Shown here one piece after another: positions 1 to 64,000 of a stretch of DNA of 64,000 bases. A model generated the notes under the pieces. That model searched no databases, was not told the DNA's origin, and saw only the letters and a list, made by a program, of their open reading frames with translations. The DNA comes from Candidatus Palauibacter scopulicola (GTDB lineage: Bacteria > Gemmatimonadota > Gemmatimonadetes > Palauibacterales > Palauibacteraceae). The position numbers and the translations under genes are program-made. The stretch is taken from positions 1 to 64,000 of the forward strand of contig NZ_CANPWG010000008.1 in the NCBI RefSeq assembly GCF_947581915.1, in the 5' to 3' direction. The stretch's first letter is position 1. Each line of letters starts with the position of its first letter.

Positions 1-180
1 CCCCGAACCGCGCCTACGACGGCGCTCCGGGCAGCGTGTGAGAAATCCGGGCTAGAGCTAGAGCCGCAGCATCGCCGTCGCGGCTCGTGCCGCATGCGCC
101 GCACCCTCGGAGTACCACCTCGGCCCGGTCGACGGCGGTGAGTGCGGCGCTACGGCTGGCGGAGAATCGGTGTCCAGCTA
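1..180. other. Window edge, no gene seen
   Basis: I see no convincing coding frame here on either strand. It lies downstream of the decayed propeller remnant on the minus strand and probably holds the rest of the 3' flank of that array. Confidence 0.4.
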
Positions 181-560
181 CTAACAGACCTCTTCCAAGA
201 CGTCGGTTTCGAGCCGCAGGCGCAGGACGTCCAAGGCTCCGGACGCCACGACAAGGATTCGACCGCCGGGCCGACGCTGGTCAGAGATACGCGGCACGGT
301 ACCGACGCGGAGCCACGGTAGGCCCCGCAGTTGTCCAGCGGGTTCCCAAGTGCTGGATTCGCTGGATTCATCGGCCTCCGGCTCGCGTCTCATCCAGAAC
401 CAATCCTCGTCTGACGAACTGCACGCCGCGGTCGAAGAACCGTACTACTCGGGGGCGGGGGTCGCGGGGATCTAGTGAGTCGTCCGCGAAGACGGCGTCC
501 GGCATCAACTCGACCGGGATGGCGGTGTCGACCGTGCCCGGCTTCCTGATTAGGACACGC
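181..560 (-). pseudogene. Decayed, chimeric six-bladed beta-propeller remnant
   Basis: The minus strand carries propeller-like pieces that no single frame joins. Near 520-460 it reads LMPDAVFADDSL, matching the start of the propeller at 6181-7239 (LTPDAVFADDSL). It then jumps to VRFFDRGVQFVRR, matching VRLFDRDGRFVRR of the propeller at 3828-4898. Next come DWFWMRR and, in another frame, LDNCGAYRGSASVP, both matching the C-terminal end of the 3828 propeller. The end reads LRLRLETDVLEEVC and stops, again with a terminal Cys. At least one frameshift and a large internal deletion are needed. It is the last member of the propeller array and is almost certainly non-functional. Confidence 0.7.
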
Positions 561-1672
561 TAGGGCCGGCGCGTCGCTCGATCTCGGAATCGAAGCTTCG
601 CCACTCGCCAGGGCGGAAAATCCGTGTCCAGCAGCATGTAGAGGTAGCGGCCCCCGCCCAGGATCCGCGAACGCTCCGGCAGCGGTACGTCCTCATACAG
701 CTTCACGCCTCCATGCCGGTCGTAGATGTCCACGGTCGAGTGCAGGCTGCGCAGGAAGCGGGCGCTGTCATACTGCCCGTGCGTCAGAATGAGGTGGGAA
801 CCCACCGCATCGATGCGGGAGATCGTGTTATATCCCGCCAGCACATTCGAACTCCCTGTGCTGTACTGGCCGGGCGTCAGAGCACCCGGCTCGAATACGG
901 GCACCGGCTTGAACGTCTCGGAAGGCGCGCCGATCTCGCCGACCGAATCGCCCTCGGCGTTGAGGATGGCCATCGGGTATCGGAGAGACGAAGCCACGTA
1001 GATCGAGTCGCCCGCTACCGCAAACGGGAAACCGATCATCGACATCCAGTAGGGTCTTTCGATGGGCACGAACGGCAAGGTGTGAGCGCTCCAGACAACG
1101 CTCTGTCGCTTCACGCGATGCAGCAACAGGGGCTGCCGGAAGAAGCGTGAGGCGTCTTCCGTCCATTCGGAGAGTAGATTCATTCGCACGAGCAGGTCAT
1201 CGCCCAGCGATTCGACCCGCCGCGGAACGCCGGGAAACGCCACCAGGGTATCCGGCCGCAGGTCGCTCGTTAGGTAGGTCAGTCCGGCTTGACCACCGTC
1301 TGCCACGACGACACGCCCTTCGGGCGTCTCGGTGACGCTGCCGATCCGCTGAAACTCGAACGGACCCCGGCCGAACCGCCCGAACGCCGCCTCAAGTCGG
1401 CCGTCTTCGTCATAGCTTCGGATTCTGGGGAGATGACCGTCACTCAGCAGGAAGCCGCCACGCCGTCGTTCCTTCCAGATTCCTGGAATGGAAATGGAGT
1501 CCTGCTGATCTTCCCCCAGCGTGATTACGGTCTCGGTCGCGAATACCTCATCCAGCGTCGTCCGAACCGGCCGTCGATCAGACGTGGCATCGGACATGCA
1601 CGCGACACCCGCGAGGCACGTGATAACGGCGAGAACCCGCAACGTGTATGTACACCGGACGAGCGGAGTCAC
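560..1672 (-). CDS. Six-bladed beta-propeller lipoprotein
   Basis: A 370-residue protein. The N-terminus is a lipoprotein signal ending LAGVAC (lipidated Cys about residue 25), so it should be anchored in the periplasm or outer membrane. The body has blade-like repeats of the NHL/six-bladed type, and FGRFGRGPFEF is a variant of the GRxGEGPGEF motif of the other propellers here. I chose the GTG at 1672 because it overlaps the stop of the preceding small peptide gene (GTGA) and directly precedes the lipoprotein signal; a longer upstream extension would lack any signal sequence. It ends the redoxin - peptide - propeller cassette at 560-2562. The ligand is unknown and no enzymatic residues are recognisable. 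Confidence 0.82.
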   Translation of the reverse strand: MTPLVRCTYTLRVLAVITCLAGVACMSDATSDRRPVRTTLDEVFATETVITLGEDQQDSISIPGIWKERRRGGFLLSDGHLPRIRSYDEDGRLEAAFGRFGRGPFEFQRIGSVTETPEGRVVVADGGQAGLTYLTSDLRPDTLVAFPGVPRRVESLGDDLLVRMNLLSEWTEDASRFFRQPLLLHRVKRQSVVWSAHTLPFVPIERPYWMSMIGFPFAVAGDSIYVASSLRYPMAILNAEGDSVGEIGAPSETFKPVPVFEPGALTPGQYSTGSSNVLAGYNTISRIDAVGSHLILTHGQYDSARFLRSLHSTVDIYDRHGGVKLYEDVPLPERSRILGGGRYLYMLLDTDFPPWRVAKLRFRDRATRRP

Positions 1673-1905
1673 CTCACGACGATGTCCTCGAGACAGCACA
1701 TTTCGAGGGCCGTGTAGCATATGGAGCCCTCGCATACGTGCTCGTAATGGTACCTGAGGTCGACGCATGGCCCCAGACTCTCGATGCACTCTTCCTCTTG
1801 CTGGGCCTCCAGCGAAATCGACTCGATCGCGGTGTGGGTCATCACTAGGATGATCCCCAGCGCGAAAACGATACCGACCCGGACCGATCGCGTGAACAGA
1901 TTCAT
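1669..1905 (-). CDS. Small exported cysteine-rich peptide
   Basis: A 78-residue product with a basic N-terminus and one hydrophobic segment (about residues 8-25) that looks like a signal peptide or anchor. A short tail holds six cysteines (ECIE, PCVD, VCEG, ICYT, MCCL). The ATG at 1905 has a strong GGGAGGAAG ribosome site just upstream. The gene starts 27 bases after the redoxin stop, and its stop overlaps the propeller start by four bases, so the three are probably translated as a unit. No known family is recognised. Its size, signal and Cys content match the peptides at 4892, 7250 and 22113, although the sequences are not obviously alignable. Confidence 0.75.
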   Translation of the reverse strand: MNLFTRSVRVGIVFALGIILVMTHTAIESISLEAQQEEECIESLGPCVDLRYHYEHVCEGSICYTALEMCCLEDIVVR

Positions 1906-1932
1906 TGAACTTCCTCCCGTTTCTGATCCTGC

Positions 1933-2562
1933 CTAAGGACTTAAGCGCTGACTCCGAATGACGTCCGTAGAGAAGACCCCACGCAGGGAACCAACCTGAG
2001 CCTCGAAGCTCCAGCCACACACAGAGGCGTCATCCCTTGCATCGGCCATTATGATGGTTCCGCTGCCATCGATAAGAAGCTTCGTACTAGGCAGTATTGG
2101 TCCGAGTGCCGAGGCTAACTCCCGAGTTGCCGACATGACTGTCGTGCCACGCAGTGCCCGTTGCGCGACCGCGGGCAGCCCTTGGTCTCCGTACAGAACG
2201 ACGTGGCGTTGTAATGACATGTCTTCCGCGAGGGCGTTCCAGGGGCCGACGTTTCCCTCCACGCATGTCCGGCAGCGTTCGACATCAACGATCCAAACCA
2301 GGTGGTCGCCTCCGCTCTCAGCTTCGTCGATCTTCAGGAACGACAACGGCAGCACGGCGCCGACCAAACGGTCCCTCACACTTGATCGCTCCGCGAGTGA
2401 GCCGGTCGCCGCAACCATTACCGCCAGTTCCCGGTGCTGGGAGACCAGCTTCCCGACCCACACGGCACAGCCGACCAAGAGCGCGAGAACGACCGTCTCG
2501 TAGGATCGCTGGCGCAACGTTGCTAGCTTCAAGTGAGTGAATCCCACCCTTCCGATCAGCAA
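1933..2562 (-). CDS. Membrane-anchored thioredoxin-fold protein (CxxC)
   Basis: A protein of about 209 residues with one N-terminal hydrophobic anchor (about residues 22-40). A thioredoxin-like core has the strand LVWIVDV followed by the redox pair CRTC (residues 97-100), and a later strand TKLLIDGSGTII resembles the cis-Pro side of TlpA/redoxin proteins. It probably faces the periplasm and handles disulfides or a redox partner. The start is uncertain: TTG at 2562 is the longest option, and a TTG about ten codons on has a better-placed GGAAGG. It lies 12 bases after a propeller gene and 27 before a Cys-rich peptide gene. That peptide is a plausible substrate by context only. Confidence 0.7.
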   Translation of the reverse strand: MLIGRVGFTHLKLATLRQRSYETVVLALLVGCAVWVGKLVSQHRELAVMVAATGSLAERSSVRDRLVGAVLPLSFLKIDEAESGGDHLVWIVDVERCRTCVEGNVGPWNALAEDMSLQRHVVLYGDQGLPAVAQRALRGTTVMSATRELASALGPILPSTKLLIDGSGTIIMADARDDASVCGWSFEAQVGSLRGVFSTDVIRSQRLSP

Positions 2563-2574
2563 AGGTACTAGCGC

Positions 2575-3648
2575 TTAGCAGCGTCGCGGCTCGACGTTGG
2601 TCTCTAAGCGCAGGCGCAGGATGTACTCGACGCCCAGTGCGTTGGATGCCACGACATGGATGCGGCCGGCGGCGCCAACTTCGGTCATCGACACGTTGTG
2701 CGGCACCGATGCGGAGCCGAGGTACGCACCGCAGTTGTCGAGCAGGTCCCACGTACTGCTTGCACCGGAGCTGGCTTCGCGCCGCAGCCAGAACCAACCC
2801 TCCGGCGAGATGTCCAGTTCCATCCGTTTGGAGCCGGCCTCGCCGGCCAACGACATCGTGCGCAGCGTATCGCCCGTGAACGACAGCTCCCACGCCCGCG
2901 GCTCTTCGATCCCGGCGCCCCACAGTTCGCCGGCGGGCGAGACCGCCCAGGCCGTCTGCGGAGGCTCGTGTTCGTTGAGAGTACCGGTCAGTGTGCCTCG
3001 CCCGATTCGCCGCGTCTGTGGCGGTCCCCGGATGATCCCTCGCGCCTCGATCCGAAGTGTACGCTCGGGTACAAACGCGTACTCGGAATCCGCCGTTCCG
3101 CGTGATAAGTAAACGTGGGTCGAATCGCGCCCGGAAGGCCCCTGCAGGATTTCATACAGGCGACCCCGAGCATCGACTCGGAACACCTTCCCCATGGGTT
3201 CCCTGTTGCCCGGGAGAAAACCCGGTTCCCGCGTTTCACGCGCGTACTCCGCTCCCAGAGAATCCAGCACGAGAAGGTGTAAACCGTCATCGATCCACAG
3301 CCGGGCCCGGTGTGGGTCCCACGTAATCCGTGTCGACACAGCGGCAGGCCAGTACCGCCTCTCACCCGGTCCGTCGCCCTCGGGCGCCAGGCTCCGCACG
3401 AATCGTCCGCCACGGTCGAACAGCCGGACCTCCCTCCACCCTACGTCGGCCACATAGATCCGACCGTGGGCATCGATGGCAAGGTCGTCGATGTTGGCGA
3501 ACACGTCGGGGCCCGACCCGTCGACCCGGCCCAGCCGCAACTCCTCGACCAGCCTCAGTTCGGAGCTCTGCGCGGTCAGCGACCCCGCGCAGAACGCCGA
3601 AACGAGGACCGTGAGGCCTAGACTTTTTCTATGATTTCGCGAGTGCAT
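2575..3648 (-). CDS. Six-bladed beta-propeller, secreted (copy B)
   Basis: 357 residues with a signal peptide ending near AGSLTAQ, so it is exported but lacks a lipobox. Blade-like repeats include DDLAIDAHGRIYVADVG and VRLFDRGGRFVR. The motif EGDGPGER corresponds to the GPGEF motif of the other propellers. It is a close paralogue of the next gene upstream (3828-4898), with the same signal, blade order and C-terminal LDNCGAY and LRLRLET motifs, so the two arose by tandem duplication. The protein ends in a terminal Cys. The ATG at 3648 was chosen because it starts the signal peptide. Function is unknown; such propellers usually bind ligands or partners rather than catalyse. Confidence 0.82.
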   Translation of the reverse strand: MHSRNHRKSLGLTVLVSAFCAGSLTAQSSELRLVEELRLGRVDGSGPDVFANIDDLAIDAHGRIYVADVGWREVRLFDRGGRFVRSLAPEGDGPGERRYWPAAVSTRITWDPHRARLWIDDGLHLLVLDSLGAEYARETREPGFLPGNREPMGKVFRVDARGRLYEILQGPSGRDSTHVYLSRGTADSEYAFVPERTLRIEARGIIRGPPQTRRIGRGTLTGTLNEHEPPQTAWAVSPAGELWGAGIEEPRAWELSFTGDTLRTMSLAGEAGSKRMELDISPEGWFWLRREASSGASSTWDLLDNCGAYLGSASVPHNVSMTEVGAAGRIHVVASNALGVEYILRLRLETNVEPRRC

Positions 3649-3778
3649 GAGTACCGCGCCGAGAAGTACCAAACTCCGCCGCCGAGATGCCAGCAGTCGA
3701 ACCTCGAACACAGAAACCCGGCAAGCTACCACGTTCCGAGGGGTGACGCTGCCGTGCGCGACCCCAACGCGTCAGCCG

Positions 3779-3826
3779 TTAGGCGCGTGCGGACGCCCCG
3801 GTTACCGATGCAAGTTCAGCCGCACA
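3779..3826 (-). other. Possible remnant of a Cys-rich peptide gene
   Basis: Just after the stop of the 3828 propeller the minus strand reads C-A-AELASVTG and then a stop. The same eight residues, AELASVTG, occur in the peptide encoded at 4892-5260, also preceded by Cys-Ala. This could be the relic of a second peptide gene lost between the duplicated propellers. The match is short and could be chance. Confidence 0.25.
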
Positions 3827-3827
3827 A

Positions 3828-4898
3828 CTAGCAGACCTTTTGCACGACGTCCGTTTCGAGCCGCAGGCGCAGGATGTATTCGAAGTCCAAGGCCCCGGAC
3901 GCCACGACATGGATGCGGCCATCCGACCCGACCTTGGTCAGAGCCACACGGTGCGGTACCGATGCGAAGCCGCGGTACGCGCCGCAGTTGTCCAAGAGAT
4001 CCCAGGTACTGGTTGCATCGGAGTCGGGCTGCCGCCGGATCCAGAACCAACCCTCCGGCGAGACGTCCAATTCCGCCCACTCGGTTTCGCCCGCTGCTCC
4101 TGCGGGCAAGATCGTGCGTAGCGTGTCACCCGCAAATGACAGCTGTTGCAGGCGTCTTTCGTTGATGCTTCCCACCCACAACTCACCGCCGGGGGACACC
4201 GCCCCGACGGTCTTCGGAGCTTCTGTCCGCGTGACAACCACCGTCACTGAACCAGCGCCGGTAGTGCTGGTTCGTGGTACACCCTCGCTATCGGCTGCCG
4301 CTTCGACCACGAGCATGGCGTCATGTGTGATCGCGTACTCCGAATCGACCGTACCGCGCGCGGCGTAGCGGTACGTCGAATCCCGGTTCGGAGATGGACC
4401 CCACAGGAACTGGTACAGGCGACCCTGCGGATCCACTCCGACCACCGTACCAACGGGCGCCGTGTTGGGCGGGACGAAACTCGGTGCCCGAACCTCGCGC
4501 GCATACTCGGTTCCCAGCGAATCGAGCACCAGGCGCTGCAGTCCATCATCGATCCACAGCCGATCCCTGTGCGCGTCCCATGTGGCCCGAGTCGACCCGA
4601 TGTTCCAGTATTGCCTTTCTCCGGGTCCCCCACCCTCGGGTGCGAGCCGTCTGACGAATCGCCCGTCGCGGTCGAAGAGCCGTACCTCCTTCCAACCCAC
4701 GTCCACCACGTAGATCCGGCCTTCGGGATCGACCGCGAGGTCATGGATGTCCGCAAACACGTCGGGGCCAGATCCTTGGATCCGGCCCAAACGTAGCTCC
4801 TCCGCCAAGTGCATTTCGGCGTTCTGCGCGGCCAGCGACCCCGCGCAGAGCACCGAAACGAGAACCGTGACGGCCGCAAGCCGAGACTCCCCTACCAT
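3828..4898 (-). CDS. Six-bladed beta-propeller, secreted (copy C)
   Basis: About 356 residues with a signal peptide ending near AGSLAAQ. Blade repeats include HDLAVDPEGRIYVVDVG and VRLFDRDGRFVRRLAPEG, and GGGPGER stands at the position of the GPGEF motif. It is paralogous to copy B over its whole length and likewise ends in a terminal Cys (VVQKVC). The ATG at 4898 overlaps the end of the upstream peptide gene by seven bases; an ATG at 4922 is also possible. The 179-base gap to copy B is unusually long for this array and may hold a decayed peptide gene. No function can be assigned from sequence. Confidence 0.82.
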   Translation of the reverse strand: MVGESRLAAVTVLVSVLCAGSLAAQNAEMHLAEELRLGRIQGSGPDVFADIHDLAVDPEGRIYVVDVGWKEVRLFDRDGRFVRRLAPEGGGPGERQYWNIGSTRATWDAHRDRLWIDDGLQRLVLDSLGTEYAREVRAPSFVPPNTAPVGTVVGVDPQGRLYQFLWGPSPNRDSTYRYAARGTVDSEYAITHDAMLVVEAAADSEGVPRTSTTGAGSVTVVVTRTEAPKTVGAVSPGGELWVGSINERRLQQLSFAGDTLRTILPAGAAGETEWAELDVSPEGWFWIRRQPDSDATSTWDLLDNCGAYRGFASVPHRVALTKVGSDGRIHVVASGALDFEYILRLRLETDVVQKVC

Positions 4899-5260
4899 GT
4901 GTTGGAGGGTGGTACTTTGCATGAGACCCGCGCACTGTAGCTCCAGTATCCACCTCCCAGATAAAAGCAGTTGATTTCAAGTTCATCAACGATTTGGCCG
5001 TGTTGCCAACATTCCCATCCCGCGTCCAGCGCCGCAGCCGCCACAACTTCGTCAGGGCACATCGAGATACCCAGCGACATCGTAGCCCCAACCTCGCCCG
5101 TCACGCTCGCCAACTCGGCACAAGCCGCTGGCGCAGCGGTTTCCAGCGTCAGGGCCGCGTATGGCGCGTCCGCTTCGGGAGTCTCGGTCGCCTCGAGTGG
5201 TGCGGCAATCAGCAGCGCCAGCGCCACGATCCCGGTACTGACCTTCGTGCGATTCAGCAT
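4892..5260 (-). CDS. Exported cysteine-containing peptide (longest of four)
   Basis: 122 residues. A basic N-terminus and hydrophobic stretch form a clear signal peptide (cleavage near LEATE). The mature part has five cysteines: ACAE, MCPD, ECWQ, NCFY and SCKV. The ATG at 5260 follows a GGAGACAGG ribosome site. The gene overlaps the propeller that follows it. A nested palindrome at 5345-5376 lies upstream and is probably its operator or promoter region. I do not recognise the family. The wide Cys spacing and the length suggest a small folded domain, not a very short modified peptide. Confidence 0.72.
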   Translation of the reverse strand: MLNRTKVSTGIVALALLIAAPLEATETPEADAPYAALTLETAAPAACAELASVTGEVGATMSLGISMCPDEVVAAAALDAGWECWQHGQIVDELEINCFYLGGGYWSYSARVSCKVPPSNTW

Positions 5261-5344
5261 CGTCCTGTCTCCGTGTAAGGGACATTTGATCCGTGAATCA
5301 CCTATGCTATTGACTGACTCTTCGGCCACAAATCTCCGGATAGA

Positions 5345-5376
5345 TGACATCTGATCGGATGTCAGTCAATCAGATG
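5345..5376. promoter_or_regulatory. Nested palindrome, putative operator
   Basis: Two overlapping inverted repeats: TGACATC at 5345-5351 with GATGTCA at 5358-5364 (6-base spacer), and CATCTGAT at 5348-5355 with ATCAGATG at 5369-5376. The site lies between the HTH regulator gene and the peptide gene it precedes. It could bind that regulator, but this is inferred from position and symmetry only. Confidence 0.4.
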
Positions 5377-5414
5377 ACGGCGGCGTCAAACGCAGATTCC
5401 GATGAGGTCGCGTG

Positions 5415-5732
5415 TCAAGCGTTACTAAGGGAGGCGTGCAGGCCGTGCAAAACACGACCCTCCAGGAACTCAAAGAAGACGAAGGTCATGAGCTCACCGC
5501 GACTCTTCACGCCAAGCTTACGGTAGAGGCGACCCAGATAGGTGTGGATCGTGGACGGAGCCAGGTCCAAACGGCGAGCGATCTCGGGCTCGGAAAGGTC
5601 GTCGAAGACGAGCCGGACGATCTCCGCCTCGCGGCGAGAGAGCCCGAGGCGCTTGACGAGGACGTACCATTCCTCGTCTCGGAACAGCCTTGAGCCTTGA
5701 CCCCGGGGCGGCGGTATCGGTTCCTGTGTCAT
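5415..5732 (-). CDS. Small LuxR-type HTH protein
   Basis: 105 residues, almost only a C-terminal LuxR/GerE helix-turn-helix: LSRREAEIVRLVFDDLSEPE, then IARRLDLAPSTIHTYLGRLY and RKLGVKSRGEL. There is no receiver, autoinducer or PAS domain, so it is either a minimal DNA-binding protein or relies on another protein for input. The ATG at 5732 has an AAGGAG site. It lies inside the minus-strand propeller array, between a propeller/99-residue gene pair and the peptide gene at 4892, and is a good candidate local regulator. A small hairpin (CCGCC/GGCGG, 5758-5773) precedes it. Confidence 0.8.
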   Translation of the reverse strand: MTQEPIPPPRGQGSRLFRDEEWYVLVKRLGLSRREAEIVRLVFDDLSEPEIARRLDLAPSTIHTYLGRLYRKLGVKSRGELMTFVFFEFLEGRVLHGLHASLSNA

Positions 5733-5884
5733 CTCTCTCCTTAGCGGTGCGGGTAATCCGCCTGTTGTGGCGGGTGTAGCTCCGGCTGATGCACGAGTTG
5801 CCGCAAGCTTTGGCCATGGTGCACGCAACCGTCCTGCCCGGTCGCTTGCGACGGCGGGTCGTGGCGGCTCCGGGGCAGGCGGCT

Positions 5885-6184
5885 TCAATCCCGTTTTCCG
5901 GCGGCGCTGACCAGGAGCTGGGAGAATTCGGTGACGGCCACCTTGAGCTGATCCACGAAGGCTTCCCGTTCCTCGGACGAGTAACAGCTGAGCGCCTGCT
6001 CGAAGTTCGGGATCTGCGATACGAAGGCATCGACTGCGGCTTCGTCGATGCCTTCGCCGAGCCGGCGGAGGGTCGCCTTCATCTTCTGCTTCTGCGACGA
6101 AGTCGCCGACTTGTAGAGTTCGACGAAGGTCAGCTCGAACGCGAGCCAGTCCAGCCAGTCGGCGTAGGAGATACCCGTCTTCAT
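5885..6184 (-). CDS. Hypothetical 99-residue helical protein
   Basis: 99 residues with no signal peptide or membrane segment. It looks entirely helical (ISYADWLDWLAFELTFVELY, then EEREAFVDQLKVAVTEFSQL) with a single Cys. The ATG at 6184 overlaps the stop of the upstream propeller gene (ATGA), so the two are translationally coupled. No family is recognised. Being cytoplasmic while its coupled neighbour is an exported lipoprotein, it may act in regulation or assembly. Confidence 0.6.
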   Translation of the reverse strand: MKTGISYADWLDWLAFELTFVELYKSATSSQKQKMKATLRRLGEGIDEAAVDAFVSQIPNFEQALSCYSSEEREAFVDQLKVAVTEFSQLLVSAAGKRD

Positions 6185-7239
6185 TGCTTGAACTCCGGGA
6201 GCCGGAAGCGGCCGATCCACGGCGTGGGCTCGAGTCCGCTCGCGTAGAGCCACGTGTCGGAGACGTCGATGGCGATGGCCTCCGCGGCGCGGTCGAGGCG
6301 TAGCGTCTTCACGTATGCGCCGTCCCAGGTGTAGACCTGTACCTCCTGTGACGCCCAGACGGGTCCGTCCTCATCCACTCTCCGTCCCGAGAAGACGCCG
6401 TACAGGTAGCGTTGCGTAGCGGCCAGGTCCGTGAAGCCGTAACGCGTCTCCGGGCTGATGGCCATGACGCCCCGCCCGTTGCTCGATTTTCCCTGGGCCC
6501 ACGCGGGCTGGAAGGGATCGGGCACCGCCGCCCGGGCGATCGGAACGCCGTCACGGTCGAAGATCTCGAGCAGCCCGCCGAGAAGCGTCGCGGCGGCCAG
6601 ACGCTCCCCCTCGGGATCCGCCACGACCCAGCTCTCGTAGGCCTGCGGGAGCGTCGTTCCCGGCGCCTCCGCCACGTTGGGCGGGAAACCCAGGATGGTG
6701 CGGTCGTAGCTCCGGTCCGCGTGGTAGCGACCGATACGACCCTCCGTGATCCATCCGCCGGCGAACCACGTCCCGTCGGAGGCGCGCACGAGCGCACCGG
6801 CGATCGGGCCGTTCAGCGGGACGGTTTCGGGGTTCACTTCCGCACCCGCTTCAATCTCCGGCAGGGACAACCGCGTGAGGCGCTGATGGATGCCATCGAG
6901 GATCCAGACCTCGTCGGGCGATGCCGCAGCCCCGATCACGACCTGCTCCGGGTCCTTGAACTCGCCCGGCCCGTCGCCCTGGCGGCCGTAGGAACCGAGG
7001 CGCCCCGGTGTCTCGAGATCGACGACGTGAACCGACGGCTCCAGCATCGCGTCCAGCGCCACCACGCGGTCCCCGGCCAACCCGATCTCGACGATCCACC
7101 CCAGCGAGTCGTCCGCGAACACGGCGTCCGGCGTCAACTCGGCAGGGCTGTCGGCGTCGATCGTGGCCGGCTCCGCCTGACGACAGGCGCCGACCGCCAG
7201 AACCGCGGCGACCGACACCCCGATCGCTGACCGCCTCAC
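6181..7239 (-). CDS. Six-bladed beta-propeller lipoprotein (copy D)
   Basis: 352 residues. The lipoprotein signal ends AVGAC (Cys about residue 19). The body carries propeller repeats, with YGRQGDGPGEFKDPEQV as the family motif. The early segment LTPDAVFADDSLG is shared with the remnant at 181-560. I chose the GTG at 7239 because GGAG lies five bases upstream and it leads straight into the lipoprotein signal. It follows the Cys-rich peptide at 7250-7459 by ten bases and overlaps the 99-residue gene downstream. Function is unknown; extracytoplasmic ligand or partner binding is likely. Confidence 0.82.
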   Translation of the reverse strand: MRRSAIGVSVAAVLAVGACRQAEPATIDADSPAELTPDAVFADDSLGWIVEIGLAGDRVVALDAMLEPSVHVVDLETPGRLGSYGRQGDGPGEFKDPEQVVIGAAASPDEVWILDGIHQRLTRLSLPEIEAGAEVNPETVPLNGPIAGALVRASDGTWFAGGWITEGRIGRYHADRSYDRTILGFPPNVAEAPGTTLPQAYESWVVADPEGERLAAATLLGGLLEIFDRDGVPIARAAVPDPFQPAWAQGKSSNGRGVMAISPETRYGFTDLAATQRYLYGVFSGRRVDEDGPVWASQEVQVYTWDGAYVKTLRLDRAAEAIAIDVSDTWLYASGLEPTPWIGRFRLPEFKQ

Positions 7240-7249
7240 CGCGACTCCG

Positions 7250-7459
7250 CTAAGGCTCAACACAGCGCGGTTTGCGGTTTCTCTCCTGCATATCCGGACA
7301 GATGCAGTCCATCTTGGATATGCTGCCGCACCCCTCTTGCGTACACGACGCGGCGGACAACCCAAGACGGGCGGGGGCATCCGCATCTGCCGTGACGGGA
7401 ACGACCGCCACGATCGCCGCGAACGCTGCCGTGGCCAAGAAACGTTTCAAGCTCATCAT
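7250..7459 (-). CDS. Small exported cysteine-rich peptide
   Basis: 69 residues. The signal peptide spans about residues 1-27 (ending near TADADA). The mature part of about 42 residues has five cysteines, SCTQEGC, DCIC and RCVEP. The double ATG at the start has GGAGGG just upstream. It lies 27 bases after the anti-sigma/redoxin fusion and ten bases before a propeller lipoprotein gene, the same order as the cassettes at 560-2562 and 20955-22949. The family is unknown; it could be a disulfide-rich effector, signal or adhesin subunit. Confidence 0.74.
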   Translation of the reverse strand: MMSLKRFLATAAFAAIVAVVPVTADADAPARLGLSAASCTQEGCGSISKMDCICPDMQERNRKPRCVEP

Positions 7460-7486
7460 CTTCCCTCCAGAATCGAGTGTTGCCGG

Positions 7487-9658
7487 CTATCTGACCGACG
7501 CCCGAGGATGATCTTCCAACATGAGTGCGATACGGAGCGCGGGTGCGAGAGCCTCCCCGCGATATCGCAGGGTGCCGCCGCGGTCCACGACGAAGAACTG
7601 CACCTCCCTCCAGGCACCGAGGGCTTCCCAGACTTCGGATCGCCTGTCATGGAGGAAGGGGGGTAGCTCAGGAGTGCCGCCCTCAGCGGCGGGCTGATCC
7701 TCGTCCCGAGAATCAGGATTGACCGTGACCAGCAACGCTCGCGCGTCAGCCGCCGCCAGTTTCGGACCATTGGCCCTCAGCAGATCCAGGGTCTCCTCGG
7801 AGACGTAGCTGGGTCGAAGGGACTGGATGATCAGCGTTACGTCGCCACCGGTCACTTCGTGCAACGCCCTCTCTTCTCCAGAGGCAGTTTCGAGCGTGGC
7901 GCCCACGTTGACCCATTCATCGAGCAGTGACGATGACAGATGCTCCCGCCATGCCGCGCGGGCTACAGCCAAACGGGCCTCGGTCGGAGCGGTCACCCAG
8001 TCTTCTCCTTCGGGCCCGTAGGGTTCGAGCGGGATGACGGGGTCGGCCTGCGCGAGCGCCAGCAATTGGGCCGCGCGAGTCGAAGAGCCGGTCTCCGCGT
8101 GGAACCTTGCCAACTCCACGAACACACGGGGATCCCAGCTGAGTTCGGCGGCGCGCTCGAAGGCATCGAGCGCCCCTGCCCGGTCCCCTCGAGCCATCCG
8201 CAGCCGTCCTAGGAGCACATGCAGGCGGGCCAGACTTTCGGCGGCCTCCGCCTCGAAGTTGGCTCGCGTCCCGGCGAGCGGCCGATCCCGGCCGAGCCAG
8301 TCCGGCCGCCCGTTCAACTGTTGCAGGATCCACTCCTCGGCGATCGCCCCAAGAGCCGATACTTCAACCATGCGTTCCGTCACTTCGACATCGAGCCGGG
8401 TGTCTCGAATCACGGCGTCGGCTGCGTACCTCTCGAGCCAGACTCGGGTAAGTGCCGGATCGGCGACCTCATAGGAGAGCTGCAGCCCGACCTGGGCTAC
8501 TGAGGGCATCGGTGCGAGCGTCCAACTCCGGTCCAGCGCATCGATCTTTTCGGCATGCGACGTCGCCGACAGCAGGATGGTCTCGAGGCGAGCCTGCGAC
8601 GCGTACTCGTGCCGGGGATGTTCGGCGGTCAGCTCGCTCCGCCAATAGGCCTCGATACCCTCCCGGCCGAGGAGGCGGGCGTAGAGGCTCAGCGCGTGCA
8701 TCTCGCCCGCCCCGGGGTCCCTTGGCCGAGCGGCCGCGTCCATCCGTTTAAGGCGTTCCAGGTGCGCGGTTGGCGGCATCTCACCGGAGTCCTCGGGCAG
8801 GGCACCTCGACCATACAGGAGGAGGGCTGCCCATAGCTCGGGGCGCTCGGGGTACTCCGACAGCGCCTGTTCGGTCACCGCGACGGCCCTCGCGGGGCTC
8901 AGGTCCGCGGTGGCCAGCACCTGGTACAGGCGGGCGTCGAGCGTCGATCGGCCGTCCGCGTCCGTCTCGAGATACTCCCAGGACCGGCCGAAGTCGCTGT
9001 CGATGTAGTCTCCGTCCAGGTCTTCGACGGCGGCGGCCGCGTACACGGCGCCGGGGGGCAGATCGACGGTTCCGGAGAAGACGCCGGGGTCATCCCGGGA
9101 GAGTTCGACCACGCGGTATCCAGGTTCGGTTTGCGCGAAGCGGAGCGAGTCGGGCACCCAGTATCGCAGCCGCGCCCGGACGCCGGGTTCCGCCGCGAGC
9201 GGCGAAATCGTCTCGTACCGGAGCGTGAGCGCGCCCGGCTCCTCACCGTGGAACCGCAGGGTGCTCGCGCCCGCCATGGCCCGCTCGGGCCCGACCGTCA
9301 ACAGGAGAACCGCCGCGATCACGGCCAGCATGAGGGCCCCCGCCGAGACCGTCAGGGCTCGGGAGCCCGCAACCCGTCTCCGGGAGAACCCTGCCGGCTC
9401 CGCCTGTGCAAGGGCGAACGGGATGAGGGCGGCACTGCCCGCTTCCGCGGGGAAGATCTCTTCGAACAGTCCATCGGGCGGCTTCGGCGTCGGGAGGGTC
9501 CGTATCGCGGCACTCAACTCGCGAATGAGCCGGACCTCGCGTCGACAGACCGCGCACGAACGAAGGTGTTCCCGCACGGCAGCGGCATGCGGTTCGGGCA
9601 GCTCCCCGTCCGCGTAGCGGTTCAGCGTCCACTCGTCGATCTGCGTGCAGAACTCCAT
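7487..9658 (-). CDS. Anti-sigma factor fused to TPRs and a redoxin-like domain
   Basis: 723 residues. It opens with a zinc-finger anti-sigma domain (H31, C35, C38 in HLRSCAVC), then a single membrane segment at about 103-122. The extracytoplasmic part has a beta-rich domain (about 130-250), helical TPR-like repeats (about 270-560) and a C-terminal thioredoxin-like fold (about 600-720: DVTLIIQSL, ARALLVTVN, REVQFFVVDRGGTLRYRGE). The usual CxxC is absent from this last domain. The ATG at 9658 starts the zinc finger, 11 bases after the ECF sigma stop. It should hold the sigma factor at the membrane, with the large outer part sensing a periplasmic state. The redoxin-like tail sits immediately before a Cys-rich peptide gene, where separate redoxin genes sit in the other cassettes. 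Confidence 0.8.
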   Translation of the reverse strand: MEFCTQIDEWTLNRYADGELPEPHAAAVREHLRSCAVCRREVRLIRELSAAIRTLPTPKPPDGLFEEIFPAEAGSAALIPFALAQAEPAGFSRRRVAGSRALTVSAGALMLAVIAAVLLLTVGPERAMAGASTLRFHGEEPGALTLRYETISPLAAEPGVRARLRYWVPDSLRFAQTEPGYRVVELSRDDPGVFSGTVDLPPGAVYAAAAVEDLDGDYIDSDFGRSWEYLETDADGRSTLDARLYQVLATADLSPARAVAVTEQALSEYPERPELWAALLLYGRGALPEDSGEMPPTAHLERLKRMDAAARPRDPGAGEMHALSLYARLLGREGIEAYWRSELTAEHPRHEYASQARLETILLSATSHAEKIDALDRSWTLAPMPSVAQVGLQLSYEVADPALTRVWLERYAADAVIRDTRLDVEVTERMVEVSALGAIAEEWILQQLNGRPDWLGRDRPLAGTRANFEAEAAESLARLHVLLGRLRMARGDRAGALDAFERAAELSWDPRVFVELARFHAETGSSTRAAQLLALAQADPVIPLEPYGPEGEDWVTAPTEARLAVARAAWREHLSSSLLDEWVNVGATLETASGEERALHEVTGGDVTLIIQSLRPSYVSEETLDLLRANGPKLAAADARALLVTVNPDSRDEDQPAAEGGTPELPPFLHDRRSEVWEALGAWREVQFFVVDRGGTLRYRGEALAPALRIALMLEDHPRASVR

Positions 9659-9669
9659 CTTGCTGCTCC

Positions 9670-10203
9670 CTACCGCTCGAACAGTTCGGCGCGAAGCTGC
9701 TTCCGCGCCTTGTACAACCGGCCCTGGGAGGTCGAGCGCTCGATCTGGAGAAGCTCGGCGATCTCGCGGTGCGAATACCCCTCGATCTCTTTGAGGACGA
9801 CGACCGTCCGCCGTTCCTCCGTGAGCGAAGACAGCGCGCGCTCCAGTGCGATCGAATCCAGGATGGGGGATTCCGGCGACGCGACGACGTCCCCTTCGTC
9901 GGGCGCCAAGGCGGTGGTAATCTCGTGTCGTCTCCCCTCCGACCGGACGTGTTGGAGCGCGGTGCGGGCCGTCACGGAACGCAGCCACGGGCCCAGCGGC
10001 CGCTTGCCATCGAAGCGCCGAAGCAGCTCGGGAAGGTCGGCAAGGACATCGTGCATCACGTCCCGAGCATCGGCGGACGACTCCGTCAAGCGGTACGCCA
10101 CGGCGAACAACTGCTCCGAGTACTCCTCGTACAAGGCGTGCAACGCGCGGCGATCGCCGCGCGCCGCTCTGCGCGACAATCGCCGCTCCTGGGCCACCGT
10201 CAT
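9670..10203 (-). CDS. ECF (sigma-70 family) RNA polymerase sigma factor
   Basis: 177 residues. Region 2 covers about 14-80 (YEEYSEQLFAVAYRLTESSA, DARDVMHDVLADLP), and region 4 about 120-170 (LTEERRTVVVLKEIEGYSHR, EIAELLQIERSTSQGRLYKA). There is no region 1 or 3, as in ECF factors. The ATG at 10203 is preferred; a TTG one codon earlier is possible. Its partner anti-sigma gene follows after 11 bases. It is the first gene of the minus-strand run that continues through the peptide and propeller genes, and is therefore the likely transcriptional driver of that array. Confidence 0.88.
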   Translation of the reverse strand: MTVAQERRLSRRAARGDRRALHALYEEYSEQLFAVAYRLTESSADARDVMHDVLADLPELLRRFDGKRPLGPWLRSVTARTALQHVRSEGRRHEITTALAPDEGDVVASPESPILDSIALERALSSLTEERRTVVVLKEIEGYSHREIAELLQIERSTSQGRLYKARKQLRAELFER

Positions 10204-10325
10204 CAAACCGCGCCACCTCGCGCAGCCAGACCTGCTTTCTTGCCCCTGTCCACGGAGAATCTCTTTCTCGTCGTCGGGCCCCTGCGCCGGGGCCGATGGA
10301 GCCGGCGTGAATCCTCCCCCTACAT

Positions 10326-10331
10326 CTTATA
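10326..10331 (-). promoter_or_regulatory. Possible -10 element before the sigma factor gene
   Basis: TATAAG on the minus strand lies about 120 bases before the sigma gene, in otherwise GC-rich DNA. No good -35 hexamer is seen at 17 bases, so the element may belong to a promoter of another sigma class. Confidence 0.3.
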
Positions 10332-10412
10332 TGCCTCCCAAGGGCAAAACTTCGTTCGGGTCGTGCGGGCAACCTTCATGGACGTGAGCTGTTAACGAGT
10401 ATTTTGGAATCG

Positions 10413-10436
10413 ATAACTAGTGTGTTGACAATTTAT
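10413..10436 (+). promoter_or_regulatory. Second copy of the vapBC operator-like sequence
   Basis: The plus strand reads ATAACTAG, two other bases, then TGTTGAC and an A/T-rich tail. It is close to the sequence in front of vapB at 23056-23080 (ATAACTAG, ATTGTTGAC, then TTTAT). It is an AT-rich island in GC-rich DNA, with no toxin-antitoxin gene beside it. The second palindrome arm is degenerate. It could be a relic or a distant target of the antitoxin. Confidence 0.35.
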
Positions 10437-10566
10437 TACAGATATGATTTTCTCAAAAACGATCATCGGAAATCGGAAGGCGCTCGCTGCCGTTGACCCT
10501 CTGACAATGACGGACCAACTCGACGTGTCGGCAGCGCTCACTGGCTCCCGCGGTGTGACGCACGGC

Positions 10567-10627
10567 GGCCTGCCCCGAGCCAACGGGGCAGGCCAGCCGT
10601 ACGCTTCGCGTGGCTCCCCAGGGAGCC
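10567..10627 (-). other. Two strong hairpins, possible structured leader RNA
   Basis: A perfect 11-bp stem, GGCCTGCCCCG (10567-10577) with CGGGGCAGGCC (10584-10594) and a 6-base loop, extends by a further CGGC/GCCG pairing. A second stem pairs GGCTCCC and GGGAGCC at 10612-10627. No T-tract follows on either strand, so this is not a standard terminator. On the minus strand it follows a 13-codon ORF and precedes the sigma factor gene, which suggests an attenuator or structured RNA. Confidence 0.4.
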
Positions 10628-10642
10628 GTCGTTCGGGCGGGC

Positions 10643-10684
10643 CTAACCGAGACGGATCACGCCGCGGACGTGGTCGGGTCGCAT
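10643..10684 (-). CDS. Possible 13-residue leader peptide
   Basis: ATG at 10684 with AAGGAG six bases upstream encodes MRPDHVRGVIRLG and a stop. The ideal ribosome site and the hairpins just downstream suggest a leader ORF coupled to attenuation. The rest of 10204-10787 holds no convincing gene. Evidence is position and ribosome site only. Confidence 0.35.
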   Translation of the reverse strand: MRPDHVRGVIRLG

Positions 10685-10787
10685 GTTTTTCTCCTTTGAG
10701 GCTTGTCGTTCGTCACCGAAAGCGCACCAGAAAACGGCGCTCCCGGTAACACAAACGCCTCCGGCTCAAAAAACCTTACATCGCGCC

Positions 10788-11822
10788 CTACTTCGTCCAG
10801 ATCACGATGGCGCCGCAGCGTGTGTCGGAGCCGCCGAACTCGGCCGGAAGCGATGCCGGCCCCTTGTATATCTCGACTCCCGCGACCTCCACCGGAAGGA
10901 CGAGAGTGTGGAGGGGTGCATCGGTCACATCGACATTGTCGAGGAACGTCTTGATTCTGCAGCCGCCCCCTGAAAACCCGGCCGACAATCTCGTGCTGTA
11001 GAACCTACCGTCTCGTCCCAGCCTGATTCCCGACATGTCGGCGATCATGTGGCTGATGCGCTGCGGTCGCCGACGCTCGATGTCGGCTTCGGTGAAGAAC
11101 GTGCCTCCGCTCACGAGTTCACCCCACAGCTTTCGCTCGTAGAACCCCTTGATCTCCAGGCGGCGAGATCTCGTCACGGTCGCCACGAGCGGCTCCATTT
11201 CGACCGGCGTCGGCGCGAGCCCGATCTCCACTTCCGTGGTGAGCCCGCGCGTCACCGTCACGGCGTGGCCAAGCGACGCGTAGCCGATGTGTCCTACCTC
11301 CAGTTCATGCTGCCCCTCGGGGACGGCGGACAGAACGAACCTGCCGCGCCGGTTGCTCTGGGCCTGCCTGCCCCGACCCCGGACGGATACGGCGGCCGTG
11401 GCCACGGCATCGCCGGTCACGCCATCGTATACCCGGCCGATGATCCGCCCCGCGCGGACCGTACCGATGAGGACCCGGAGTTCCACCTCATGTACGTCTC
11501 CGGGTTCGAAGGCAACGACGGCCTGCTCACTCGACCCGTCCCCCAACTCGGCCCACAGCGTCGCCTCTCGCGCGTCACGGGGGGCGCATAGGAAGAAACG
11601 GCCCTGGGGATCGGCGGCTTCGCGCACCGGCCTGCGCCTCGCCTCGTTCCAGCGGAGCACCACGGTGGCCCCGGGCAGGGCGACCGTCCCGGATTCGTCC
11701 AGGACCGCGACGCGAAGCGCAGCCCGGTCGCCACACTCCTCCCCGTCCTGTCCGGCCGCCGGAGGCACGGCGACCGCCAGCAGGGATACCACCGCGATCG
11801 TCATCGGTGCCACGCGAGTCAT
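10788..11822 (-). CDS. Carboxypeptidase-regulatory / plug-only protein
   Basis: About 344 residues with a signal peptide (ending PPAAGQ). A first Ig-like domain covers about 30-130. A second carboxypeptidase-regulatory-like domain covers about 140-215 (GRIIGRVYDGVTGDAVATA, GRFVLSAVPEGQHELEVGHI). The C-terminal region is like the plug of TonB-dependent receptors (FFTEADIERR, VEVAGVEIYKGPASLPAEFG, CGAIVIWTK). The 22-strand barrel is absent, so it is not a receptor by itself. It lies 29 bases after a full-length paralogue. The start is uncertain: the ATG at 11822 has GGAG immediately adjacent, and an ATG at 11804 is possible. It is probably a periplasmic or outer-membrane partner protein. Confidence 0.72.
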   Translation of the reverse strand: MTRVAPMTIAVVSLLAVAVPPAAGQDGEECGDRAALRVAVLDESGTVALPGATVVLRWNEARRRPVREAADPQGRFFLCAPRDAREATLWAELGDGSSEQAVVAFEPGDVHEVELRVLIGTVRAGRIIGRVYDGVTGDAVATAAVSVRGRGRQAQSNRRGRFVLSAVPEGQHELEVGHIGYASLGHAVTVTRGLTTEVEIGLAPTPVEMEPLVATVTRSRRLEIKGFYERKLWGELVSGGTFFTEADIERRRPQRISHMIADMSGIRLGRDGRFYSTRLSAGFSGGGCRIKTFLDNVDVTDAPLHTLVLPVEVAGVEIYKGPASLPAEFGGSDTRCGAIVIWTK

Positions 11823-11851
11823 CTCCAGTCCATGGGCAATGCTCGCCACGT

Positions 11852-12865
11852 CTACTTGGTCCACACGACGACGGCGCCACACCGGCTGGCGAACTCGGCC
11901 GGCGTACTCGCCAGCCCCTTGTAAACCTCGATCCCTCCAACCTCTATCGGCTTCACGTACAAGTCCAGATTGCGCCCGACCGCGAAACCGTCCAGGTACA
12001 CGGCCATGCGGCAGGTCCGATTCAATCCCGAAGAGCCTCTCCGATTCAGCATCCCTGGCGCAACGCTCGGGACCAGCATGCTGACAAGATCGCTGACTCG
12101 AAGGGGGCGCCAGCGTTCGATGTCCTCTTCGGTAATGAACGTTCCGAGGCCGAGCAGTTCACCCCAGTGCTTTCTCTCGTAGAAGCCCTTGATCTCCAGG
12201 CGACGAGGCCTCTCCACGGTGACCACGAGCGGTGCCAGTTCCACGGGATCCGTGGACAGACCGATCTCGACCTCGGTGGTGATCCCCGGCCTGACCGAGA
12301 CCGCATGCGTGAGCGGAGCGTAGCCGATGTGCCGGACCGAGAGTTCGTGCGATCCGACGGGTACCCCGCTCAGGACGAAGCGGCCCATGCGGTTGCTGGT
12401 GACCACCGCGGCCCGGTCCGGGACGGAGACCTCGGCGGCAGCCACGGGTCGGTGGGTCCTCCCGTCGAGCACCTGACCAACCAGGCGGCCCGTCTCCACG
12501 TCATCGAGCAGCAGCCGGAGTTCCACGTCGTGCCTCGACCCCGGCACGATGACGACCAGCCGTTCCGTGCTCGAAGCGTCCCCCAGTTCCGCCCACAGCA
12601 CCGCTTCTGTCGCCTCCGCAGGGGCGCAGAGCAGAAGGAGGCCCTCCGCCCCGGCCGTTTCTCGCAGCGCCATCTCCTCGACGTCGGACCAGTGGACCAC
12701 GAGCGTGGCGCCGGGGATCGGGATGTTGCCGGACTCGTCGACGACCGTCACCTGAAGCGAAGGCCGGTCGCGGCAACCGTCCTCCTGCCCCAGGACCGGG
12801 CCGGTCGGAACGGCGGCGAGGATGAAGAAGAGGGGAACGACAGCTGCTGGTCTCGCTTCGACCAT
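11852..12865 (-). CDS. Carboxypeptidase-regulatory / plug-only protein (paralogue)
   Basis: About 337 residues, with the same layout as the gene at 10788-11822: signal peptide ending VLGQ, two Ig/carboxypeptidase-regulatory domains (PIPGATLVVHW; GRLVGQVLDGRTHRPVAAAE), and a plug-like end (FITEEDIERWRPLRVSDLV, IEVGGIEVYKGLASTPAEFA, CGAVVVWTK). The pair arose by tandem duplication. The signature LEIKGFYERK occurs in both. No barrel domain follows. The ATG at 12865 was chosen because it leads into the signal peptide. No ribosome site stands out. Confidence 0.72.
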   Translation of the reverse strand: MVEARPAAVVPLFFILAAVPTGPVLGQEDGCRDRPSLQVTVVDESGNIPIPGATLVVHWSDVEEMALRETAGAEGLLLLCAPAEATEAVLWAELGDASSTERLVVIVPGSRHDVELRLLLDDVETGRLVGQVLDGRTHRPVAAAEVSVPDRAAVVTSNRMGRFVLSGVPVGSHELSVRHIGYAPLTHAVSVRPGITTEVEIGLSTDPVELAPLVVTVERPRRLEIKGFYERKHWGELLGLGTFITEEDIERWRPLRVSDLVSMLVPSVAPGMLNRRGSSGLNRTCRMAVYLDGFAVGRNLDLYVKPIEVGGIEVYKGLASTPAEFASRCGAVVVWTK

Positions 12866-13002
12866 GGGCCACACTCTCTGCGCGGGTTCGCCCTGCTCCA
12901 CGATGCAGCGTACGGCTCCCGGACTGCACGGATCGGAAGAACGTCACATTCGTGTCGGAAGACGCCAGCCATGTAAGACGTTCGCCAGTCCCAACACCCC
13001 CC

Positions 13003-13632
13003 TCACGTCTTCAATACAACACCCAGCTGAAAGGCCAGGAGGCGCGTGTACTCTTTACCCTCGACCGTGATGCCGATCTCGGGGGGAGGGTAGTCGATGA
13101 CGTCCTTGAGCCCCACCTGGTAGAGCGCATCGATGCTGACGCGGACGTCGTCCGTGATTCCGTGGGAAAGCCCCAACCTGCCCATGAGGCCGTAGTCCGT
13201 GACCTCGGCGCCCGGATCCGCACCCTCGCAGAGCCCGGGGCCAAAGGTGCCGGAGTTATCGCATGAGACCTTGATCCCGAGCCATGGTCCCGCCTGAACG
13301 CCGAGAGACAGCCTCCCGCTGCCGATGATCCGGGGCCGGGCGAGGAGCCACGAGGTCTGCACGTAATCGATCGAGCGGCTACCCGTCCACTCTAGCCCGC
13401 CGGCGTAATACCTGACGTCCGTTCCCATTCGCGCGTACGACACCCCCGGACGCAGGGAGAGGCCCGATCCCAACGGGAACCCGAAGTCCACACCGACCGT
13501 GGGGACGGTGATCGATTCGCCTCCGTTTCCCACGATGGATCCCATACCGATACCCGCTCGGAGCGCGACGTCCTCCTGTGCGGCTAGCGGCGCGGCCAGC
13601 AGGATGCCGGTCGCGATGATGCGTCTTCTCAC
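13003..13632 (-). CDS. Outer-membrane beta-barrel protein
   Basis: 209 residues with a short signal peptide (ending LAAQE) and alternating amphipathic strands rich in Gly and aromatics (VGVDFGFPLGSGLSLRPGVS, YGLMGRLGLSHGI, LLAFQLGVVLKT). This is typical of small eight-stranded OmpX/PorT-like barrels. The GTG at 13632 has GGGGGAGG just upstream. It is followed by the two plug-only proteins on the same strand, so all three may work at the outer membrane. No specific substrate can be named. Confidence 0.7.
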   Translation of the reverse strand: MRRRIIATGILLAAPLAAQEDVALRAGIGMGSIVGNGGESITVPTVGVDFGFPLGSGLSLRPGVSYARMGTDVRYYAGGLEWTGSRSIDYVQTSWLLARPRIIGSGRLSLGVQAGPWLGIKVSCDNSGTFGPGLCEGADPGAEVTDYGLMGRLGLSHGITDDVRVSIDALYQVGLKDVIDYPPPEIGITVEGKEYTRLLAFQLGVVLKT

Positions 13633-13762
13633 GTCGCCTCCCCCTTCGTCGCGGTGCCCGCCCGTTGGCGTCCCTCGCCCCGAGATACCGCGACTCTCCT
13701 AGCCATACGCCTCGGCGTGCCGGAGGATCCTCCCGGGACGCCCTCCGACGCGTCGAACGACG

Positions 13763-15046
13763 TCAGTGGTAGAAGACGTTCACCAGGGCGAGGGGGATCG
13801 CGGGGACGTACGTCACGAGGAGGAGGACGGCGACGAGGACGGCGACGAAGCGGAGGTTGACCTTGCTCACCTCCCAGATGTCCGCCTTGGCGACGGAGCA
13901 CGCGGTCACGAGCACGCTCGCCACCGGCGGCGTCTGCTGGCCGATGCCCAGGTTGAGGGTGACGACGAGGCCGAAGTGGACCGGGTCGATCCCCGCCGCG
14001 CGCACGAGCGGCATCACGATGGGGACGACGAGGATGATCGCCGCGGCCGAGTGCAGGAAGAGGCCGATGACGAGAAAGAAGACGTTGAGCAGCGCGAGGA
14101 TGAGCCACTTGTTCTCCGTGAGCCCCATGATCCCCGCCGCGACCTGCTGCGGGAGCCGCTGTTCGGTGAGGTAGTCGCCGAGCAGGGCGGAGGTCGCGAC
14201 GAGCAGCATGACGACGGCCGTCTGCACGCCGCCCTCGAGCATCGCCTCGCGCAGGTGGGCGAGGTCGAGTTCGCGGTAAATGAGCCCGCCCACGACGAGC
14301 GACGCGACAACGGCGAGCCCGGCCCCCTCCGTCGCCGTCACCCAGCCGCTGAAGATCCCGCCGAGGATGATCGCGGGCAGGAGGAGGGCCCACCCGGCCT
14401 CGCGCGCCGTCGTCCACACGCGGCGGAGTTCGAACCGGCCCTCCACGGGGAAGTCGTGGCGACGGGCGTAGAGCCAGGCGACGAACATGAGCAGCAAGCC
14501 GCCGAGCACCCCGGGCACGATGCCGGCGACGAACAGCTCGACGACCGAGGCCTCGGCCATGACGCCATACAGGATCATGGGGATGGACGGGGGGATGATG
14601 ACGGCGAGCGTGGCCGAGGAAGACGTCACGGCCGCGGCGAAGGGCGTCCGGTAGCCGCGTTTCTTCATGGCGGGGATGAGGATGGAGCCGAGCGCGGCGA
14701 CATCGGCCACGGCGGAGCCCGAGATCTCCGCGAAGAAGAGCGAGGCGGAAATGCCGACCATCGCGAGGCCGCCGCGGATGAACCCGACGAGCGCGGAGGC
14801 GAAGGCGATGAGCCGGCGCGAGATCCCGGTCGCGTTCATGATCGCGCCCGCGAGGATGAAGAGCGGGATGGCGATGAGCGGGAACGAGGTCGCCCCGTCG
14901 AACAGCACGAGGCCCGCGTTCGGGAGCATGGCGACGCCGCCCGAGGCGACGATGGCGACGAGCGCGACGATCCCGAGCGCGACCGCAATGGGGACGCCAA
15001 TGGCGATGAGAAGCACCAGGCCGAGGAAGAGAACGAGGAGCGTCAC
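13763..15046 (-). CDS. dctM: TRAP transporter large permease (DctM family)
   Basis: 427 residues with about 12 membrane segments. It carries the DctM signatures SGSAVADVAALGSILIPAMK, SSATLAVIIPPSIPMILYG and LNLGIGQQTPPVAS. It forms the transport channel of a Na+- or H+-coupled TRAP system in the inner membrane. The GTG at 15046 overlaps the dctQ stop by four bases. Gene order dctP-dctQ-dctM follows an aminotransferase, so the substrate is likely a small carboxylate linked to glyoxylate or hydroxyacid metabolism. Confidence 0.93.
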   Translation of the reverse strand: MTLLVLFLGLVLLIAIGVPIAVALGIVALVAIVASGGVAMLPNAGLVLFDGATSFPLIAIPLFILAGAIMNATGISRRLIAFASALVGFIRGGLAMVGISASLFFAEISGSAVADVAALGSILIPAMKKRGYRTPFAAAVTSSSATLAVIIPPSIPMILYGVMAEASVVELFVAGIVPGVLGGLLLMFVAWLYARRHDFPVEGRFELRRVWTTAREAGWALLLPAIILGGIFSGWVTATEGAGLAVVASLVVGGLIYRELDLAHLREAMLEGGVQTAVVMLLVATSALLGDYLTEQRLPQQVAAGIMGLTENKWLILALLNVFFLVIGLFLHSAAAIILVVPIVMPLVRAAGIDPVHFGLVVTLNLGIGQQTPPVASVLVTACSVAKADIWEVSKVNLRFVAVLVAVLLLVTYVPAIPLALVNVFYH

Positions 15047-15546
15047 GGCTCGCCCTCGCCGGCTGGGACCGTCTCCTCCGCGCCGGCGTCCCCCGGGGAA
15101 AGCGCGTCCCGCAGTCCCAGCAGCTGCGCGACGATGAAGAGGACGGCCCCGATCGGGATCACCGACTGCGCCAGCGCCGCGGGCACGGAGGGCAGGCTCA
15201 CGAGCGTCGTCCCCTCCAGCACGCGGACGACCTGCCAGCCGGCCCACGCGACCGCGGCGAAGAAGGCGATGATCGCGCCCTCGGCCGCGAGCACGACGGC
15301 AAGCCGCGCGCGCCCCGTCAAGTGCTGGGTCAGCGTGGGCACGCCGATGTGCGCCCGGCGCAGCGCCGCGAGCGCCGCCCCGTAGTAGGTGAGCCACGCG
15401 AGGAGGATCGACGCCACCTCGTCGTACCACACGAGCGCCGCCCCCGCCTTCCTGAAGCCGACTCCCACGACGACGACCAGGGCGAGCGCCGCGAGGAGGA
15501 CGAGCACCGCCCCCTCGAGGAAGCGCCGGACGCCCGTCCTCATCAT
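15043..15546 (-). CDS. dctQ: TRAP transporter small permease (DctQ family)
   Basis: 167 residues with four membrane segments. The DctQ region ALVWYDEVASILLAWLTYYG and AALRRAHIGVPTL is clear. It partners the large permease, whose start overlaps this gene's stop. The ATG at 15546 (with a second ATG next) lies 28 bases after the dctP stop. The hydrophilic C-terminus (GDAGAEETVPAGEGEP) is cytoplasmic or disordered. Confidence 0.9.
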   Translation of the reverse strand: MMRTGVRRFLEGAVLVLLAALALVVVVGVGFRKAGAALVWYDEVASILLAWLTYYGAALAALRRAHIGVPTLTQHLTGRARLAVVLAAEGAIIAFFAAVAWAGWQVVRVLEGTTLVSLPSVPAALAQSVIPIGAVLFIVAQLLGLRDALSPGDAGAEETVPAGEGEP

Positions 15547-15574
15547 GGGAATCGCGACCCGGCGGTCGGGCCGG

Positions 15575-16708
15575 TTATGAGCCGGTCTCCGGCGATCCGG
15601 TCTCCGCCGATCCTGCCGGCGACCCGGCCTCCGATCCCGCCTCCGATCCCGCCTCCGGAGCGGCCGCGGGCGATCCCGCCGCCCGCGCCCGGTCGATGAG
15701 GGACTGTCCGTCCTCGACGGTCGCCGCAAACTCGTCGTACACGGGCTCGCTGGCGGACTCGAAGCGGGCCGGATCCGCCTCGTTGATCTCCATCTCCGTG
15801 GCCTCGAGTTCGGCGAGCAACTCGCCGTCCATGCGCGCGGCCGTCTCGTACACGAACGCCTGCATCTCCCGCGCGATCGCCTCCACCTCGGCGCGCACGT
15901 CCTCCGGGTGGCGCTCCCAGCGCCCGGCGCCCGTCGTGACGAAGGCGGGGCTGTACACGTGCCCCGTGAGGGAAAGGTAGTCCTGCACCTCGTGCAGCTT
16001 GGAACTCGTCACCTGCGTGAGCGGGTTCTCCTGTCCGTCCATCACCCCCGTCTGGAGCGCGACGAAGACTTCGGAGAAGGGCATCGGCGTCGGGTTCGCG
16101 CCCAGCGCCTGGAAGAGCTTCACGCGCCACACGCCGCGCGGCGTCCGCAGCTTGATCCCGTCCAGGTCCTCCGGCCCGTGGATGGGTCGGCGGGAGTTCG
16201 TGATGTGACGGAACCCGTTCTCCCACACCGCCAGGATCCGGTAACCGGCTTCCTCCGCGCGGGGCGCGAGTTCGGGCCACACGACGGCCTCCTCGATCCG
16301 CCTCATGTGGTCGCGGTCGCGGACGAGGTACGGCATCTCGAACAGGCCGAACGCGTCCACCATCGAGGACATGATCGTGGAGGGGATGGACATGTCGAGC
16401 GTGCCGAGCCGCAGCCGCTGCAGCATCGCGTCGTCGCCGCCGAGCTGGCTCGCGCCGTAGACGTGGAGTTCGGCCCGGCCGGCGAGCCGTTCGTTCACGC
16501 GGCGCGCGAACTCGTTGGCCGTCACGTCGTAGAGCGAGCCGGGGGAGCCGACGTGGCCCAGCGAGAGTTCGACGACCCCCGGTTCCCCGCCCCCTCCGCC
16601 GCACCCGAAGCCGGCGAGCGTCGCGGCGACCGACGCCGCGACCGACGCCCTGGCGAGCCTCGAAGTCCGTCCCGCGGGCCGCTTCATGCCTCGCATGATG
16701 CCTCTCAT
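15575..16708 (-). CDS. dctP: TRAP transporter solute-binding lipoprotein (DctP family)
   Basis: 377 residues with a lipoprotein signal (LAGFGC). The DctP fold shows LSLGHVGSPGSLYDVTANEF, GIKLRTPRGVWRVKLFQALG, ANPTPMPFSEVFVALQTG and VMDGQENPLTQV. The Arg in LRTP normally contacts the substrate carboxylate. The ATG at 16708 overlaps the aminotransferase stop (ATGA); two in-frame ATGs follow within 21 bases. The last 30 or so residues are a low-complexity Gly-Ser-Glu-Ala tail from a short tandem repeat (about 15578-15660), which is unusual for this family and may vary in length. Confidence 0.92.
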   Translation of the reverse strand: MRGIMRGMKRPAGRTSRLARASVAASVAATLAGFGCGGGGGEPGVVELSLGHVGSPGSLYDVTANEFARRVNERLAGRAELHVYGASQLGGDDAMLQRLRLGTLDMSIPSTIMSSMVDAFGLFEMPYLVRDRDHMRRIEEAVVWPELAPRAEEAGYRILAVWENGFRHITNSRRPIHGPEDLDGIKLRTPRGVWRVKLFQALGANPTPMPFSEVFVALQTGVMDGQENPLTQVTSSKLHEVQDYLSLTGHVYSPAFVTTGAGRWERHPEDVRAEVEAIAREMQAFVYETAARMDGELLAELEATEMEINEADPARFESASEPVYDEFAATVEDGQSLIDRARAAGSPAAAPEAGSEAGSEAGSPAGSAETGSPETGS

Positions 16709-17883
16709 GCCCCGGCCAGGAAGTCGGCGGCGGCCACCAGACCGCCGGGTTCGTGCGCGATTCCGCTGGTCTTCAGTCCCATCTCCACCCCGGCCAGCGC
16801 TCCCATCAGCGTGAGTTCGTTGAGATCCCCGAGGTGCCCGATCCGGAACACCTTCCCCTTGAGGGGGCCGAGACCCGTCCCCAGCGACATGTCGAAACGT
16901 TCGAGCACGGCGAGACGGAACGCATCTGCGTCCTCCCCGTCTCCCACCATCACGGTCGTCCCGGCGCTCGACACCGCCTTCGGATCCTGACAGTAGTTGC
17001 GCAGACCCCAAGCGGCGACGGCCCGGCGCGTGGCCTCGGCGTGGCGCGCGTGGCGGGCGAAGGTGGCGTCGGCCCCTTCCTCCCGCAGCATCGCGAGCGA
17101 CGCCTCGAGCCCGTAGAGGAGCGTCGTGGGCGGGGTATAGGGGAAGTAGCCGCCCTCGTTGTCGCTCAGCATCGCCGTCCAGTCGAAGTACGAACGCGGC
17201 GTCCCGCGGCCCGCGCGGTGGCGGGCGAGCGCCTTCTCGCTCACGGCGCAGAACCCGAGGCCGGGCGGGAGCATGAGACCCTTCTGGGAGCCGCACACCG
17301 TGACGTCCACGCCCCATTCGGCCTGCTGGAATGGCGTGGCGGCGAGGGAGGAGACGGCGTCGACCATGAGGAGGGCGGGATGGCCGGCTTCGTCGAGCGC
17401 CTTCCGCACGGCCGCGATGTCGCTCGTGAGGCCCGTCGAGGTCTCGTTGTGGACGACGAGCACGGCCTGGATGCCCCGCTTTCCATCCCCCGAATCCTCC
17501 GCCAGACGCGCGGCGATGCGGGCGGGATCCGCAGGGCGCCGCCAGTCTCCGTCGATCGCCTCCACCCGCAGCCCGAGAGCCCGTCCCACCTCTCCCCACT
17601 TCGAGGCAAAGAACCCGTTGTTCCAGAGGAGGACGCGGTCGCCGGGGGAGATGGCGTTGGCGAGGGCGCTCTCCCAGCACCCGGTCGCGGAGGAGGGGAA
17701 GATGAAGACGTGCGCGGGGTCGCCGAACACCCATTTCAACCCGTCGAACAACCCGAGCGTCATCTCGCCGAACTCGGGTCCGCGGTGGTCGATGACGGAC
17801 CGGTTCATGGCCCGGAATACGCGCTCGGGCACCGGGGTCGGGCCCGGAAGCTGGAGGAAGTGTCTGCCGCTGCGGTAGGTCAA
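16705..17883 (-). CDS. Class V aminotransferase, serine/aspartate-glyoxylate type
   Basis: About 392 residues. The family start GRHFLQLPGPTPVPERVFRA is present, as are ATGCWESALANAISPGDRV, HNETSTGLTSDI, VDAVSSLAATPF and the PLP-lysine region VTVCGSQKGLMLPPGLGF. It should transfer an amino group to glyoxylate from serine, alanine or aspartate; the BhcA enzymes of the beta-hydroxyaspartate cycle belong to the same family, and sequence by eye cannot separate them. The start is taken as TTG at 17883 because it gives the usual N-terminus; no ATG is available. It is coupled to dctP and divergent from a hydroxyacid dehydrogenase, which fits a glyoxylate/hydroxyacid module. Confidence 0.85.
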   Translation of the reverse strand: MTYRSGRHFLQLPGPTPVPERVFRAMNRSVIDHRGPEFGEMTLGLFDGLKWVFGDPAHVFIFPSSATGCWESALANAISPGDRVLLWNNGFFASKWGEVGRALGLRVEAIDGDWRRPADPARIAARLAEDSGDGKRGIQAVLVVHNETSTGLTSDIAAVRKALDEAGHPALLMVDAVSSLAATPFQQAEWGVDVTVCGSQKGLMLPPGLGFCAVSEKALARHRAGRGTPRSYFDWTAMLSDNEGGYFPYTPPTTLLYGLEASLAMLREEGADATFARHARHAEATRRAVAAWGLRNYCQDPKAVSSAGTTVMVGDGEDADAFRLAVLERFDMSLGTGLGPLKGKVFRIGHLGDLNELTLMGALAGVEMGLKTSGIAHEPGGLVAAADFLAGA

Positions 17884-17933
17884 GGGTGGCTCGCTCTTGT
17901 CAGGTCGGGGCTTCCGCCGATACAACTTGGCTC

Positions 17934-20903
17934 GTGACCCGCCCAATCTCTCACGACCGCGCCGGTTCGCAACGGCCCCGGCCCGGACCCGACGCTCGAC
18001 GCGAGGCCCGGCTCGAAGCTCGACTTCGGGCGGGGCTCCGGGGAGAGGTCCGGTTCGACCGTTTCACGCGCGGGCTGTACAGCACGGATGCGTCGATTTA
18101 CCAGGTCGAGCCGCTGGGGGTCGTTCTCCCGGAATCGGCTGGCGACGTGCGGCGGACGGTGGAACTGGCGGGCGAGCACGGGACGTCGGTCGTGGTGCGC
18201 GGGGCGGGGACGTCGCAGAGCGGGCAGTCGATCGGGCGCGGCGTGATCCTCGACACGAGCCGGGGGCTGGACGGGGTGCTCGACTTCGATCCGGCCGCCC
18301 GGCGCATCGTGGTCGAACCGGGGATCGTGCTGGACCGGCTGAACGCGTTCCTGCGGCCGCACGGGCTCTTCTTCCCCATCGACGTGGCCACGTCGAGCCG
18401 CGCCACGCTGGGGGGGATGGCCGGCAACAACAGCGCGGGGTCGCGGTCGGTGCGGTACGGTCACATGGTCGAGCACGTCCGGGGCATCGAGGCGGTGCTC
18501 GCGGACGGCCGGCGCGCCGAGTTCCGCCGCGAGGCCGGGCCGGAAGGGGCGTTCGGGGCCTCCGCGGCGTCCGGGGCCTCCGGGGACAGCCTCGAAGCCG
18601 ACATGCGGGCGCTCTACCGGCGCGAGGCCGAGGAACTGGCGCGGCGGGTGCCGGACGTCCCCCGGCACGTGGCCGGCTATGCGCTGCACCGCCTGGGCCG
18701 GGAGGGCGCCGGGCTGTCGGATCTTCTCGTGGGTTCGGAGGGGACGCTCGCGCTCTTCACCGCGCTCGAACTCGACCTTCAGCCCATCCCCTCCGTGCGC
18801 GCGCTCGGCGTGTGCCGCTTCGACGGGACCGGCGAGGCGCTGGCCGCGGTCCCGGCGATCGTCCAGATCGAACCGACGGCGGTGGAACTGTTCGACGCGA
18901 CCGTGCTCGGGCTGGCCGCGCAGATGCCGAGTTTCGAGCGGGTGCTCCGGCAGCTCGGGGAGGACGGGAGCGGCCCGCCGCGCGACATCCTCGTGGTCGA
19001 GTTCGCCGGGGACGATCCGGACGCCGTCTCGGCTTCCCTCTCGCAGCTCGAGTCCGCGCTGGGCGGGATCGCCGTGGGCGTCACCCGCGCGGAGTCCCCC
19101 GTCTTCCAGGCCCGCATCTGGGCCATGCGCAAGGCGGGGCTGAGCATCTCCATGTCCCAGCCCGCCGACCGCAAACCGCTCGCCTTCATCGAGGACTGCG
19201 CGATCCCGCTCGAACGGCTGCCCGAGTGGTACCGCCGGCTCACGGAGATCATCGACCGCCACGCCACGCACGCCGTGTGGTACGCGCACGCGTCCGTGGG
19301 CTGCCTCCACGTGCGGCCGGCGCTGGACCTGCGCGACGGGGACGATGTGGAGCGGCTGCGCGCGATCGCGGTGGACGCCTTCGCGCTCGCGGGCGAACTG
19401 GGCGGATCTCATTCAGGCGAGCACGGAGACGGCTGGATCCGGTCGGAGTTCCTTGAACCGATGCTGGGCGCGCGCCTCGTCTCCGCCTTCGGCGAGATCA
19501 AGCGCCGCTTCGATCCGGAGGACCGCCTGAACCCCGGGAAGATCATCGACCCGCCCCGCATGAACGACCCCACGCTGCTGCGGGCCCGGTACCGACTGGA
19601 GACCCGGAAGCTGCCGACGGCGCTCGACTGGGGAGCGTGGGGCGGCTTCTCGCCGGCCGTCGACATGTGCAACAACAACGGCACCTGTCTCAAGCGAAGT
19701 CCGGGGGTGATGTGCCCCTCCTTCCGCGCCACGAGCGACGAGCGGCATTCCACGCGCGGTCGCGCCAACGCCCTGCGGCTCGCGCTGTCGGGGCAGTTGG
19801 GCGAGGACCCGTGGACATCGCCGGAACTGTACGAGGCGATGGACCTCTGCCTGGGCTGCAAGGGCTGCCGCCGCGAGTGTCCGACGGGCGTGGACATGGC
19901 GCGCATGAAGGTGGAGTTCCTGCACCGCCTGCGCGCCGAGCAACCGCTCTCGCCCCGGGACCGCGCGCTCGCGTACCTACCGCGCTACGCGCCGCTCGTC
20001 TCGCGCGCGGCCCCGCTCGTCAACCTGCGGAACCGGATCCCCGCGCTCGCCCGCCTCGGGGAACGCGTCGGGGGTCTGGCGGCCGACCGGCCGCTCCCGC
20101 GCTGGTCGTCGCAGCCGTTTTCCCTGCCCTCCCGGCTTCCCGCCGGGCTTCCCGCCCGGGATAACGGCGCGCCGAGGGTCGCGCTCTTCGTCGACACCTT
20201 CACGCGCTATTTCGAGCCGGAGAACGCTCACGCGGCTGTGCGAGTGCTGGCGCGGGCGGGCTATCGCGTGGAGGAGGCCGTGACCGCGGGCCGGCCGCTC
20301 TGCTGCGGGCGCACCTTCCTCAACGCGGGCCTGGTGGAAGAGGCGCGGACCGAACTCGACCGCACCGTCCGCGCGCTGGGCCGCTTCGTGGCGCGGGGGA
20401 TTCCGGTGGTGGGACTCGAACCGTCATGCCTGCTCACGCTGCGCGACGAACTGCCGGTGCTTGACTCCGGACCCGAGGCGGCCGAAGTCGCGGACCGGGC
20501 CCGCCTGCTGACCGAATGGCTCGTCGAAGCGGCGGCGCTCGACCGGCTGGACCTCGCGCCCCTCCCCGTCCGGCGCGTCCGCGTCCACGGCCACTGCCAC
20601 GAGAAGGCCTTCGGCGCGGACGGCCCCACGCTGGACGTCCTCCGCGCGATCCCCGACCTCGAGGTCGAACCCATCCCCGCCGGCTGCTGCGGGATGGCGG
20701 GTTCGTTCGGCTACGAGGCGGAACACGCGGAGGTCTCCCGCCGCGTCGCCGAACTCGAACTCCTCCCCACCGTCCGCAAACTGCGCGACGACGAATGGCT
20801 CATCGCCAACGGCACAAGCTGCCGCCACCAGGTCGCCGACCTCGCCAACGCCACCGGCCGCCACGTCGTCAACGTGCTCGACGCCGCAGCTTTCCCTCCT
20901 TGA
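17934..20903 (+). CDS. FAD-linked / Fe-S 2-hydroxyacid dehydrogenase (YdiJ-like fusion)
   Basis: About 989 residues. The N-terminal half is an FAD-binding PCMH domain (VVRGAGTSQSGQSIGRG, ATSSRATLGGMAGNNSAGSR) with an FAD-oxidase C-terminal domain ending GGSHSGEHGDGWIRSEFLEP. Then come Fe-S ligands, CNNNGTC at about 578 and CLGCKGCRRECP at about 640. Two CCG-type domains follow (CCGRTF about 789; CCGMAGSFGYE about 917). This is the glycolate oxidase D/F fusion layout of D-2-hydroxyglutarate or D-lactate dehydrogenases, passing electrons to the respiratory chain. GTG at 17934 is a plausible start; a GTG at 17886 would nearly touch the divergent aminotransferase. It shares a very short intergenic region with that gene. 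Confidence 0.88.
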   Translation: MTRPISHDRAGSQRPRPGPDARREARLEARLRAGLRGEVRFDRFTRGLYSTDASIYQVEPLGVVLPESAGDVRRTVELAGEHGTSVVVRGAGTSQSGQSIGRGVILDTSRGLDGVLDFDPAARRIVVEPGIVLDRLNAFLRPHGLFFPIDVATSSRATLGGMAGNNSAGSRSVRYGHMVEHVRGIEAVLADGRRAEFRREAGPEGAFGASAASGASGDSLEADMRALYRREAEELARRVPDVPRHVAGYALHRLGREGAGLSDLLVGSEGTLALFTALELDLQPIPSVRALGVCRFDGTGEALAAVPAIVQIEPTAVELFDATVLGLAAQMPSFERVLRQLGEDGSGPPRDILVVEFAGDDPDAVSASLSQLESALGGIAVGVTRAESPVFQARIWAMRKAGLSISMSQPADRKPLAFIEDCAIPLERLPEWYRRLTEIIDRHATHAVWYAHASVGCLHVRPALDLRDGDDVERLRAIAVDAFALAGELGGSHSGEHGDGWIRSEFLEPMLGARLVSAFGEIKRRFDPEDRLNPGKIIDPPRMNDPTLLRARYRLETRKLPTALDWGAWGGFSPAVDMCNNNGTCLKRSPGVMCPSFRATSDERHSTRGRANALRLALSGQLGEDPWTSPELYEAMDLCLGCKGCRRECPTGVDMARMKVEFLHRLRAEQPLSPRDRALAYLPRYAPLVSRAAPLVNLRNRIPALARLGERVGGLAADRPLPRWSSQPFSLPSRLPAGLPARDNGAPRVALFVDTFTRYFEPENAHAAVRVLARAGYRVEEAVTAGRPLCCGRTFLNAGLVEEARTELDRTVRALGRFVARGIPVVGLEPSCLLTLRDELPVLDSGPEAAEVADRARLLTEWLVEAAALDRLDLAPLPVRRVRVHGHCHEKAFGADGPTLDVLRAIPDLEVEPIPAGCCGMAGSFGYEAEHAEVSRRVAELELLPTVRKLRDDEWLIANGTSCRHQVADLANATGRHVVNVLDAAAFPP

Positions 20904-20954
20904 CGCATCGCAATCCTCGGCACGGACGAGTGAAGGGAGACGGGTGATCCGGCG

Positions 20955-22103
20955 TTACCCTCCGGGCCGTGTGCTCATCCAGTCGCAATCCTCGTCCGAG
21001 ACCAGGTACATCAAGATCCAGGTCTGAAGCTTCTCCGACTCGTCGATTCGCCGGTCCAGGACGAATAGCGTATCGCCCCTGAAGGTCTCCATCGGTCGAA
21101 TGTCGAAGTCGTGCGGCACGAGGGTGTCCACACACGCTTGTGAGAGGTCTGGCGAGAGGATCCCGACCCAGGTCTTGGCGGTGAGCACCGGCATCGGTTC
21201 CATCTTCAGTGCCGTCTGGTCGTGGTGGGTGAACAGGAAACCGCCGCCGGGACGTGGGAATAGTTGCCGGAGTTGCGAACTTTCCTCCAACTGCTCGCGG
21301 TACGGGATATGCTCGATGTCGATGCGTTCCCGGAGGTCGGCCGGGACCCCCTTCCGCCTCGCCACCGGGATATCCAGCGTGTCCACCACCTCGCCCCGCA
21401 GGTTCAAGACGAACATCTCGTCCAGCCCGGACCAGCCCTGCACGAACCGTCCGTCGGCGTACGCAAGAGAACCGATACTAAAAAGGCTCGCATAGGACCA
21501 GTTGTCGGTGCTGAGCGACGCGACGTATTCCCGGGGGAGTCCGCCCATGCTCGTGAATTCGTCCGTGGCCGGCCGCCAACGAGTCAGCGATGTTTCGCGC
21601 TGGAGTTCGAAATCCGTCATCCAGACGTCCTGGCCGATCACCACCGGGGGCGTGATTCCGCCCAGCGCGGGAAAGTCCACAACCCGAATGGTCTCTCCGG
21701 TGTTTCGGTCGAAGACGTTCACTCGCCGCGACCCTGTGGTCTGGGCGGCTACGGTCGAATCGTCGATGAGCATCGGAGCTCCGGGCCCGCCGCGAAACTC
21801 TCCCGGCCCCTCTCCCGGCCGTCCGTACACAAGCATCAAACTGCCGTCTCTGCGGAACCGGAGGACCCGTGCCGAAAAGATGTCCGATATGTAGAAGGAC
21901 CCGTCGAGGGGGTCGACGACCAGAGCGTATGGGTTGCCGATGTACAGCGTGTCGCCTTCCGGCAGCAGAAGGCTGTCGACGGCAGTGAGGGTTGGCCCCG
22001 CCGCGTCCCCAGTCACGCGTTCGCCGGACTCGGAGCCGCAGCCCGTGATCAGGAACATGCCACCGGCGAACAACGCGACGCCGACACGACGGGACCAGCC
22101 CAC
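20955..22103 (-). CDS. Six-bladed beta-propeller lipoprotein (copy Q1)
   Basis: 382 residues. Lipoprotein signal ends ITGC (Cys 22). Propeller repeats include YIGNPYALVVDPLDGSFYIS and YGRPGEGPGEFRGG, the family motif. The GTG at 22103 has AAGGGA nine bases upstream, and the Cys-rich peptide gene ends nine bases before it. Downstream, 20954-21248 is identical over 295 bp to 23917-24211 in the second copy, covering the C-terminal part of the protein, while the rest differs at scattered sites. It is the last gene of the redoxin - peptide - propeller cassette. The C-terminal region holds two Cys (SQACVDT, DEDCDWM). Confidence 0.85.
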   Translation of the reverse strand: MGWSRRVGVALFAGGMFLITGCGSESGERVTGDAAGPTLTAVDSLLLPEGDTLYIGNPYALVVDPLDGSFYISDIFSARVLRFRRDGSLMLVYGRPGEGPGEFRGGPGAPMLIDDSTVAAQTTGSRRVNVFDRNTGETIRVVDFPALGGITPPVVIGQDVWMTDFELQRETSLTRWRPATDEFTSMGGLPREYVASLSTDNWSYASLFSIGSLAYADGRFVQGWSGLDEMFVLNLRGEVVDTLDIPVARRKGVPADLRERIDIEHIPYREQLEESSQLRQLFPRPGGGFLFTHHDQTALKMEPMPVLTAKTWVGILSPDLSQACVDTLVPHDFDIRPMETFRGDTLFVLDRRIDESEKLQTWILMYLVSDEDCDWMSTRPGG

Positions 22104-22112
22104 TACTGTCCC

Positions 22113-22322
22113 TTAATCGTCGTCAATGACGACGACGATGGGGGGCGCCACGTAGCAGCAGACGGGCGCGCCGGCCGCGCACGCGCCGGGGCACTCGAAG
22201 TTGTTGAAGCTGAGAAGCACCTGCGGCGGGCGCTGCGCCGTGGCCCCGAAAGGCACGACGGCCAGAACCCCCATCAGCGCCACGATGGCGAGCGCCCCGG
22301 TGACCAGATTGCGTCTCTTCAT
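22113..22322 (-). CDS. Small exported cysteine-rich peptide
   Basis: 69 residues. A clear signal peptide (about 1-29, ending FGATAQ) is followed by a mature part of about 40 residues with four cysteines clustered in FECPGACAAGAPVCCYV and an acidic end (VVVIDDD). The ATG at 22322 has AAGGAG upstream. It lies between a CxxC lipoprotein gene and a propeller lipoprotein gene, the same order as at 560-2562. Family unknown. The clustered Cys pairs suit disulfides, metal binding or modification; no modifying enzyme gene is nearby. Confidence 0.75.
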   Translation of the reverse strand: MKRRNLVTGALAIVALMGVLAVVPFGATAQRPPQVLLSFNNFECPGACAAGAPVCCYVAPPIVVVIDDD

Positions 22323-22367
22323 TTTAGCCGCTCCTTGTGTTGGGTGGCTGCAGCTCCGCGTTCCGCC

Positions 22368-22949
22368 CTACTCCATCTCCCTCTGTTGTTGATTCGCCTC
22401 GTGTTCCAATACCGACAACGCGTCCACGGCCTCTCGCAACGAACGTCCGTCTTCCAGAGCGTCGAGGAGAGGGCTTGACGGCCCGTAGACGCGCTCGGCA
22501 CGAAAGAGGACACCACCACCGGAGTCAACCACCAATTCAATTGGCGTGCGCAGAGGCTCGATCTGCACGCCCCTGAGGTATCCGTCCGTCCTTACCCCAG
22601 TCGTGAGCAGAATCCTCCTCTCGTTGTCTTCCGGTTCACGAGCGAGCAACAACTCCACGTTCACCCCCGACATCCGCTCCCGGTCCAGCCATTCGGCCAA
22701 CACGGACGAGCACCGGAGGCATTGGCTGGGATCGACCACCACGACGACGGTCGGCTCGCTTTGGGTCAGTTCCCGGAGAGTAGTACCGTCCGAGAGCGTC
22801 CAATCCATGGCGTCCGAGGCATGGTCCATGTTGCAACCGGCTACCGCAGTCCACGCGGCGAACCGACAAGTAGCCGCTACGCCGTGTGCACGTCCTGAAA
22901 TGTTCGCCAATTGGGTCATTGTCAGTCGTAAGCCGAGGTTGTTCACCAT
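22368..22949 (-). CDS. Thioredoxin-fold lipoprotein (CxxC)
   Basis: About 193 residues. Lipoprotein-type signal ends AVAGC (about residue 39). The thioredoxin-like core reads TVVVVVDPSQ then CLRC (about 77-80), followed by helices and the strand PIELVVDSGGGVLFRAERVY. The layout matches the CRTC protein at 1933-2562. The start is uncertain: ATG at 22949 or 22919, neither with a clear ribosome site. It precedes the Cys-rich peptide gene by 45 bases. A periplasmic disulfide-handling role for the peptide or propeller is inferred from this repeated order. Confidence 0.7.
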   Translation of the reverse strand: MVNNLGLRLTMTQLANISGRAHGVAATCRFAAWTAVAGCNMDHASDAMDWTLSDGTTLRELTQSEPTVVVVVDPSQCLRCSSVLAEWLDRERMSGVNVELLLAREPEDNERRILLTTGVRTDGYLRGVQIEPLRTPIELVVDSGGGVLFRAERVYGPSSPLLDALEDGRSLREAVDALSVLEHEANQQQREME

Positions 22950-23038
22950 CGGGATTGCCGGGAGGAGAAACGGACCCGACGGAGCGCAATATGAACCCCA
23001 AGACGCTGGGCCGCAAGGAACGTACACGCCTTGGGGGC

Positions 23039-23077
23039 TTGACACATCGCCGTATATAACTAGATTGTTGACTAGTT
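23039..23077 (+). promoter_or_regulatory. vapBC promoter and operator palindrome
   Basis: TTGACA (23039-23044) lies 16 bases before TAGATT (23061-23066), a plausible -35/-10 pair. A palindrome, AACTAG (23058-23063) and CTAGTT (23072-23077) with an 8-base spacer, overlaps the -10. This is the expected arrangement for repression by an antitoxin. It is AT-rich against a GC-rich background. Confidence 0.55.
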
Positions 23078-23101
23078 TATCAGCGGACGGAGGATGGCAG
23101 G

Positions 23102-23344
23102 ATGCGCGAGGTAGGCACGTTCGAGGCGAAGACGCACCTCTCGGCGCTGCTCGAATCGGTAGCAGCCGGCGAGACGATCATGATCACGAAGCGAGGACGT
23201 CCCATGGCGAGGCTCGTTCCGCCGAAGACTTCCGATCTCCAGACGGTGGACGCGGCCGTCGCGAGGCTGAAGAATCTCCGCGAGCAGTTCGGCACCCTCT
23301 CGGTCGACGAGATCCTCGCCTATCGAGACGAAGGCCGCCGATGA
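23102..23344 (+). CDS. Type II antitoxin, Phd/YefM family
   Basis: 80 residues. The Phd/YefM N-terminal domain is clear (REVGTFEAKTHLSALLESVA, GETIMITKRGRPMARLVP) and binds DNA as a dimer. The helical C-terminus (LKNLREQFGTLSVDEILAYR) should wrap the toxin. A GGAGG site precedes the ATG at 23102. The stop overlaps the toxin start (ATGA). It probably represses its own operon through the palindrome just upstream. Confidence 0.9.
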   Translation: MREVGTFEAKTHLSALLESVAAGETIMITKRGRPMARLVPPKTSDLQTVDAAVARLKNLREQFGTLSVDEILAYRDEGRR

Positions 23345-23754
23345 GATCGCTTGTCGTCGACTGCTCCACCGCAATCGCCTGGACGATGCTGGACGAATCG
23401 TCTACCCTGGCTGACGCGGCGCTGGAACGGCTGAGGGCCTGGGGCGGCGTGGCGCCGCAGATCTGGTGGGCGGAGCTGCGCAACGCTCTTCTCGCGGCCG
23501 AGAGGCGGGGCCGCGTTCCGCCTGCGGGCACGGATGCGGCGCTCGCGGCGCTTGACGACCTTCCCATCGTGCTGGACCGCACGCCGAGTGGAGCCATGGT
23601 TCTCCGGATCGCACGGGAGCACGACCTGACCGTCTACGACGCGATGTACCTGGAATTGGCGCTACGGCTGAACTGTCCCCTTGCGACGCTGGATCGAAAG
23701 CTCGCGATGGCCGCGGCGGAGGCCGGGGGCACGGTGTTCAGCGCGGACGCCTGA
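23341..23754 (+). CDS. vapC: PIN-domain toxin, VapC family
   Basis: 137 residues. The PIN-domain acidic residues are visible: Asp in SLVVDCSTAIAW, Glu in IWWAELRNALL, Asp in TVYDAMYLELAL and Asp in LATLDRKLAM. These bind Mg2+ for RNA cleavage; VapC enzymes commonly cut tRNA or rRNA. It is translationally coupled to the antitoxin. The reading is intact with no missing active-site residue, so the toxin should be functional. Confidence 0.9.
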   Translation: MRSLVVDCSTAIAWTMLDESSTLADAALERLRAWGGVAPQIWWAELRNALLAAERRGRVPPAGTDAALAALDDLPIVLDRTPSGAMVLRIAREHDLTVYDAMYLELALRLNCPLATLDRKLAMAAAEAGGTVFSADA

Positions 23755-23783
23755 CGGGATCCGTCTCGACTTCGGCGGGCGGA

Positions 23784-23916
23784 CTATTCGGGGACGGCCG
23801 ACATCGACTGGAGGCGCGCCTTGAGCGGGGGCGGGATCTCGATGCCCTGCCAGTCGCGGCTGCCGTGGTCGCGACGGGCGCAGACGACGGTCCAGTCGCT
23901 GCGGGCCACGACGCGA
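23784..23916 (-). pseudogene. 3' fragment of an acyl-CoA thioesterase gene
   Basis: Reads VVARSDWTVVCARRDHGSRD, WQGIEIPPPLKARLQ, SMSAVPE and stop. This matches the end of the intact thioesterase at 25077-25538 (VVARSDWTVVCARREHGSRD, WRGIEIPPLLKKRLQ, TMSALPE). The 5' part is missing; the fragment joins directly to the 3' side of the propeller copy at 23918. It marks the edge of a duplication that included the thioesterase end. Confidence 0.8.
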
Positions 23917-23917
23917 G

Positions 23918-25066
23918 TTACCCTCCGGGCCGTGTGCTCATCCAGTCGCAATCCTCGTCCGAGACCAGGTACATCAAGATCCAGGTCTGAAGCTTCTCCG
24001 ACTCGTCGATTCGCCGGTCCAGGACGAATAGCGTATCGCCCCTGAAGGTCTCCATCGGTCGAATGTCGAAGTCGTGCGGCACGAGGGTGTCCACACACGC
24101 TTGTGAGAGGTCTGGCGAGAGGATCCCGACCCAGGTCTTGGCGGTGAGCACCGGCATCGGTTCCATCTTCAGTGCCGTCTGGTCGTGGTGGGTGAACAGG
24201 AAACCGCCGCCCGGCCGCGGGAAAAGTTGGCGCAGTCGCGAACTCTCCTCCAACTGCTCGCGGTACGGGATGCGCTCGATGTCGATGCGTTCCCTGAGGT
24301 CGGCCGGAACGCCCTTCCTCCGCGCCACCGGGATGTCCAGCGTGTCCACCACCTCGCCCCGCAGGTTCAAGACGAACATCTCGTCTAGTCCGGACCTGCC
24401 CTGCACGAACCGTCCGTCGGCGTACGCAAGAGAACTGATCGAAAAAAGAGTCGCATAGGACCAGTTGCCGCTCTTGATGGACGCAACGTACTGCTCCGGG
24501 AGTCCGCCCATACTCGCGAATTCGTCCGTGGCCGGTCGCCAACGAGTCAGCGATGTTTCGCGCTGGAGCTCGAAATCCGTCATCCAGACGTCCTGGCCGA
24601 TCACCACCGGGGGAGTGATTCCGCCCAGCGCGGGAAAGTCCACAACTCGAATGGTCTCTCCGGTGTTTCGGTCGAAGATGTTCACTCGTCGCGAGCTTGT
24701 AACCTGTGCGGCTACGGTCGAGTCGTCGAGCACCATCGGAACCCCTGGGCCGCCGCGAAACTCTCCCGGCCCCTCTCCCGGCCGTCCGTACACGAGCATC
24801 AGACTGCCGTCTCTGCGGAACCGGAGGACCCGTGCCGAAAAGATGTCCGATATGTAGAAGGACCCGTCGAGGGGGTCGACGACCAGAGCGTATGGGTTGC
24901 CGATGTACAGCGTGTCGCCTTCCGGCAGTAGAATACTGTCGACGGCAGTGAGCGTCGGTCCCGCCGTGCCTGCGGTCACGGGTTCACCGGACTCGGAGCC
25001 GCAGCCCGGGATCAGGAACATCCCGCCGGCGAACAACGCGACGCCGACACGACGGAACCAGCCCAC
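23918..25066 (-). CDS. Six-bladed beta-propeller lipoprotein (copy Q2)
   Basis: 382 residues, nearly the same as copy Q1 (20955-22103): same lipoprotein signal (IPGC), same YGRPGEGPGEF motif and identical C-terminal part. Differences cluster in the middle, for example VASIKSGNWSYATLF against VASLSTDNWSYASLF. The GTG at 25066 follows an AAGGGGGG site. Unlike Q1 it has no Cys-rich peptide or redoxin gene in front; the thioesterase gene ends 10 bases upstream. The 295-bp identical 3' tract suggests recent gene conversion or a young duplication between the copies. Confidence 0.85.
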   Translation of the reverse strand: MGWFRRVGVALFAGGMFLIPGCGSESGEPVTAGTAGPTLTAVDSILLPEGDTLYIGNPYALVVDPLDGSFYISDIFSARVLRFRRDGSLMLVYGRPGEGPGEFRGGPGVPMVLDDSTVAAQVTSSRRVNIFDRNTGETIRVVDFPALGGITPPVVIGQDVWMTDFELQRETSLTRWRPATDEFASMGGLPEQYVASIKSGNWSYATLFSISSLAYADGRFVQGRSGLDEMFVLNLRGEVVDTLDIPVARRKGVPADLRERIDIERIPYREQLEESSRLRQLFPRPGGGFLFTHHDQTALKMEPMPVLTAKTWVGILSPDLSQACVDTLVPHDFDIRPMETFRGDTLFVLDRRIDESEKLQTWILMYLVSDEDCDWMSTRPGG

Positions 25067-25076
25067 TCTGCCCCCC

Positions 25077-25538
25077 TTACCGTCCTGGGATGTTGGATTC
25101 GGGGAGGGCGGACATCGTCTGGAGGCGCTTCTTGAGCAGCGGCGGGATCTCGATCCCCCGCCAGTCGCGGCTGCCGTGCTCGCGGCGGGCGCAGACGACG
25201 GTCCAGTCGCTGCGGGCGACGACTTCCCCCTCCCCGGAGCGGTCGACCGTGAACTCAGCGGAGTAGCGGATCGCCTTGCGGCGCACCTCACGCACCCGAA
25301 GTCTCACTTCGACCTCGTCGCCGTAACGGACGGCGCCCAGGTAATCGCACGAGACGGAGACGCGCGGCATCCCGAACACGGAATCCTCGCTCCAGCGGAA
25401 GCCGACGAGGCCGAACGAGCGGTAGAGCGCGTGCTCGGCCTCCTCCATGAACTTCAGGAGCGCCGTGAAATGGATGAGGTTCGCGGTGTCCGTATCCGCG
25501 AACTCCACGCGCCGCGTGTAGACGAACTCGGAAGCCAT
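25077..25538 (-). CDS. Acyl-CoA thioesterase, 4HBT (YbgC-like) family
   Basis: 153 residues with a hot-dog fold. The signature VEFADTDTANLIHFTALLKF, then MEEAEHALYRSFGL, carries the catalytic Asp of the 4-hydroxybenzoyl-CoA thioesterase group. It hydrolyses acyl-CoA thioesters in the cytoplasm; the substrate is not predictable. ATG at 25538 is preferred over a GTG five codons earlier. The gene is divergent from the hydrolase at 25618. Its 3' end is repeated at 23784-23916. Confidence 0.87.
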   Translation of the reverse strand: MASEFVYTRRVEFADTDTANLIHFTALLKFMEEAEHALYRSFGLVGFRWSEDSVFGMPRVSVSCDYLGAVRYGDEVEVRLRVREVRRKAIRYSAEFTVDRSGEGEVVARSDWTVVCARREHGSRDWRGIEIPPLLKKRLQTMSALPESNIPGR

Positions 25539-25617
25539 GCGGCAATCTATCACCCCTTCGAACCCTGGCAGCCCGCGATCTGGTCACGACACCAGGGTCG
25601 GCGGGCCGGGAGGCGCA

Positions 25618-26301
25618 GTGTCGGTTGAACCGAGGCACATCACGATCGAGCGGCGGGTGCGCTTCGCCGTGCTGGAGCCGCAGGTGCGGCCGGCGACCGA
25701 GATCTGGTTCGCCCTGCACGGATACCACCAGCTCGCTCACCGCTTCCTGCGCCATTTCCAGCCTATCCAAAGGGGCGCGCGGTGCATCGTCGCGCCCGAG
25801 GGCCTGCACCGTCACTACATCGACCACGAGTCGCGCAAGGTCGGCGCTTCGTGGATGACGAGCGAAGATCGTCTCACGGACATAGAGGACTACGTCGGCT
25901 ACCTCGACCGCCTCCACGCGCACGTCCTCGCCGAGGAGTCCCGGCAGACGTCAGGCGGCTCGGCGCCCCCGCGAATCGTCGGACTCGGCTTCTCGCAGGG
26001 CGTCCACACCCTCTGCCGCTGGCTCGCCTTCGGCCGCGCCCGCATCGACCGCGCGATCCTGTGGGGTGCCACCGTCCCGCCCGACCTCGACCTGAGCGAG
26101 CACGGCCACGCGCTCTCCGCCGCCGACCTCCATCTCGTCGTCGGCGACGAGGATGAGTACTACGACCGCGCCGCAATCGACGCCCACGAGGCGCGGCTAC
26201 GCGCGGCCGGCGTCGCCTTCACCTCCCACACCTATCCCGGCGGCCACCGCCTCGACGCCGGGCCCCTGCGGCGCCTCGCCGAGCCCGGTGGAACGGGATA
26301 A
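25618..26301 (+). CDS. Alpha/beta hydrolase, phospholipase/carboxylesterase type
   Basis: 227 residues. It has an alpha/beta-hydrolase start (IWFALHGYHQLAHRFLRHFQ), a nucleophile elbow GLGFSQG (Ser), an acid in VGDEDEYYD and a catalytic His in YPGGHRLD. The length fits the PF02230 family of esterases. No signal peptide, so it is cytoplasmic. GTG at 25618 has GGGAGG four bases upstream. Divergent from the thioesterase, and its stop is only 22 bases from the convergent propeller gene. The substrate is probably a short ester or lysolipid. Confidence 0.8.
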   Translation: MSVEPRHITIERRVRFAVLEPQVRPATEIWFALHGYHQLAHRFLRHFQPIQRGARCIVAPEGLHRHYIDHESRKVGASWMTSEDRLTDIEDYVGYLDRLHAHVLAEESRQTSGGSAPPRIVGLGFSQGVHTLCRWLAFGRARIDRAILWGATVPPDLDLSEHGHALSAADLHLVVGDEDEYYDRAAIDAHEARLRAAGVAFTSHTYPGGHRLDAGPLRRLAEPGGTG

Positions 26302-26323
26302 GGCACCGCCGCCACCGCCCCGA

Positions 26324-27487
26324 CTAGGGCGGGGGTTGCCGCACAATGTCGTACCGAACCACATACGGGATGTCGAAGGCATCCCTTTCCACGACCCAGC
26401 ACTCCGTCAGATCCGCGAACCAGATTCCACCGGGAGGTCGAAGCCGGCCGATGACCGATCCCGAGCCATCGAGCACCAGCCACTCGCGCTCACCGTCCTC
26501 TTCTCTCAATCCTGCCAGCCAGGTGGTTCCGTCGTTACCCAGCACGACAGACGCCACGGGGGGAAAGTAGCGGTGTTGCTCGTAGAACTCGCGCAGGGCG
26601 CGGGCGTGGGCTCTCCGATTGTTGATGCTTGGCCTATCTATGGAGCTGGCGATCTGGTCATCAAAGAAGTCCGGTGGCACGGGGCGGGGCTCATATTCGA
26701 AGCTTCGCCGGTACACGGTGTCGCCGTGAAGGTCGATTCTCGTAACTTCGAACTCCGCGGGGGCCGTGCCCCCGTCCCAGCTCCGACGCTTCACCACAAC
26801 GCCGCTCGATCCGTCCGGAGCGAAGGTTATCAAGTCCTGGTCCTGAATCGGCGAAACGACCCATGACTGGCCACTAGCCATCCCGGCGGTGATCTTGCGG
26901 ATGAGGCCGACAATCGATTGTCGAGCTAGCGTGTCGCGCAGGGCCCCATCGAGCTCCGTGACGATGAAGGGGACTTCCGAAGCCGCCATCAGGCCCCCGG
27001 GGGCCGTCGTGACTTCGGCAGATGCGACAACCTGGCCGTTGGCGAGTACGGCGAACGGGATCCATCGCTGAATCGATCCCGGGACGTCGGCCCGGTACTG
27101 GATCGTTTCCGCTTCGCCGGTCGCTACGTCGAAGAACGTAAGCCGCCGCGACATCGGATCCGTGACCCAAAGTCGCGATCCATGCCACCCCATCCGGTTC
27201 GGCCGCATTAACTCGCCGGGCCCCTCCCCTCGACGGCCGAGGTCGCGAACGAATTCCCCGGCGCGCGAAAAAACCCGCACCGTGCCGTCCTGCGGCTGCA
27301 GCACGAATACATGCTCGGCATCTGCGACAACCCCGCCGACCCGTGACAGTCCATAAACCGGATCGTCAACACTCCCGATCGTTACGCCACGCTCCAGCGT
27401 CCACTCCGGTATCCGGCCCGAGACCTGGCCGGATACCGGAGCGACACCAAGCGCCAGCGCGTATCCGAGAAGTAGACCCCTCATCAT
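26324..27487 (-). CDS. Six-bladed beta-propeller, secreted
   Basis: About 387 residues with a signal peptide (MRGLLLGYALALGVAPVSGQ). The propeller family motif appears as LGRRGEGPGELMRP. Repeats include VRVFSRAGEFVRDLG and LTFFDVATGEAE. A double ATG at 27487 begins the signal. An ATG at 27544 that overlaps the stop of the small membrane gene upstream would add 19 residues and is also possible. There is no Cys-rich peptide or redoxin gene beside it, so it stands outside the cassette pattern. Function unknown. Confidence 0.75.
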   Translation of the reverse strand: MMRGLLLGYALALGVAPVSGQVSGRIPEWTLERGVTIGSVDDPVYGLSRVGGVVADAEHVFVLQPQDGTVRVFSRAGEFVRDLGRRGEGPGELMRPNRMGWHGSRLWVTDPMSRRLTFFDVATGEAETIQYRADVPGSIQRWIPFAVLANGQVVASAEVTTAPGGLMAASEVPFIVTELDGALRDTLARQSIVGLIRKITAGMASGQSWVVSPIQDQDLITFAPDGSSGVVVKRRSWDGGTAPAEFEVTRIDLHGDTVYRRSFEYEPRPVPPDFFDDQIASSIDRPSINNRRAHARALREFYEQHRYFPPVASVVLGNDGTTWLAGLREEDGEREWLVLDGSGSVIGRLRPPGGIWFADLTECWVVERDAFDIPYVVRYDIVRQPPP

Positions 27488-27540
27488 CGGTTGACTTTGG
27501 GCAATCCCTCCAGGTCCCGGGAAGGCGGTTCGCATCCTCT

Positions 27541-27753
27541 TCATCGTTTTCGACGGCGGCGGCGGCGGGCTTCGAGGCGGCGGAGGAGGAGGGGGCTCAC
27601 GAGGGCCGACGTCGTGCCGCCGATGAGGGCGAGGATGCCGACCGGGCCGGGGTTCGAGAACATCGGGGCGCTGATCTGGATGTTCATCCACATCCCGAGC
27701 GCCGCGAACACGACCGCGCCGACGACGAAGCCGAGCCAGGTGAGCCGGATCAC
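27541..27753 (-). CDS. Small two-helix membrane protein
   Basis: 70 residues: two hydrophobic segments (about 5-24 and 36-56) and a very basic tail (RRLEARRRRRRKR). GTG at 27753 has no clear ribosome site, which lowers confidence. It sits between the exported RidA gene and a propeller gene, whose alternative ATG overlaps this stop. No family is recognised. Confidence 0.5.
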   Translation of the reverse strand: MIRLTWLGFVVGAVVFAALGMWMNIQISAPMFSNPGPVGILALIGGTTSALVSPLLLRRLEARRRRRRKR

Positions 27754-27790
27754 GGGGCGGTGCGCCGAATCAGAGGGCCGCGCCGGGCCG

Positions 27791-28318
27791 CTATGAGCCG
27801 CCGTCCCCGTCGTCGCCGCCGGGGAGGCCGACGGTGGCGATGCACTCGATCTCGACGCGCGCGTTCAGCACCAGGCCGCCCACCGCCAGCGCGCTGCGCG
27901 CCGGCCGGTCGTTGGGGAAGAATTCCATGTACGTGCGGCTCATGTCTCCGAAATCCGCGATGTCGGCCAGGAAGACCGTGCACTTCACGACCTCGTCCAG
28001 CGACGAGCCGTAGCGCTCGAGGGCGTCCTCGATGTTGCGCATCGTCTGCTGCGTCTCGGGGATGATCCCGCCCTCGACCAGCCCCTCGCCGGGCACGGTG
28101 CCGAGCTTGCCGGCCAGGTAGAGGACGTTCCCCACCCGCACGGCCTCGGAGAACGGGGAGTTGGGCCGTCCGCCCAGGTACTCGACGGAGTGCATCATCT
28201 CGGCCATCTCGGCGTGTTCCTGCGCGGCGAGCGGCGTCGCGGGCACGAGGGCCGTCCCGAGCAGCGTAAGAACCGCGGCGAGCGCGAGAGCCTTGGCGGG
28301 AAGCTGTTTCCTGGTCAT
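27791..28318 (-). CDS. Exported RidA (YjgF/YER057c) family protein
   Basis: 175 residues. A signal peptide of about 33 residues precedes a RidA core: FSEAVRVGNVLYLAGKLGTV, TMRNIEDALERYGSSLDEVV, KCTVFLADIADFGDM, ARSALAVGGLVLNARVEIEC. The Arg of PARS and the Glu of VEIE match the residues used for imine/enamine hydrolysis. Typical RidA proteins are about 130 residues and cytoplasmic; export is less usual. ATG at 28318 has GGAGGAG upstream. A Gly/Asp tail ends the protein. It follows asnS. Confidence 0.85.
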   Translation of the reverse strand: MTRKQLPAKALALAAVLTLLGTALVPATPLAAQEHAEMAEMMHSVEYLGGRPNSPFSEAVRVGNVLYLAGKLGTVPGEGLVEGGIIPETQQTMRNIEDALERYGSSLDEVVKCTVFLADIADFGDMSRTYMEFFPNDRPARSALAVGGLVLNARVEIECIATVGLPGGDDGDGGS

Positions 28319-28346
28319 TTCTCCTCCTTCGAAGCCTGTCGCAAGT

Positions 28347-29648
28347 TTATGGCGTGATGCGGGTCATCATGCGGGGGAACGCGATCGTCTCGCGCAGGTG
28401 GTCGATGCCGCACATCCACGTCACCGTGCGCTCGACGCCCAGCCCGAACCCGCTGTGCGTGAAAGTGCCGTATTTTCGGAGGTCCAGATACCAGTCGTAG
28501 GACGCCTCCGGGAGTCCTTCCTCGCGGATGCGCGCGAGTAGCTTGTCGTGGTCGTCCTCCCGCTGGCTGCCGCCGATCACCTCGCCGTATCCCTCGGGCG
28601 CGAGCATGTCGTTGCACTTCACCGTGCGGGGATCCTCCGGGTTCTCCTTCATGTAGAAGGCCTTGACCCCCTTCGGATAGTCGAACACGAAGAGCGGCTT
28701 GTCCCGGCCCTCGACGAGCAGCGTCTCGGCCGTGGCCCCGAGGTCCGAACCCCACTCGATGTCGCTTCCCTTCGACTGCAGGAAGGCGACGGCGTCGGTG
28801 TAGCTGATGCGGTCGAACGGTGGCTGGATGGCCTCGAGCTTGGAGATGTCGCGGCCGAGCGCTTCGAGCTGATCGCGCTGGTTGTAGAGGACGCGCTTCA
28901 CGATCCAGCAGACGAAGCGCTCCTGGAGCGCCATGTTCCCGTCGGAGTCGATCCAGGGGGCCTCGGGTTCCACCATCCAGAACTCGGTCAGGTGCCGGCG
29001 CGTCTTCGATTTCTCGGCCCGGAAGGTGGGGCCGAAGCAGTACACCTTGCCGAGCGCCGCGGCGGCGGCCTCCACGTAGAGCTGCCCCGTCTGCGCGAGG
29101 TACGCGGTGCCGAGATCGAAGTACTCCGTCTCGAACAGGGTGCCCGCCGACTCGCCGATCGCGCCGGTGAGGATGGGGGTGTCGACGTGGACGAACCCCT
29201 CGTGGTGGAGGAAGTCGTGGATTGCGCGGATGACTTCGTCGCGGATGCGCATGATCGCGATCTGCCGCGCGCTCCGCAGCCAGAGGTGGCGGTTCTCGAG
29301 GAGGAAATCGACGCCGTGCTCCTTGGGCTGGATCGGGAAGTCGGTCGACGGCCCCAGCACCTCGAAACCCGACGCGGTGAGTTCGACGCCGGAGGGGGCG
29401 CGAGCATCGGCGCGCACGACGCCCGTCACGGCGACGCACGCCTCGTGCCCCACCGTGGTCAGCGGTTCCCATGTCTCGGGCGGGATCTCGTTGCGGACGA
29501 AGACGCACTGGACCTCGTCCGTGCCGTCGCGAAGCACGAGAAAGGAGATCTTGCCGCTGGAGCGGAGGCGCCGGACCCAGCCGCGGAGACGGACTTCGTC
29601 CCCGATGCGGGCGGGCAACTCGCTTATGGTGACGGTGTGTTCGGACAT
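28347..29648 (-). CDS. asnS: Asparagine-tRNA ligase
   Basis: 433 residues. N-terminal OB-fold (RLRGWVRRLRSSGKISFLVL) and a class II catalytic core: GPTFRAEKSKTRRHLTEFWM (motif 2), EVIGGSQRED and FGLGVERTVTWMCGIDHLRE (motif 3, GVER). The end FPRMMTRITP is typical of AsnRS and separates it from AspRS. It charges tRNA-Asn with asparagine in the cytoplasm. The ATG at 29648 starts the OB domain. The gene follows recG on the same strand after 81 bases. Confidence 0.95.
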   Translation of the reverse strand: MSEHTVTISELPARIGDEVRLRGWVRRLRSSGKISFLVLRDGTDEVQCVFVRNEIPPETWEPLTTVGHEACVAVTGVVRADARAPSGVELTASGFEVLGPSTDFPIQPKEHGVDFLLENRHLWLRSARQIAIMRIRDEVIRAIHDFLHHEGFVHVDTPILTGAIGESAGTLFETEYFDLGTAYLAQTGQLYVEAAAAALGKVYCFGPTFRAEKSKTRRHLTEFWMVEPEAPWIDSDGNMALQERFVCWIVKRVLYNQRDQLEALGRDISKLEAIQPPFDRISYTDAVAFLQSKGSDIEWGSDLGATAETLLVEGRDKPLFVFDYPKGVKAFYMKENPEDPRTVKCNDMLAPEGYGEVIGGSQREDDHDKLLARIREEGLPEASYDWYLDLRKYGTFTHSGFGLGVERTVTWMCGIDHLRETIAFPRMMTRITP

Positions 29649-29729
29649 GTGCGGCGACAAGTTGCGGCTCCGTTCGGGACGGGGCAAACGCAGGACGGGG
29701 CGAACGCGGCCGCCGCGGTGCCGGCCGGG

Positions 29730-31874
29730 TCAGCCGACGTGGTAGAGCGCCTCGCGCCGGGCGTAACGGAGATCGAGTTCGTGGCGGAACCGGCGGTGGG
29801 CCGGCTTCGAGAGCCCGGGGTCCGCCTCGACGATGGCGCGGGCCCGCCGGCGCCCGGTTTCCAGCAGGTCGAAGTCGCGGTCCAGTTGCGCGAACCTCAG
29901 GAGGACGGCGCCGTGCTGCTCCTTGCCGAACAGGTCGCCCTGGCCGCGGATCCGGAGGTCCTCCTCGGCGAGTTCGAAGCCGTCGGTCTTCTTCTCGAAG
30001 GCGACGAGCCGCTCCGACGGCGTCTCGGAAGCGTGGAAGACGATGCAGTAGGACTGCTCGGCGCCCCGCCCGACGCGGCCCCGCAGCTGATGGAGCTGGG
30101 CAAGGCCGAAACGCTCGGCGTCTTCGATGATCATTACGGTCGCGTTGGGGACGTCGATCCCCACCTCGATGACGGTGGTCGCGACCAGGAGGCCCGTGTC
30201 GCCCGCGAGGAAGCTCCGCATCGCCTCGTCCTTCTCGGCGGAGGAGAGGCGTCCGTGCAGGAGCCGCACGGCGATGTCCGGGAAACGGGCCTGGAGCTGC
30301 TCGAACATGACCGTGGCGGCGCGGGCCTCGAGGGCCTCGGACTCCTCGACGAGAGGGTAGATGACGTACGCCTGGCGGCCCTGGGCGAGCTGGTCGCCGA
30401 GGAAGTCGAAGGCGGCATCGCGGCTCTCGGGGCCGCGCACGGCGGTTCGGATCGGCCGGCGCCCGGGGGGAAGTTCGTCGATGATCGAGAGGTCGAGGTC
30501 GCCGTAGAGGACGAGGGCGAGGCTGCGGGGGATCGGCGTCGCGGACATCACGAGGGCGTCGGGGGCCTCGCCGCTCTCGCGCAGCCGGCGGCGCTGTTCC
30601 ACGCCGAAGCGGTGCTGTTCGTCGATGACGACGAGCCCCGGGGCTGCGAACTCGACGCCTTCCTGGATCAGGGCGTGCGTGCCGACGATGAGGCGGGCGT
30701 CGCCGGCCGCGATCCGCTCCAGGGTCTCCCGCCGCGCCTTCCCCGTGACGGCGCCGGTCAGGAGCACGGGCTCCACGCCGAGCGGCCCGAGCATCTTCTC
30801 GAACGTCCGCCGGTGCTGCTCCGCCAGCAGTTCCGTCGGGGCCATGATCGCCGCCTGGCGCCCCGCCTCGACCGCCTTGAGCATGGCGAGCGCGGCAACG
30901 ACCGTCTTCCCGCTCCCCACATCCCCCTGCAGCAGGCGGTTCATCGGCGCGGGCCGGGCCATGTCGGCTTCGATCTCGGACCAGGCGCGGCGCTGGGCCG
31001 CGGTGAGCTTGAAGGGGAGGGCCTTCAGGAGCGAGCGCGTGAGCGTGGACGGGGCGTCGAAGGCGACGCCGCGGACTTCGTGGCGAAGACGCGCCCGGGC
31101 TCGGGCGTGGAGAAGCTGGAGAAAGAAGAGCTCCTCGAAGGCGAGGCGCCGGCGGCAGGGCTCGACCCGGGAGACGGCGGGCGGGCGGTGCAGCGTGCGG
31201 AGCGCCTCCGCGAGCGGGGGGAGGGAGAGTTCCTCGAGCCAGCCGCCGGGAAGCGGGTCTTCGTCTCCGAGGTCGGAGAGGAGACTTGCGAGGTTCAGGT
31301 GGATGACGGCGCGGATCTGCCGGTGCGTGAGCCCCTCGGTGGCGGAGTAGACGGGGAACACCCGTCCGGCGGCGGGACGCTCCGCGGCGGGACGCGTCTC
31401 AGGGGACGCCGAGCGTTCGGCGGACTTTTCTGCCGCGGCGGCTCGATCGTCGGAGGCCCGGCTCAGGACGATGTGTTCGCGCGGCTGGAGTTGTCGGCCG
31501 TGGTAGAAGCGCACGGGTCCGGAGGCGAGCAGCAGGTCGCCCTTGTCTATCGTGCGGTCGAGCCACGGGCGTCCCGGCCAGGCGCATTCGATGTGGCCGC
31601 TCCCGTCTCGGAGCACGGCCCGGAAGACGCGCAGCCGGCGGCGCGTGGGGATGACGCCCTTCGAGACCACGCGCCCGATGACCGTCGCATCCTGGCCGAC
31701 CTTCAGCTCGGAGATCGCGTCGACCGTCGTCGCGTCCTCGTACCGGTACGGGAGGTGATAGAGAAGGTCGCGTCCCGTATGAACGTCGAGTTTCGCGAAG
31801 CGCTCCGCCCGCCGGGGGCCCACGCCCTTCAGGTACTGCACGGATCCCCGCAGGATGGAGCGCCCCGCCGTCAC
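29730..31874 (-). CDS. recG: ATP-dependent DNA helicase RecG
   Basis: 714 residues. Wedge/OB domain at about 10-180 (YLKGVGPRRAERFAKLDV). Superfamily 2 motifs: GDVGSGKT (Walker A), DEQHRFGVEQR (DExH box as DEQH), SATPIPRSLAL, and QLRGRVGRGAEQSYC in the C-terminal helicase domain. It remodels stalled replication forks and Holliday junctions. A low-complexity Ala/Glu stretch lies between the wedge domain and helicase (about 145-170). GTG at 31874 begins four bases after the ftsY stop. Confidence 0.95.
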   Translation of the reverse strand: MTAGRSILRGSVQYLKGVGPRRAERFAKLDVHTGRDLLYHLPYRYEDATTVDAISELKVGQDATVIGRVVSKGVIPTRRRLRVFRAVLRDGSGHIECAWPGRPWLDRTIDKGDLLLASGPVRFYHGRQLQPREHIVLSRASDDRAAAAEKSAERSASPETRPAAERPAAGRVFPVYSATEGLTHRQIRAVIHLNLASLLSDLGDEDPLPGGWLEELSLPPLAEALRTLHRPPAVSRVEPCRRRLAFEELFFLQLLHARARARLRHEVRGVAFDAPSTLTRSLLKALPFKLTAAQRRAWSEIEADMARPAPMNRLLQGDVGSGKTVVAALAMLKAVEAGRQAAIMAPTELLAEQHRRTFEKMLGPLGVEPVLLTGAVTGKARRETLERIAAGDARLIVGTHALIQEGVEFAAPGLVVIDEQHRFGVEQRRRLRESGEAPDALVMSATPIPRSLALVLYGDLDLSIIDELPPGRRPIRTAVRGPESRDAAFDFLGDQLAQGRQAYVIYPLVEESEALEARAATVMFEQLQARFPDIAVRLLHGRLSSAEKDEAMRSFLAGDTGLLVATTVIEVGIDVPNATVMIIEDAERFGLAQLHQLRGRVGRGAEQSYCIVFHASETPSERLVAFEKKTDGFELAEEDLRIRGQGDLFGKEQHGAVLLRFAQLDRDFDLLETGRRRARAIVEADPGLSKPAHRRFRHELDLRYARREALYHVG

Positions 31875-31878
31875 GCGA

Positions 31879-32820
31879 TCACGGCTCCGCGGCCAGGATC
31901 TTGTCGAGGTACCGGTCGGGCGAGAACGCTTCGAGGTCTTCCGGGGACTCCCCGACGCCGAGGTAGCGGACCGGGACGGCGAGTTCGCGCACGACGGAGA
32001 CGACGGTGCCGGCGCGCGCCGTGCTGTCGAACTTCGCGAGCACGAGGCCCGTGAGGTCGAGCGACGCCCCGAACTGTCGCGCCTGATTCATCACGTTCTG
32101 CCCCGAGGTGGCGTCGACGACCAGCAGCCGCTCGTACGGCGCGCCCTCCACCTGTCGGCCGAGCACGCGATCGATCTTGACCAGTTCGCGCATCAGATCG
32201 TCCTGCGTATGCAGCCGGCCGGCCGTGTCGACCAGTACCCAGTCGGCATCCCGCGCGCGCGCCGCCGCCACCGCGTCGAACGCCACCGAGGCCGGGTCCG
32301 CTCCGGGCGTTCCCCCGACGAAATCGGCCCCCAGCCGTTCAGCCCACGCCCGGAGCTGCTCCTGCGCCCCGGCTCGGAACGTGTCCGCCGCGGCGAGCAG
32401 CACGCGCCCGCCCTCGGCCTGCAGGCGCGCGGAGAGCTTCGCCGCGGTCGTCGTCTTCCCCACGCCGTTCACGCCCACGAGGAGGAGGACCGCCGGCCCG
32501 TCGCCGCGCGGGGGCGAGTCGGTGGGCGACCCGCCGGCGGGAGGCGCGGCGGCGGCCAGCGTCTCGGCGAGCCGGGCCCTCAGCGTATCGCGCAGATCGC
32601 CTTCCGTCGCGATGGCGCCGCGGTTCGCCGCCCGCTCGAGCGCCTCGACCAGCTCGAGCGTCGTGTCGACCCCGAAATCCGCTTCGAGCAGGACTTCCTC
32701 CAGCCGTTCGATGGCGGCGCCGTCGAGCCCGCCGTCGACGAGCGTGTTCACATCCGTGAGCGCGAAGTCGACGATCCGCCGCCACAGGCCGCGTCTCGGG
32801 CGGCGGAGCGTACCGGTCAC
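31879..32820 (-). CDS. ftsY: Signal recognition particle receptor FtsY
   Basis: 313 residues. N-terminal helical region, then the SRP GTPase: GVNGVGKTTTAAKLSARL (G1, about 117), AADTFRAGAQEQL, VLVDTAGRLH (G3) and LAKFDSTARAG (TKxD-type G4 read as AKFD). It docks the SRP-ribosome complex at the inner membrane. The long acidic N-terminal extension of E. coli FtsY is missing, as in many bacteria. GTG at 32820 overlaps the stop of the VWA gene (GTGA). Confidence 0.94.
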   Translation of the reverse strand: MTGTLRRPRRGLWRRIVDFALTDVNTLVDGGLDGAAIERLEEVLLEADFGVDTTLELVEALERAANRGAIATEGDLRDTLRARLAETLAAAAPPAGGSPTDSPPRGDGPAVLLLVGVNGVGKTTTAAKLSARLQAEGGRVLLAAADTFRAGAQEQLRAWAERLGADFVGGTPGADPASVAFDAVAAARARDADWVLVDTAGRLHTQDDLMRELVKIDRVLGRQVEGAPYERLLVVDATSGQNVMNQARQFGASLDLTGLVLAKFDSTARAGTVVSVVRELAVPVRYLGVGESPEDLEAFSPDRYLDKILAAEP

Positions 32821-34772
32821 CGGAGTCCGATCCGGTGCCGCCACACCCACTCCCCGCACAGCAGGAGAACCGCGAGGAGAAAGGGCCACACGGGCCGGGG
32901 CGAGCGCACGTCGACCGGCGGTCGGGGAGAGGGCTGCGCCGCGATGGCCAGCGGTTCGGACGGGGGCCCGGGGAGAAACTCCCGGGGATCGGGCTCGACG
33001 TCGACGGGCCGGCGGAGTTCGACGGGACCTTCGGGGCCGGTCGCGGTCACGAGGACCTCGTAGCGGCCCGCCGGGAGAGCGGCACCCACGACTTCGGCCG
33101 GAGGATCCGCGATGGTTTCGCTCCACACCTCCGCGCCCGCCTCATCGAGCACCTGGATCGCGAGGTCGGAAGATCCGGGACGGATGCGCCACGCCGGCGG
33201 CTCGCCGGGCGCGGGCGTCCGCACGAGCGATGCCAGCCGGGGTGTCGCGTCCTCGACGAGCCAGCCGACGATGCCGCTGAACACGCCCTCGTACACCCTG
33301 CGCGGCTCGTCCCCCCGTAGCGCCCAGCGCCACCAGTCGGAGGCCGCAGAAAGCGCCCACCGGCGCGTCCCGTCCTCCCCCGCCGTGAGGAGCGGCCGTC
33401 CCTCTCCGCGCCGGTTCCGGCTCGCGTTGACCACCGACCATGTCCCGGCCGGTTCCACGGCATAGAGTTCGCGGACGGGAGGCAGGAGATCCAGGTCGGC
33501 CTCGGCGAGGAGCGCCGCCGAGGGGCTCGCGGGCACCGGCCCGGCGGCATACCACTCGCCGGGCAGGGGACCCGTGACGCGCGCCCCCACCCCCGGCACG
33601 TCACCCGGCCCCCCGGCGAAGAAGAGCGTCCGTGCGTGCGTCCTCAGCGCGCCGGCCAGCCACGGCGGGAGGTCGTCCGGCGAGGCCTGGACCGCAAGCA
33701 GCCGGGCGCCCCGTACCGCTTCGCGTACCCGGGCCGCCTCGACGACGCGGGGACCGGAGCCCATCTCGAGAAAGCGGTCGTCGGCAAGGCGCAGATAGCC
33801 GCGCGCGCCTCCCAGGACGAGTCGGTCGAGGGCGGGGACGAGGAAGCGAGCTTCCCAGTCGGGGGCCAGCGACACGAGTACGGCTCCGGCGGAGGACTCC
33901 GAGACTTCGATCCAGGTACCTGTCCGGCCGGAGACTCCGAAGGGGTCCGGCGGATCCGTGAGCACGGCTTCGTAGCGTCGCCAGGCCGGCCCGGCGCCTC
34001 CGTCGTGCGGGACGAAGGGGATTTGAGCGCGGCCCGTCCGCCCGGGAGCGGGTCGGGGCGCGCGCCCGGTCGCGACCACCGCCCCCTCATGCTCGAGCTG
34101 GAAGCTCACGGTGTCGGGCAGCTCGCCCTCGCCGCCCGATCCGCCGCCGGCGTGAAACTCGAGCGTGGCGCGGACGGTGTCGCCGGCCCGGACGCGCTCC
34201 GGCGCCCGCAGCGCCGCGAGCGCGACGCGGGGCTCGGCGGCGGCGACACGGAGTTCGCGCACCCCGAGGCCCAGACCCGTAGCCGTCTCACGGGCTGCGC
34301 CGCGGTCCGTCCACTCTCCGTCGGTGAGCACCCAGACGCTGTCGGCTCCGCCGAGCCGCGCGGCCTGCAGCGCCGGTTCGAGCCGGCTCGCCTCGTGCGT
34401 CGCGCCGAGCGCCTCCAGCGAATCGAGCCGGGCGGGGACGGGGCGGTCGCCGAACAGGTAGATCCGGTCGGGAGCGAGTCCGGGAAGAAGGGCCAGGGCC
34501 GAGTCGAGCCGCGTCGCCCCGCCGGCATCTCCGGCGCGAACCGGCAGCGTCATGCTGCGCGAGATGTCGAGCAGGACGACGCGCTCGGGGGCCCCGACGC
34601 CGCTGTCGCGCAACGCGGGCAGCGCGAGGGCGCCGAGAATCAGGAAGACGGCCACCGCCCGGACGGCGGCGGGACCGGCGCGCCCCGCCACGCGCTCCTC
34701 GCGCGCGCCATAGGCCCAGCCGGCGAGTACGACCGCGCCAAGCGCGACGAGAAACCAGAGGCCCGGGCTCAA
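32817..34772 (-). CDS. VWA-domain membrane protein (BatA/B-like)
   Basis: 651 residues. Two N-terminal membrane segments (about 3-18 and 35-52), then a von Willebrand A domain with MIDAS DISRS (about 71) and a later VWVLTDGEWTD. Beta-rich repeats and a large extracytoplasmic region follow. One membrane segment lies near the C-terminus (VWPFLLAVLLLCGEWVWRH). It belongs with the Bat-type or glutamine-amidotransferase-like VWA membrane proteins of unknown role in envelope integrity. The TTG at 34772 overlaps the stop of the M23 peptidase gene (TTGA). It lies between the division cluster and ftsY. Confidence 0.75.
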   Translation of the reverse strand: MSPGLWFLVALGAVVLAGWAYGAREERVAGRAGPAAVRAVAVFLILGALALPALRDSGVGAPERVVLLDISRSMTLPVRAGDAGGATRLDSALALLPGLAPDRIYLFGDRPVPARLDSLEALGATHEASRLEPALQAARLGGADSVWVLTDGEWTDRGAARETATGLGLGVRELRVAAAEPRVALAALRAPERVRAGDTVRATLEFHAGGGSGGEGELPDTVSFQLEHEGAVVATGRAPRPAPGRTGRAQIPFVPHDGGAGPAWRRYEAVLTDPPDPFGVSGRTGTWIEVSESSAGAVLVSLAPDWEARFLVPALDRLVLGGARGYLRLADDRFLEMGSGPRVVEAARVREAVRGARLLAVQASPDDLPPWLAGALRTHARTLFFAGGPGDVPGVGARVTGPLPGEWYAAGPVPASPSAALLAEADLDLLPPVRELYAVEPAGTWSVVNASRNRRGEGRPLLTAGEDGTRRWALSAASDWWRWALRGDEPRRVYEGVFSGIVGWLVEDATPRLASLVRTPAPGEPPAWRIRPGSSDLAIQVLDEAGAEVWSETIADPPAEVVGAALPAGRYEVLVTATGPEGPVELRRPVDVEPDPREFLPGPPSEPLAIAAQPSPRPPVDVRSPRPVWPFLLAVLLLCGEWVWRHRIGLR

Positions 34773-36052
34773 TCCTGTGTGCGGCGAGCGCGCTGAGTGG
34801 GTTGTACAGGCATCGGAAGGCTCCGCAACCGCGACAGCACGACGTGCCGAAGCGCCGCAAACCGCTCGCGCGACTCAGCGGCGACCGGCTCGGCCCTGGG
34901 CAACTGCAGACGGGCCGGGTTCACCTGCGCGCCGTTCCGGAGAAACTCGTAGTGAAGATGAGGCGCGGTCGCGAGACCGGTGTCGCCCACATACCCGATG
35001 ACCTGTCCCTGTTCCACCTGGGTCCCGGCCGCGACGCCGCGCGCGACGTTGGCCAGGTGCGCATATCGGGTGCGGATGTTGTTCGCGTGACGGATCTCGA
35101 CGGCGTTCCCGTAGTTCCCCCACCACCCTGCCCGGGTCACGCGTCCCGCGCCCGTCGCGCGCACGGGCGTGCCCCGCGCCGCCCCGTAGTCGACGCCGAG
35201 GTGCGGTCGAGTACGCCGGAGCACCGGGTGGAACCGCCTCAGGTTGAAGCCGCTCGTCACGCGGACGATGTCAAGGGGCGCAAGCAGAAACTGGCCCCGG
35301 AGGGCTTCGCCCGCTTCGTCGTAGTACTCCGCGCGTTCCGCCCCGGACTGTTCGAACCGCACCCCCGTGAGGACGCGCCGGTCGTTCCGGAAATCCGCGG
35401 CGAGCACCCTGGCGTCCCGCACGGATCCGTCGGGCCGCACCTCGCGCTCGATGAGAAGCCGGTAAGCATCGTTCTGCCGCAGGTCGCGCCAGAAGTCGAT
35501 CTGCCACGCGAACACCTGCGAGATCCGGTACGCCACATCGAAGCGTTCCGCGTCGCCGAGCGTCTCCACGTCGCCCGACAACTCCGCGTCGAACAGGTTC
35601 GAGCGGATGAGACCGGCAAGGAGAAGCGTGTCGCGTACGACCTGCACCGAATCCAGCCGGGCCGACCACCGCGGCGCGGCATCGCCGGCGGACCACAGAT
35701 GGAGGATGCGGTCCGCGTCGAGGTCGACACGGATGCGCGCCGGAGGTTCGCCGAGTCTGCGCACGAAGTGAATCGCAACGCCGGGCCGCAGCCGGCGCGG
35801 ACTCTCGAATTCGCCCATCGCCTCCGCGATCGCGTGCGTGGCCGCGGGACCCAGGCCGTGGTCCTCGAACACATCCCCCAGCGTCTCGCCCCGCTGCAGA
35901 CGATGCACGAGCGCGATGGGCGCGGGCGGCGTCGGCACGTCGACGACCTTGACGTCCCCCGACCGCTCAGCGCGGGAGCCGAACGCGGCCCAGCCGAGGA
36001 CCAGAATCCCGGCGAGGGCTAACCCAACCGCGGTAAAGAGTCTTGTTCTCAA
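34769..36052 (-). CDS. M23 family metallopeptidase, membrane-anchored
   Basis: About 427 residues. One N-terminal membrane segment, an OapA/LysM-like region (HRLQRGETLGDVFEDHGLGP) and a C-terminal M23 (LytM) domain. Zn ligands are seen as H and D in HLGVDYG (about 282) and H in HLHYEF (about 362), with ARGTPVRATGAGRVTRAGWW between. All catalytic residues appear present, so it should cut peptidoglycan cross-bridges or act in septal hydrolysis. The TTG at 36052 just after ftsZ is the best start seen; no ATG fits. Adjacent to ftsZ, a role in daughter-cell separation is reasonable. Confidence 0.85.
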   Translation of the reverse strand: MRTRLFTAVGLALAGILVLGWAAFGSRAERSGDVKVVDVPTPPAPIALVHRLQRGETLGDVFEDHGLGPAATHAIAEAMGEFESPRRLRPGVAIHFVRRLGEPPARIRVDLDADRILHLWSAGDAAPRWSARLDSVQVVRDTLLLAGLIRSNLFDAELSGDVETLGDAERFDVAYRISQVFAWQIDFWRDLRQNDAYRLLIEREVRPDGSVRDARVLAADFRNDRRVLTGVRFEQSGAERAEYYDEAGEALRGQFLLAPLDIVRVTSGFNLRRFHPVLRRTRPHLGVDYGAARGTPVRATGAGRVTRAGWWGNYGNAVEIRHANNIRTRYAHLANVARGVAAGTQVEQGQVIGYVGDTGLATAPHLHYEFLRNGAQVNPARLQLPRAEPVAAESRERFAALRHVVLSRLRSLPMPVQPTQRARRTQD

Positions 36053-36056
36053 GCGC

Positions 36057-37505
36057 TCAGTCCATTTGTCGCCGTATGAAGGTCGGGATCTCGAGATCCT
36101 CGAACTCGACGCGGGCATCGGTCCACGACTCGCCGTCCGGCTGCGCTGGCTCCAGGTCCGGCGTCACCTCTTCCGACACCGGCTGCTCCGCGGCTTCCGG
36201 CGCCGGTTCCTCCGCCAGTGCCGGCGCCGGTTCCGGCGCGGCTTCGTTCGCGGCCTCGAACACCGGCGCTGCCGTCGCCTCGGACACCGGCTCCGACGTC
36301 GCCTCGGGCCCGGGCTCGGACGTCGGCGCCTCCGCAGCCAGCGCCTCGAACGCGATGCCCGCCCGCCTCACCTCCAGGGGGGGCGCCACGGGTTCGGGCT
36401 CCGGTGGCGCGGTCGGGGCGGAGCGATCGTCGAGCACGCTCGGACCGCCGTACTTCGAGCCGATGACGACCGGCGCGGCGCGGGGCCCGGGCGCCTTGGT
36501 CGCGGGAATCACCCGCTCGGCCATCGGCGCCGGCTCGTCTCCCTCCATGTCTCCGAAGCCCGTCGCGATCACCGTTACGCGGATCTTGCCCTCGAGCTGC
36601 GGATCGTGCACGACTCCGAAGATCATCTCGCCCTCGTCGCCCGCGGCCTCCTGAATGATGGAGTTGGCCGTCGTGACTTCGTCGATCGTCAGGTCGGGAC
36701 CGCCGCTGATGTTGATGAGGACGCCCGTGGCGCCGTTGATGGATACGTTGTCGAGGAGGGGCGAGCAAATGGCCTGCTGCGCCGCCTCCACCGCGCGATC
36801 CTCGCCCGACGCGGTTCCGGTTCCCATAAGGGCGGCCCCGCGGTTCGACATCACCGTGCGGACGTCGGCGAAGTCCACGTTCACCTCGCCCGTCACGGAG
36901 ATCAGGTCGGAGATCCCCTGGGTCGCCTGGAGGAGGACCTCGTCCGCCTTCTTGAGCGCCTGTCGGAAGGTCATCTCCTTCCCTACGACCGCGAGCAGAC
37001 GCTCGTTCGGCACGACGATCATCGTGTCCACCGCGCGCCGCAGTTCCCGCAGCCCGATCTCCGCGTACCGCATCCTCTTCTTGCCCTCGAAGTGGAAGGG
37101 GCGGGTCACGATCGCGATGCAGAGCGATCCCATCTCCCGCGCCATGCCGCCGATGATCGGGGCCGCGCCGGTGCCCGTGCCTCCGCCCATCCCCGCCGTG
37201 ACGAAGACGAGATCCGCGCCCTCGATCACCGATCGGATTTCTTCGGCACTCTCGGACATCGCCTGCCGTCCGATCTCGGGACGGGCGCCGGCCCCGAGGC
37301 CTCGCGTGAGTTCCTTCCCGATCTGGACTCTGAGGTGAGCGCCGGATTCCTTCAACGCCTGGGCGTCGGTGTTGACCGCGATGAACTCCACGCCTTCGAG
37401 TTCCTCATCGATCATGCGGTTGACGGCGTTGCCGCCGGCGCCACCCACGCCGACGACCTTCATTTTCGCGTTACGCACACCGCTTTCGTCGAATGCAAAG
37501 ACCAT
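36057..37505 (-). CDS. ftsZ: Cell division GTPase FtsZ
   Basis: 482 residues. GTP-binding loop [11 protein letters not shown], tubulin signature [10 protein letters not shown] and the T7 segment ([12 protein letters not shown]). Residues about 320-465 form a Pro/Glu/Ala-rich linker of unusual length. The end reads [11 protein letters not shown], the conserved C-terminal peptide that binds FtsA and other partners. GGAGGAGGGGAG upstream of the ATG at 37505 is the strongest ribosome site in the cluster, fitting high expression. Confidence 0.97.
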
Positions 37506-37521
37506 GTCTCCCCTCCTCCCG

Positions 37522-38748
37522 TCAGAAAAACTCTCGTAGCCACCCGCCGACTCTCGCGAAGGCGCGGGTCGCTCCCACCAACCCTCCGGCCGAGGCCCGC
37601 GACGCACCGTACAGCACCAGCCCCGCGGCCGTGCTGTAGGACCCACGCGCGAGACCCTCCGCCATGCCCGTGAGGCCGAGTGACGGAATACCGGTGCGAA
37701 CCGGCAGATTGAAGACCGAGCGAGCCAGGTCTTCCGTGTGCGCGAGCGAAGCCCCGCCACCGCTCAGCACGATCCCCGCCTCGAGTCCTCGCAACGTTCC
37801 GCTCGACTCCAGTTCCTCGTACACCAGTCCGAGTATCTCGTCCAGCCGTTGTTCGATAATGTGCAGCAGCAGCTCGCGCGACACACGTCGGGCGCGTCCG
37901 TGGCGAGCCCCCGAGACGTCGAGCAATTCGTGCGAATCGGCCCGGTCGCGCAGCGCTCCGCCGTGTCGCTCCTTGAGTTGCGCGGCCTCGTCTTCGTGAA
38001 CGCCGAGGCCGCGCGCGATGTCCCGCGTCACGATCGATCCGCCCCACGGCAGCGTGGCGGCGTGAAGGAGACGGTGTCCTCCGTACACGAGTACGTCGGT
38101 CGTCGCGCCCCCGATCTCGACCAGAGCCACGCCAGCCTCGCGCTCGCTGTCCTCGAGCACGGCGAGCGCCGTGGCCAGCGGCGCCATGACCAACTCGTCC
38201 GGCCGGTATCCCGCCCGGTCGACCACCTTCGCGAGGTCGTGGCAGATCGCCACCTCCGCGGTCACGATGCAGAGGTCCGCCTCGAGACGGGTTCCGGCCA
38301 TGCCCTCGGGATCCCGGATCCCGTCACGATGGTCGACGGCGTACCGCTGGGACAGGGCGTGGATCAACTCGTGGCCGGGCGGAATCGGGACGGCCCGGCC
38401 CACTTCCTGCGCGCGCTTGACGTCGGCGGGCGTGACCTCCGAGCCGGAGACCTGAAGCACGCCCTTCGATCGGGACGTCCGCACGCTTCCGCTCGGCACG
38501 CTCACGTAGGCGGCCTCGACTTCGCGGCCGGCCGTGGCTTCCGCCTGTCTGACAGCGGTGCGAACCGCCTGCGTCACCGCCTCGATGTTCCCGATGTTCG
38601 GGCCGTTCATGCCCTCGGACCGGGTGACGCCGAGGCCGAGGATCTCGAGCGGATCGGTGGGCTTGCGGCCCGGATGCACCGCGGCGACGACCGCACACGT
38701 TTTGGTCGACCCCACATCCACCCCGACAATGCCCGCCCCCTGAATCAT
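37522..38748 (-). CDS. ftsA: Cell division protein FtsA
   Basis: 408 residues of actin-like ATPase fold ([52 protein letters not shown]). It tethers FtsZ to the membrane through a C-terminal amphipathic helix (VGGWLREFF). ATG at 38748 overlaps the ftsQ stop and has GGAG upstream. ftsZ follows after 16 bases. The family's SHS2 domain region is at about 80-165. Confidence 0.96.
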
Positions 38749-39509
38749 CGCTCCTCCACGCGCGTCAGTACAACTTGGCCTCTGAAACGCGCATCCGCAC
38801 GTGTGACGCGGCGATCCTCGATCTGTCCAAGCGCGATCGATACCCGGTCGAGGGCGCGCAGGGGCTCCTCCCGCGGCAGAAACACGACATCCGCGCCGGC
38901 GCCGGGAAGGAGCAGGAACCGGTATCCCCCCTCCGCCGCGGGCCCGACCTCGGAGACGAGGGACATGAAGTCGCTCCGCGTGCGATCCATGCGCGACAGA
39001 GCGAAGATGAGTTCCCGCATGCCCGTGTCCGCCACGAAACCGCCCTCCGTCTCGACCGGACCCTGGACGATCGGCAGGTCGAGCGGCGCGGCGGAGGGTT
39101 CGAGGGGCAGCACGTAGCCATCTCCGCTCACCGGACGCAGTTCCGGGGTCGCGACGAGCGCGACCGGGCGCCGCTCCACGATGGCGATTTCAAGGGTGCG
39201 GAAGCTCTCCCGGTGGACCGTGGCCTCGCGAACCATGGGATGGGCCCGAACGCGCGCCTCCCACCTCGCCGGCTCGTCCCACACGGACGCGTCCGGGGTC
39301 AGAGCCAGCGCCCGGATCTCTTCGGGCGAGATGTGATCGGTCCCGACCACGCGGAGCTCCGAAATCTGAAACGCGGGCAGCGTCGCGAGGAGGGACGGCG
39401 CCCACACGGGGACGGACAGACCGATCGCGGCGACCATCAGGGCGAGGAGGAGCCGGCGGCGTCCGCGGCGGGTGATGCGGCCGGGTGGTGACGACCGGCG
39501 CCTGATCAT
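38745..39509 (-). CDS. ftsQ: Cell division protein FtsQ
   Basis: 254 residues. Basic cytoplasmic N-terminus, one membrane segment (about 22-45), a POTRA domain (FQISELRVVGTDHISPEEIR) and a beta domain. It scaffolds FtsB/FtsL and the septal synthase. ATG at 39509 overlaps the murB stop (ATGA). Confidence 0.9.
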   Translation of the reverse strand: MIRRRSSPPGRITRRGRRRLLLALMVAAIGLSVPVWAPSLLATLPAFQISELRVVGTDHISPEEIRALALTPDASVWDEPARWEARVRAHPMVREATVHRESFRTLEIAIVERRPVALVATPELRPVSGDGYVLPLEPSAAPLDLPIVQGPVETEGGFVADTGMRELIFALSRMDRTRSDFMSLVSEVGPAAEGGYRFLLLPGAGADVVFLPREEPLRALDRVSIALGQIEDRRVTRADARFRGQVVLTRVEER

Positions 39510-40399
39510 GCGGCCCCCACGCGCGCGAGCTGAGCGGGGTCGAACCCCCACAACTGGATCTCCGGCTCCAGCGCCACGCGGAGACGCGCCAGGGCGCGGC
39601 GGCGAGTTTCCGTCATGAGTCCGATCACGTCGGCGGCGCGGGCATCGCCGAGGTTGACGATGAAATTCGCGTGCCGCTCGTGAATCTGGGCGCCTCCGAC
39701 CCGGGCCCCTCTCATCTCCACCCGGTCGACGACCTTCCAGGCCGGCGGATGCGGCGGATGCGGGTTCTTCCATGTCGATCCGACCGAGGGCAGATCGTAC
39801 ACCTGATCCCGGACCTTTCGCGCGCGGAAACTCAGGTGCGCTTCGCGGACGGCGTCCACCTCGGCGGGCGCCGCGTCGAGACGCGCGCGCACGAACACCC
39901 AGTCGGCCGGCACGCTCACGTGGCGGTACGCGGGCCGCGCCTCCTCGGGGCGGACCCGCACGAGTTCCCCCCCCGGCGTGACGGCTTCCGCCCATTCGAC
40001 GCGATCCCAGATCCCCTCGTCCCTCGACCCGGCGTTCATCCGCAGGCCTCCGCCGACCGTGCCGGGAACCGCCTCCAGGAAATGGAAGCCGTACCGACCG
40101 TGGCGGCGCGCGGCCTGGGCGAGAGCGGGCAGGCGGGCGCCGGCCCCGGCTTCGATGGCGGTTTCGTCGACCCGGATGGCCACGAAATCTCCCTCCAGGA
40201 TGAGGACGGGCTCCGGCACCCCGGCGTCCCCGATGAGGAGGTTCGCGCCGGTCCCGAGCACGCGGCACCCGCGGCCCGGCGTCTCGCGCAGCGCGGCCTC
40301 CAGTTCCGCGATCGACCGCGGCCGCGCGAGCCGGGCGGCCGGCCCGCCGATCCGGTAGCGGACCAGCGGCGCGAGCGGGACATCACGCTCCCACCGCAT
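39506..40399 (-). CDS. murB: UDP-N-acetylenolpyruvoylglucosamine reductase
   Basis: 297 residues. FAD-binding signatures YRIGGPAARLARPRSIAELE and LGTGANLLIGD, then VPGTVGGGLRMNAGS, and the catalytic-Ser region SVGSTWKNP. The end ALEPEIQLWG supplies the catalytic Glu. It reduces the enolpyruvyl group to make UDP-MurNAc, using NADPH. The ATG at 40399 lies 17 bases inside the murC end. Its order after murC is common. Confidence 0.95.
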   Translation of the reverse strand: MRWERDVPLAPLVRYRIGGPAARLARPRSIAELEAALRETPGRGCRVLGTGANLLIGDAGVPEPVLILEGDFVAIRVDETAIEAGAGARLPALAQAARRHGRYGFHFLEAVPGTVGGGLRMNAGSRDEGIWDRVEWAEAVTPGGELVRVRPEEARPAYRHVSVPADWVFVRARLDAAPAEVDAVREAHLSFRARKVRDQVYDLPSVGSTWKNPHPPHPPAWKVVDRVEMRGARVGGAQIHERHANFIVNLGDARAADVIGLMTETRRRALARLRVALEPEIQLWGFDPAQLARVGAA

Positions 40400-41801
40400 C
40401 GCCCACCCGCCGCTGGACCGCCGCGTGCGCGAGGTCGGTGACGTCCCCGGCGCCCATGAAGACGAGTACCGCCTTCCCGGCGCCGACTTCCGGCGGAACG
40501 AGGTCCAGGGCGTCTTCGCGGTCGATCGGCGCCGCGGTCCCGCCGGCCCGGCCGGTGATCAGCTCCGAGGTCACGCCCGGAAGCGGCGCTTCGCGCGCGG
40601 GATAGATGGGAAGCACGCGCGCTTCGTCAGCGGTCGTGAGGGCGCGGGTGAACGCCTCCGCAAAGTCGCGGGTCCGGGTGAACAGATGCGGCTGAAAGAC
40701 GACCGTCAGCCGGGCATCGGGATACGCTCCTCGCACGGCGGCGAGCGACGCCGCAACCTCGGTCGGATGGTGCGCGTAGTCGTCGAAGACGGTGAGGTCG
40801 GGCCACGCCGCGATCACCTCGAGCCGGCGCGCCACGCCGCGGAAGTCGCTGAGCCCGCGCGCCGCCGCCCTCGGATCCCCGCCAAGCCGCAACGTGGCGA
40901 GAAAGGCCGCCACGGCGTTGAGCTGGTTATGGCGCCCCGGCACGCGGAGCGTGAGATCGATCGTTCCGTCCGGCCAGGAGAGACGCACCGTGCGCCGCCC
41001 CGCCTCTTCGAGCCTGTACCGGGCCCCGTCGCCGAAACCGTACCCGAATCCGTGCTCCGCTCCGGCGAAACCGCACTCCTCCGCGAGTTCGCGGGCACCC
41101 TCGTCGTCGTGGCAGTAGATGAGGCCTTCGGCGCGTCGCGTCCGCCCGGCGAACTCCGCGAACGCGGCACGGAGGCGTTCCCAGTTGCCATAGGTGTCGA
41201 GATGTTCGGGCTCGAGCGAGCTGATCACCGCGAGCGTGGGATGAAGCTCGAGGAAGGAACGGTCGAATTCATCGGCTTCCACGACGGCCGGACCATCGCC
41301 CAGCCTGGTGAATCCGTCCCACGCCTCGACCCGGCCGCCGACGAGGACGAGGGGATCGAGGCCGGCCGCGGCCGCGGCGTGCCCGGTCATCGCGGTGATC
41401 GTCGTCTTCCCGTGCGTCCCGGCGATGCCGACGAGGGGCCTCCCGTTGAGCAGGGCGCCGAGGGCCCGGGCCCGGCGCATCACCGGTATGCCGGCGACTT
41501 TCGCCCCGACGACCTCCGGCTCGTCTACCGGCACGGCCGAGCTTCGAACCAGCAGCTCGACCCCCGACAGGTGGGAGGTGGAGTGTCCCCGCTCGACCCG
41601 GATCTCCTTCTCGGCAAGGTCGCCGAGGGCGTCCGCCGGGGCGCGATCGCACCCGCTCACGACGTAGCCGGAGCTGTCGAGGAGGAGCGCGAGCCCGCGC
41701 ATGCCGGCGCCGCCGATCCCCATCAGATGGACGTGCGCTCCGGAGGCGGGGAGATCCGCGGTTGCGGCCGGACGAGGCGCCCCCACCGCCGCCCCGGTCA
41801 T
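40383..41801 (-). CDS. murC: UDP-N-acetylmuramate-L-alanine ligase
   Basis: 472 residues. N-terminal GIGGAGMRGLA nucleotide loop, central ATP loop GIAGTHGKTT, and HHPTEVAASLAAVRGAYPDA. It adds L-Ala to UDP-MurNAc. ATG at 41801 overlaps the murG stop. No D-Ala-D-Ala ligase follows, as it does in many dcw clusters; ddl must be elsewhere. Confidence 0.95.
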   Translation of the reverse strand: MTGAAVGAPRPAATADLPASGAHVHLMGIGGAGMRGLALLLDSSGYVVSGCDRAPADALGDLAEKEIRVERGHSTSHLSGVELLVRSSAVPVDEPEVVGAKVAGIPVMRRARALGALLNGRPLVGIAGTHGKTTITAMTGHAAAAAGLDPLVLVGGRVEAWDGFTRLGDGPAVVEADEFDRSFLELHPTLAVISSLEPEHLDTYGNWERLRAAFAEFAGRTRRAEGLIYCHDDEGARELAEECGFAGAEHGFGYGFGDGARYRLEEAGRRTVRLSWPDGTIDLTLRVPGRHNQLNAVAAFLATLRLGGDPRAAARGLSDFRGVARRLEVIAAWPDLTVFDDYAHHPTEVAASLAAVRGAYPDARLTVVFQPHLFTRTRDFAEAFTRALTTADEARVLPIYPAREAPLPGVTSELITGRAGGTAAPIDREDALDLVPPEVGAGKAVLVFMGAGDVTDLAHAAVQRRVGDAVGA

Positions 41802-42946
41802 GCCGCGCACCGGTCCAGGAGCGTGAGCATCTCGCGGGCGATGTCGAACGCCGCACCGGGCCGGCCGCGGCTCGCGGCGGCTTCCGACATCCGGGTCAGA
41901 CGCCGGTCGTCGGTGAGGATGTCGCGGCACAGCGACCACAACTCGCCCGCCTCGAGTCCCCCTTCCTCACGAACCTCCGCGGCCCCCGCCTCCGCGAGCG
42001 CCCGCGCGTTCGTCAGCTGGTGTCCCCCGGCCGAGGTCGGGAGCGGCACGAGCACGGCCGGCCGCCCCGCGGCACACAACTCGGCCAGCGACATCGCGCC
42101 CGACCGGCACAGCGCCAGCGCCACCCGATCCAGCTGCCGCCCCAGATCATCGATGTAAGGCACGACGCGCACACGGTCCGCGAAGGGAAGCTCCGACGTC
42201 CGCGCGGAGAGTTCGGCCGCATGGGCCGGCCCGGCGATCCACACGACCGAAACGCCGTCCGGCCACGCCGCGGCATCCCGCGCCGCCCATTCCAGGTCTC
42301 GCAGGAAGGCGCGGTTGAGGCCGAGCGCGCCCTGGCTCCCGCCGAAGACGAGGAGGTTCCGACCCCGCGGCCAGTCGAAGCGGGCCGGAGCCGAGCCGTC
42401 CGCGGCGCCGCCGACCGCGCCGCCCACCCCGGGTGCGACCGGGTTTCCCAGTGCGCTCAGGCGCGTGCGGCCCCCGACACGGAGCCGGGCCTCAGCCTCC
42501 GGGTATCCGAGGTGGATCTGATCGACGCCGGGCGCGAACAGGCGCGTCACGAGCCCGGGCGCCGCGTTCTGTTCCTGGATCGCCGCGGGGACGCGGCGCA
42601 GCCGGGCTCCCGCGAGCGCGGGCCCCGACACGTATCCCCCCGTGCCCACGACGAGCCGCGGATCAAAATCCCGGAACGCCCGCCGCACACCGGCAATGAC
42701 GGTCGGAGCCGACGCGAACAGCCGCCAGTTTCGCCATGGCCGCTGCCGGTACAGCGGTTGCAGCGGCAGGAGCCGGAACTCGTACCCCGCGTCCGGCAGC
42801 ACGCGAGCCTCCAACCCCCGCCGTCCCCCCAGGAACACACATTCGACTTCGGGGGCCAGCCGGCCAAAGGCTGCGGCCAGGTTCAGGGCGGGGTACAGGT
42901 GGCCGCCCGTGCCGCCTCCCGCGAGCAGGATACGAGTCGACGCCAT
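41798..42946 (-). CDS. murG: UDP-GlcNAc transferase MurG
   Basis: 382 residues of GT-B fold. The N-terminal loop is LLAGGGTGGHLYPALNLAAA, then VVGTGGYVSGPALAGA and VFGGSQGALGLNRAFL. It adds GlcNAc to lipid I to make lipid II at the inner face of the membrane. ATG at 42946 lies three bases after the ftsW stop. Confidence 0.95.
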   Translation of the reverse strand: MASTRILLAGGGTGGHLYPALNLAAAFGRLAPEVECVFLGGRRGLEARVLPDAGYEFRLLPLQPLYRQRPWRNWRLFASAPTVIAGVRRAFRDFDPRLVVGTGGYVSGPALAGARLRRVPAAIQEQNAAPGLVTRLFAPGVDQIHLGYPEAEARLRVGGRTRLSALGNPVAPGVGGAVGGAADGSAPARFDWPRGRNLLVFGGSQGALGLNRAFLRDLEWAARDAAAWPDGVSVVWIAGPAHAAELSARTSELPFADRVRVVPYIDDLGRQLDRVALALCRSGAMSLAELCAAGRPAVLVPLPTSAGGHQLTNARALAEAGAAEVREEGGLEAGELWSLCRDILTDDRRLTRMSEAAASRGRPGAAFDIAREMLTLLDRCAA

Positions 42947-42949
42947 GCG

Positions 42950-44104
42950 TCAACATCTCCGCCGCGAAGCCACGTTGAGCAGGATGCCCGTGACGCCGAG
43001 CGCGATTACGAGCCCCGTGCCGCCGGAACTGATGAAGGGGAGACTCACTCCCGTCGTGGGCAGCAGCCCCATCGTGATCCCGATGTGTCCGAACGCCCCG
43101 ATGGCGACGATCGCCGTGAGCCCGATCGCAATCAGGCGCCCGAACAGGTCCGGGGCGGACTTCGCGATCCGCAGTCCGAGGTGTGTCCACACGAGGAAGA
43201 GAGTGAGCATCGTCACCGCGCCCACGAACCCCCATTCCTCCGCGATAATCGGATAGATGAAGTCGTTCTGCGCTTCCGGCAGATAGTGGAGTTTCTGCGT
43301 GCTCTCACCATAGCCCGCGCCGAGGATCCCGCCCGAACCGATCGCGATCTGCGCCTGCTGCAGCTGATAGCCGGCCCCGGAGGTGTCCGCTTCCGGATTC
43401 AGAAACGCCAGGATCCGCGTGAGCTGGTAGCTGTTCGAGCGCACGAGCCACCACACGCCGGCGCCGATGGGCAGCGCGAGGAGGAGGAAATGCCGGATGC
43501 GCATCCCCGCGGCAAAGAGCACGGCCGCCGCCAGTGCGGCCGTGATCAGCGTCGCCGAGAGGTGCGGCTCCGCGGCGATGAGGACGAGCAGGGGGCCGAG
43601 GATGAGGAGAAACGGGAGCACCCCGCTGAGGAAGCTGCCGAAGCTCCGCTGCTTGCGGACGGCGAGCGAGGCCGTCCAGAAGACCACCGCGACCTTGGCC
43701 AGCTCGGAGGGCTGGAAGGTCGCGGGCCCGAGCATCAGCCAGCGGCGGGACCCGTTCCGGACGGGCGCGATCTCCGTTGTGAAGGGGAGGACCATGACGA
43801 CGAGAAGGACCGCGGCCACGCCGAGGATCGGCCACGCGAACCGGCGGTACACGCGATAATCGACGAAGGCGGCCACGATCAGCGCCACGATACCGACGGC
43901 GGCGCGAGCCAGTTGGCTCATGAGCACGTGGTTCCCCGGCAGTCCGCTCTGCTGTGCCGCGAACGAACTCGCGGAATAGACGGAGAGGAGCCCGAACACG
44001 ACGAGGACCAGCGTGATCCCGATGAGCGCATTCCGCACCCACGCCGGCGAACCGGCGAACTCCTGAACGCGCGGGAGTTCCCGCGAGATGGCGCGGTCCG
44101 TCAC
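42950..44104 (-). CDS. ftsW: SEDS peptidoglycan polymerase FtsW
   Basis: 384 residues with about ten membrane segments. SEDS signatures NGSRRWLMLGPATFQPSELA, LPEAQNDFIYPIIAEEWGFV and FISSGGTGLV are present. It polymerises glycan strands at the septum together with FtsI. GTG at 44104 overlaps the murD stop (GTGA). Confidence 0.95.
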   Translation of the reverse strand: MTDRAISRELPRVQEFAGSPAWVRNALIGITLVLVVFGLLSVYSASSFAAQQSGLPGNHVLMSQLARAAVGIVALIVAAFVDYRVYRRFAWPILGVAAVLLVVMVLPFTTEIAPVRNGSRRWLMLGPATFQPSELAKVAVVFWTASLAVRKQRSFGSFLSGVLPFLLILGPLLVLIAAEPHLSATLITAALAAAVLFAAGMRIRHFLLLALPIGAGVWWLVRSNSYQLTRILAFLNPEADTSGAGYQLQQAQIAIGSGGILGAGYGESTQKLHYLPEAQNDFIYPIIAEEWGFVGAVTMLTLFLVWTHLGLRIAKSAPDLFGRLIAIGLTAIVAIGAFGHIGITMGLLPTTGVSLPFISSGGTGLVIALGVTGILLNVASRRRC

Positions 44105-45507
44105 GTCGCCCGCTCCCCGGCGCCTTCGTACGATTCGCGGACGCACCGCTCGAACGTCCGGCCGCGCTGCCGGTAGTCCGGGAACATGTCGTAGCTGGAG
44201 CAGGCCGGGGAGAAGAGAACGACATCGCCGGCCTGGGCGGCCCCGCGAGCGAGACGTACGAGCTGCGGAAATCCGCCGGCGACTTCGACCGGCGCCACAT
44301 CGCCCAGCTCCCGGACGATCTGCGGCGCGGCTTCTCCGAACGCGACCACCGCCCGCGCGTTCTCGCTCAGCGCCGGCGCCAGCGACCGGTAGGACTCGCC
44401 CTTGTGCCGGCCTCCGAGCAGCGCCACGAGGGGTCGGTCGAACGCATTGAGGGCGACGCGGGTGGCCGAGACGTTCGTTCCCTTGGAGTCATTGATCCAC
44501 AGGACGCCCTCGAACTCGCCGACTCTCTGGAGGCGATGGGGAAGCCCCTGGAAGGAAGCGAGCCCCGCTCCGATCGCCTCCGCCTCGCATCCGGCGAGCG
44601 CCGCCCCGAGACCCGCCAGGAGCGCGTTCATGACATTGTGGACGCCGACCAACTGCAGGTCGGCGGCCGCGACCCACGGCTGCGGCGCCCCCCCGGCCTC
44701 GAGACGCTGAACCATTCTCCCGGCCTCGTCCAGCCATGCCCCCGGTGCCCTGTGCGGCTCGATGGAAGCGAGGTAGCGGCGCCCGGCCGCCGGTTCCGCC
44801 ATGGAGAGCACCGCGTCGTCATCTCCGTTCAGGACCCAGCGGCTATCCTCATCGGCGTTCGCGAACAGCCGCGCCTTGTCCTCGTAGTAGCGCTCGAGAC
44901 TCGGATACCAGTCGAGGTGGTCCGCGGCGAGGTTGACGAGCACGCCGACCTCGGGCCGGAACGCCTGGAGATCGGCGAGCTGAAAGGAACTCAGTTCGAC
45001 CACGAGCCAGTCCGGCTGCCGCTTCATCAGCGGAATCCCGGAGAGCGGGCGGCCGATGTTGCCCGCGGTGAGCGCGTCCACGCCCGCCTGCTGCAGCAGG
45101 TGCCCGCAGAGCGCGGTCGTCGTCGTCTTGCCGTTCGTGCCCGTGATGCCGATGACCCGCGAGCGGAGGTGGCGATAGGCGACCTCGATTTCGGCCACGG
45201 TGGGCACCCCGGCTTCCGCCACGGTGCGCCGGATCTCGGCGGTCGGCGAAATCCCGGGACTCGTCACGACGAGGTCGGCGTTCAGGATTCGCTCCACGTC
45301 ATGCCGTCCCACCTCCGCGTCGATGCCCTCGGCGGCCAGCGCCGCCACGGCCTCGCGCTGCCGGGGACCCTCGAACGCGTCGCTCGCGTACACGTCCGCT
45401 CCGAGCGCGTGCAGGAGCCGCGCGGCGGCCGTCCCCGACACCCCGAGTCCGAGGACGGCCACGGGCTCGCCGGGCCCGAAGAGCGGGGGACGACGGTCTT
45501 CGGCCAT
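44101..45507 (-). CDS. murD: UDP-MurNAc-L-alanine-D-glutamate ligase
   Basis: 468 residues. N-terminal VLGLGVSGTAAARLLHAL, ATP loop VIGITGTNGKTTTTAL, and LWINDSKGTNVSATRVALNA. It adds D-Glu to UDP-MurNAc-Ala. ATG at 45507 shares one base with the mraY stop (TGATG). Confidence 0.95.
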   Translation of the reverse strand: MAEDRRPPLFGPGEPVAVLGLGVSGTAAARLLHALGADVYASDAFEGPRQREAVAALAAEGIDAEVGRHDVERILNADLVVTSPGISPTAEIRRTVAEAGVPTVAEIEVAYRHLRSRVIGITGTNGKTTTTALCGHLLQQAGVDALTAGNIGRPLSGIPLMKRQPDWLVVELSSFQLADLQAFRPEVGVLVNLAADHLDWYPSLERYYEDKARLFANADEDSRWVLNGDDDAVLSMAEPAAGRRYLASIEPHRAPGAWLDEAGRMVQRLEAGGAPQPWVAAADLQLVGVHNVMNALLAGLGAALAGCEAEAIGAGLASFQGLPHRLQRVGEFEGVLWINDSKGTNVSATRVALNAFDRPLVALLGGRHKGESYRSLAPALSENARAVVAFGEAAPQIVRELGDVAPVEVAGGFPQLVRLARGAAQAGDVVLFSPACSSYDMFPDYRQRGRTFERCVRESYEGAGERAT

Positions 45508-46613
45508 CAGCGGATCTTGAGCGTCGCGAGGCCGAGGAGCGCGCAGATGACGCCGATGATGTAGAAGCGCGCGACGACCTGCGTCTCGGGCCAGCCGAGC
45601 TTCTCGAAGTGGTGATGGAGCGGGGCCATGCGGAGGAGGCGGCGGCCCTCGCCCCACCGCCGGCGGCTGAACTTGAACCATCCGGTCTGCAGCATCACGG
45701 ACAGCCCTTCGAGGACGAACACGCCCCCGACGATGACGAGGAGGAACTCCGACTTCAGGAGCACGGCGACGGCGCCGATCGCGCCTCCGAGCGCGAGGGA
45801 CCCGGTGTCGCCCATGATGACCTGCGCCGGATGGGCGTTGAACCAGAGGAAACCGATGGCAGCGCCCGCCAGCGCCGCGCAGAACACGGACAGCTCCCCG
45901 GCCCCGTTCAGGTACAGGACGCCGAGGTAGGCCGACGTGTCGACCCGGCCGATCGCGTAGGCGAAGGCGCCGAAGGTGAGGGCGGCGATCGCGGCCAGGC
46001 CCGTGGCCAGCCCGTCGAGGCCATCCGTCAGGTTCACGGTGTTCGCGCTTCCCGCCACGACGATGGCGACGAACAGCGGGAAGATCGCCGGGGCGAGGAC
46101 GACGGTCAGGTCCTTGAAGAACGGGAGCATCGTCTGCGTCGCCCCGAAGGAGGAGAGGGGCTGCCAGAGGAGGAAGCCGCCGAGCGCCAGGCCGAGCACG
46201 AACTGCCAGATGAGCTTGTACCGCGCGATCAGGCCGCGCGAGTGGCGCCGCACGATCTTCAGGTAGTCGTCCATGAAGCCGATCGCGCCCATCCAGGCGG
46301 TGACGACGAGGGCGACCCACACATACGTGTTGTCAAGGCGTGCCCAGAGGAGGGTGGGCAGGATACAGGCGGTGAGGATGATGATGCCGCCCATGGTCGG
46401 GGTACCCGCCTTCACGAGGTGCGTGGCCGGCCCCTCGGCCCGCACGATCTGGCCGATGCCGTGCTTCCTGAGCCTGCGGATCACGCCCGGTCCGATGATG
46501 AACGCGGTGAGGAGGGCCGTCACCATGGCGCCGGCCGCGCGGAACGAGATGTACTGGAACACGTTGAACAGGATGTGCTGGTCCGCGAGCGGGAAGAGGA
46601 AGCGGTAGAGCAT
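45507..46613 (-). CDS. mraY: Phospho-MurNAc-pentapeptide transferase MraY
   Basis: 368 residues with about ten membrane segments. MraY signatures GTPTMGGI, DDYLKI, NLTDGLDGLA, MGDTGSLALGG and APLHHHFEKLGW. It links phospho-MurNAc-pentapeptide to undecaprenyl phosphate (lipid I). ATG at 46613 shares one base with the murF stop. Confidence 0.96.
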   Translation of the reverse strand: MLYRFLFPLADQHILFNVFQYISFRAAGAMVTALLTAFIIGPGVIRRLRKHGIGQIVRAEGPATHLVKAGTPTMGGIIILTACILPTLLWARLDNTYVWVALVVTAWMGAIGFMDDYLKIVRRHSRGLIARYKLIWQFVLGLALGGFLLWQPLSSFGATQTMLPFFKDLTVVLAPAIFPLFVAIVVAGSANTVNLTDGLDGLATGLAAIAALTFGAFAYAIGRVDTSAYLGVLYLNGAGELSVFCAALAGAAIGFLWFNAHPAQVIMGDTGSLALGGAIGAVAVLLKSEFLLVIVGGVFVLEGLSVMLQTGWFKFSRRRWGEGRRLLRMAPLHHHFEKLGWPETQVVARFYIIGVICALLGLATLKIR

Positions 46614-48010
46614 CAGGCGCCCCCTCCGAAGCGGGCTTCCAGTTCGTCGATGACCCGCTCGAGCCGGACGCCGCGCGAACCCTTCACGAGCACGACCTCA
46701 TCGCCTTCCAGGGCGTCGGCAAACGGCCGCACGGCCGCTTCGGGGTCCTCCGCCCGGATCAGGGCGTGACCGTGCACGCCGTCGAACGGCGCGTCGCAGA
46801 AGAGGCCCGTGGCGGCGATGACGTCGAACCCCGCGGCCCGCATCTCGTCGCCGATCTCGCGGTGCGCCTTCGCCTCCTCGGAGCCGAGTTCGAGCATCGA
46901 GCCCGCGAACACGGCACGGCGGCGGCCCGGGAGCAGGTCGCGCGTCTGGGCGATCGCCGCGCGGAACGAGTCCGGGTTGGCGTTGTAGCAGTCGGCCAGC
47001 ACCGTCAGGCGCCCGATGCGGCGCAGCGCGCCGCGCAGGCCGAGCGGTTCGTAGCGCGACAGCCCCCGGGCGGCCGCGTCGGACGGCACGTCCAGCGATT
47101 CCGCCAGCGCCGCCGCGATCAAAGCGTCCCGCAGGTGATGCTCGCCGCCCACGCCCAGCGCGACGCGCGATCCGCCGCGGCGGAACTCGATCCGGTCCGC
47201 TTCGACCGTGTACGCCTTGGGTGCGAAGTCGGCCCCGGGGCCGAAGCCGGCCACGATCGCGTCGGGCCGGTGGGCCCGGGCGGCCTCCGCGAGGATGGCG
47301 GGTTCCTCTCCCACGATGAGCGCGCCCCGGTCCGAGGCGCCGTGCGCCAGCGCCATCTTTTCCCGCAGCACCCCGTCCACATCGCCGAAGCACTCGAGGT
47401 GGGCGGAGCCGACGGTCGTGATGACGACGTGATCGGGCCGGGCGATCTCCGCCAGCCGCGCCATCTCCCCGGGCTCGCTCGCGCCTGCTTCCAGGACCCA
47501 GGCGTCCGCGTCGGGGGGAGCGCGCAGGATCGTGAGCGGGAGCCCCACCTGGCTGTTGTAGTTCCCCTCGGTGCGGTATACGCGGCGGGACTCGGAGAGG
47601 GCGCAGGCGATCATCTCCTTCACGGTCGTCTTGCCCGAACTGCCCGTGATCGCCACGACCGTGGCGCCGGATTCGCGCCGGGCCCGAGCCGCGAGATCGC
47701 CGAGCGCCCTCAGAGGATCGGCGACGGCGAAGTACTCCATCCCCAGCGCCGGATCTTCCCGTCCGGCGCGCACCAGCGCGCCCGGCGCGCCCCGGGCCGC
47801 CGCCTGGGGGAGGAAGTCGGCGGCATCGTGACGCGCCCCGGCGAGCGCGACGAACAGCTCGCCGGGCTCCAACGTTCTCGAGTCGCACGACACCCCGGTA
47901 TACGCCCGCCCTCCCGGGCCGCCGGGGCTCCCGGCGCCGCCGGCGTCGAGGCCGAGCGCCGCCCGAAGCCAGTCCGAACGCAGCGCCGGGGCCTGCGTGG
48001 CCGCCGTCAC
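46613..48010 (-). CDS. murF: UDP-MurNAc-tripeptide-D-Ala-D-Ala ligase
   Basis: 465 residues. ATP loop VAITGSSGKTTVKEMIACAL, then EGNYNSQVGLPLTIL and NPDSFRAAIAQTRDL. Adds D-Ala-D-Ala to the UDP-tripeptide. GTG at 48010 overlaps the murE stop (GTGA). The N-terminal region starts TAATQAPALRSDWLRAALGL. Confidence 0.94.
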   Translation of the reverse strand: MTAATQAPALRSDWLRAALGLDAGGAGSPGGPGGRAYTGVSCDSRTLEPGELFVALAGARHDAADFLPQAAARGAPGALVRAGREDPALGMEYFAVADPLRALGDLAARARRESGATVVAITGSSGKTTVKEMIACALSESRRVYRTEGNYNSQVGLPLTILRAPPDADAWVLEAGASEPGEMARLAEIARPDHVVITTVGSAHLECFGDVDGVLREKMALAHGASDRGALIVGEEPAILAEAARAHRPDAIVAGFGPGADFAPKAYTVEADRIEFRRGGSRVALGVGGEHHLRDALIAAALAESLDVPSDAAARGLSRYEPLGLRGALRRIGRLTVLADCYNANPDSFRAAIAQTRDLLPGRRRAVFAGSMLELGSEEAKAHREIGDEMRAAGFDVIAATGLFCDAPFDGVHGHALIRAEDPEAAVRPFADALEGDEVVLVKGSRGVRLERVIDELEARFGGGA

Positions 48011-49503
48011 GCCGCCCCTCCGCGGAGCCCGGACGCTCCGGCGAGCGCCGGCAGGAGGTCCTCCACGATGCGGCGCTCGTCGAACGGGAGCCGCTTCCCG
48101 TCGATGACCTGGACCGTCTCGTGTCCCTTGCCGAGGAGCGCGACCGCGTCGGCCGGCCCCGCCTCGGCGAGTCCCCGCGCGATCGCCGCCCGTCGGTCGA
48201 CGACGATCTCGTAGCTGTCCGGCGGGAGCCCGACGACCATCTGACGGCAGATCTCCGACGGATCTTCCGTCCGGGGATTGTCGCTGGTGACGATCGCGAC
48301 ATCCGCCAGGCGGGCCAGGATGCTCCCCATCTGCGGCCGCTTGCCGGGGTCCCGGTCGCCACCGCAGCCGAGCAGCGCGATGACCCGGCCCGGCACGATC
48401 GCCCGCAACGAGGACAGCGCCCGCTCGCACGAGTCCGGATTGTGCGCGAAGTCGCGGATCACAAGGACCGGCTCCCGCGAGATCACCTCCATGCGCCCGG
48501 GCACGGACGGCGCCTCCGAGAGTCGCGCGGCGATTCGTTCGAGCGGCACGCCGAGGCCCCGGGCGATGGCGGCGGCCGCGAGGGCGTTCCGCACGTTGAA
48601 ATCGGCGGGAAGCGGAAGGGACACGGCGGCGGCTTCACCCGGCGCGCGCAGCGTGAAGTGTGCCCCCCCGGCGTGCAGGACGAGTCGATCCGGCCACAGG
48701 TCGGCCGTCGACTCGAAGCCGTAGCGGAGCGTCGTGGCGTTCGGCGGCGCGACCTCCTTCCAGGCAGGTTCGTCGTCATTCACCGCGCAGACGCCCTCCG
48801 GCGCGAGCAGATCGAGCAGGCGCAGCTTGGCCGCCCGATACGCTTCCAGATCCGGATGATATTCGAGGTGCTCGCGGCTGAAACTCGTGAAACCCACGGC
48901 ATCGAACGAGCAGCCATCGGCGCGGCGCTGGTCGAGCGCGTGCGACGAAACCTCGAGCACCGCCGCTTCGGCGCCGCCGGCTCGCAGGGCGGCGAGTTCG
49001 AGGGCCAGGTCGATCGGGTCGGGCGTCGTCAGCCCCGGGGCTCCGATCTCACCGTCGATGGATACGGTGCCCAGGGTGCCCAACGCGGCGGCGGGTCCCA
49101 CGTCGTCCAGGATCCAGCGCGTGAGCCACGCGGTGGTCGACTTCCCGTTGGTTCCCGTGATGCCGATGAGGCGGAGCGCGTCGCCGGGGTCGCCCGCGAA
49201 GAGCGCGGCGAGATGCGATACGGCCGCCCGGGCGTCGCGGACGGCCAGTTGCGGCAGGTCGACATCGGCGACACGCTCGACCACGGCGGCGCCGGCCCCG
49301 CCACGCTGCGCGGCTTCGACGAACGCGTGGCCATCGACCCGCGTCCCGGGAATCGCGCAGAATAGGTCACCGGCGCCGACCAGGCGGGAGTCCGAACGCA
49401 ACGCGGGAAACTCCGCGGGAGGCACCCCTCTCCACCGCGGCTCGAGGCCCGCTTCGTCGAGCCTGCGCTCGACCTGTCGATTCGTCGTTGTCTGCTGCGG
49501 CAA
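48007..49503 (-). CDS. murE: UDP-MurNAc-dipeptide-diaminopimelate ligase
   Basis: 498 residues. ATP loop GITGTNGKSTTAWLTRWIL; substrate-specifying motif DNPR in VTSDNPRTEDPSEIC, the form seen in meso-diaminopimelate-adding enzymes. This implies a Gram-negative type, A2pm-containing wall. The start is the TTG at 49503, with GGAGG about 14 bases upstream; no ATG fits, so it is uncertain. Gap of 93 bases to ftsI. Confidence 0.93.
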   Translation of the reverse strand: MPQQTTTNRQVERRLDEAGLEPRWRGVPPAEFPALRSDSRLVGAGDLFCAIPGTRVDGHAFVEAAQRGGAGAAVVERVADVDLPQLAVRDARAAVSHLAALFAGDPGDALRLIGITGTNGKSTTAWLTRWILDDVGPAAALGTLGTVSIDGEIGAPGLTTPDPIDLALELAALRAGGAEAAVLEVSSHALDQRRADGCSFDAVGFTSFSREHLEYHPDLEAYRAAKLRLLDLLAPEGVCAVNDDEPAWKEVAPPNATTLRYGFESTADLWPDRLVLHAGGAHFTLRAPGEAAAVSLPLPADFNVRNALAAAAIARGLGVPLERIAARLSEAPSVPGRMEVISREPVLVIRDFAHNPDSCERALSSLRAIVPGRVIALLGCGGDRDPGKRPQMGSILARLADVAIVTSDNPRTEDPSEICRQMVVGLPPDSYEIVVDRRAAIARGLAEAGPADAVALLGKGHETVQVIDGKRLPFDERRIVEDLLPALAGASGLRGGAA

Positions 49504-49596
49504 AGTCCGGTGGTTAACCTCCCTCCAATCTTGTATTCCCGAGACTCGCCATCGTTCACCCCTCCGTCCCGGAATCCGGCGCGCGCGGCCTCTCGG

Positions 49597-51624
49597 CTAT
49601 CTCAAGACGACGGTTGCACCCCGGGACAGCTCGCTCCCGGGAGCGGGGCTCTGTCCCGCGACGCTCCCCTGTCCGCGCCATTCGACGCGGAGGCCGAGCG
49701 CGTGCAGGCGCGCGACGGCCGCCCGCGCGGCGAGTCCCGACAGGTCCGGTAGCGCGACGACGCCCCGCCGGCTCACGTCGGTCCCGCCGGCGGCCGCGCC
49801 GGTCGCGCCCGTCCCGCTGGAGACGAAGACGACGGCGCCTTCCGGCGCGCCGGCCGCCGGACCGCCGGACCAGGGCCGGGGACGGGCGTCGGAGACGACC
49901 AGCCGCGGATCCACCTGCACGCCATCGGCCGCGAGCGCCGCCCGGAGGGTCGCCTGGCTGGTGGGGGCCGCGATCGCGCCCCCGTAATAGACGCCTCCCC
50001 TCGGGTCTTCGAGTCGCGTGAGGATGACGAGCCGCGGGTCATCCGCCGGCGCGAAGCCGACGAAGGAGGCGCGGTAGCGGCCGGGCGCGTAGCGGCCGTC
50101 CACGGCGAGGCGGGCCGTTCCGGTCTTCCCGGCCACCGCGAAGCGCGCCATGCTCGCGAGCGTTCCGGTACCCTCGCGGACGACCTCCTCCAGCACCCCG
50201 CGAACCGCGGCCGCGACCTCCTCGGATATGACGCGCCGCACGGGACTCGGGTCGAAGCGCTGCACGAGGTGCCCGAACGGGTCCCGTATCTCCCGGACGA
50301 GGCGCGGCCGCATCAGCACGCCGCCGTTCGCAATGGCGCCGTAGGCGATGGCGAGCTGCAGGGACGTGGCGGAGATCTCGTACCCGATCGCGTGCGAAGC
50401 GGGGCTCAGCGAGGTCCACGACTCCGGCCGGCCGAGGCGCCCCGGCGACTCGGACAGGTACCCCAGTTGCGTCCGCATGCCGAAGCCGAAGTCCCGCAGG
50501 TAGCGGTGCTGGACCGCGGGCGTCAGGCGGGCGGACAGCTTCGCGGCCCCCACGTTGCTCGACTTCGAGATGATCCCGCGGACGCTGAGCGTGTCGTAGC
50601 CGTGGACGTCCGAGATCACCCTCGAGCCGATCCGCAGCCTGCCGTCCTCCACATCCACGATCTCGTCCAGGTCGACGACACCCTCGCTGAGGAGCGACGC
50701 GAGAAGGAAGGGCTTCAGCGTGGAGCCGGGTTCGTACGGATCGCTGAGGCCCGAGATCCGGTCGACCGCCCCGTCGGTGCGCTCGCTCGCCAGCGCGAGG
50801 ATTTCGCCGGTGCGCGGGTCGAGGAGGACGATGTCGCCCCCGCCCGCCCCCGTCTTGGCGATCGCGCGCGCAAGTTCGTTCTCGGCGATCCGCTGCAGTT
50901 CGGCGTCGAGCGTGAGCACGACATCGTGTCCGGGCACCGCCTCGACGACCTGTCCGCCGGGTGGACGGTAGGCGTTGCGATGGCCATCGAGCCGAACCTC
51001 CGCGCGGCCGGGCTCGCCGACCAACCAGGCGTCGAGGTCGGCTTCAAGACCCGTTCCGCCCCGGCCATCGGCCCCGACGGCCCCGATGAGGCGGCGGCCC
51101 ATGCTGCGGGGGTATTCTCTCGCCGATCGGCTCTCGAAGTAGATTCCCCGTCCGACCGTCCGTTGCAGTCGAACACGCTCTTCATCGCTCACGTCGCCCG
51201 CAACGAGAGACCAGCCGCCCTCAGCCTGCGCGACGGCGCGACGGCGCTCCGCGGCGACGGGCACGACCGAGGCGACGGCCTCGATGGCTCCGGCCCGGTC
51301 GACCCGCAGTTCGTCGACGGCAAGGAAGACCTGGTATCGCGTGTCCGGCGCCGCGAGGACCCGGCCGCGACGATCCAGAATCCGCCCTCGTACGGCGGGC
51401 AACAACTCCCACTCCGCGCTCTGCGCGACCTGTCTCGCGCGATGCGCCTCGCTCTCCAGGATCTGGAGGTCGCCCAAACGCACGGTGTACGCCAACGCCA
51501 CGACGGTGAACGCGATGCCCAGCGCACGATGCCGGACGCGCTGCGTGCGCACGAGCGCCGCCTCCCGCGCATCGCCCGCCGCGCCCTCGACCTGCGTCGT
51601 GCTGTGAATGCCGAAACGCGTCAC
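49597..51624 (-). CDS. ftsI: Penicillin-binding protein FtsI/PBP3-like with PASTA domain
   Basis: 675 residues. One membrane segment near the N-terminus, a pedestal domain, and a transpeptidase domain with the active-site Ser in PGSTLKPF (about 300), the SSN motif (ISKSSNVGAAKL) and KTGT (about 496). The last 60 or so residues (PDLSGLAARAAVARLHALGL, GQSPAPGSELSRGATVVLR) form a PASTA domain, more usual in Gram-positive division PBPs. It cross-links septal peptidoglycan. GTG at 51624 overlaps the ftsL stop. Confidence 0.94.
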   Translation of the reverse strand: MTRFGIHSTTQVEGAAGDAREAALVRTQRVRHRALGIAFTVVALAYTVRLGDLQILESEAHRARQVAQSAEWELLPAVRGRILDRRGRVLAAPDTRYQVFLAVDELRVDRAGAIEAVASVVPVAAERRRAVAQAEGGWSLVAGDVSDEERVRLQRTVGRGIYFESRSAREYPRSMGRRLIGAVGADGRGGTGLEADLDAWLVGEPGRAEVRLDGHRNAYRPPGGQVVEAVPGHDVVLTLDAELQRIAENELARAIAKTGAGGGDIVLLDPRTGEILALASERTDGAVDRISGLSDPYEPGSTLKPFLLASLLSEGVVDLDEIVDVEDGRLRIGSRVISDVHGYDTLSVRGIISKSSNVGAAKLSARLTPAVQHRYLRDFGFGMRTQLGYLSESPGRLGRPESWTSLSPASHAIGYEISATSLQLAIAYGAIANGGVLMRPRLVREIRDPFGHLVQRFDPSPVRRVISEEVAAAVRGVLEEVVREGTGTLASMARFAVAGKTGTARLAVDGRYAPGRYRASFVGFAPADDPRLVILTRLEDPRGGVYYGGAIAAPTSQATLRAALAADGVQVDPRLVVSDARPRPWSGGPAAGAPEGAVVFVSSGTGATGAAAGGTDVSRRGVVALPDLSGLAARAAVARLHALGLRVEWRGQGSVAGQSPAPGSELSRGATVVLR

Positions 51625-51983
51625 CTCTCCCCTCCCCTGCCGGCGACTCCCCTCTCCTCTTCGTCCGGCGAGTACCCGGCGTCGACCTGCAGCAGTTGCT
51701 CTTCGCTTGCCTGCTGCAGCCCGAGTGCCTCCGCCGCGCGTTCTATCCGGGCCGGCGCCGCGAGCGAATCGACTCTCGTCCGAGCCGCGTCGATCCGGTC
51801 CGTGACGACCCGGTCTTCCGCTTCGAGCCCTCGAAGCTCGGCCATCAACCTCCGCCCATCCTCGCCCCGACGGACCACGCTCACCAGCGAAGCCGCCAGC
51901 GCGAGGACGGCCGCCGCGGCCGTCATCCACCGCACCAGCGTTCTGCGGCGGACCCTCCGTACGCTCCCGCTCCAGTGGTTCAT
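51621..51983 (-). CDS. ftsL: Cell division protein FtsL
   Basis: 120 residues: short basic cytoplasmic part, one membrane segment (about 20-38), then a coiled coil (LMAELRGLEAEDRVVTDRID). Identified by position between rsmH and ftsI and by topology, since FtsL sequences are poorly conserved. ATG at 51983 overlaps the rsmH stop. Confidence 0.82.
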   Translation of the reverse strand: MNHWSGSVRRVRRRTLVRWMTAAAAVLALAASLVSVVRRGEDGRRLMAELRGLEAEDRVVTDRIDAARTRVDSLAAPARIERAAEALGLQQASEEQLLQVDAGYSPDEEERGVAGRGGER

Positions 51984-52942
51984 GCGCCGCCCGCCCGCTC
52001 GTCCGTGCCGCGCTTCTCCCACACCCGGAGTCGCGCGCTGCGCGCCCGCGGATTCCGGGCCACCTCCTCGGCCGACGGGCGCAAGGGCCGGCGCGTCAGC
52101 GCCCGCCCCAGCGACCTTCCCCCACACCGGCACTCCGGGAGACCCGGAGGACAGCGGCAGTCGGCGGACCAGCTCCGGAACGCGTCCTTTACCAACCGGT
52201 CCTCGAGCGAGTGGTACGACAGCACCGCCAGCCGCCCACCCGGTGCGAGCCGGACTCGTATCCCTTCCAGCCCCTCGTTCAGCGCGGCCAGCTCGTCGTT
52301 GACCGCGATCCGCAAAGCCTGGAACAGCCTGGCCTTCTGCTTCTCCCGTGCCGAACGACCCAGCACCGCGGACAACGCCGCCACGAGGTCGTCGCTTGTG
52401 CTGAAGGGCCGGATCTTCCTCCGCCGCACCACCTCACGTGAGAGCGTCCGCCACCTACGCTCTTCCCCATCGCGGAAGACCCGGCCCAACTCGCGTTCGT
52501 CCGCCCGATTCAACAGCTCGGCCGCGGACCTTGTCTCGCGCGCCCCTTCGTCCATCCGCATCCGCAACGGCGTACCCGGGCGGAACGAAAAACCGCGCTC
52601 CTGTGTGTCGATCTGGTGCGACGAGACGCCCAGGTCCATCAGGGCTCCCGCCAGACCGTCCATTTCCGCGGCGAACTCCGGACGAGCGACGTCCCTGAAG
52701 TTCGCCTGTATCAGCTTCACCCTTTCGCCCGCCGAGGCGAGCCGCCGCTTCGCGGCCTCGATCGCCTCCGCATCGCGGTCGATCCCGATCACGCGCACGG
52801 CCGATCCTGCTTCCAGCAGCCGGATCGCATGCCCCGCACCGCCGACCGTCGCATCCAGGAAAACGCCTCCGCACTCCGGGCGAAGCCACCGCAGCACCTC
52901 ATCCGGCATGACCGGCGTGTGCCGAAACGTCTCCTCTGTCAC
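51980..52942 (-). CDS. rsmH: 16S rRNA (cytosine-1402-N4) methyltransferase
   Basis: 320 residues. RsmH signatures HTPVMPDEVLRWL, FLDATVGGAGHAIRLLEAGS (SAM loop), LGVSSHQIDTQERGFSFR, and LSYHSLEDRLVKDAF near the end. Methylates C1402 of 16S rRNA. GTG at 52942 is preferred because GAGGAAG lies upstream and it starts the usual N-terminus; a GTG at 52969 would add nine residues. Confidence 0.95.
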   Translation of the reverse strand: MTEETFRHTPVMPDEVLRWLRPECGGVFLDATVGGAGHAIRLLEAGSAVRVIGIDRDAEAIEAAKRRLASAGERVKLIQANFRDVARPEFAAEMDGLAGALMDLGVSSHQIDTQERGFSFRPGTPLRMRMDEGARETRSAAELLNRADERELGRVFRDGEERRWRTLSREVVRRRKIRPFSTSDDLVAALSAVLGRSAREKQKARLFQALRIAVNDELAALNEGLEGIRVRLAPGGRLAVLSYHSLEDRLVKDAFRSWSADCRCPPGLPECRCGGRSLGRALTRRPLRPSAEEVARNPRARSARLRVWEKRGTDERAGGA

Positions 52943-52991
52943 TCCGTCGGCTTCCTCGACTCCCCCCACCGTGCCGCGATCGGAAAACTCG

Positions 52992-53423
52992 TCAGGCGAA
53001 TACCGTCTCTATCAGTCGATCGAAGTCCTCGTCCGTCGCACTCGTCACGCTCTCGAACGTCTCCGGATTCCAGATCTGGACGTGGTTGATCGCGCCCACG
53101 ACCAGAGCCTCGCTGCCGAGCGCGACCGCCTTTCTCATCCTCTCCGGAATCAGGATCCTTCCCTGCGCGTCCGGCGAGACCTGAACGGCGTCCGCCGTCA
53201 CGCGAAGCACCTGGGGGCGAAAGCGCGGTTCCCGTCTCGACATCTCCCGGAGTTCGTCCTGCACGTCTGCCCAGGCCTCGTCCGGATAGAGCGACAGCGC
53301 GTCGGGTTGCGTCTTGAGGAGGACGAACGGCTCCCGCTCCCGGCCCCTTCGAAAAGGCGCCGGCAGGCTGACCCGACCCTGAGAGTCGAGTTGATGTCGA
53401 TAACTCCCCAGAAAGCCTGGCAA
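52992..53423 (-). CDS. mraZ: Transcriptional regulator MraZ
   Basis: 143 residues, two SpoVT/AbrB-like repeats (FLGSYRHQLDSQGRVSLPAP; VQVSPDAQGRILIPERMR). First gene of the dcw cluster and its likely autorepressor. TTG at 53423 has GAAGG upstream and gives the typical MraZ N-terminus; a longer start would not. Boxes upstream fit MraZ binding. Confidence 0.92.
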   Translation of the reverse strand: MPGFLGSYRHQLDSQGRVSLPAPFRRGREREPFVLLKTQPDALSLYPDEAWADVQDELREMSRREPRFRPQVLRVTADAVQVSPDAQGRILIPERMRKAVALGSEALVVGAINHVQIWNPETFESVTSATDEDFDRLIETVFA

Positions 53424-53455
53424 ATCGTGCCTTCGACATTCGCCAAGGGTGTCCC

Positions 53456-53543
53456 TCCCAGAACGACCCGTTTCCACCCACCGAAACCCACCTTATGCGT
53501 CCTGGTGATGGGTGTCAACCCCTTTTCTCCCCATTCTATCCCA
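53456..53543 (-). promoter_or_regulatory. mraZ promoter with two arrays of TGGG-type boxes
   Basis: On the minus strand TTGACA (53513-53518) and TAAGGT (53490-53495) are 17 bases apart. Downstream, boxes TGGGT, TGGGT, CGGGT and TGGGA lie at 53486, 53476, 53466 and 53456, exactly 10 bp apart. Upstream, TGGGA, TGGGG and AGGGG lie at 53539, 53529 and 53519, also 10 bp apart. MraZ of E. coli binds TGGGN repeats separated by 5 bases, so this fits autoregulation. Confidence 0.75.
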
Positions 53544-53553
53544 TCACAAGGAG

Positions 53554-53590
53554 AAAAAAGCGCCCGGCCGCGGTGAAGCGAACCGGGCGC
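53554..53590 (-). terminator. Rho-independent terminator after the TPR gene
   Basis: On the minus strand an 8-bp stem, GCGCCCGG with CCGGGCGC (53583-53590 and 53560-53567), is followed directly by six T. It ends the transcript of the TPR gene at 53634 and isolates the mraZ promoter that begins just beyond. Confidence 0.85.
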
Positions 53591-53633
53591 GAGGGCCTCG
53601 AAACAGGGTGCGCCCAGGGCGGGCGCCGCCGGG

Positions 53634-55421
53634 CTACGAGCGGCTGCAGGACTCCTCGATGATCGACTCCTGGCGGTACAACTGCTGATCGATCGCTACG
53701 CGGATCTGCTCCTGGTTGGCCGCCTGCACGGTACCCGCCTGCGCCAAGTGCGGACTCACGCGCTGGAAGGCGCCAAGAGCGGTGCGCGCCGGCGCGCAGG
53801 CCATGTCCGCCTCATTGCGGCTGTCGAAGGCGCTCCCCCGGAGGAAGTACCCGTACGCCAGGAAGAAGTGGATCTGCTGCGAGAGATCCGTATCCTGGAC
53901 GAATTCCGTGGCCACGTCGAGCAGATCCAGCGCCGTATTGAGTTCACCCAGGTCGATCGAGCCGTATTCAACTCGGGTCTGCGGGACATAATAGCTGTTG
54001 TATCCCAGGCTGAAGATCGCGTTGCCCACCTGGTTCGCATCCGCCCCGGCTGCAACGGCGGCGCGGAAGTCCGCCACGGCCCCCTCCGTGTCACCTGCCT
54101 TCATCTTGAGCGCCGCAAGGCGCTGCCGTCCGTTCGGCACGTTCGGGTTGTACGCCAGCGCCTGCTCCAGCTCCGCCACGCCCATCTCCGGATTCTCCAT
54201 CCGATCGTAGATCGTTGAGCGAGAAGCGTGCACCTGGGCGAGCAACTCCTCGCGGGACATCTCGCCTTCGCCGCTGCCGTCGGAACTCGAAATCGCCGCG
54301 AGCGCCTGATCCGAGAAGGCGAGCGCGTTGTCGTACTCCTCGAGGAGCATGTACGCGTTCGTCGCGTTGGAGAGCGTCGAGGGGTTCACGGCGTCGCCCT
54401 GCAGCGCCACGAGCTTGCCCGACGCATCGACGGCGACCCGGATCATGGCGGGATCGGTGACTTCCCCGGCGGTCTGCCCGGCCTCCAGCGACGCGGCCGT
54501 CAGGTATTCGAGCAGGCCCACGTTGTCCGGCGCGCGCTCCACGCCGTCCTGGAGGAGCTGCACCGTCTCGGTCCAGCGCTCGGCCTGCGTGAGCTCGTAG
54601 GCGATCCGCAGCCGCGTGTCGACATCGTCCGGCCGGAAGTCGAGAAACCGCTGGTAGTAGCGCAGCGACGCGGCGCCGTCGCCCAACTGGGCGTACGTGA
54701 ACGCGAGGGATTCCAGGGCGTCGGTGTCCGACGCGTTGTTGTCGACAACACCCTGCAGGTCGGCGGCCGCCTCCCCCCAAGCCTCGTTGAGCATGTGCGC
54801 GCGGCCGCGCAGATAGTGCGCCCGGTCGCTGGCGGGGTTGAGCGCCAGGGCCGCGTTGCAGTTCGAGATCGCGTCCATGGGCTGTTCGGAGGCGAGGTAG
54901 TCGCCGCAGAACGCGAGCGAGCGGAGGTACTCGACCCCCTGCCCGAGCTGTCCCATGATCTGGGCGCCCGCCACTTCGTGGGAGTCGTCGTCCGCCACCG
55001 TGAACGCCACCATCGGGAGCCGGTCCCCGCTGTTGGGCTCAAGGAAGTTGACGTCGACTTCAACCCCGCCGGGGACCGCGACCGCGGTCCCGACCATGAC
55101 GAGGGCGGCGTTCATCTGCATCCCCAACTGCTGCCACTCGATCGCGGACATCGTTCTCTCATCGAGATCGTAATCGTCGATCAGATCCCGGGCATCGTCG
55201 CGTTCGATGGCGATGTAGCCGGGGAAGATCTTGAGCCCGTCCCGGATTTCCTCGGCGATGCGCTCGCCGAAACGGCGGTCCACCGGCTCGGTCACCGCGA
55301 CGGGGGCGACGAGGATCAGCAGGTCGCTCGTCTGCGCTTCGAGCGCCCGGGGCGCCGCCGGCAGGGAGAGGACGGCGACTCCGGCCGCCACCCACGGGAG
55401 AATGTTCCGCGTGCTTCTCAT
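53634..55421 (-). CDS. Secreted TPR protein with TolB-N-like domain
   Basis: 595 residues. Signal peptide (about 1-30, ending LEAQ). A TolB-N-like alpha/beta domain at about 31-130 (VDRRFGERIAEEIRDGLKIF, LVMVGTAVAVPGGVEVDVNF). TPR repeats from about 170 to 530 (CNAALALNPASDRAHYLRGR, LEQALAYNPNVPNGRQRLAA). The ATG at 55421 has a GAGG site. It is a periplasmic protein-interaction scaffold of unknown partner. It ends with a strong terminator and so is independent of the dcw operon. The C-terminus has a Cys (ESCSRS). Confidence 0.8.
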   Translation of the reverse strand: MRSTRNILPWVAAGVAVLSLPAAPRALEAQTSDLLILVAPVAVTEPVDRRFGERIAEEIRDGLKIFPGYIAIERDDARDLIDDYDLDERTMSAIEWQQLGMQMNAALVMVGTAVAVPGGVEVDVNFLEPNSGDRLPMVAFTVADDDSHEVAGAQIMGQLGQGVEYLRSLAFCGDYLASEQPMDAISNCNAALALNPASDRAHYLRGRAHMLNEAWGEAAADLQGVVDNNASDTDALESLAFTYAQLGDGAASLRYYQRFLDFRPDDVDTRLRIAYELTQAERWTETVQLLQDGVERAPDNVGLLEYLTAASLEAGQTAGEVTDPAMIRVAVDASGKLVALQGDAVNPSTLSNATNAYMLLEEYDNALAFSDQALAAISSSDGSGEGEMSREELLAQVHASRSTIYDRMENPEMGVAELEQALAYNPNVPNGRQRLAALKMKAGDTEGAVADFRAAVAAGADANQVGNAIFSLGYNSYYVPQTRVEYGSIDLGELNTALDLLDVATEFVQDTDLSQQIHFFLAYGYFLRGSAFDSRNEADMACAPARTALGAFQRVSPHLAQAGTVQAANQEQIRVAIDQQLYRQESIIEESCSRS

Positions 55422-55576
55422 GGAGTACCTCGGACCGTTCGTGCAACAGACGGCGCACGGATCACAGGGCCGTGCGACACACCAAAACCGGTATCACTTC
55501 GAAACAAGGGGTTCAAGGTCGATTAATGCAAGCCGCCGCCGTGCGCAAGTCGCGCCCCGCAGCCGCGCTCCGCCGA

Positions 55577-56059
55577 TCACTGCGCCAGCTTCTCACGCAC
55601 ACATCCCGTGAAGCGGTTGAACATAACATTCGAGACCGATTGAATCACGCCGCCGCGCCCGAACGACGCCAGCCGTCCGGTCAGCGCGATGGACTGCGAC
55701 ACCCAGATGCGGGTCCCGCCTCCGCCTCCCTCCTCGCCCTCCCCCGCTTCTACAGACTGGAGATGGCTCAACATCGTCATTCTCACGTTGCCGCTGCCGC
55801 GTCGATCCCGTCCCTCTCCCGTCATCTTCATGTGATGGCGCCCCGCGTCGAGTTCGTCGAAGCGGATCTCGCCCAGGAAGCGCGTCCCGATGGGGCCGAG
55901 CTTGAGCCCGATCTCCCCCCGGTACGTACGCTCGTCGACCGCTTCGAGGAGGGTCGCGCCCGGCAGACACTCGACGATCCGCTCCGGATCCGTCAGGAAG
56001 CTCCACACCTCGTCCACGGACTGCGGGACATCGAAACTCTTCTCTATCTCGATCGCCAT
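55577..56059 (-). CDS. CoxG-like SRPBCC protein
   Basis: 160 residues of SRPBCC fold: FDVPQSVDEVWSFLTDPERI, VECLPGATLLEAVDERTYRG, and a C-terminal amphipathic end. CoxG helps attach carbon monoxide dehydrogenase to the membrane. ATG at 56059 has a GAGGA site. It is divergent from the CoxD/CoxE-like pair. The catalytic genes coxM, coxS and coxL are not in the window, so the real target could be another molybdenum hydroxylase. Confidence 0.82.
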   Translation of the reverse strand: MAIEIEKSFDVPQSVDEVWSFLTDPERIVECLPGATLLEAVDERTYRGEIGLKLGPIGTRFLGEIRFDELDAGRHHMKMTGEGRDRRGSGNVRMTMLSHLQSVEAGEGEEGGGGGTRIWVSQSIALTGRLASFGRGGVIQSVSNVMFNRFTGCVREKLAQ

Positions 56060-56244
56060 CTTCGGTCCTCGGGGGTCTGCGTGTGCGGAGCGGAGCCGGA
56101 CAGGGGGGGGATCGCCGGTTGGCGGCCGCGTCGGGCGTCGTCTCCGTGGGAACGGTTATATTGCCGGGAGCGGCTCTACCGCGGATCGGCTTCCACCGGA
56201 AGCTGAGACGGCCGCGTCGCACCCGCAACCGGGAGGTCGCCGCC

Positions 56245-57129
56245 TTGCAACCCGACATCGCGAAGATCATCGAGGAGCTCGAAGCGGCGGGCTACATCGC
56301 CGACCGGGGGATCGCGACGGCGGTCCATCTCGGCCTCGCCATGGAGAAGCCGCTCCTCGTCGAGGGGGCCGCCGGCGTCGGCAAGACCGAGATCGCCAAG
56401 GCCGTCGCCACATGGCTCGGAGCGGAACTCATTCGCCTTCAGTGCTACGAGGGGCTCGACCTTCCCACCGCCCTCTACGAGTGGAACTACCAGAAGCAGC
56501 TCCTCCACATCCGCCTGCAGGACGGCGGCGGCGATGCCGAGGCGGTGCAGCGCACGATCTTCGGGCCGGACTTCCTGCTCGAGCGGCCGCTCCTGCGCGC
56601 GATTCGCTGCGAGACGCGGCCGGTCCTTCTCATCGACGAGGTGGACCGGGCGGACGAGGAGTTCGAGGCGTTCCTGCTCGAGCTCCTGTCGGACTTCCAG
56701 GTCTCGATCCCGGAACTGGGCACGGTCGAGGCCCGGACGCGACCCGTCGTCGTGCTCACCTCGAACGGGACGCGCGAGCTGTCGGACGCGCTGCGGCGGC
56801 GCTGCCTCTACCTGTGGATCGACTACCCCGACGCGGCGCGGGAGGTGGAGATCCTGCGGCGGCGGCGGCCGGACATCGCCGCCGCCCGGGCCCGGGAGGC
56901 CGTTAAACTGGCCCAGCGGCTGCGGCGGGAGCGGCTCGCGAAGCCTCCCGGTGTCGCGGAGACGCTGGACTTCGCCTCGGCCCTCGAACACCTCGGGGCG
57001 GACCCTCTGCGACCGGCGACCGCGCGTGACGCCATCGGGGCGCTCGTGAAGGACCCGAACGACCTGGCCGGCCTTACGGAGGAAAGACTGGGCGAGCTGC
57101 TCGCCTCGTCGGGGGACGGGGGGAGTTGA
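56245..57129 (+). CDS. MoxR-family AAA+ ATPase (CoxD-like)
   Basis: 294 residues. Walker A GAAGVGKT (about 43), Walker B LLIDEVDRAD (about 128), then LTSNGTRELSDALRRRCLY. TTG at 56245 has GGGAGG eight bases upstream. The gene overlaps a VWA protein gene (TTGA). MoxR/VWA pairs assemble or insert metal cofactors into partner enzymes; CoxD/CoxE do this for aerobic CO dehydrogenase. The CoxG-like gene next to it supports that reading. Confidence 0.85.
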   Translation: MQPDIAKIIEELEAAGYIADRGIATAVHLGLAMEKPLLVEGAAGVGKTEIAKAVATWLGAELIRLQCYEGLDLPTALYEWNYQKQLLHIRLQDGGGDAEAVQRTIFGPDFLLERPLLRAIRCETRPVLLIDEVDRADEEFEAFLLELLSDFQVSIPELGTVEARTRPVVVLTSNGTRELSDALRRRCLYLWIDYPDAAREVEILRRRRPDIAAARAREAVKLAQRLRRERLAKPPGVAETLDFASALEHLGADPLRPATARDAIGALVKDPNDLAGLTEERLGELLASSGDGGS

Positions 57130-58262
57130 CGCCCGAGCGCGTCGTCGACCTGGGCCGCCGACTGCGCGGCGAAGGCGTGGCGTGCGCGCTGTCGGAGTCC
57201 ACGACGGCCGTCGCCGCGCTAACGCATCTCGATGCGGAGGACGTGGAGGACGTCCGGGCGGGCCTCCGGGCGGCGTTCTGCTCCAGCGCCGCGGACCTCG
57301 AGGTCTTCGAGCGCTGCTTCCCCGCGTGGTGGCGGGGAGCGCGGCCGTCATCCGCCGTCGAGAATCTCCTGTCGAAGGCCGCGTCGGGCCGGGGGGACCG
57401 GCCGACGCCCGGCGCGCCTTCCGGACCGGACGGGCTCGCGGCGGCCCGCGAAGACCTGGTGGAGCAGGCGACCGACGAGGGGGACGCCCGGGAGCGTCCG
57501 ATCGGCGCCGTGTACAGCGCCGCGCACTCGCTCGCGCGGCGTTCCTTCGCCTCGATCGGCGACGAGGAACTGCGCGAGGTCGACGTCTGGCTTGAACGGC
57601 TGATGGTACGGCTGTCCACGCGCCGTAGCCGCCGACTCGAGCCGGGCGGCCGCCGCGGGCCGATCGATGTGCGGAGGACGCTGCGGTCGCTCGTCGCGCA
57701 CGAGGGCGAACTCGTCCGCCTGGCGAGGCGGCGGCGACGACACGTGCCGCCGCAGCTCGTCGTCCTCTGCGACGTGAGCGGTTCGATGGAGCGCTACAGC
57801 CGCTTCCTGCTGCGCTTCCTCCTGGGGTGCGGGCGCGCCCGCGACATCCAGACCTTCGCGTTCAGCACGCGTCTCACGCACCTCACGCCCTGGCTGGCCG
57901 GCGAAGAGATCGACCCCGCGCTGGACCGCCTGCGGGCCCGCGGCTGGTCGAGCGGGACGCGGATCGGCGAGTGCCTGGAGGCGTTCGTGACCCTGCACGG
58001 GCAGCGGATGCTCGGCCGGCGAACGCTCGTCATCATCCTCTCCGACGGACTCGACCAGGGCGAAGTCGAACCGCTGCGGCGCGCCATGGGCTGGATTCAG
58101 CGCCGCGCGCGCCGCGTGATCTGGCTCAATCCCCTGCTCGAGAGTTCGCGCTACGCGCCCGAAGCCCGGGGCATGCGCACCGCGCTCCCGTACGTGGACT
58201 ACTTCCAGTCGGGGCACAGCCTCGAAGCGCTGAGGACGCTCCCGGGGCTGCTCAGGTTGTGA
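57126..58262 (+). CDS. VWA-domain protein (CoxE-like)
   Basis: 378 residues. N-terminal helical region, then a CoxE-type VWA domain with MIDAS DVSGS (about 215) in LVVLCDVSGSMERYSRFLLR, and LVIILSDGLDQGEV. No membrane segment. TTG at 57126 overlaps the stop of the MoxR gene. Works with the ATPase as a metal-insertion or maturation pair. Confidence 0.85.
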   Translation: MTPERVVDLGRRLRGEGVACALSESTTAVAALTHLDAEDVEDVRAGLRAAFCSSAADLEVFERCFPAWWRGARPSSAVENLLSKAASGRGDRPTPGAPSGPDGLAAAREDLVEQATDEGDARERPIGAVYSAAHSLARRSFASIGDEELREVDVWLERLMVRLSTRRSRRLEPGGRRGPIDVRRTLRSLVAHEGELVRLARRRRRHVPPQLVVLCDVSGSMERYSRFLLRFLLGCGRARDIQTFAFSTRLTHLTPWLAGEEIDPALDRLRARGWSSGTRIGECLEAFVTLHGQRMLGRRTLVIILSDGLDQGEVEPLRRAMGWIQRRARRVIWLNPLLESSRYAPEARGMRTALPYVDYFQSGHSLEALRTLPGLLRL

Positions 58263-58302
58263 CTGGAGAAGAAAGAAACGGAGTTGGAAGGCGACCGCGA
58301 AC

Positions 58303-58326
58303 GGGACCCGGGCGATTCCGGGTCCC
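58303..58326. terminator. Hairpin between convergent coxE-like and HU genes
   Basis: A 9-bp stem, GGGACCCGG with CCGGGTCCC, and a 6-base loop. It lies between two convergent stops. No long T-tract on either side, so it is weak as a Rho-independent terminator but well placed for both genes. Confidence 0.5.
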
Positions 58327-58340
58327 GCCGCGCTATCGTT

Positions 58341-58634
58341 CTAGGCTCGGACCCGATCCTTGAGCCCTTTGCCCGCCTTGAACGTGGGGACGTTCATGGC
58401 CGCGATCTGAATCGACGCGCCGGTCTGCGGGTTCCGACCCATGCGCGCCTTGCGGTGCTGGGTTCCGAACGTGCCGAAGCCGGTGACCGTGAAGTCGCGG
58501 CCGGCGTCAAGCTCGCCTGCAATGATGCCCGTGCCGGGATCCGTCGAGAAAATGCAGTCGATCACATCCCGCGCGCTCGCTTTGCTCAAGCCGGCCTGCG
58601 AGGCGAGCTTCGCCGCGAAATCGTCTTTGGTCAT
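58341..58634 (-). CDS. HU/IHF family DNA-binding protein
   Basis: 97 residues. HU fold with FTVTGFGTFGTQHRKARMGR then NPQTGASI, the arm region that binds DNA. ATG at 58634 has a GGGAG site. Nucleoid packaging protein. Confidence 0.93.
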   Translation of the reverse strand: MTKDDFAAKLASQAGLSKASARDVIDCIFSTDPGTGIIAGELDAGRDFTVTGFGTFGTQHRKARMGRNPQTGASIQIAAMNVPTFKAGKGLKDRVRA

Positions 58635-58757
58635 CTTGGGTTCTCCCTGTTGAAAGTAAGCTCCGACGAGCGATCCGGGCGCATAATTCGCGCACCATCG
58701 CCGGATTGCAAGTGTGGCGCGCGATCTCGCCCCGGGAAGGGTCCTGCCGGCAGCCGG

Positions 58758-59078
58758 CTAGTGGGCGTCCGCGGAGAAGACTTTCCGTGTCATCGTGACG
58801 CCCACGAGCTTGAAGACCACGTTCCCGATCCGGCCGAGCAGCATCGTAGGCACGGCCGCGGGCACGGCAAGTCCCCACACGAGGTTCATGAACGCGCTCT
58901 CTCCGCCCAGGCCGCCGAGGGCCAGCCGCAGCACCGAGAAGATGCCGAGGAACACAGCGAGATTCAGCACGAGCCCCAGTGCCTGGCGTCCGGGCGAGCC
59001 GGTCTCCGCGTCGTAGATGCCGCCGAAGAAGATCGCAGCCACAATCCAGAAGATGCAGGTTGCGTAGAGCCAGTCCAT
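58758..59078 (-). CDS. Small three-helix membrane protein
   Basis: 106 residues with three hydrophobic segments (ATCIFWIVAAIFFGG; ALGLVLNLAVFLGIFSVLRL; LVWGLAVPAAVPTMLLG) and a basic C-terminus. ATG at 59078 has GGAGG upstream. No family is recognised. It is divergent from the carboxylate-amine ligase gene. Confidence 0.65.
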   Translation of the reverse strand: MDWLYATCIFWIVAAIFFGGIYDAETGSPGRQALGLVLNLAVFLGIFSVLRLALGGLGGESAFMNLVWGLAVPAAVPTMLLGRIGNVVFKLVGVTMTRKVFSADAH

Positions 59079-59220
59079 CAATGGTGCCTCCGTGTCGGGA
59101 AAACGGGTCGGTCGGGGACGGAGGAACATACATGGCCTCCGGCGATCCTCGAAAGTAGCTTGCCCCCGCGGCTACGCCGGCTTGCCCCCGCGGCTTCGAA
59201 CGCTCCCCGGAGAGGGTCAC

Positions 59221-60324
59221 ATGAAAGCGCCTTCACTTACGCTCGGGATCGAAGAGGAATACCAGGTCGTCCATCCGGAGACCGGCGAACTCACGTCGTT
59301 CATCACCGAGATTCTCGAAGGGGATGAGGAGACGCGCGAGCAGATCCACCCGGAGCTTCACCAGGCCTGCGTGGAGACGGCAAGCGAGGTGTGCCGGGAT
59401 GTGGCGGAGGCGCGCGAGGAGGTGGTGCGCATGCGCCGCCTCGTCAGCGGCACGGTCGCCGAGAAGGGACTCGCCATCGTGGCCGCGGGGACGCATCCCT
59501 TCTCGACCTGGGAGCAGCAGGACATCACGCCGCTCGACCGCTACGTCGGACTGCGGGAGGACCTGCAGCAGGTTGCCGAACGGAACCTGATCTTCGGCAC
59601 CCACATCCACGTGGGCATCGAGGACCGGGACTTCATGGTCGACGCGATGAACGTCTCGCGGTACTTCCTTCCCCACCTGCTGGCGCTCTCCACGAGTTCC
59701 CCGTTCTGGGAGGGGTCGAAGACGGGGCTGCACTCCTACCGCAGCATCATCTGGCGGAATTTCCCGCGCACCGGCATCCCGATGAGTTTCGGAAGCTGGA
59801 ACGAGTACGAGCACTTCATCGAGACGATGGTCCGCTCGAACACGATCGCGGATTCGAGCAAGATCTGGTGGGACGTCCGTCCCAATCACAAGTTCCCGAC
59901 ACTCGAGTTCCGCGTGTGCGACATGTGCACGCGCGTGGAGGAAGTCGTGTGCATCGCCGCCATCTTCCAGGGGATCGTGGCGAAGCTGTGGAAGCTGCGG
60001 CGCGACAACCTCACCTTCCGCCAGTACCCCGAGGTCCTGCTCGCCGAGAACAAGTGGCGCGCGGCCAGATACGGGCTGACCGGAAAGCTCATCGACTTCG
60101 GGCGGCAGACCGAGCACCCGGCGGCGGATCTGATCATCGAGATCGTCGAGTGGTTCCTCGATGACGTGGTCGACGAACTCGGCACCCGCGCGGAGGTGGA
60201 ATACGCGCTCCGGATCCTCCGGGAAGGGTCGAGTTCGCAGCGGCAACTCGCCGTGTACGAAGAGACCGGCGACACGCGGGCCGTGGTCCGGCACCTCATG
60301 GCGGAGACGCTCGAAGGCGTCTGA
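59221..60324 (+). CDS. Carboxylate-amine ligase, YbdK/GCS2 family
   Basis: 367 residues. GCS2 signature LGIEEEYQVVHPETGELTSF, IFGTHIHVGIEDRDFMVDAM and HKFPTLEFRVCDMCTRVEEV. This family includes glutamate-cysteine ligase-like enzymes, some making weak gamma-glutamyl products. ATG at 59221 has GGAGAGG upstream. No glutathione synthetase gene is adjacent, so the acceptor is unknown. Confidence 0.88.
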   Translation: MKAPSLTLGIEEEYQVVHPETGELTSFITEILEGDEETREQIHPELHQACVETASEVCRDVAEAREEVVRMRRLVSGTVAEKGLAIVAAGTHPFSTWEQQDITPLDRYVGLREDLQQVAERNLIFGTHIHVGIEDRDFMVDAMNVSRYFLPHLLALSTSSPFWEGSKTGLHSYRSIIWRNFPRTGIPMSFGSWNEYEHFIETMVRSNTIADSSKIWWDVRPNHKFPTLEFRVCDMCTRVEEVVCIAAIFQGIVAKLWKLRRDNLTFRQYPEVLLAENKWRAARYGLTGKLIDFGRQTEHPAADLIIEIVEWFLDDVVDELGTRAEVEYALRILREGSSSQRQLAVYEETGDTRAVVRHLMAETLEGV

Positions 60325-60357
60325 AGCGTCCCGCGCGTGATGGCGCGGCGCTCGGCG

Positions 60358-61773
60358 CTACATCATGCCGAGGTCCCGCGCCGTCCGGTCGATGCCCGCG
60401 CGGGCCTTCGTCACGAGTTCGTCGATTTCGTCGCGCGTGATCGTGAGCGGCGGACTCGTGCACATGACGTCGCGCATGGCGCGGAACACGACCCCCTCGT
60501 CGTAGAGGTGCTCGTGACAGAGCGCCCCCACCTGGCCCATGGGCTCGAACAGTTCCCGGGTCGCCCTGTCCTTCGAGAGTTCGACGCTGGCCACGAGTCC
60601 GACGCCGCGCACCTCGCCCACGAGCGGGTGATCGTTCAACTCCCTCAGCCGCGCCTGGAAGTAGGGTCCGGTGTCCTCTCTCACCCGGTCGACGACGCCC
60701 TCCTCCTTCATAAGCCGGAGGTTCTCCAGGGCGACGGCGGCCGCGACCGGATGGCCCGAATAGGTGTATCCGTGCGGGATCACTCCCCCCTCGGCCAGAA
60801 CGCCGTATACCGCGTCGGTCATGAGCACGGCGGACATCGGCAGGTAGCCGGAGGTGAGTCCCTTGGCGATCGTCATCAGGTCGGCCTCGATGCCGAACTT
60901 CTGCGCGCCGAACCACTCCCCGGTGCGGCCGAAGCCGGTGATGACCTCGTCGCAGACGATGAGCACGTCGTTCTCGCGGCAGATGCGCTGGATCTCGGGC
61001 CAGTAGTTGTCCGGCGGCACGATGACGCCTCCGGCGCCGATGACGGGCTCGCCGATGAACGCCGCCACGCGGTCCGCGCCGAGTTCCGCGATCTTCTCCT
61101 CCACCGCCCGCGCCGCCCGCGCGCCGGTCTCCTCCGGCGTCTCGCCGGGCGCCCCCATGGCGAACCAGTAAGGGGGCATGACGTGCTCGAAGCCGGGCAG
61201 CGGCAGGTCGCCCATGGCGTGCATGGCCTCGAAGCCGCCCAGGCTGGCGGCGGCCATCGTGCTGCCGTGATACGCGTAGGTCCGACTGATGAACGTCTTC
61301 TTGGCGGGTTTTCCGCGGAGATCCCAGTACCGGCGGACGAGCCGGACGATGGTGTCGTTCGCCTCGGAACCCGAACTCGAGAAGAAGGTGTGCGCGATCG
61401 GGCCGGGCGTGAGTTCCGCGAGCACCCGCGACAGCTCGATCGTGGCCGGCGGCGCGGAACGGAAGAACGTGTTGTAGTAGGGCAGTTCGACCATCTGGTC
61501 GTACGCCGCCCTCGCGAGTTCCTCGCGCCCGTAGCCGAGGTTCACGCACCACAGGCCGCCCATGCCGTCGAGGATGCGCCGGCCATCGGAGTCGATGAGG
61601 TGGCGGCCCTCCGCGCCCACGATCACGCGCGTCCCCTTCTCGGCCACGATCCGGGGGTCGATGAACGGGTGCACGTGATGGCGTCGGTCGAGGTCCTGCC
61701 ACTGAGCCGTGGCCGTTCCGGCGGGGGTCGACGTAGCAGGGTTCGTCGTAGCGGGGTTCGTCGTGGCGGTCAC
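60358..61773 (-). CDS. Class III (omega) aminotransferase
   Basis: 471 residues. PLP-lysine region LMTIAKGLTSGYLPMSAVLM, GMGGLWCVNLGYGREELA, FSSSGSEANDTIVRLVRRYW and VCDEVITGFGRTGEWFG. Fits the pyruvate-dependent omega-transaminases that act on polyamines, beta-alanine or similar. The first 18 or so residues repeat Asn-Pro-Ala-Thr, from short tandem DNA repeats (about 61716-61770). GTG at 61773 has AGGAGG upstream. Confidence 0.87.
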   Translation of the reverse strand: MTATTNPATTNPATSTPAGTATAQWQDLDRRHHVHPFIDPRIVAEKGTRVIVGAEGRHLIDSDGRRILDGMGGLWCVNLGYGREELARAAYDQMVELPYYNTFFRSAPPATIELSRVLAELTPGPIAHTFFSSSGSEANDTIVRLVRRYWDLRGKPAKKTFISRTYAYHGSTMAAASLGGFEAMHAMGDLPLPGFEHVMPPYWFAMGAPGETPEETGARAARAVEEKIAELGADRVAAFIGEPVIGAGGVIVPPDNYWPEIQRICRENDVLIVCDEVITGFGRTGEWFGAQKFGIEADLMTIAKGLTSGYLPMSAVLMTDAVYGVLAEGGVIPHGYTYSGHPVAAAVALENLRLMKEEGVVDRVREDTGPYFQARLRELNDHPLVGEVRGVGLVASVELSKDRATRELFEPMGQVGALCHEHLYDEGVVFRAMRDVMCTSPPLTITRDEIDELVTKARAGIDRTARDLGMM

Positions 61774-61799
61774 GCGGCGCCTCCTGGCGTAGTGTCGCG

Positions 61800-63092
61800 C
61801 TACACTTGGTTCGTCGGCGCGGACAACATATCAGCCGGCGGTGGGTCCAGGAGCCTGAGCGCCGCCTGGAGGAGGACGTTGGCGCCCGCCTCCGCCTGTG
61901 CGGGCGTGATGTTCTCCGCCTCGTTGTGGCTGATGCCGCCTTCGCAGGGGACGAAGATCATCCCTGTCGGCGCGACGTCGTTGGTGTGCACGGAGTCGTG
62001 GCCGGCGCCGGCCATGAGCGGCATCGAGGAATAGCCGCACAGATCCGCCGCCGCGCGAACCGCGTCGATGCACCGGCCGGAAAACCGGACCGGAGGCGAG
62101 CGCCAAACGTCGTCGAGCCGCCATGCCGCGCCCCGTTCGAGACAGGCGTCGGTCGCCGCCTCGCGCAGAGCGTCTTCCATGTCGTCGAGGGTGGGGGCGT
62201 CGGGGTGCCGGAGGTCCACGCTGACCGTCACGCGCCCGGGCACGGTGTTCCGCGATGCCGGCTCGGCGGCCAGGACCCCGAAGGTCAGGCGTCCGTGCGG
62301 CGCGAAGTCGCGTTCGACGCGGCGATACGCGTCGACGAGGAACCGCCCAAGCGCCGCCACCGGATCCGTTCGCCGCGACATCGGCGTCGACCCCGCGTGC
62401 GCTTCGTCACCCATGAGCGACAGGTCGAACCAGCGCGCACCCTGCACGCCGGTCACCACGCCGATCTCGCATCCCTCCTCCTCGAGAACCGGACCCTGCT
62501 CGATATGCAGCTCGAGCGCGGCGGCGATCGGACGACCCCCGACGGGGAGCGCGCCGCGATAGCCGATGCGGTCGATGGCGTCGGATACCGTCGTCCCGTC
62601 CGCATCCGCCGCGCCGAGGGCGTCCGCGAGTTCGAAGCGGGCCGAAAACACGCCCGAGCCCATCATGGCGGGCGGAAAACGCGCGCCTTCCTCATTCGTC
62701 CAGTTCACCACTTCGATCGGACGCGCCGTCCGCACTCCGTGCTCCTCGAGCGTTTCCACGACCTCCAGCGCCGCGAGCACGCCGAGCGGCCCGTCGAACC
62801 GTCCGCCCGTCGGCTGGCTGTCGAGGTGGCTCCCGAGCACGAGAGGGGGCCGGCTCCCGGCGGCAACACCCGTTCCTTCCCGGCGGGCGAACATGTTGCC
62901 GATCCCGTCGACCGACACGGCAAGGCCCAGCGATTCGGCCCACGCCCGGAAGAGGTCGCGCGCCCGACGGTCCTCCTCGCTCAGGGCCAGGCGGTGGACG
63001 CCCCCGGCCGGCGTCGCTCCGATGCGCGACATCTCCTCGATGCGTCCCCACAGCCGGTCTCCGTTCACCCGGAGTTCCGAGATCGCGGTCAC
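61800..63092 (-). CDS. M20-family amidohydrolase (allantoate / N-carbamoyl-amino-acid type)
   Basis: 430 residues. Metal and catalytic regions: LVLGSHLDSQPTGGRFDGPL, VVNWTNEEGARFPPAMMGSG, ELHIEQGPVLEEEGCEIGVV and GGISHNEAENI. This is the pattern of allantoate amidohydrolases and L-carbamoylases. It follows the aminotransferase in reverse order on the same strand, consistent with pyrimidine or purine nitrogen salvage. GTG at 63092 has no clear ribosome site. Confidence 0.88.
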   Translation of the reverse strand: MTAISELRVNGDRLWGRIEEMSRIGATPAGGVHRLALSEEDRRARDLFRAWAESLGLAVSVDGIGNMFARREGTGVAAGSRPPLVLGSHLDSQPTGGRFDGPLGVLAALEVVETLEEHGVRTARPIEVVNWTNEEGARFPPAMMGSGVFSARFELADALGAADADGTTVSDAIDRIGYRGALPVGGRPIAAALELHIEQGPVLEEEGCEIGVVTGVQGARWFDLSLMGDEAHAGSTPMSRRTDPVAALGRFLVDAYRRVERDFAPHGRLTFGVLAAEPASRNTVPGRVTVSVDLRHPDAPTLDDMEDALREAATDACLERGAAWRLDDVWRSPPVRFSGRCIDAVRAAADLCGYSSMPLMAGAGHDSVHTNDVAPTGMIFVPCEGGISHNEAENITPAQAEAGANVLLQAALRLLDPPPADMLSAPTNQV

Positions 63093-63138
63093 GGTTCGGG
63101 ACCGGCCCACGCGCGTCCCGCCGGGCTTCCCATCGGCT

Positions 63139-64000
63139 TCAATGGACCGGGGGTGGCGTACCGGTGAGGATGGCCGTGACGAGGAGGAGCAGACCCGCCG
63201 CGCCCAATTCGACGGCAACGGTCGGTGGGAGCCGGGGCGGATCTCCTGCGTCCGCGACCCGGCCGGGAGCGCGGCGCCAGTTGTAAGCGCCGCAACCCGC
63301 GACTCCGAGGACGACGAGGAGCTTCAGACTCAACGTCCGGCCGTAGGGTTCAGTCCAGAGCGCCGAGACCGTGCCGACGTGGAGCCACGCCTGGAAGAGC
63401 CCCGTGACCGCGATGACCGCCGCCGAGCCCAGCGCGAGCGGAGAGAAGGCCGAGATCCAGTCAATGATGCGGCGCTTCGAGATCGGAATCCCCCGGTGCC
63501 GTCCCAGAACCAGGACTCCCGCTATCACAGCCAGCGTACCCAGCCACGCACCTCCCGCCACCATGTGGAAGACGTGAGCGGTAACCGCCGGAGTGACAAA
63601 GTGTTCGGCGCCGGCCGCGTGCCCGGCCAACGCGGGCGTGTACGCGAGGAGGACCACCCCCGCCGTGCCCGCCATCCAGCCGAACTCCGCCCGCGGACCC
63701 CGCGCGGCCGCGAGAGCGAACGCCAGCCCGGAGAGCACGACCGCCGCGATCTGCGCGAGCCACGCCCGACCCCAGGAAGTGGCGGTCACGAGCAGGCGAA
63801 CCTCGGCCCCCAGCGGTTCGAACGGATCGCGAAAGACGCTCACCTCCGCCGCGAGTCGGCCCAGGGCGCCCGCACCCGCCAGCAGTACGGCAAGCCCCCC
63901 GATCCGCGCGGCCAGCCGCTCGGGCATCGCGCCGGCGGCATCGTCCCCCTCCGGCTCGAACCCGGGGAAACGCCTGAGAACGACCAGCTTGAAGGCCACC
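63139..64000 (-). CDS. CopD-like copper resistance membrane protein (partial)
   Basis: At least 286 residues; the 5' end may lie beyond the window. Multiple membrane segments, with ALAGHAAGAEHFVTPAVTAH then VFHMVAGGAWLGTLAVIAG, typical of CopD/YebZ. It probably helps copper uptake or export across the inner membrane. The C-terminus is complete (TGTPPPVH). Confidence 0.8.
   Translation of the reverse strand, partial: VAFKLVVLRRFPGFEPEGDDAAGAMPERLAARIGGLAVLLAGAGALGRLAAEVSVFRDPFEPLGAEVRLLVTATSWGRAWLAQIAAVVLSGLAFALAAARGPRAEFGWMAGTAGVVLLAYTPALAGHAAGAEHFVTPAVTAHVFHMVAGGAWLGTLAVIAGVLVLGRHRGIPISKRRIIDWISAFSPLALGSAAVIAVTGLFQAWLHVGTVSALWTEPYGRTLSLKLLVVLGVAGCGAYNWRRAPGRVADAGDPPRLPPTVAVELGAAGLLLLVTAILTGTPPPVH

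Follow-up and report, generated by a model that had tools for sequence, protein, structure and literature searches.

A sigma/anti-sigma pair with a cysteine-free ectodomain ending in a thioredoxin fold adjoins a Cys-rich peptide and a propeller in Candidatus Palauibacter

The DNA analyzed here, a 64,000-nucleotide stretch referred to throughout as the window, belongs to Candidatus Palauibacter, a genus of marine, sponge-associated Gemmatimonadota (PMC10469786). Four genes on its minus strand encode, in this order, an ECF sigma factor, an anti-sigma factor, a small Cys-rich peptide and a propeller. The features of the locus are as follows:

10317–10352, minus strand: promoter-like element AAGTTTTGCCCTTGGGAGGCATATAAGATGTAGGGG, 36 bp, about 150 bp upstream of the sigma start
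9670–10203, minus strand: ECF sigma factor, 177 aa (Sigma70_r2, Sigma70_r4_2, TIGR02937)
7487–9658, minus strand: anti-sigma factor, 723 aa, single-pass membrane protein
9545–9568, minus strand: zinc anti-sigma (ZAS) motif of that protein, H31-x3-C35-x2-C38, cytosolic (zf-HC2)
9293–9349, minus strand: membrane span, residues 104–122, the sole hydropathy peak in the protein
8969–9262, minus strand: beta-sandwich domain, residues 133–230 (AlphaFold2 strands)
8045–8941, minus strand: helical TPR-like solenoid, residues 240–538 (TPR_14; AlphaFold2 helices; Foldseek TPR matches)
7508–7981, minus strand: TlpA/ResA-like thioredoxin-fold domain, residues 560–717, without active-site Cys or cis-Pro
7250–7459, minus strand: Cys-rich secreted peptide, 69 aa, 27 nt past the anti-sigma stop
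6181–7239, minus strand: TolB-like six-bladed propeller (PF15869, E = 2.5e-15) with a lipoprotein-type N-terminus, the lipobox recognized by eye
5885–6184, minus strand: 99-aa protein of no assigned function, overlapping the propeller stop, found in the genus only
5415–5732, minus strand: stand-alone LuxR-type HTH protein, found in the genus only, with 5732 as the called start

The product of 10203–9670 matches Sigma70_r2 (E = 5.5e-12) and Sigma70_r4_2 (E = 1.2e-14) in Pfam and scores 91.1 bits with TIGR02937 (cut-off 42.9). It contains sigma regions 2 and 4 and no region 3, the arrangement of an ECF sigma factor, for which about 180 aa are expected. The anti-sigma gene follows after a gap of 11 nt, and its product has a zf-HC2 match at residues 12–39 (E = 3.4e-8, 33.9 bits vs. 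a Pfam cut-off of 22.2), within which C35 and C38 never vary among 20 homologues and H31 is kept in at least 90% of them. The N-terminal H-x3-C-x2-C motif and the adjoining ECF sigma gene place the protein among the ZAS anti-sigma factors, as both the motif and the gene position directly after an ECF sigma gene are shared with RsrA, ChrR and their membrane relatives; its scores lie under the RsrA, ChrR and generic anti-sigma cut-offs of NCBIfam. The single-pass form is shared with membrane-bound ZAS relatives, but unlike these the window protein has a very large ectodomain with beta-sandwich, TPR-like and thioredoxin-fold parts. From motif and gene order, the anti-sigma factor is predicted to bind the sigma factor.

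The anti-sigma protein family is widespread in Gemmatimonadota, the phylum covered by our homologue searches (together with one close-relative scan beyond it, and with genes in relatives called by a simple codon-score script). The sigma/anti-sigma pairing is kept across the phylum, and wherever upstream sequence sufficed, the zinc-bearing form was always preceded by a sigma gene.

The ectodomain comprises roughly 600 residues, probably positioned outside the cytoplasm, and across most of the genus it retains at least 45% identity. In a full-length AlphaFold2 model (20 homologues, mean pLDDT 80), residues 240–538 form a long, all-helical solenoid, within which a single TPR_14 match barely exceeds the Pfam cut-off (24.0 vs. 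23.5 bits); the beta-sandwich domain (residues 133–230) has no Pfam match. The C-terminal domain, taken as a single sequence, gave a sub-threshold AhpC-TSA match in Pfam (E = 0.0098). Modelled alone with 53 homologues, it adopts a thioredoxin fold (mean pLDDT 89), for which TlpA structures are the best Foldseek matches (E = 4e-8, TM-scores about 0.6), and a profile of the 53-member family retrieves ResA/TlpA-type thioredoxins from the PDB (best E = 8.5e-23). A first-pass annotation of this DNA had proposed an ECF sigma factor paired with an anti-sigma factor, and had read the latter as a zinc finger, one membrane span, a TPR region and a terminal thioredoxin-like domain. The sigma-region matches and the adjacent zf-HC2 protein confirm the pair, and the whole 723-aa layout holds, including the thioredoxin fold on which that reading had been staked beforehand, now recovered by AlphaFold2, Foldseek and PDB profile matches alike.

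This fold is shared, by profile and structure matches, with the TlpA/ResA periplasmic thiol-disulfide oxidoreductases, but unlike them the window domain is part of an anti-sigma factor and has neither CxxC nor cis-Pro, nor any cysteine elsewhere in the ectodomain. The CxxC position aligns to S-Y-V-S and the cis-Pro position is Val. The only cysteines of the protein are C4, C35 and C38, all of which precede the membrane span, with none beyond residue 38. Thiol chemistry by the window ectodomain is therefore impossible, and non-covalent recognition alone remains. The domain had been described in the first-pass annotation as Cys-less, which proves an understatement, since the entire ectodomain is free of cysteine and the cis-Pro is also gone. 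The accompanying suggestion that it might sense a redox partner fails for thiol exchange on the same count, and ectodomain redox sensing is rejected for the window protein, with its zero ectodomain cysteines.

The active site was read across the phylum from an alignment of the C-terminal domains of 53 homologues. Among the 39 that are sigma-linked, 19 retain one active-site Cys, 19 retain none and a single protein has CxxC; the one-Cys forms (CxxS/A type) mostly resemble WSRxCGPS or WSPxCGPA. The 19 sigma-linked proteins that are Cys-less all come from the window's family, and in 17 of these, among them the window protein, the cis-proline is gone as well. The 14 homologues that are not visibly sigma-linked divide into six with CxxC, seven that keep a single Cys and one Cys-less protein (L121, counted here with its N-terminal region masked in the record), and secreted homologues without sigma linkage include CxxC forms. 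L121, the sole Cys-less protein outside the family, also sits at a peptide–propeller locus. In the homologue tree, one branch (support 93/85, not decisive) can separate the family's Cys-less proteins, which is compatible with a single Cys loss in the window's family, although the deep branches and root are weak and the tree does not settle the number of losses. An enzyme fold thus appears to lose its active site within an anti-sigma factor while CxxS/A intermediates persist in related families, and the survival of these intermediates makes the enzyme-to-sensor step testable.

The peptide and propeller genes downstream are separated by 10 nt. A dN/dS of 0.10–0.41 indicates purifying selection on the Cys-rich peptide, and the Cys-rich peptides match no known family in Pfam or NCBIfam. 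Within the window's family, the four-gene order is shared by genera whose anti-sigma factors are only about 28% identical, and a propeller comes after the anti-sigma gene in nearly all family loci. A peptide fitting a common pattern lies at most 500 nt past the anti-sigma end at 18 of the 20 family loci with sequence to inspect, vs. 3 of 388 control gene ends, a contrast somewhat flattered by derivation of the pattern from these same peptides; two family loci, L038 and L045, have no pattern peptide. Outside the family, such a peptide near the anti-sigma end also occurs at one locus (L094), and about 20 sampled sigma-linked loci have none nearby, suggesting that the anti-sigma architecture works there without a peptide. 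At L093 and L121 the peptide–propeller pair is convergent to the anti-sigma gene yet still adjoins it, indicating that adjacency outlasted rearrangement; this convergent layout comes from another family. At L159 the anti-sigma gene is followed first by the propeller and then by the peptide. In a survey of the class, the strongest propeller matches lay nearly all on contigs that carry the anti-sigma gene. The link between the anti-sigma factor and the peptide system, proposed at the outset, is upheld by this gene order, kept with peptide and propeller across divergent genera and in other families.

That proposal had extended sigma control to the whole array at 181–7459, and here it holds in part. 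The first peptide and propeller (7459–6181) lie in the conserved unit, but the rest of the array (181–5350) is not kept with the sigma gene and has no upstream element before its genes; the element occurs only before sigma, and the later genes are variable. Genes past the propeller vary within the genus, where the LuxR-type protein is matched by GerE on a longer ORF, 5415–5888 (E = 1.7e-14 in Pfam), and unrelated genes, e.g. M16 peptidases, follow the propeller in other genera of the family. One such genus has an M16-peptidase-like gene pair directly after the propeller (L041:3638–5454, L039:2–1860, L043:73–2732), the first gene of which is confirmed by Pfam in L041.

The common form of the 36-bp element starts with AAGTTTTGCCC and ends with TGTAGAGG. 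It stands at the same distance from sigma in nine Palauibacter loci and is absent elsewhere among the loci scanned, and the family's other genera have a different sequence upstream of sigma. The window holds no second copy, and in the genome itself the sole other match to the 19-nt left half differs from it at three positions; on these two observations, a repeated upstream element was rejected as the means of controlling the whole array. The element may be a sigma-dependent promoter, in which case the regulon may extend little further than the operon itself. The inside of the operon shows no sigma-70-type promoter, terminator-like sites there occur at chance level with none convincing, and no known RNA element was found in 5000–11000. 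The element also includes an inverted repeat, TGCCCTTGGGAGGCA (10334–10352), which could be a site for another regulator. Further upstream, 10788–12901 encodes tandem carboxypeptidase-regulatory and TonB-plug-like proteins of about 350 aa, by eye apparently without a barrel; within the genus, these plug-like proteins form a family that is repeated ahead of sigma.

Two other cassettes of the window, at 22829–20955 and 2547–560, consist of a CxxC protein, a small Cys-rich secreted peptide and a propeller, in that order. The anti-sigma gene had been said to occupy the position of separate redoxin genes in such cassettes; the layout agrees, but at the sequence level both CxxC proteins are only weakly recognizable as redoxins. 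When the called genes of the window were searched, the 22829–22368 protein showed a weak redoxin likeness (E = 2.4e-5) and the 2547–1933 protein no significant redoxin match, and Pfam gives no match for 22829–22368 or for the ORF 2562–1933. At L156 and L164, a DsbA-like thioredoxin gene follows the peptide and propeller (Pfam E = 3.5e-26 and 1.5e-17), which associates the cassette with disulfide proteins and supports the view of the anti-sigma factor as the occupant of a slot that usually goes to a thiol-disulfide protein. These two peptide–propeller pairs (L156:4579–6122, L164:4592–6156) occur in other families without an anti-sigma gene, and are possibly representatives of a phylum-wide, undescribed cassette type. 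Within the window, the propellers at 20955–22058 and 23918–25021 look like near copies from their N-terminal sequence. Gene sets of Bacteroidota combine a peptide (e.g. NVEALA), a six-bladed propeller and a thioredoxin-like gene; their layout resembles that of the window cassettes, but the window peptides match no family and the likeness is one of layout alone.

The best reading of the locus, which we hold with moderate confidence, is that the anti-sigma factor is a binding sensor that controls its own peptide–propeller operon. The cytosolic zinc domain would keep the ECF sigma factor inactive, and the membrane span would link it to an ectodomain ending in a catalytically dead TlpA-type fold; this ectodomain would be a sensor that binds, rather than an enzyme that performs redox chemistry. 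Relatives that keep the anti-sigma gene beside peptide and propeller suggest that these are sensed by binding; the ectodomain would most likely recognize the downstream Cys-rich peptide and/or the propeller, or their folding state, and the peptide or propeller may accordingly be the sensor input. Binding, or its loss, would free the sigma factor, probably through conformational change or intramembrane proteolysis. Release of either kind is conceivable, and the single span is compatible with regulated proteolysis of the RseA type. Once free, the sigma factor would direct transcription from the conserved upstream element through all four genes of the operon that encodes it, and peptide–propeller output would thereby come under feedback control.

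The main rival, to which we give an appreciable but distinctly less than even chance, holds that peptide and propeller are merely outputs of the sigma factor, and that the ectodomain, RseA-like, senses envelope stress, misfolded proteins or another ligand. Membership in the sigma operon would be enough to account for the linkage, and the full ectodomain is present at the roughly 20 sampled sigma-linked loci of other families that have no peptide or propeller. However, the pair at L093 and L121 adjoins the anti-sigma gene though convergent to it and hence outside the sigma operon, and no Cys-less protein occurs other than at peptide-linked loci or among close relatives of these. Both the convergent loci and the limits of full Cys loss, which does not extend past the peptide-linked lineage, favor peptide or propeller as inputs without proving that role.

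Two further accounts place the signal elsewhere. A thiol switch of the RsrA kind at the cytosolic zinc motif, with the ectodomain only a tether or tuner, draws on the presence of the ZAS motif, on weak RsrA and ChrR profile matches (18.9 and 20.9 bits) and on the cytosolic location of the protein's sole cysteines; we regard it as very improbable, as 18.9 bits does not reach the RsrA cut-off of 62.5, the only extra cysteine, C4, is absent from most divergent homologues, and 600 residues of ectodomain, conserved to this degree across most of the genus, would be superfluous for a simple thiol switch. Slighter still is the chance of FecR-like surface signaling, with the TonB-plug-domain proteins upstream of sigma (10788–12901) as the signal source. 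Plug-type proteins do lie immediately upstream of sigma at many loci of the genus, but the plug genes form a repeated family, they are absent from the loci of other genera, and no FecR match appears in Pfam at E ≤ 1, on which ground FecR-type signaling was rejected.

A more far-reaching form of the binding-sensor reading is possible, and we advance it only tentatively: a pseudo-thioredoxin derived from a disulfide oxidoreductase module would have become an anti-sigma receptor that reads the state or amount of the co-encoded Cys-rich peptide without thiol chemistry, giving a transcription circuit dedicated to the peptide. The binding sensor would offer a transcriptional handle on uncharacterized Cys-rich peptide–propeller cassettes in a phylum that is widespread and of which very few members are in culture.

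A limited literature search found no anti-sigma factor with a redoxin domain. TPRs are known from ECF42 sigma factors, whose C-terminal TPR extensions regulate the sigma factor, as proposed via protein interaction (PMC8999054). In ECF42 the TPRs are fused to the sigma factor itself, whereas those of the window lie on the part of a membrane anti-sigma factor predicted to be on the far side. The RseA-type topology consists of a cytosolic anti-sigma domain, one span and a sensor ectodomain; the window anti-sigma factor has the same topology, but its ectodomain is unrelated. L087:7360–7875 is the only sigma-linked homologue with CxxC (LTRFCRDC), and would be a useful experimental contrast.

Follow-up and report, generated by a model that had tools for sequence, protein, structure and literature searches.

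Putative second MraZ operator upstream of the −35 element in the mraZ promoter of Palauibacter

The mraZ promoter in the genus Palauibacter probably carries two MraZ operators with the promoter between them, and MraZ would bind both and tightly autoregulate the cluster. The arrangement is a predicted doubling of a known operator, and one specific to the lineage. The model is built on promoter anatomy, matrix scores, conservation and lineage distribution, from which we infer MraZ binding, the order of occupancy and repression. In the proposed mechanism, MraZ produced from the cluster would fill the upstream array first, an order set by its higher predicted affinity; this operator abuts the −35 element, where the alpha subunits of polymerase would bind. 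At a higher MraZ level the weaker downstream array would also be filled, and the promoter would be blocked from both sides, which would put mraZ and the division genes that follow under tight autoregulation.

In several bacteria the division and cell-wall cluster is under MraZ control and, to our knowledge, it is unclear why MraZ forms a ring when its operator engages only three or four of the subunits. A naturally occurring promoter that has two in-phase arrays, together with close relatives that carry one array, would offer a ready test of a ring using two DNA segments. The same promoters could show how the arrangement of operators determines how strong the feedback on division genes is.

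Anatomy of the mraZ promoter and its box arrays

The window is the whole stretch of DNA analyzed, 64,000 nucleotides of a contig of Candidatus Palauibacter scopulicola. On its minus strand, TGGG-type boxes lie before mraZ on both sides of a TTGACA-N17-TAAGGT promoter (Table 1). An earlier note on this DNA had described four downstream and three upstream boxes at exact 10-bp steps around that promoter; its coordinates are right, every step within an array being exactly 10 bp, and two of the seven boxes are imperfect, with A (u3) or C (d3) in first place. The mraZ promoter was not listed by a consensus promoter scan that demands at least 4/6 matches per hexamer and at least 9/12 overall.

Table 1. 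Features of the mraZ promoter region (positions in the window)
Feature	Position	Strand	Remarks
Hairpin + T-run	53553..53590	−	probable terminator of upstream TPR gene; from fold
u1 TGGG	53540..53543	−	upstream box
u2 TGGG	53530..53533	−	upstream box; sequence TGGGGAGAAA
u3 AGGG	53520..53523	−	upstream box, abuts −35
−35 TTGACA	53513..53518	−	invariant in 12 core congeners
−10 TAAGGT	53490..53495	−	last T is first base of d1; N17 spacer to −35
Downstream array d1–d4 (TGGG, TGGG, CGGG, TGGG)	53457..53490	−	homologue of class-wide array behind −10
d1 TGGG	53487..53490	−	downstream box
d2 TGGG	53477..53480	−	downstream box
d3 CGGG	53467..53470	−	downstream box
d4 TGGG	53457..53460	−	downstream box
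mraZ CDS, TTG start	52992..53423	−	PF02381, E 4.2e-26; start set by congener comparison; two DxxxR motifs

Judged from the −10 element, transcription would start near 53484, and the downstream array most likely covers the predicted start and the 5′ leader. The mraZ frame is open back to GTG 53477, but the start is most likely TTG 53423. The place homologous to TTG 53423 holds GTG in two congeners (G003 and G005) and ATG in a third (G013); these starts indicate that the downstream array is most likely leader and start-of-transcription DNA and not coding sequence. G003 also has an in-frame stop a few codons ahead of its GTG start. This stop and one-base gaps, despite which d2 to d4 are kept, speak against the idea that the downstream array is conserved because it encodes extra N-terminal residues of MraZ, read from GTG 53477, and that idea was rejected.

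The MraW/RsmH methylase gene comes next after mraZ (PF01795, E 8.8e-94). Both arrays accompany a cognate MraZ that keeps both DxxxR motifs, as DSQGR and DAQGR. The downstream array has the layout of an MraZ operator: at least three direct repeats with a TGGG or GTG core, at a 10-bp period, just past −10 and before mraZ. The upstream array likewise consists of direct repeats at 10-bp steps that agree with the MraZ-box consensus, although u3 is itself weak, being AGGG and not TGGG. It departs from the usual position downstream of −10; it sits immediately upstream of −35, which is its variant feature.

Just past d4, the leader reads AGGG-ACA-CCCT (53446–53456, minus strand), a possible small hairpin that has a counterpart, GGG-GCAA-CCC, in G013; a computed fold of the leader pairs these bases differently. 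This segment is possibly a leader RNA element.

Matrix scores and chance expectation

Boxes were scored with a matrix derived from 83 boxes in the downstream arrays of 25 genera, with the own genus excluded and only sense-oriented arrays admitted; ranks refer to the window (127,982 decamers, both strands) and not to the genome. By this measure u2 is the first-ranked decamer, u1 ninth, d2 28th, d4 112th, d1 321st, u3 2228th and d3 8257th. Single-box scores are 10.9 bits for u1, 3.7 for d1, −1.0 for u3 and −5.2 for d3. The low scores of d1 and d3 indicate that conserved boxes are not all captured by the matrix. Positions 5–10 of u2 contribute 6.3 bits, a value matched by no other of the 432 TGGG sites of the window.

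Taken as a pair, u1 and u2 score 24.3 bits; the top pair outside the promoter reaches 14.2, and the top pair of the downstream array 12.4. The upstream array also ranks first in the window with three boxes (23.3, versus 9.8 for the downstream array) and with four (15.3, with one position not a box, versus 13.5 for d1–d4). That both arrays are MraZ-type sites, as had been proposed, thus gains support from an outgroup-trained matrix that places the upstream array at the top of the window, and from its conservation in the genus. Of the two putative operators, the upstream array has the more canonical sequence, and the downstream array is conserved but more derived. u3 may be an older element of the promoter that happens to lie in phase.

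None of 5000 dinucleotide shuffles of 53560–53496 matched the upstream two-box score. The pattern TGGG-N6-TGGG occurs eight times in the window (1.92 ± 1.26 expected), twice at the mraZ promoter. Extended to TGGG-N6-TGGG-N7-GGG, it has exactly two matches in the 3.6-Mb genome, the upstream and the downstream array, and the reversed control pattern has five. Across 17 congeners, a canonical two-box pattern gave four matches in four genomes, three of them at the upstream array (G000, G009 and G005) and one at another place (G006); its reversed control gave three.

Conservation in the genus and distribution beyond it

Sixteen congeners were readable in the alignment, including G012, which is not alignable at the upstream array and lacks it; the 12 core congeners are close relatives and do not amount to 12 independent tests. 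The GGG cores of u2 and u3, 10 bp apart, are kept in 15 of the 16, and the neighboring DNA drifts. The expectation that the boxes would be conserved in relatives therefore holds for u2 and u3 and not for u1, which reads TGGG in eight of the 16 aligned congeners, TGGT in five and is lost in three. Among the 15 alignable congeners, u2 is TGGG in 14 and AGGG in one (G011); u3 reads AGGG in 12, and the other three, all deep congeners, have TGGG.

Within the 12 core congeners, variable columns number 2 of 14 across u2, its spacer and u3, 11 of 12 in the −35/−10 spacer at 53507–53496 and 35 of 60 at 53610–53551. Right behind −35, at 53508–53512 of the minus strand, stands CCCAT, an inverted TGGG in which one of five columns varies in these genomes, against 11 of 12 in the remaining spacer. 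In deep congeners the spacers have changed and the boxes persist: G003 reads TGGGgaaaaaTGGGa, G013 reads TGGGgtaaagTGGGg, and G005 has three TGGG ahead of −35.

The joint pattern of u2, u3, −35, −10 and d1 matched a single site in each of 13 of 17 congeners and gave zero control matches. The misses are G005 (TGTG at d1), G010 (its contig ends inside the gene), G011 and G012. The upstream-region set was compiled without a second copy from G003 and without the two G010 stretches, where the contig ends in the gene. An automatic test for TGGG-N6-NGGG in a 45-base zone that includes −35 and stops 22 bases short of the first downstream box was positive in 12 of 16 congeners. We put its shortfall against the alignment down to G011, with AGGG at u2, and to G005 and G015, where first boxes were misplaced.

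MraZ was found in 49 of 60 relatives and in 137 of 246 genomes of the class. It was not found in 109 of the 246; among 20 of these that were listed, 17 belong to families f5 and f7. For 109 class genomes with upstream stretches of at least 150 bases, the best three-box match within 125 bases upstream of the gene anchor, in either orientation, reached at least 11/12 in 95, a raw count. By eye, an array stands just behind −10 in most of the printed class upstream regions (47 and further ones), and the overlap of −10 with the first box is also present in other genera of the family. The downstream array is thus, as far as sequence comparison goes, the ordinary MraZ operator found class-wide and in E. 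coli.

A pair of the u2–u3 type above the promoter was absent from all 14 readable family members outside the genus. The same members lend weight to reading the upstream boxes as promoter context, a G-run before −35, or as the site of another regulator, with the 10-bp phase incidental: all 14 have GGG right before −35 by eye, and six have a lone TGGG in the upstream zone, which means that single boxes are common there. The poor matrix score of u3 points the same way. We nevertheless think this unlikely; it leaves u1–u2 unexplained, above all the unmatched score of u2 positions 5–10, as well as the re-use of the 10-bp step in deep congeners with altered spacers.

Beyond the genus, the zone test was positive in 3 of 22 members of genus g17 (G046, G138 and G188), which belongs to family f6 of the same class, and in 1 of the 71 remaining genomes (G122). 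Control zones farther upstream, 20 of which were shortened, contained the pattern in 1 of 109 (G085). Like Palauibacter, the three g17 members have TGGG-N6-TGGG directly ahead of a −35 element (TTGC) and a TGGG array downstream. They differ in that the box starts 4 bp and not 5 bp before −35, in further TGGG within the promoter and in the arrangement being limited to these three of 22.

A collection-wide scan for the sandwich pattern matched at least 120 stretches, among which the mraZ gene, identified by a class-derived profile, was found at L139, L113 and L158. From a panel of 40 other genomes of that scan, 29 of them with MraZ, 30 loci of 29 genes were printed; the panel was drawn from pattern matches and gives no frequency. 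By eye, no comparable in-phase array above −35 was seen at these 30 loci except L257, the same mraZ region as L139, which had been picked for the panel by its pattern match. By eye, the four other searched genomes of that family (L284–L287) do not retain the L139/L257 boxes as a pair in phase.

Alternative readings and known MraZ systems

A single MraZ ring could also engage both arrays at once and bend or wrap the intervening promoter; the earlier note had suggested looping or a large ring on both sides. From first to last, the seven boxes cover 83 bp (7.9 helical turns), and at roughly 10 bp for each subunit this span would be close to the circumference of an eight-subunit MraZ ring. The distance from u3 to d1 is 33 bp (about three helical turns; 3.1), which would place the arrays on roughly the same helix face; that spacing is no evidence for a bridge, since boxes set directly against a promoter whose spacer is 17 bp yield this distance. 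Solved MraZ structures include 1n0e and relatives, as well as 9qlg, 9qlr and 9sx6. We regard the shared ring as doubtful. If it did form, it would hold the −35/−10 region in a tight wrap that excludes polymerase, and the similar sandwich in genus g17 would have a separate origin.

The chances are slimmer that the upstream array serves as ordinary operator for another, more distal promoter, whose −10 hexamer TAGAAT (53538–53533) would end in u2. Related genera do have TANAAT running into the first TGGG, and TAGAATGGGG in G000 and G009 matches the −10/box junction of outgroups, occurring also in G018 and G022. However, the second-place A of the hexamer is lost in 5 of the 12 core congeners (G004, G006, G007, G011 and G015), and no −35-like hexamer was seen 16–18 bp above, where the T-run of the probable terminator lies. 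That terminator hairpin was not listed by a consensus terminator scan, which has a loop rule of 3–8. A divergent gene served by the upstream array is out: the upstream TPR gene lies on the same strand, with the terminator-like hairpin between.

Least probable of all, in our estimate, is a biphasic scheme in which MraZ at a low level binds the upstream array and aids polymerase, and at a high level occupies the weaker downstream array as well, causing repression. The higher two-box score of the upstream array would set such an order of filling, but the array is centered at about −48 from the predicted start, which is not a typical activator position. Overexpression of MraZ in M. gallisepticum was accompanied by raised FtsZ (Fisunov 2016, via the accessible part of PMC8475190). 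According to the same part of that source, MraZ is a repressor in E. coli, where it is also annotated as such, and in M. genitalium, where loss of mraZ raises the division cluster.

The model of two operators flanking the promoter can be set beside known MraZ systems. The earlier note had compared the layout with E. coli, whose MraZ recognizes three TGGGN repeats with 5-base spacers, and the sequence agrees: in K-12, three direct TGGG repeats spaced 10 bp apart lie just downstream of an apparent −10, and the regulator belongs to the same family. E. coli has no other TGGG in the 200 bases above mraZ, whereas in Palauibacter a second array abuts −35. The E. coli mraZ promoter and its MraZ boxes were reportedly the subject of work by Eraso et al. 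in 2014, which PMC8475190 summarizes.

In B. cenocepacia, PmraBc contains four 7-nt repeats with 3-nt spacers, downstream of −10 and over the transcription start, and MraZ binds the fragment that bears these repeats of its own promoter (PMC7761207, accessible part). The 10-bp period and the position over the start resemble the Palauibacter downstream array; a single array is described in that part of the paper. The Mollicutes site, (AAAGTGKN3)3, is bound by MraZ at its own promoter (PMC5282649, accessible part) and is similar in having direct repeats of 10-bp period at a division-cluster promoter; it differs in being, as given there, a single array with another spacer sequence. No published description of an MraZ array upstream of −35 was found in the searched literature, which included the accessible parts of PMC5282649, PMC7761207, PMC5138195 and PMC8475190 and left most subscription papers outside.

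Orientation varies among MraZ arrays. In 18 of the 19 genera of family f6, the best 10-bp array before mraZ is inverted, with CCCA on the mraZ-sense strand, for example at L198 (G107), L213 (G101) and L193 (G146), and by eye the mraZ arrays of L113 (Niveispirillum) and L158 are also reversed. MraZ arrays seem to function in either direction.
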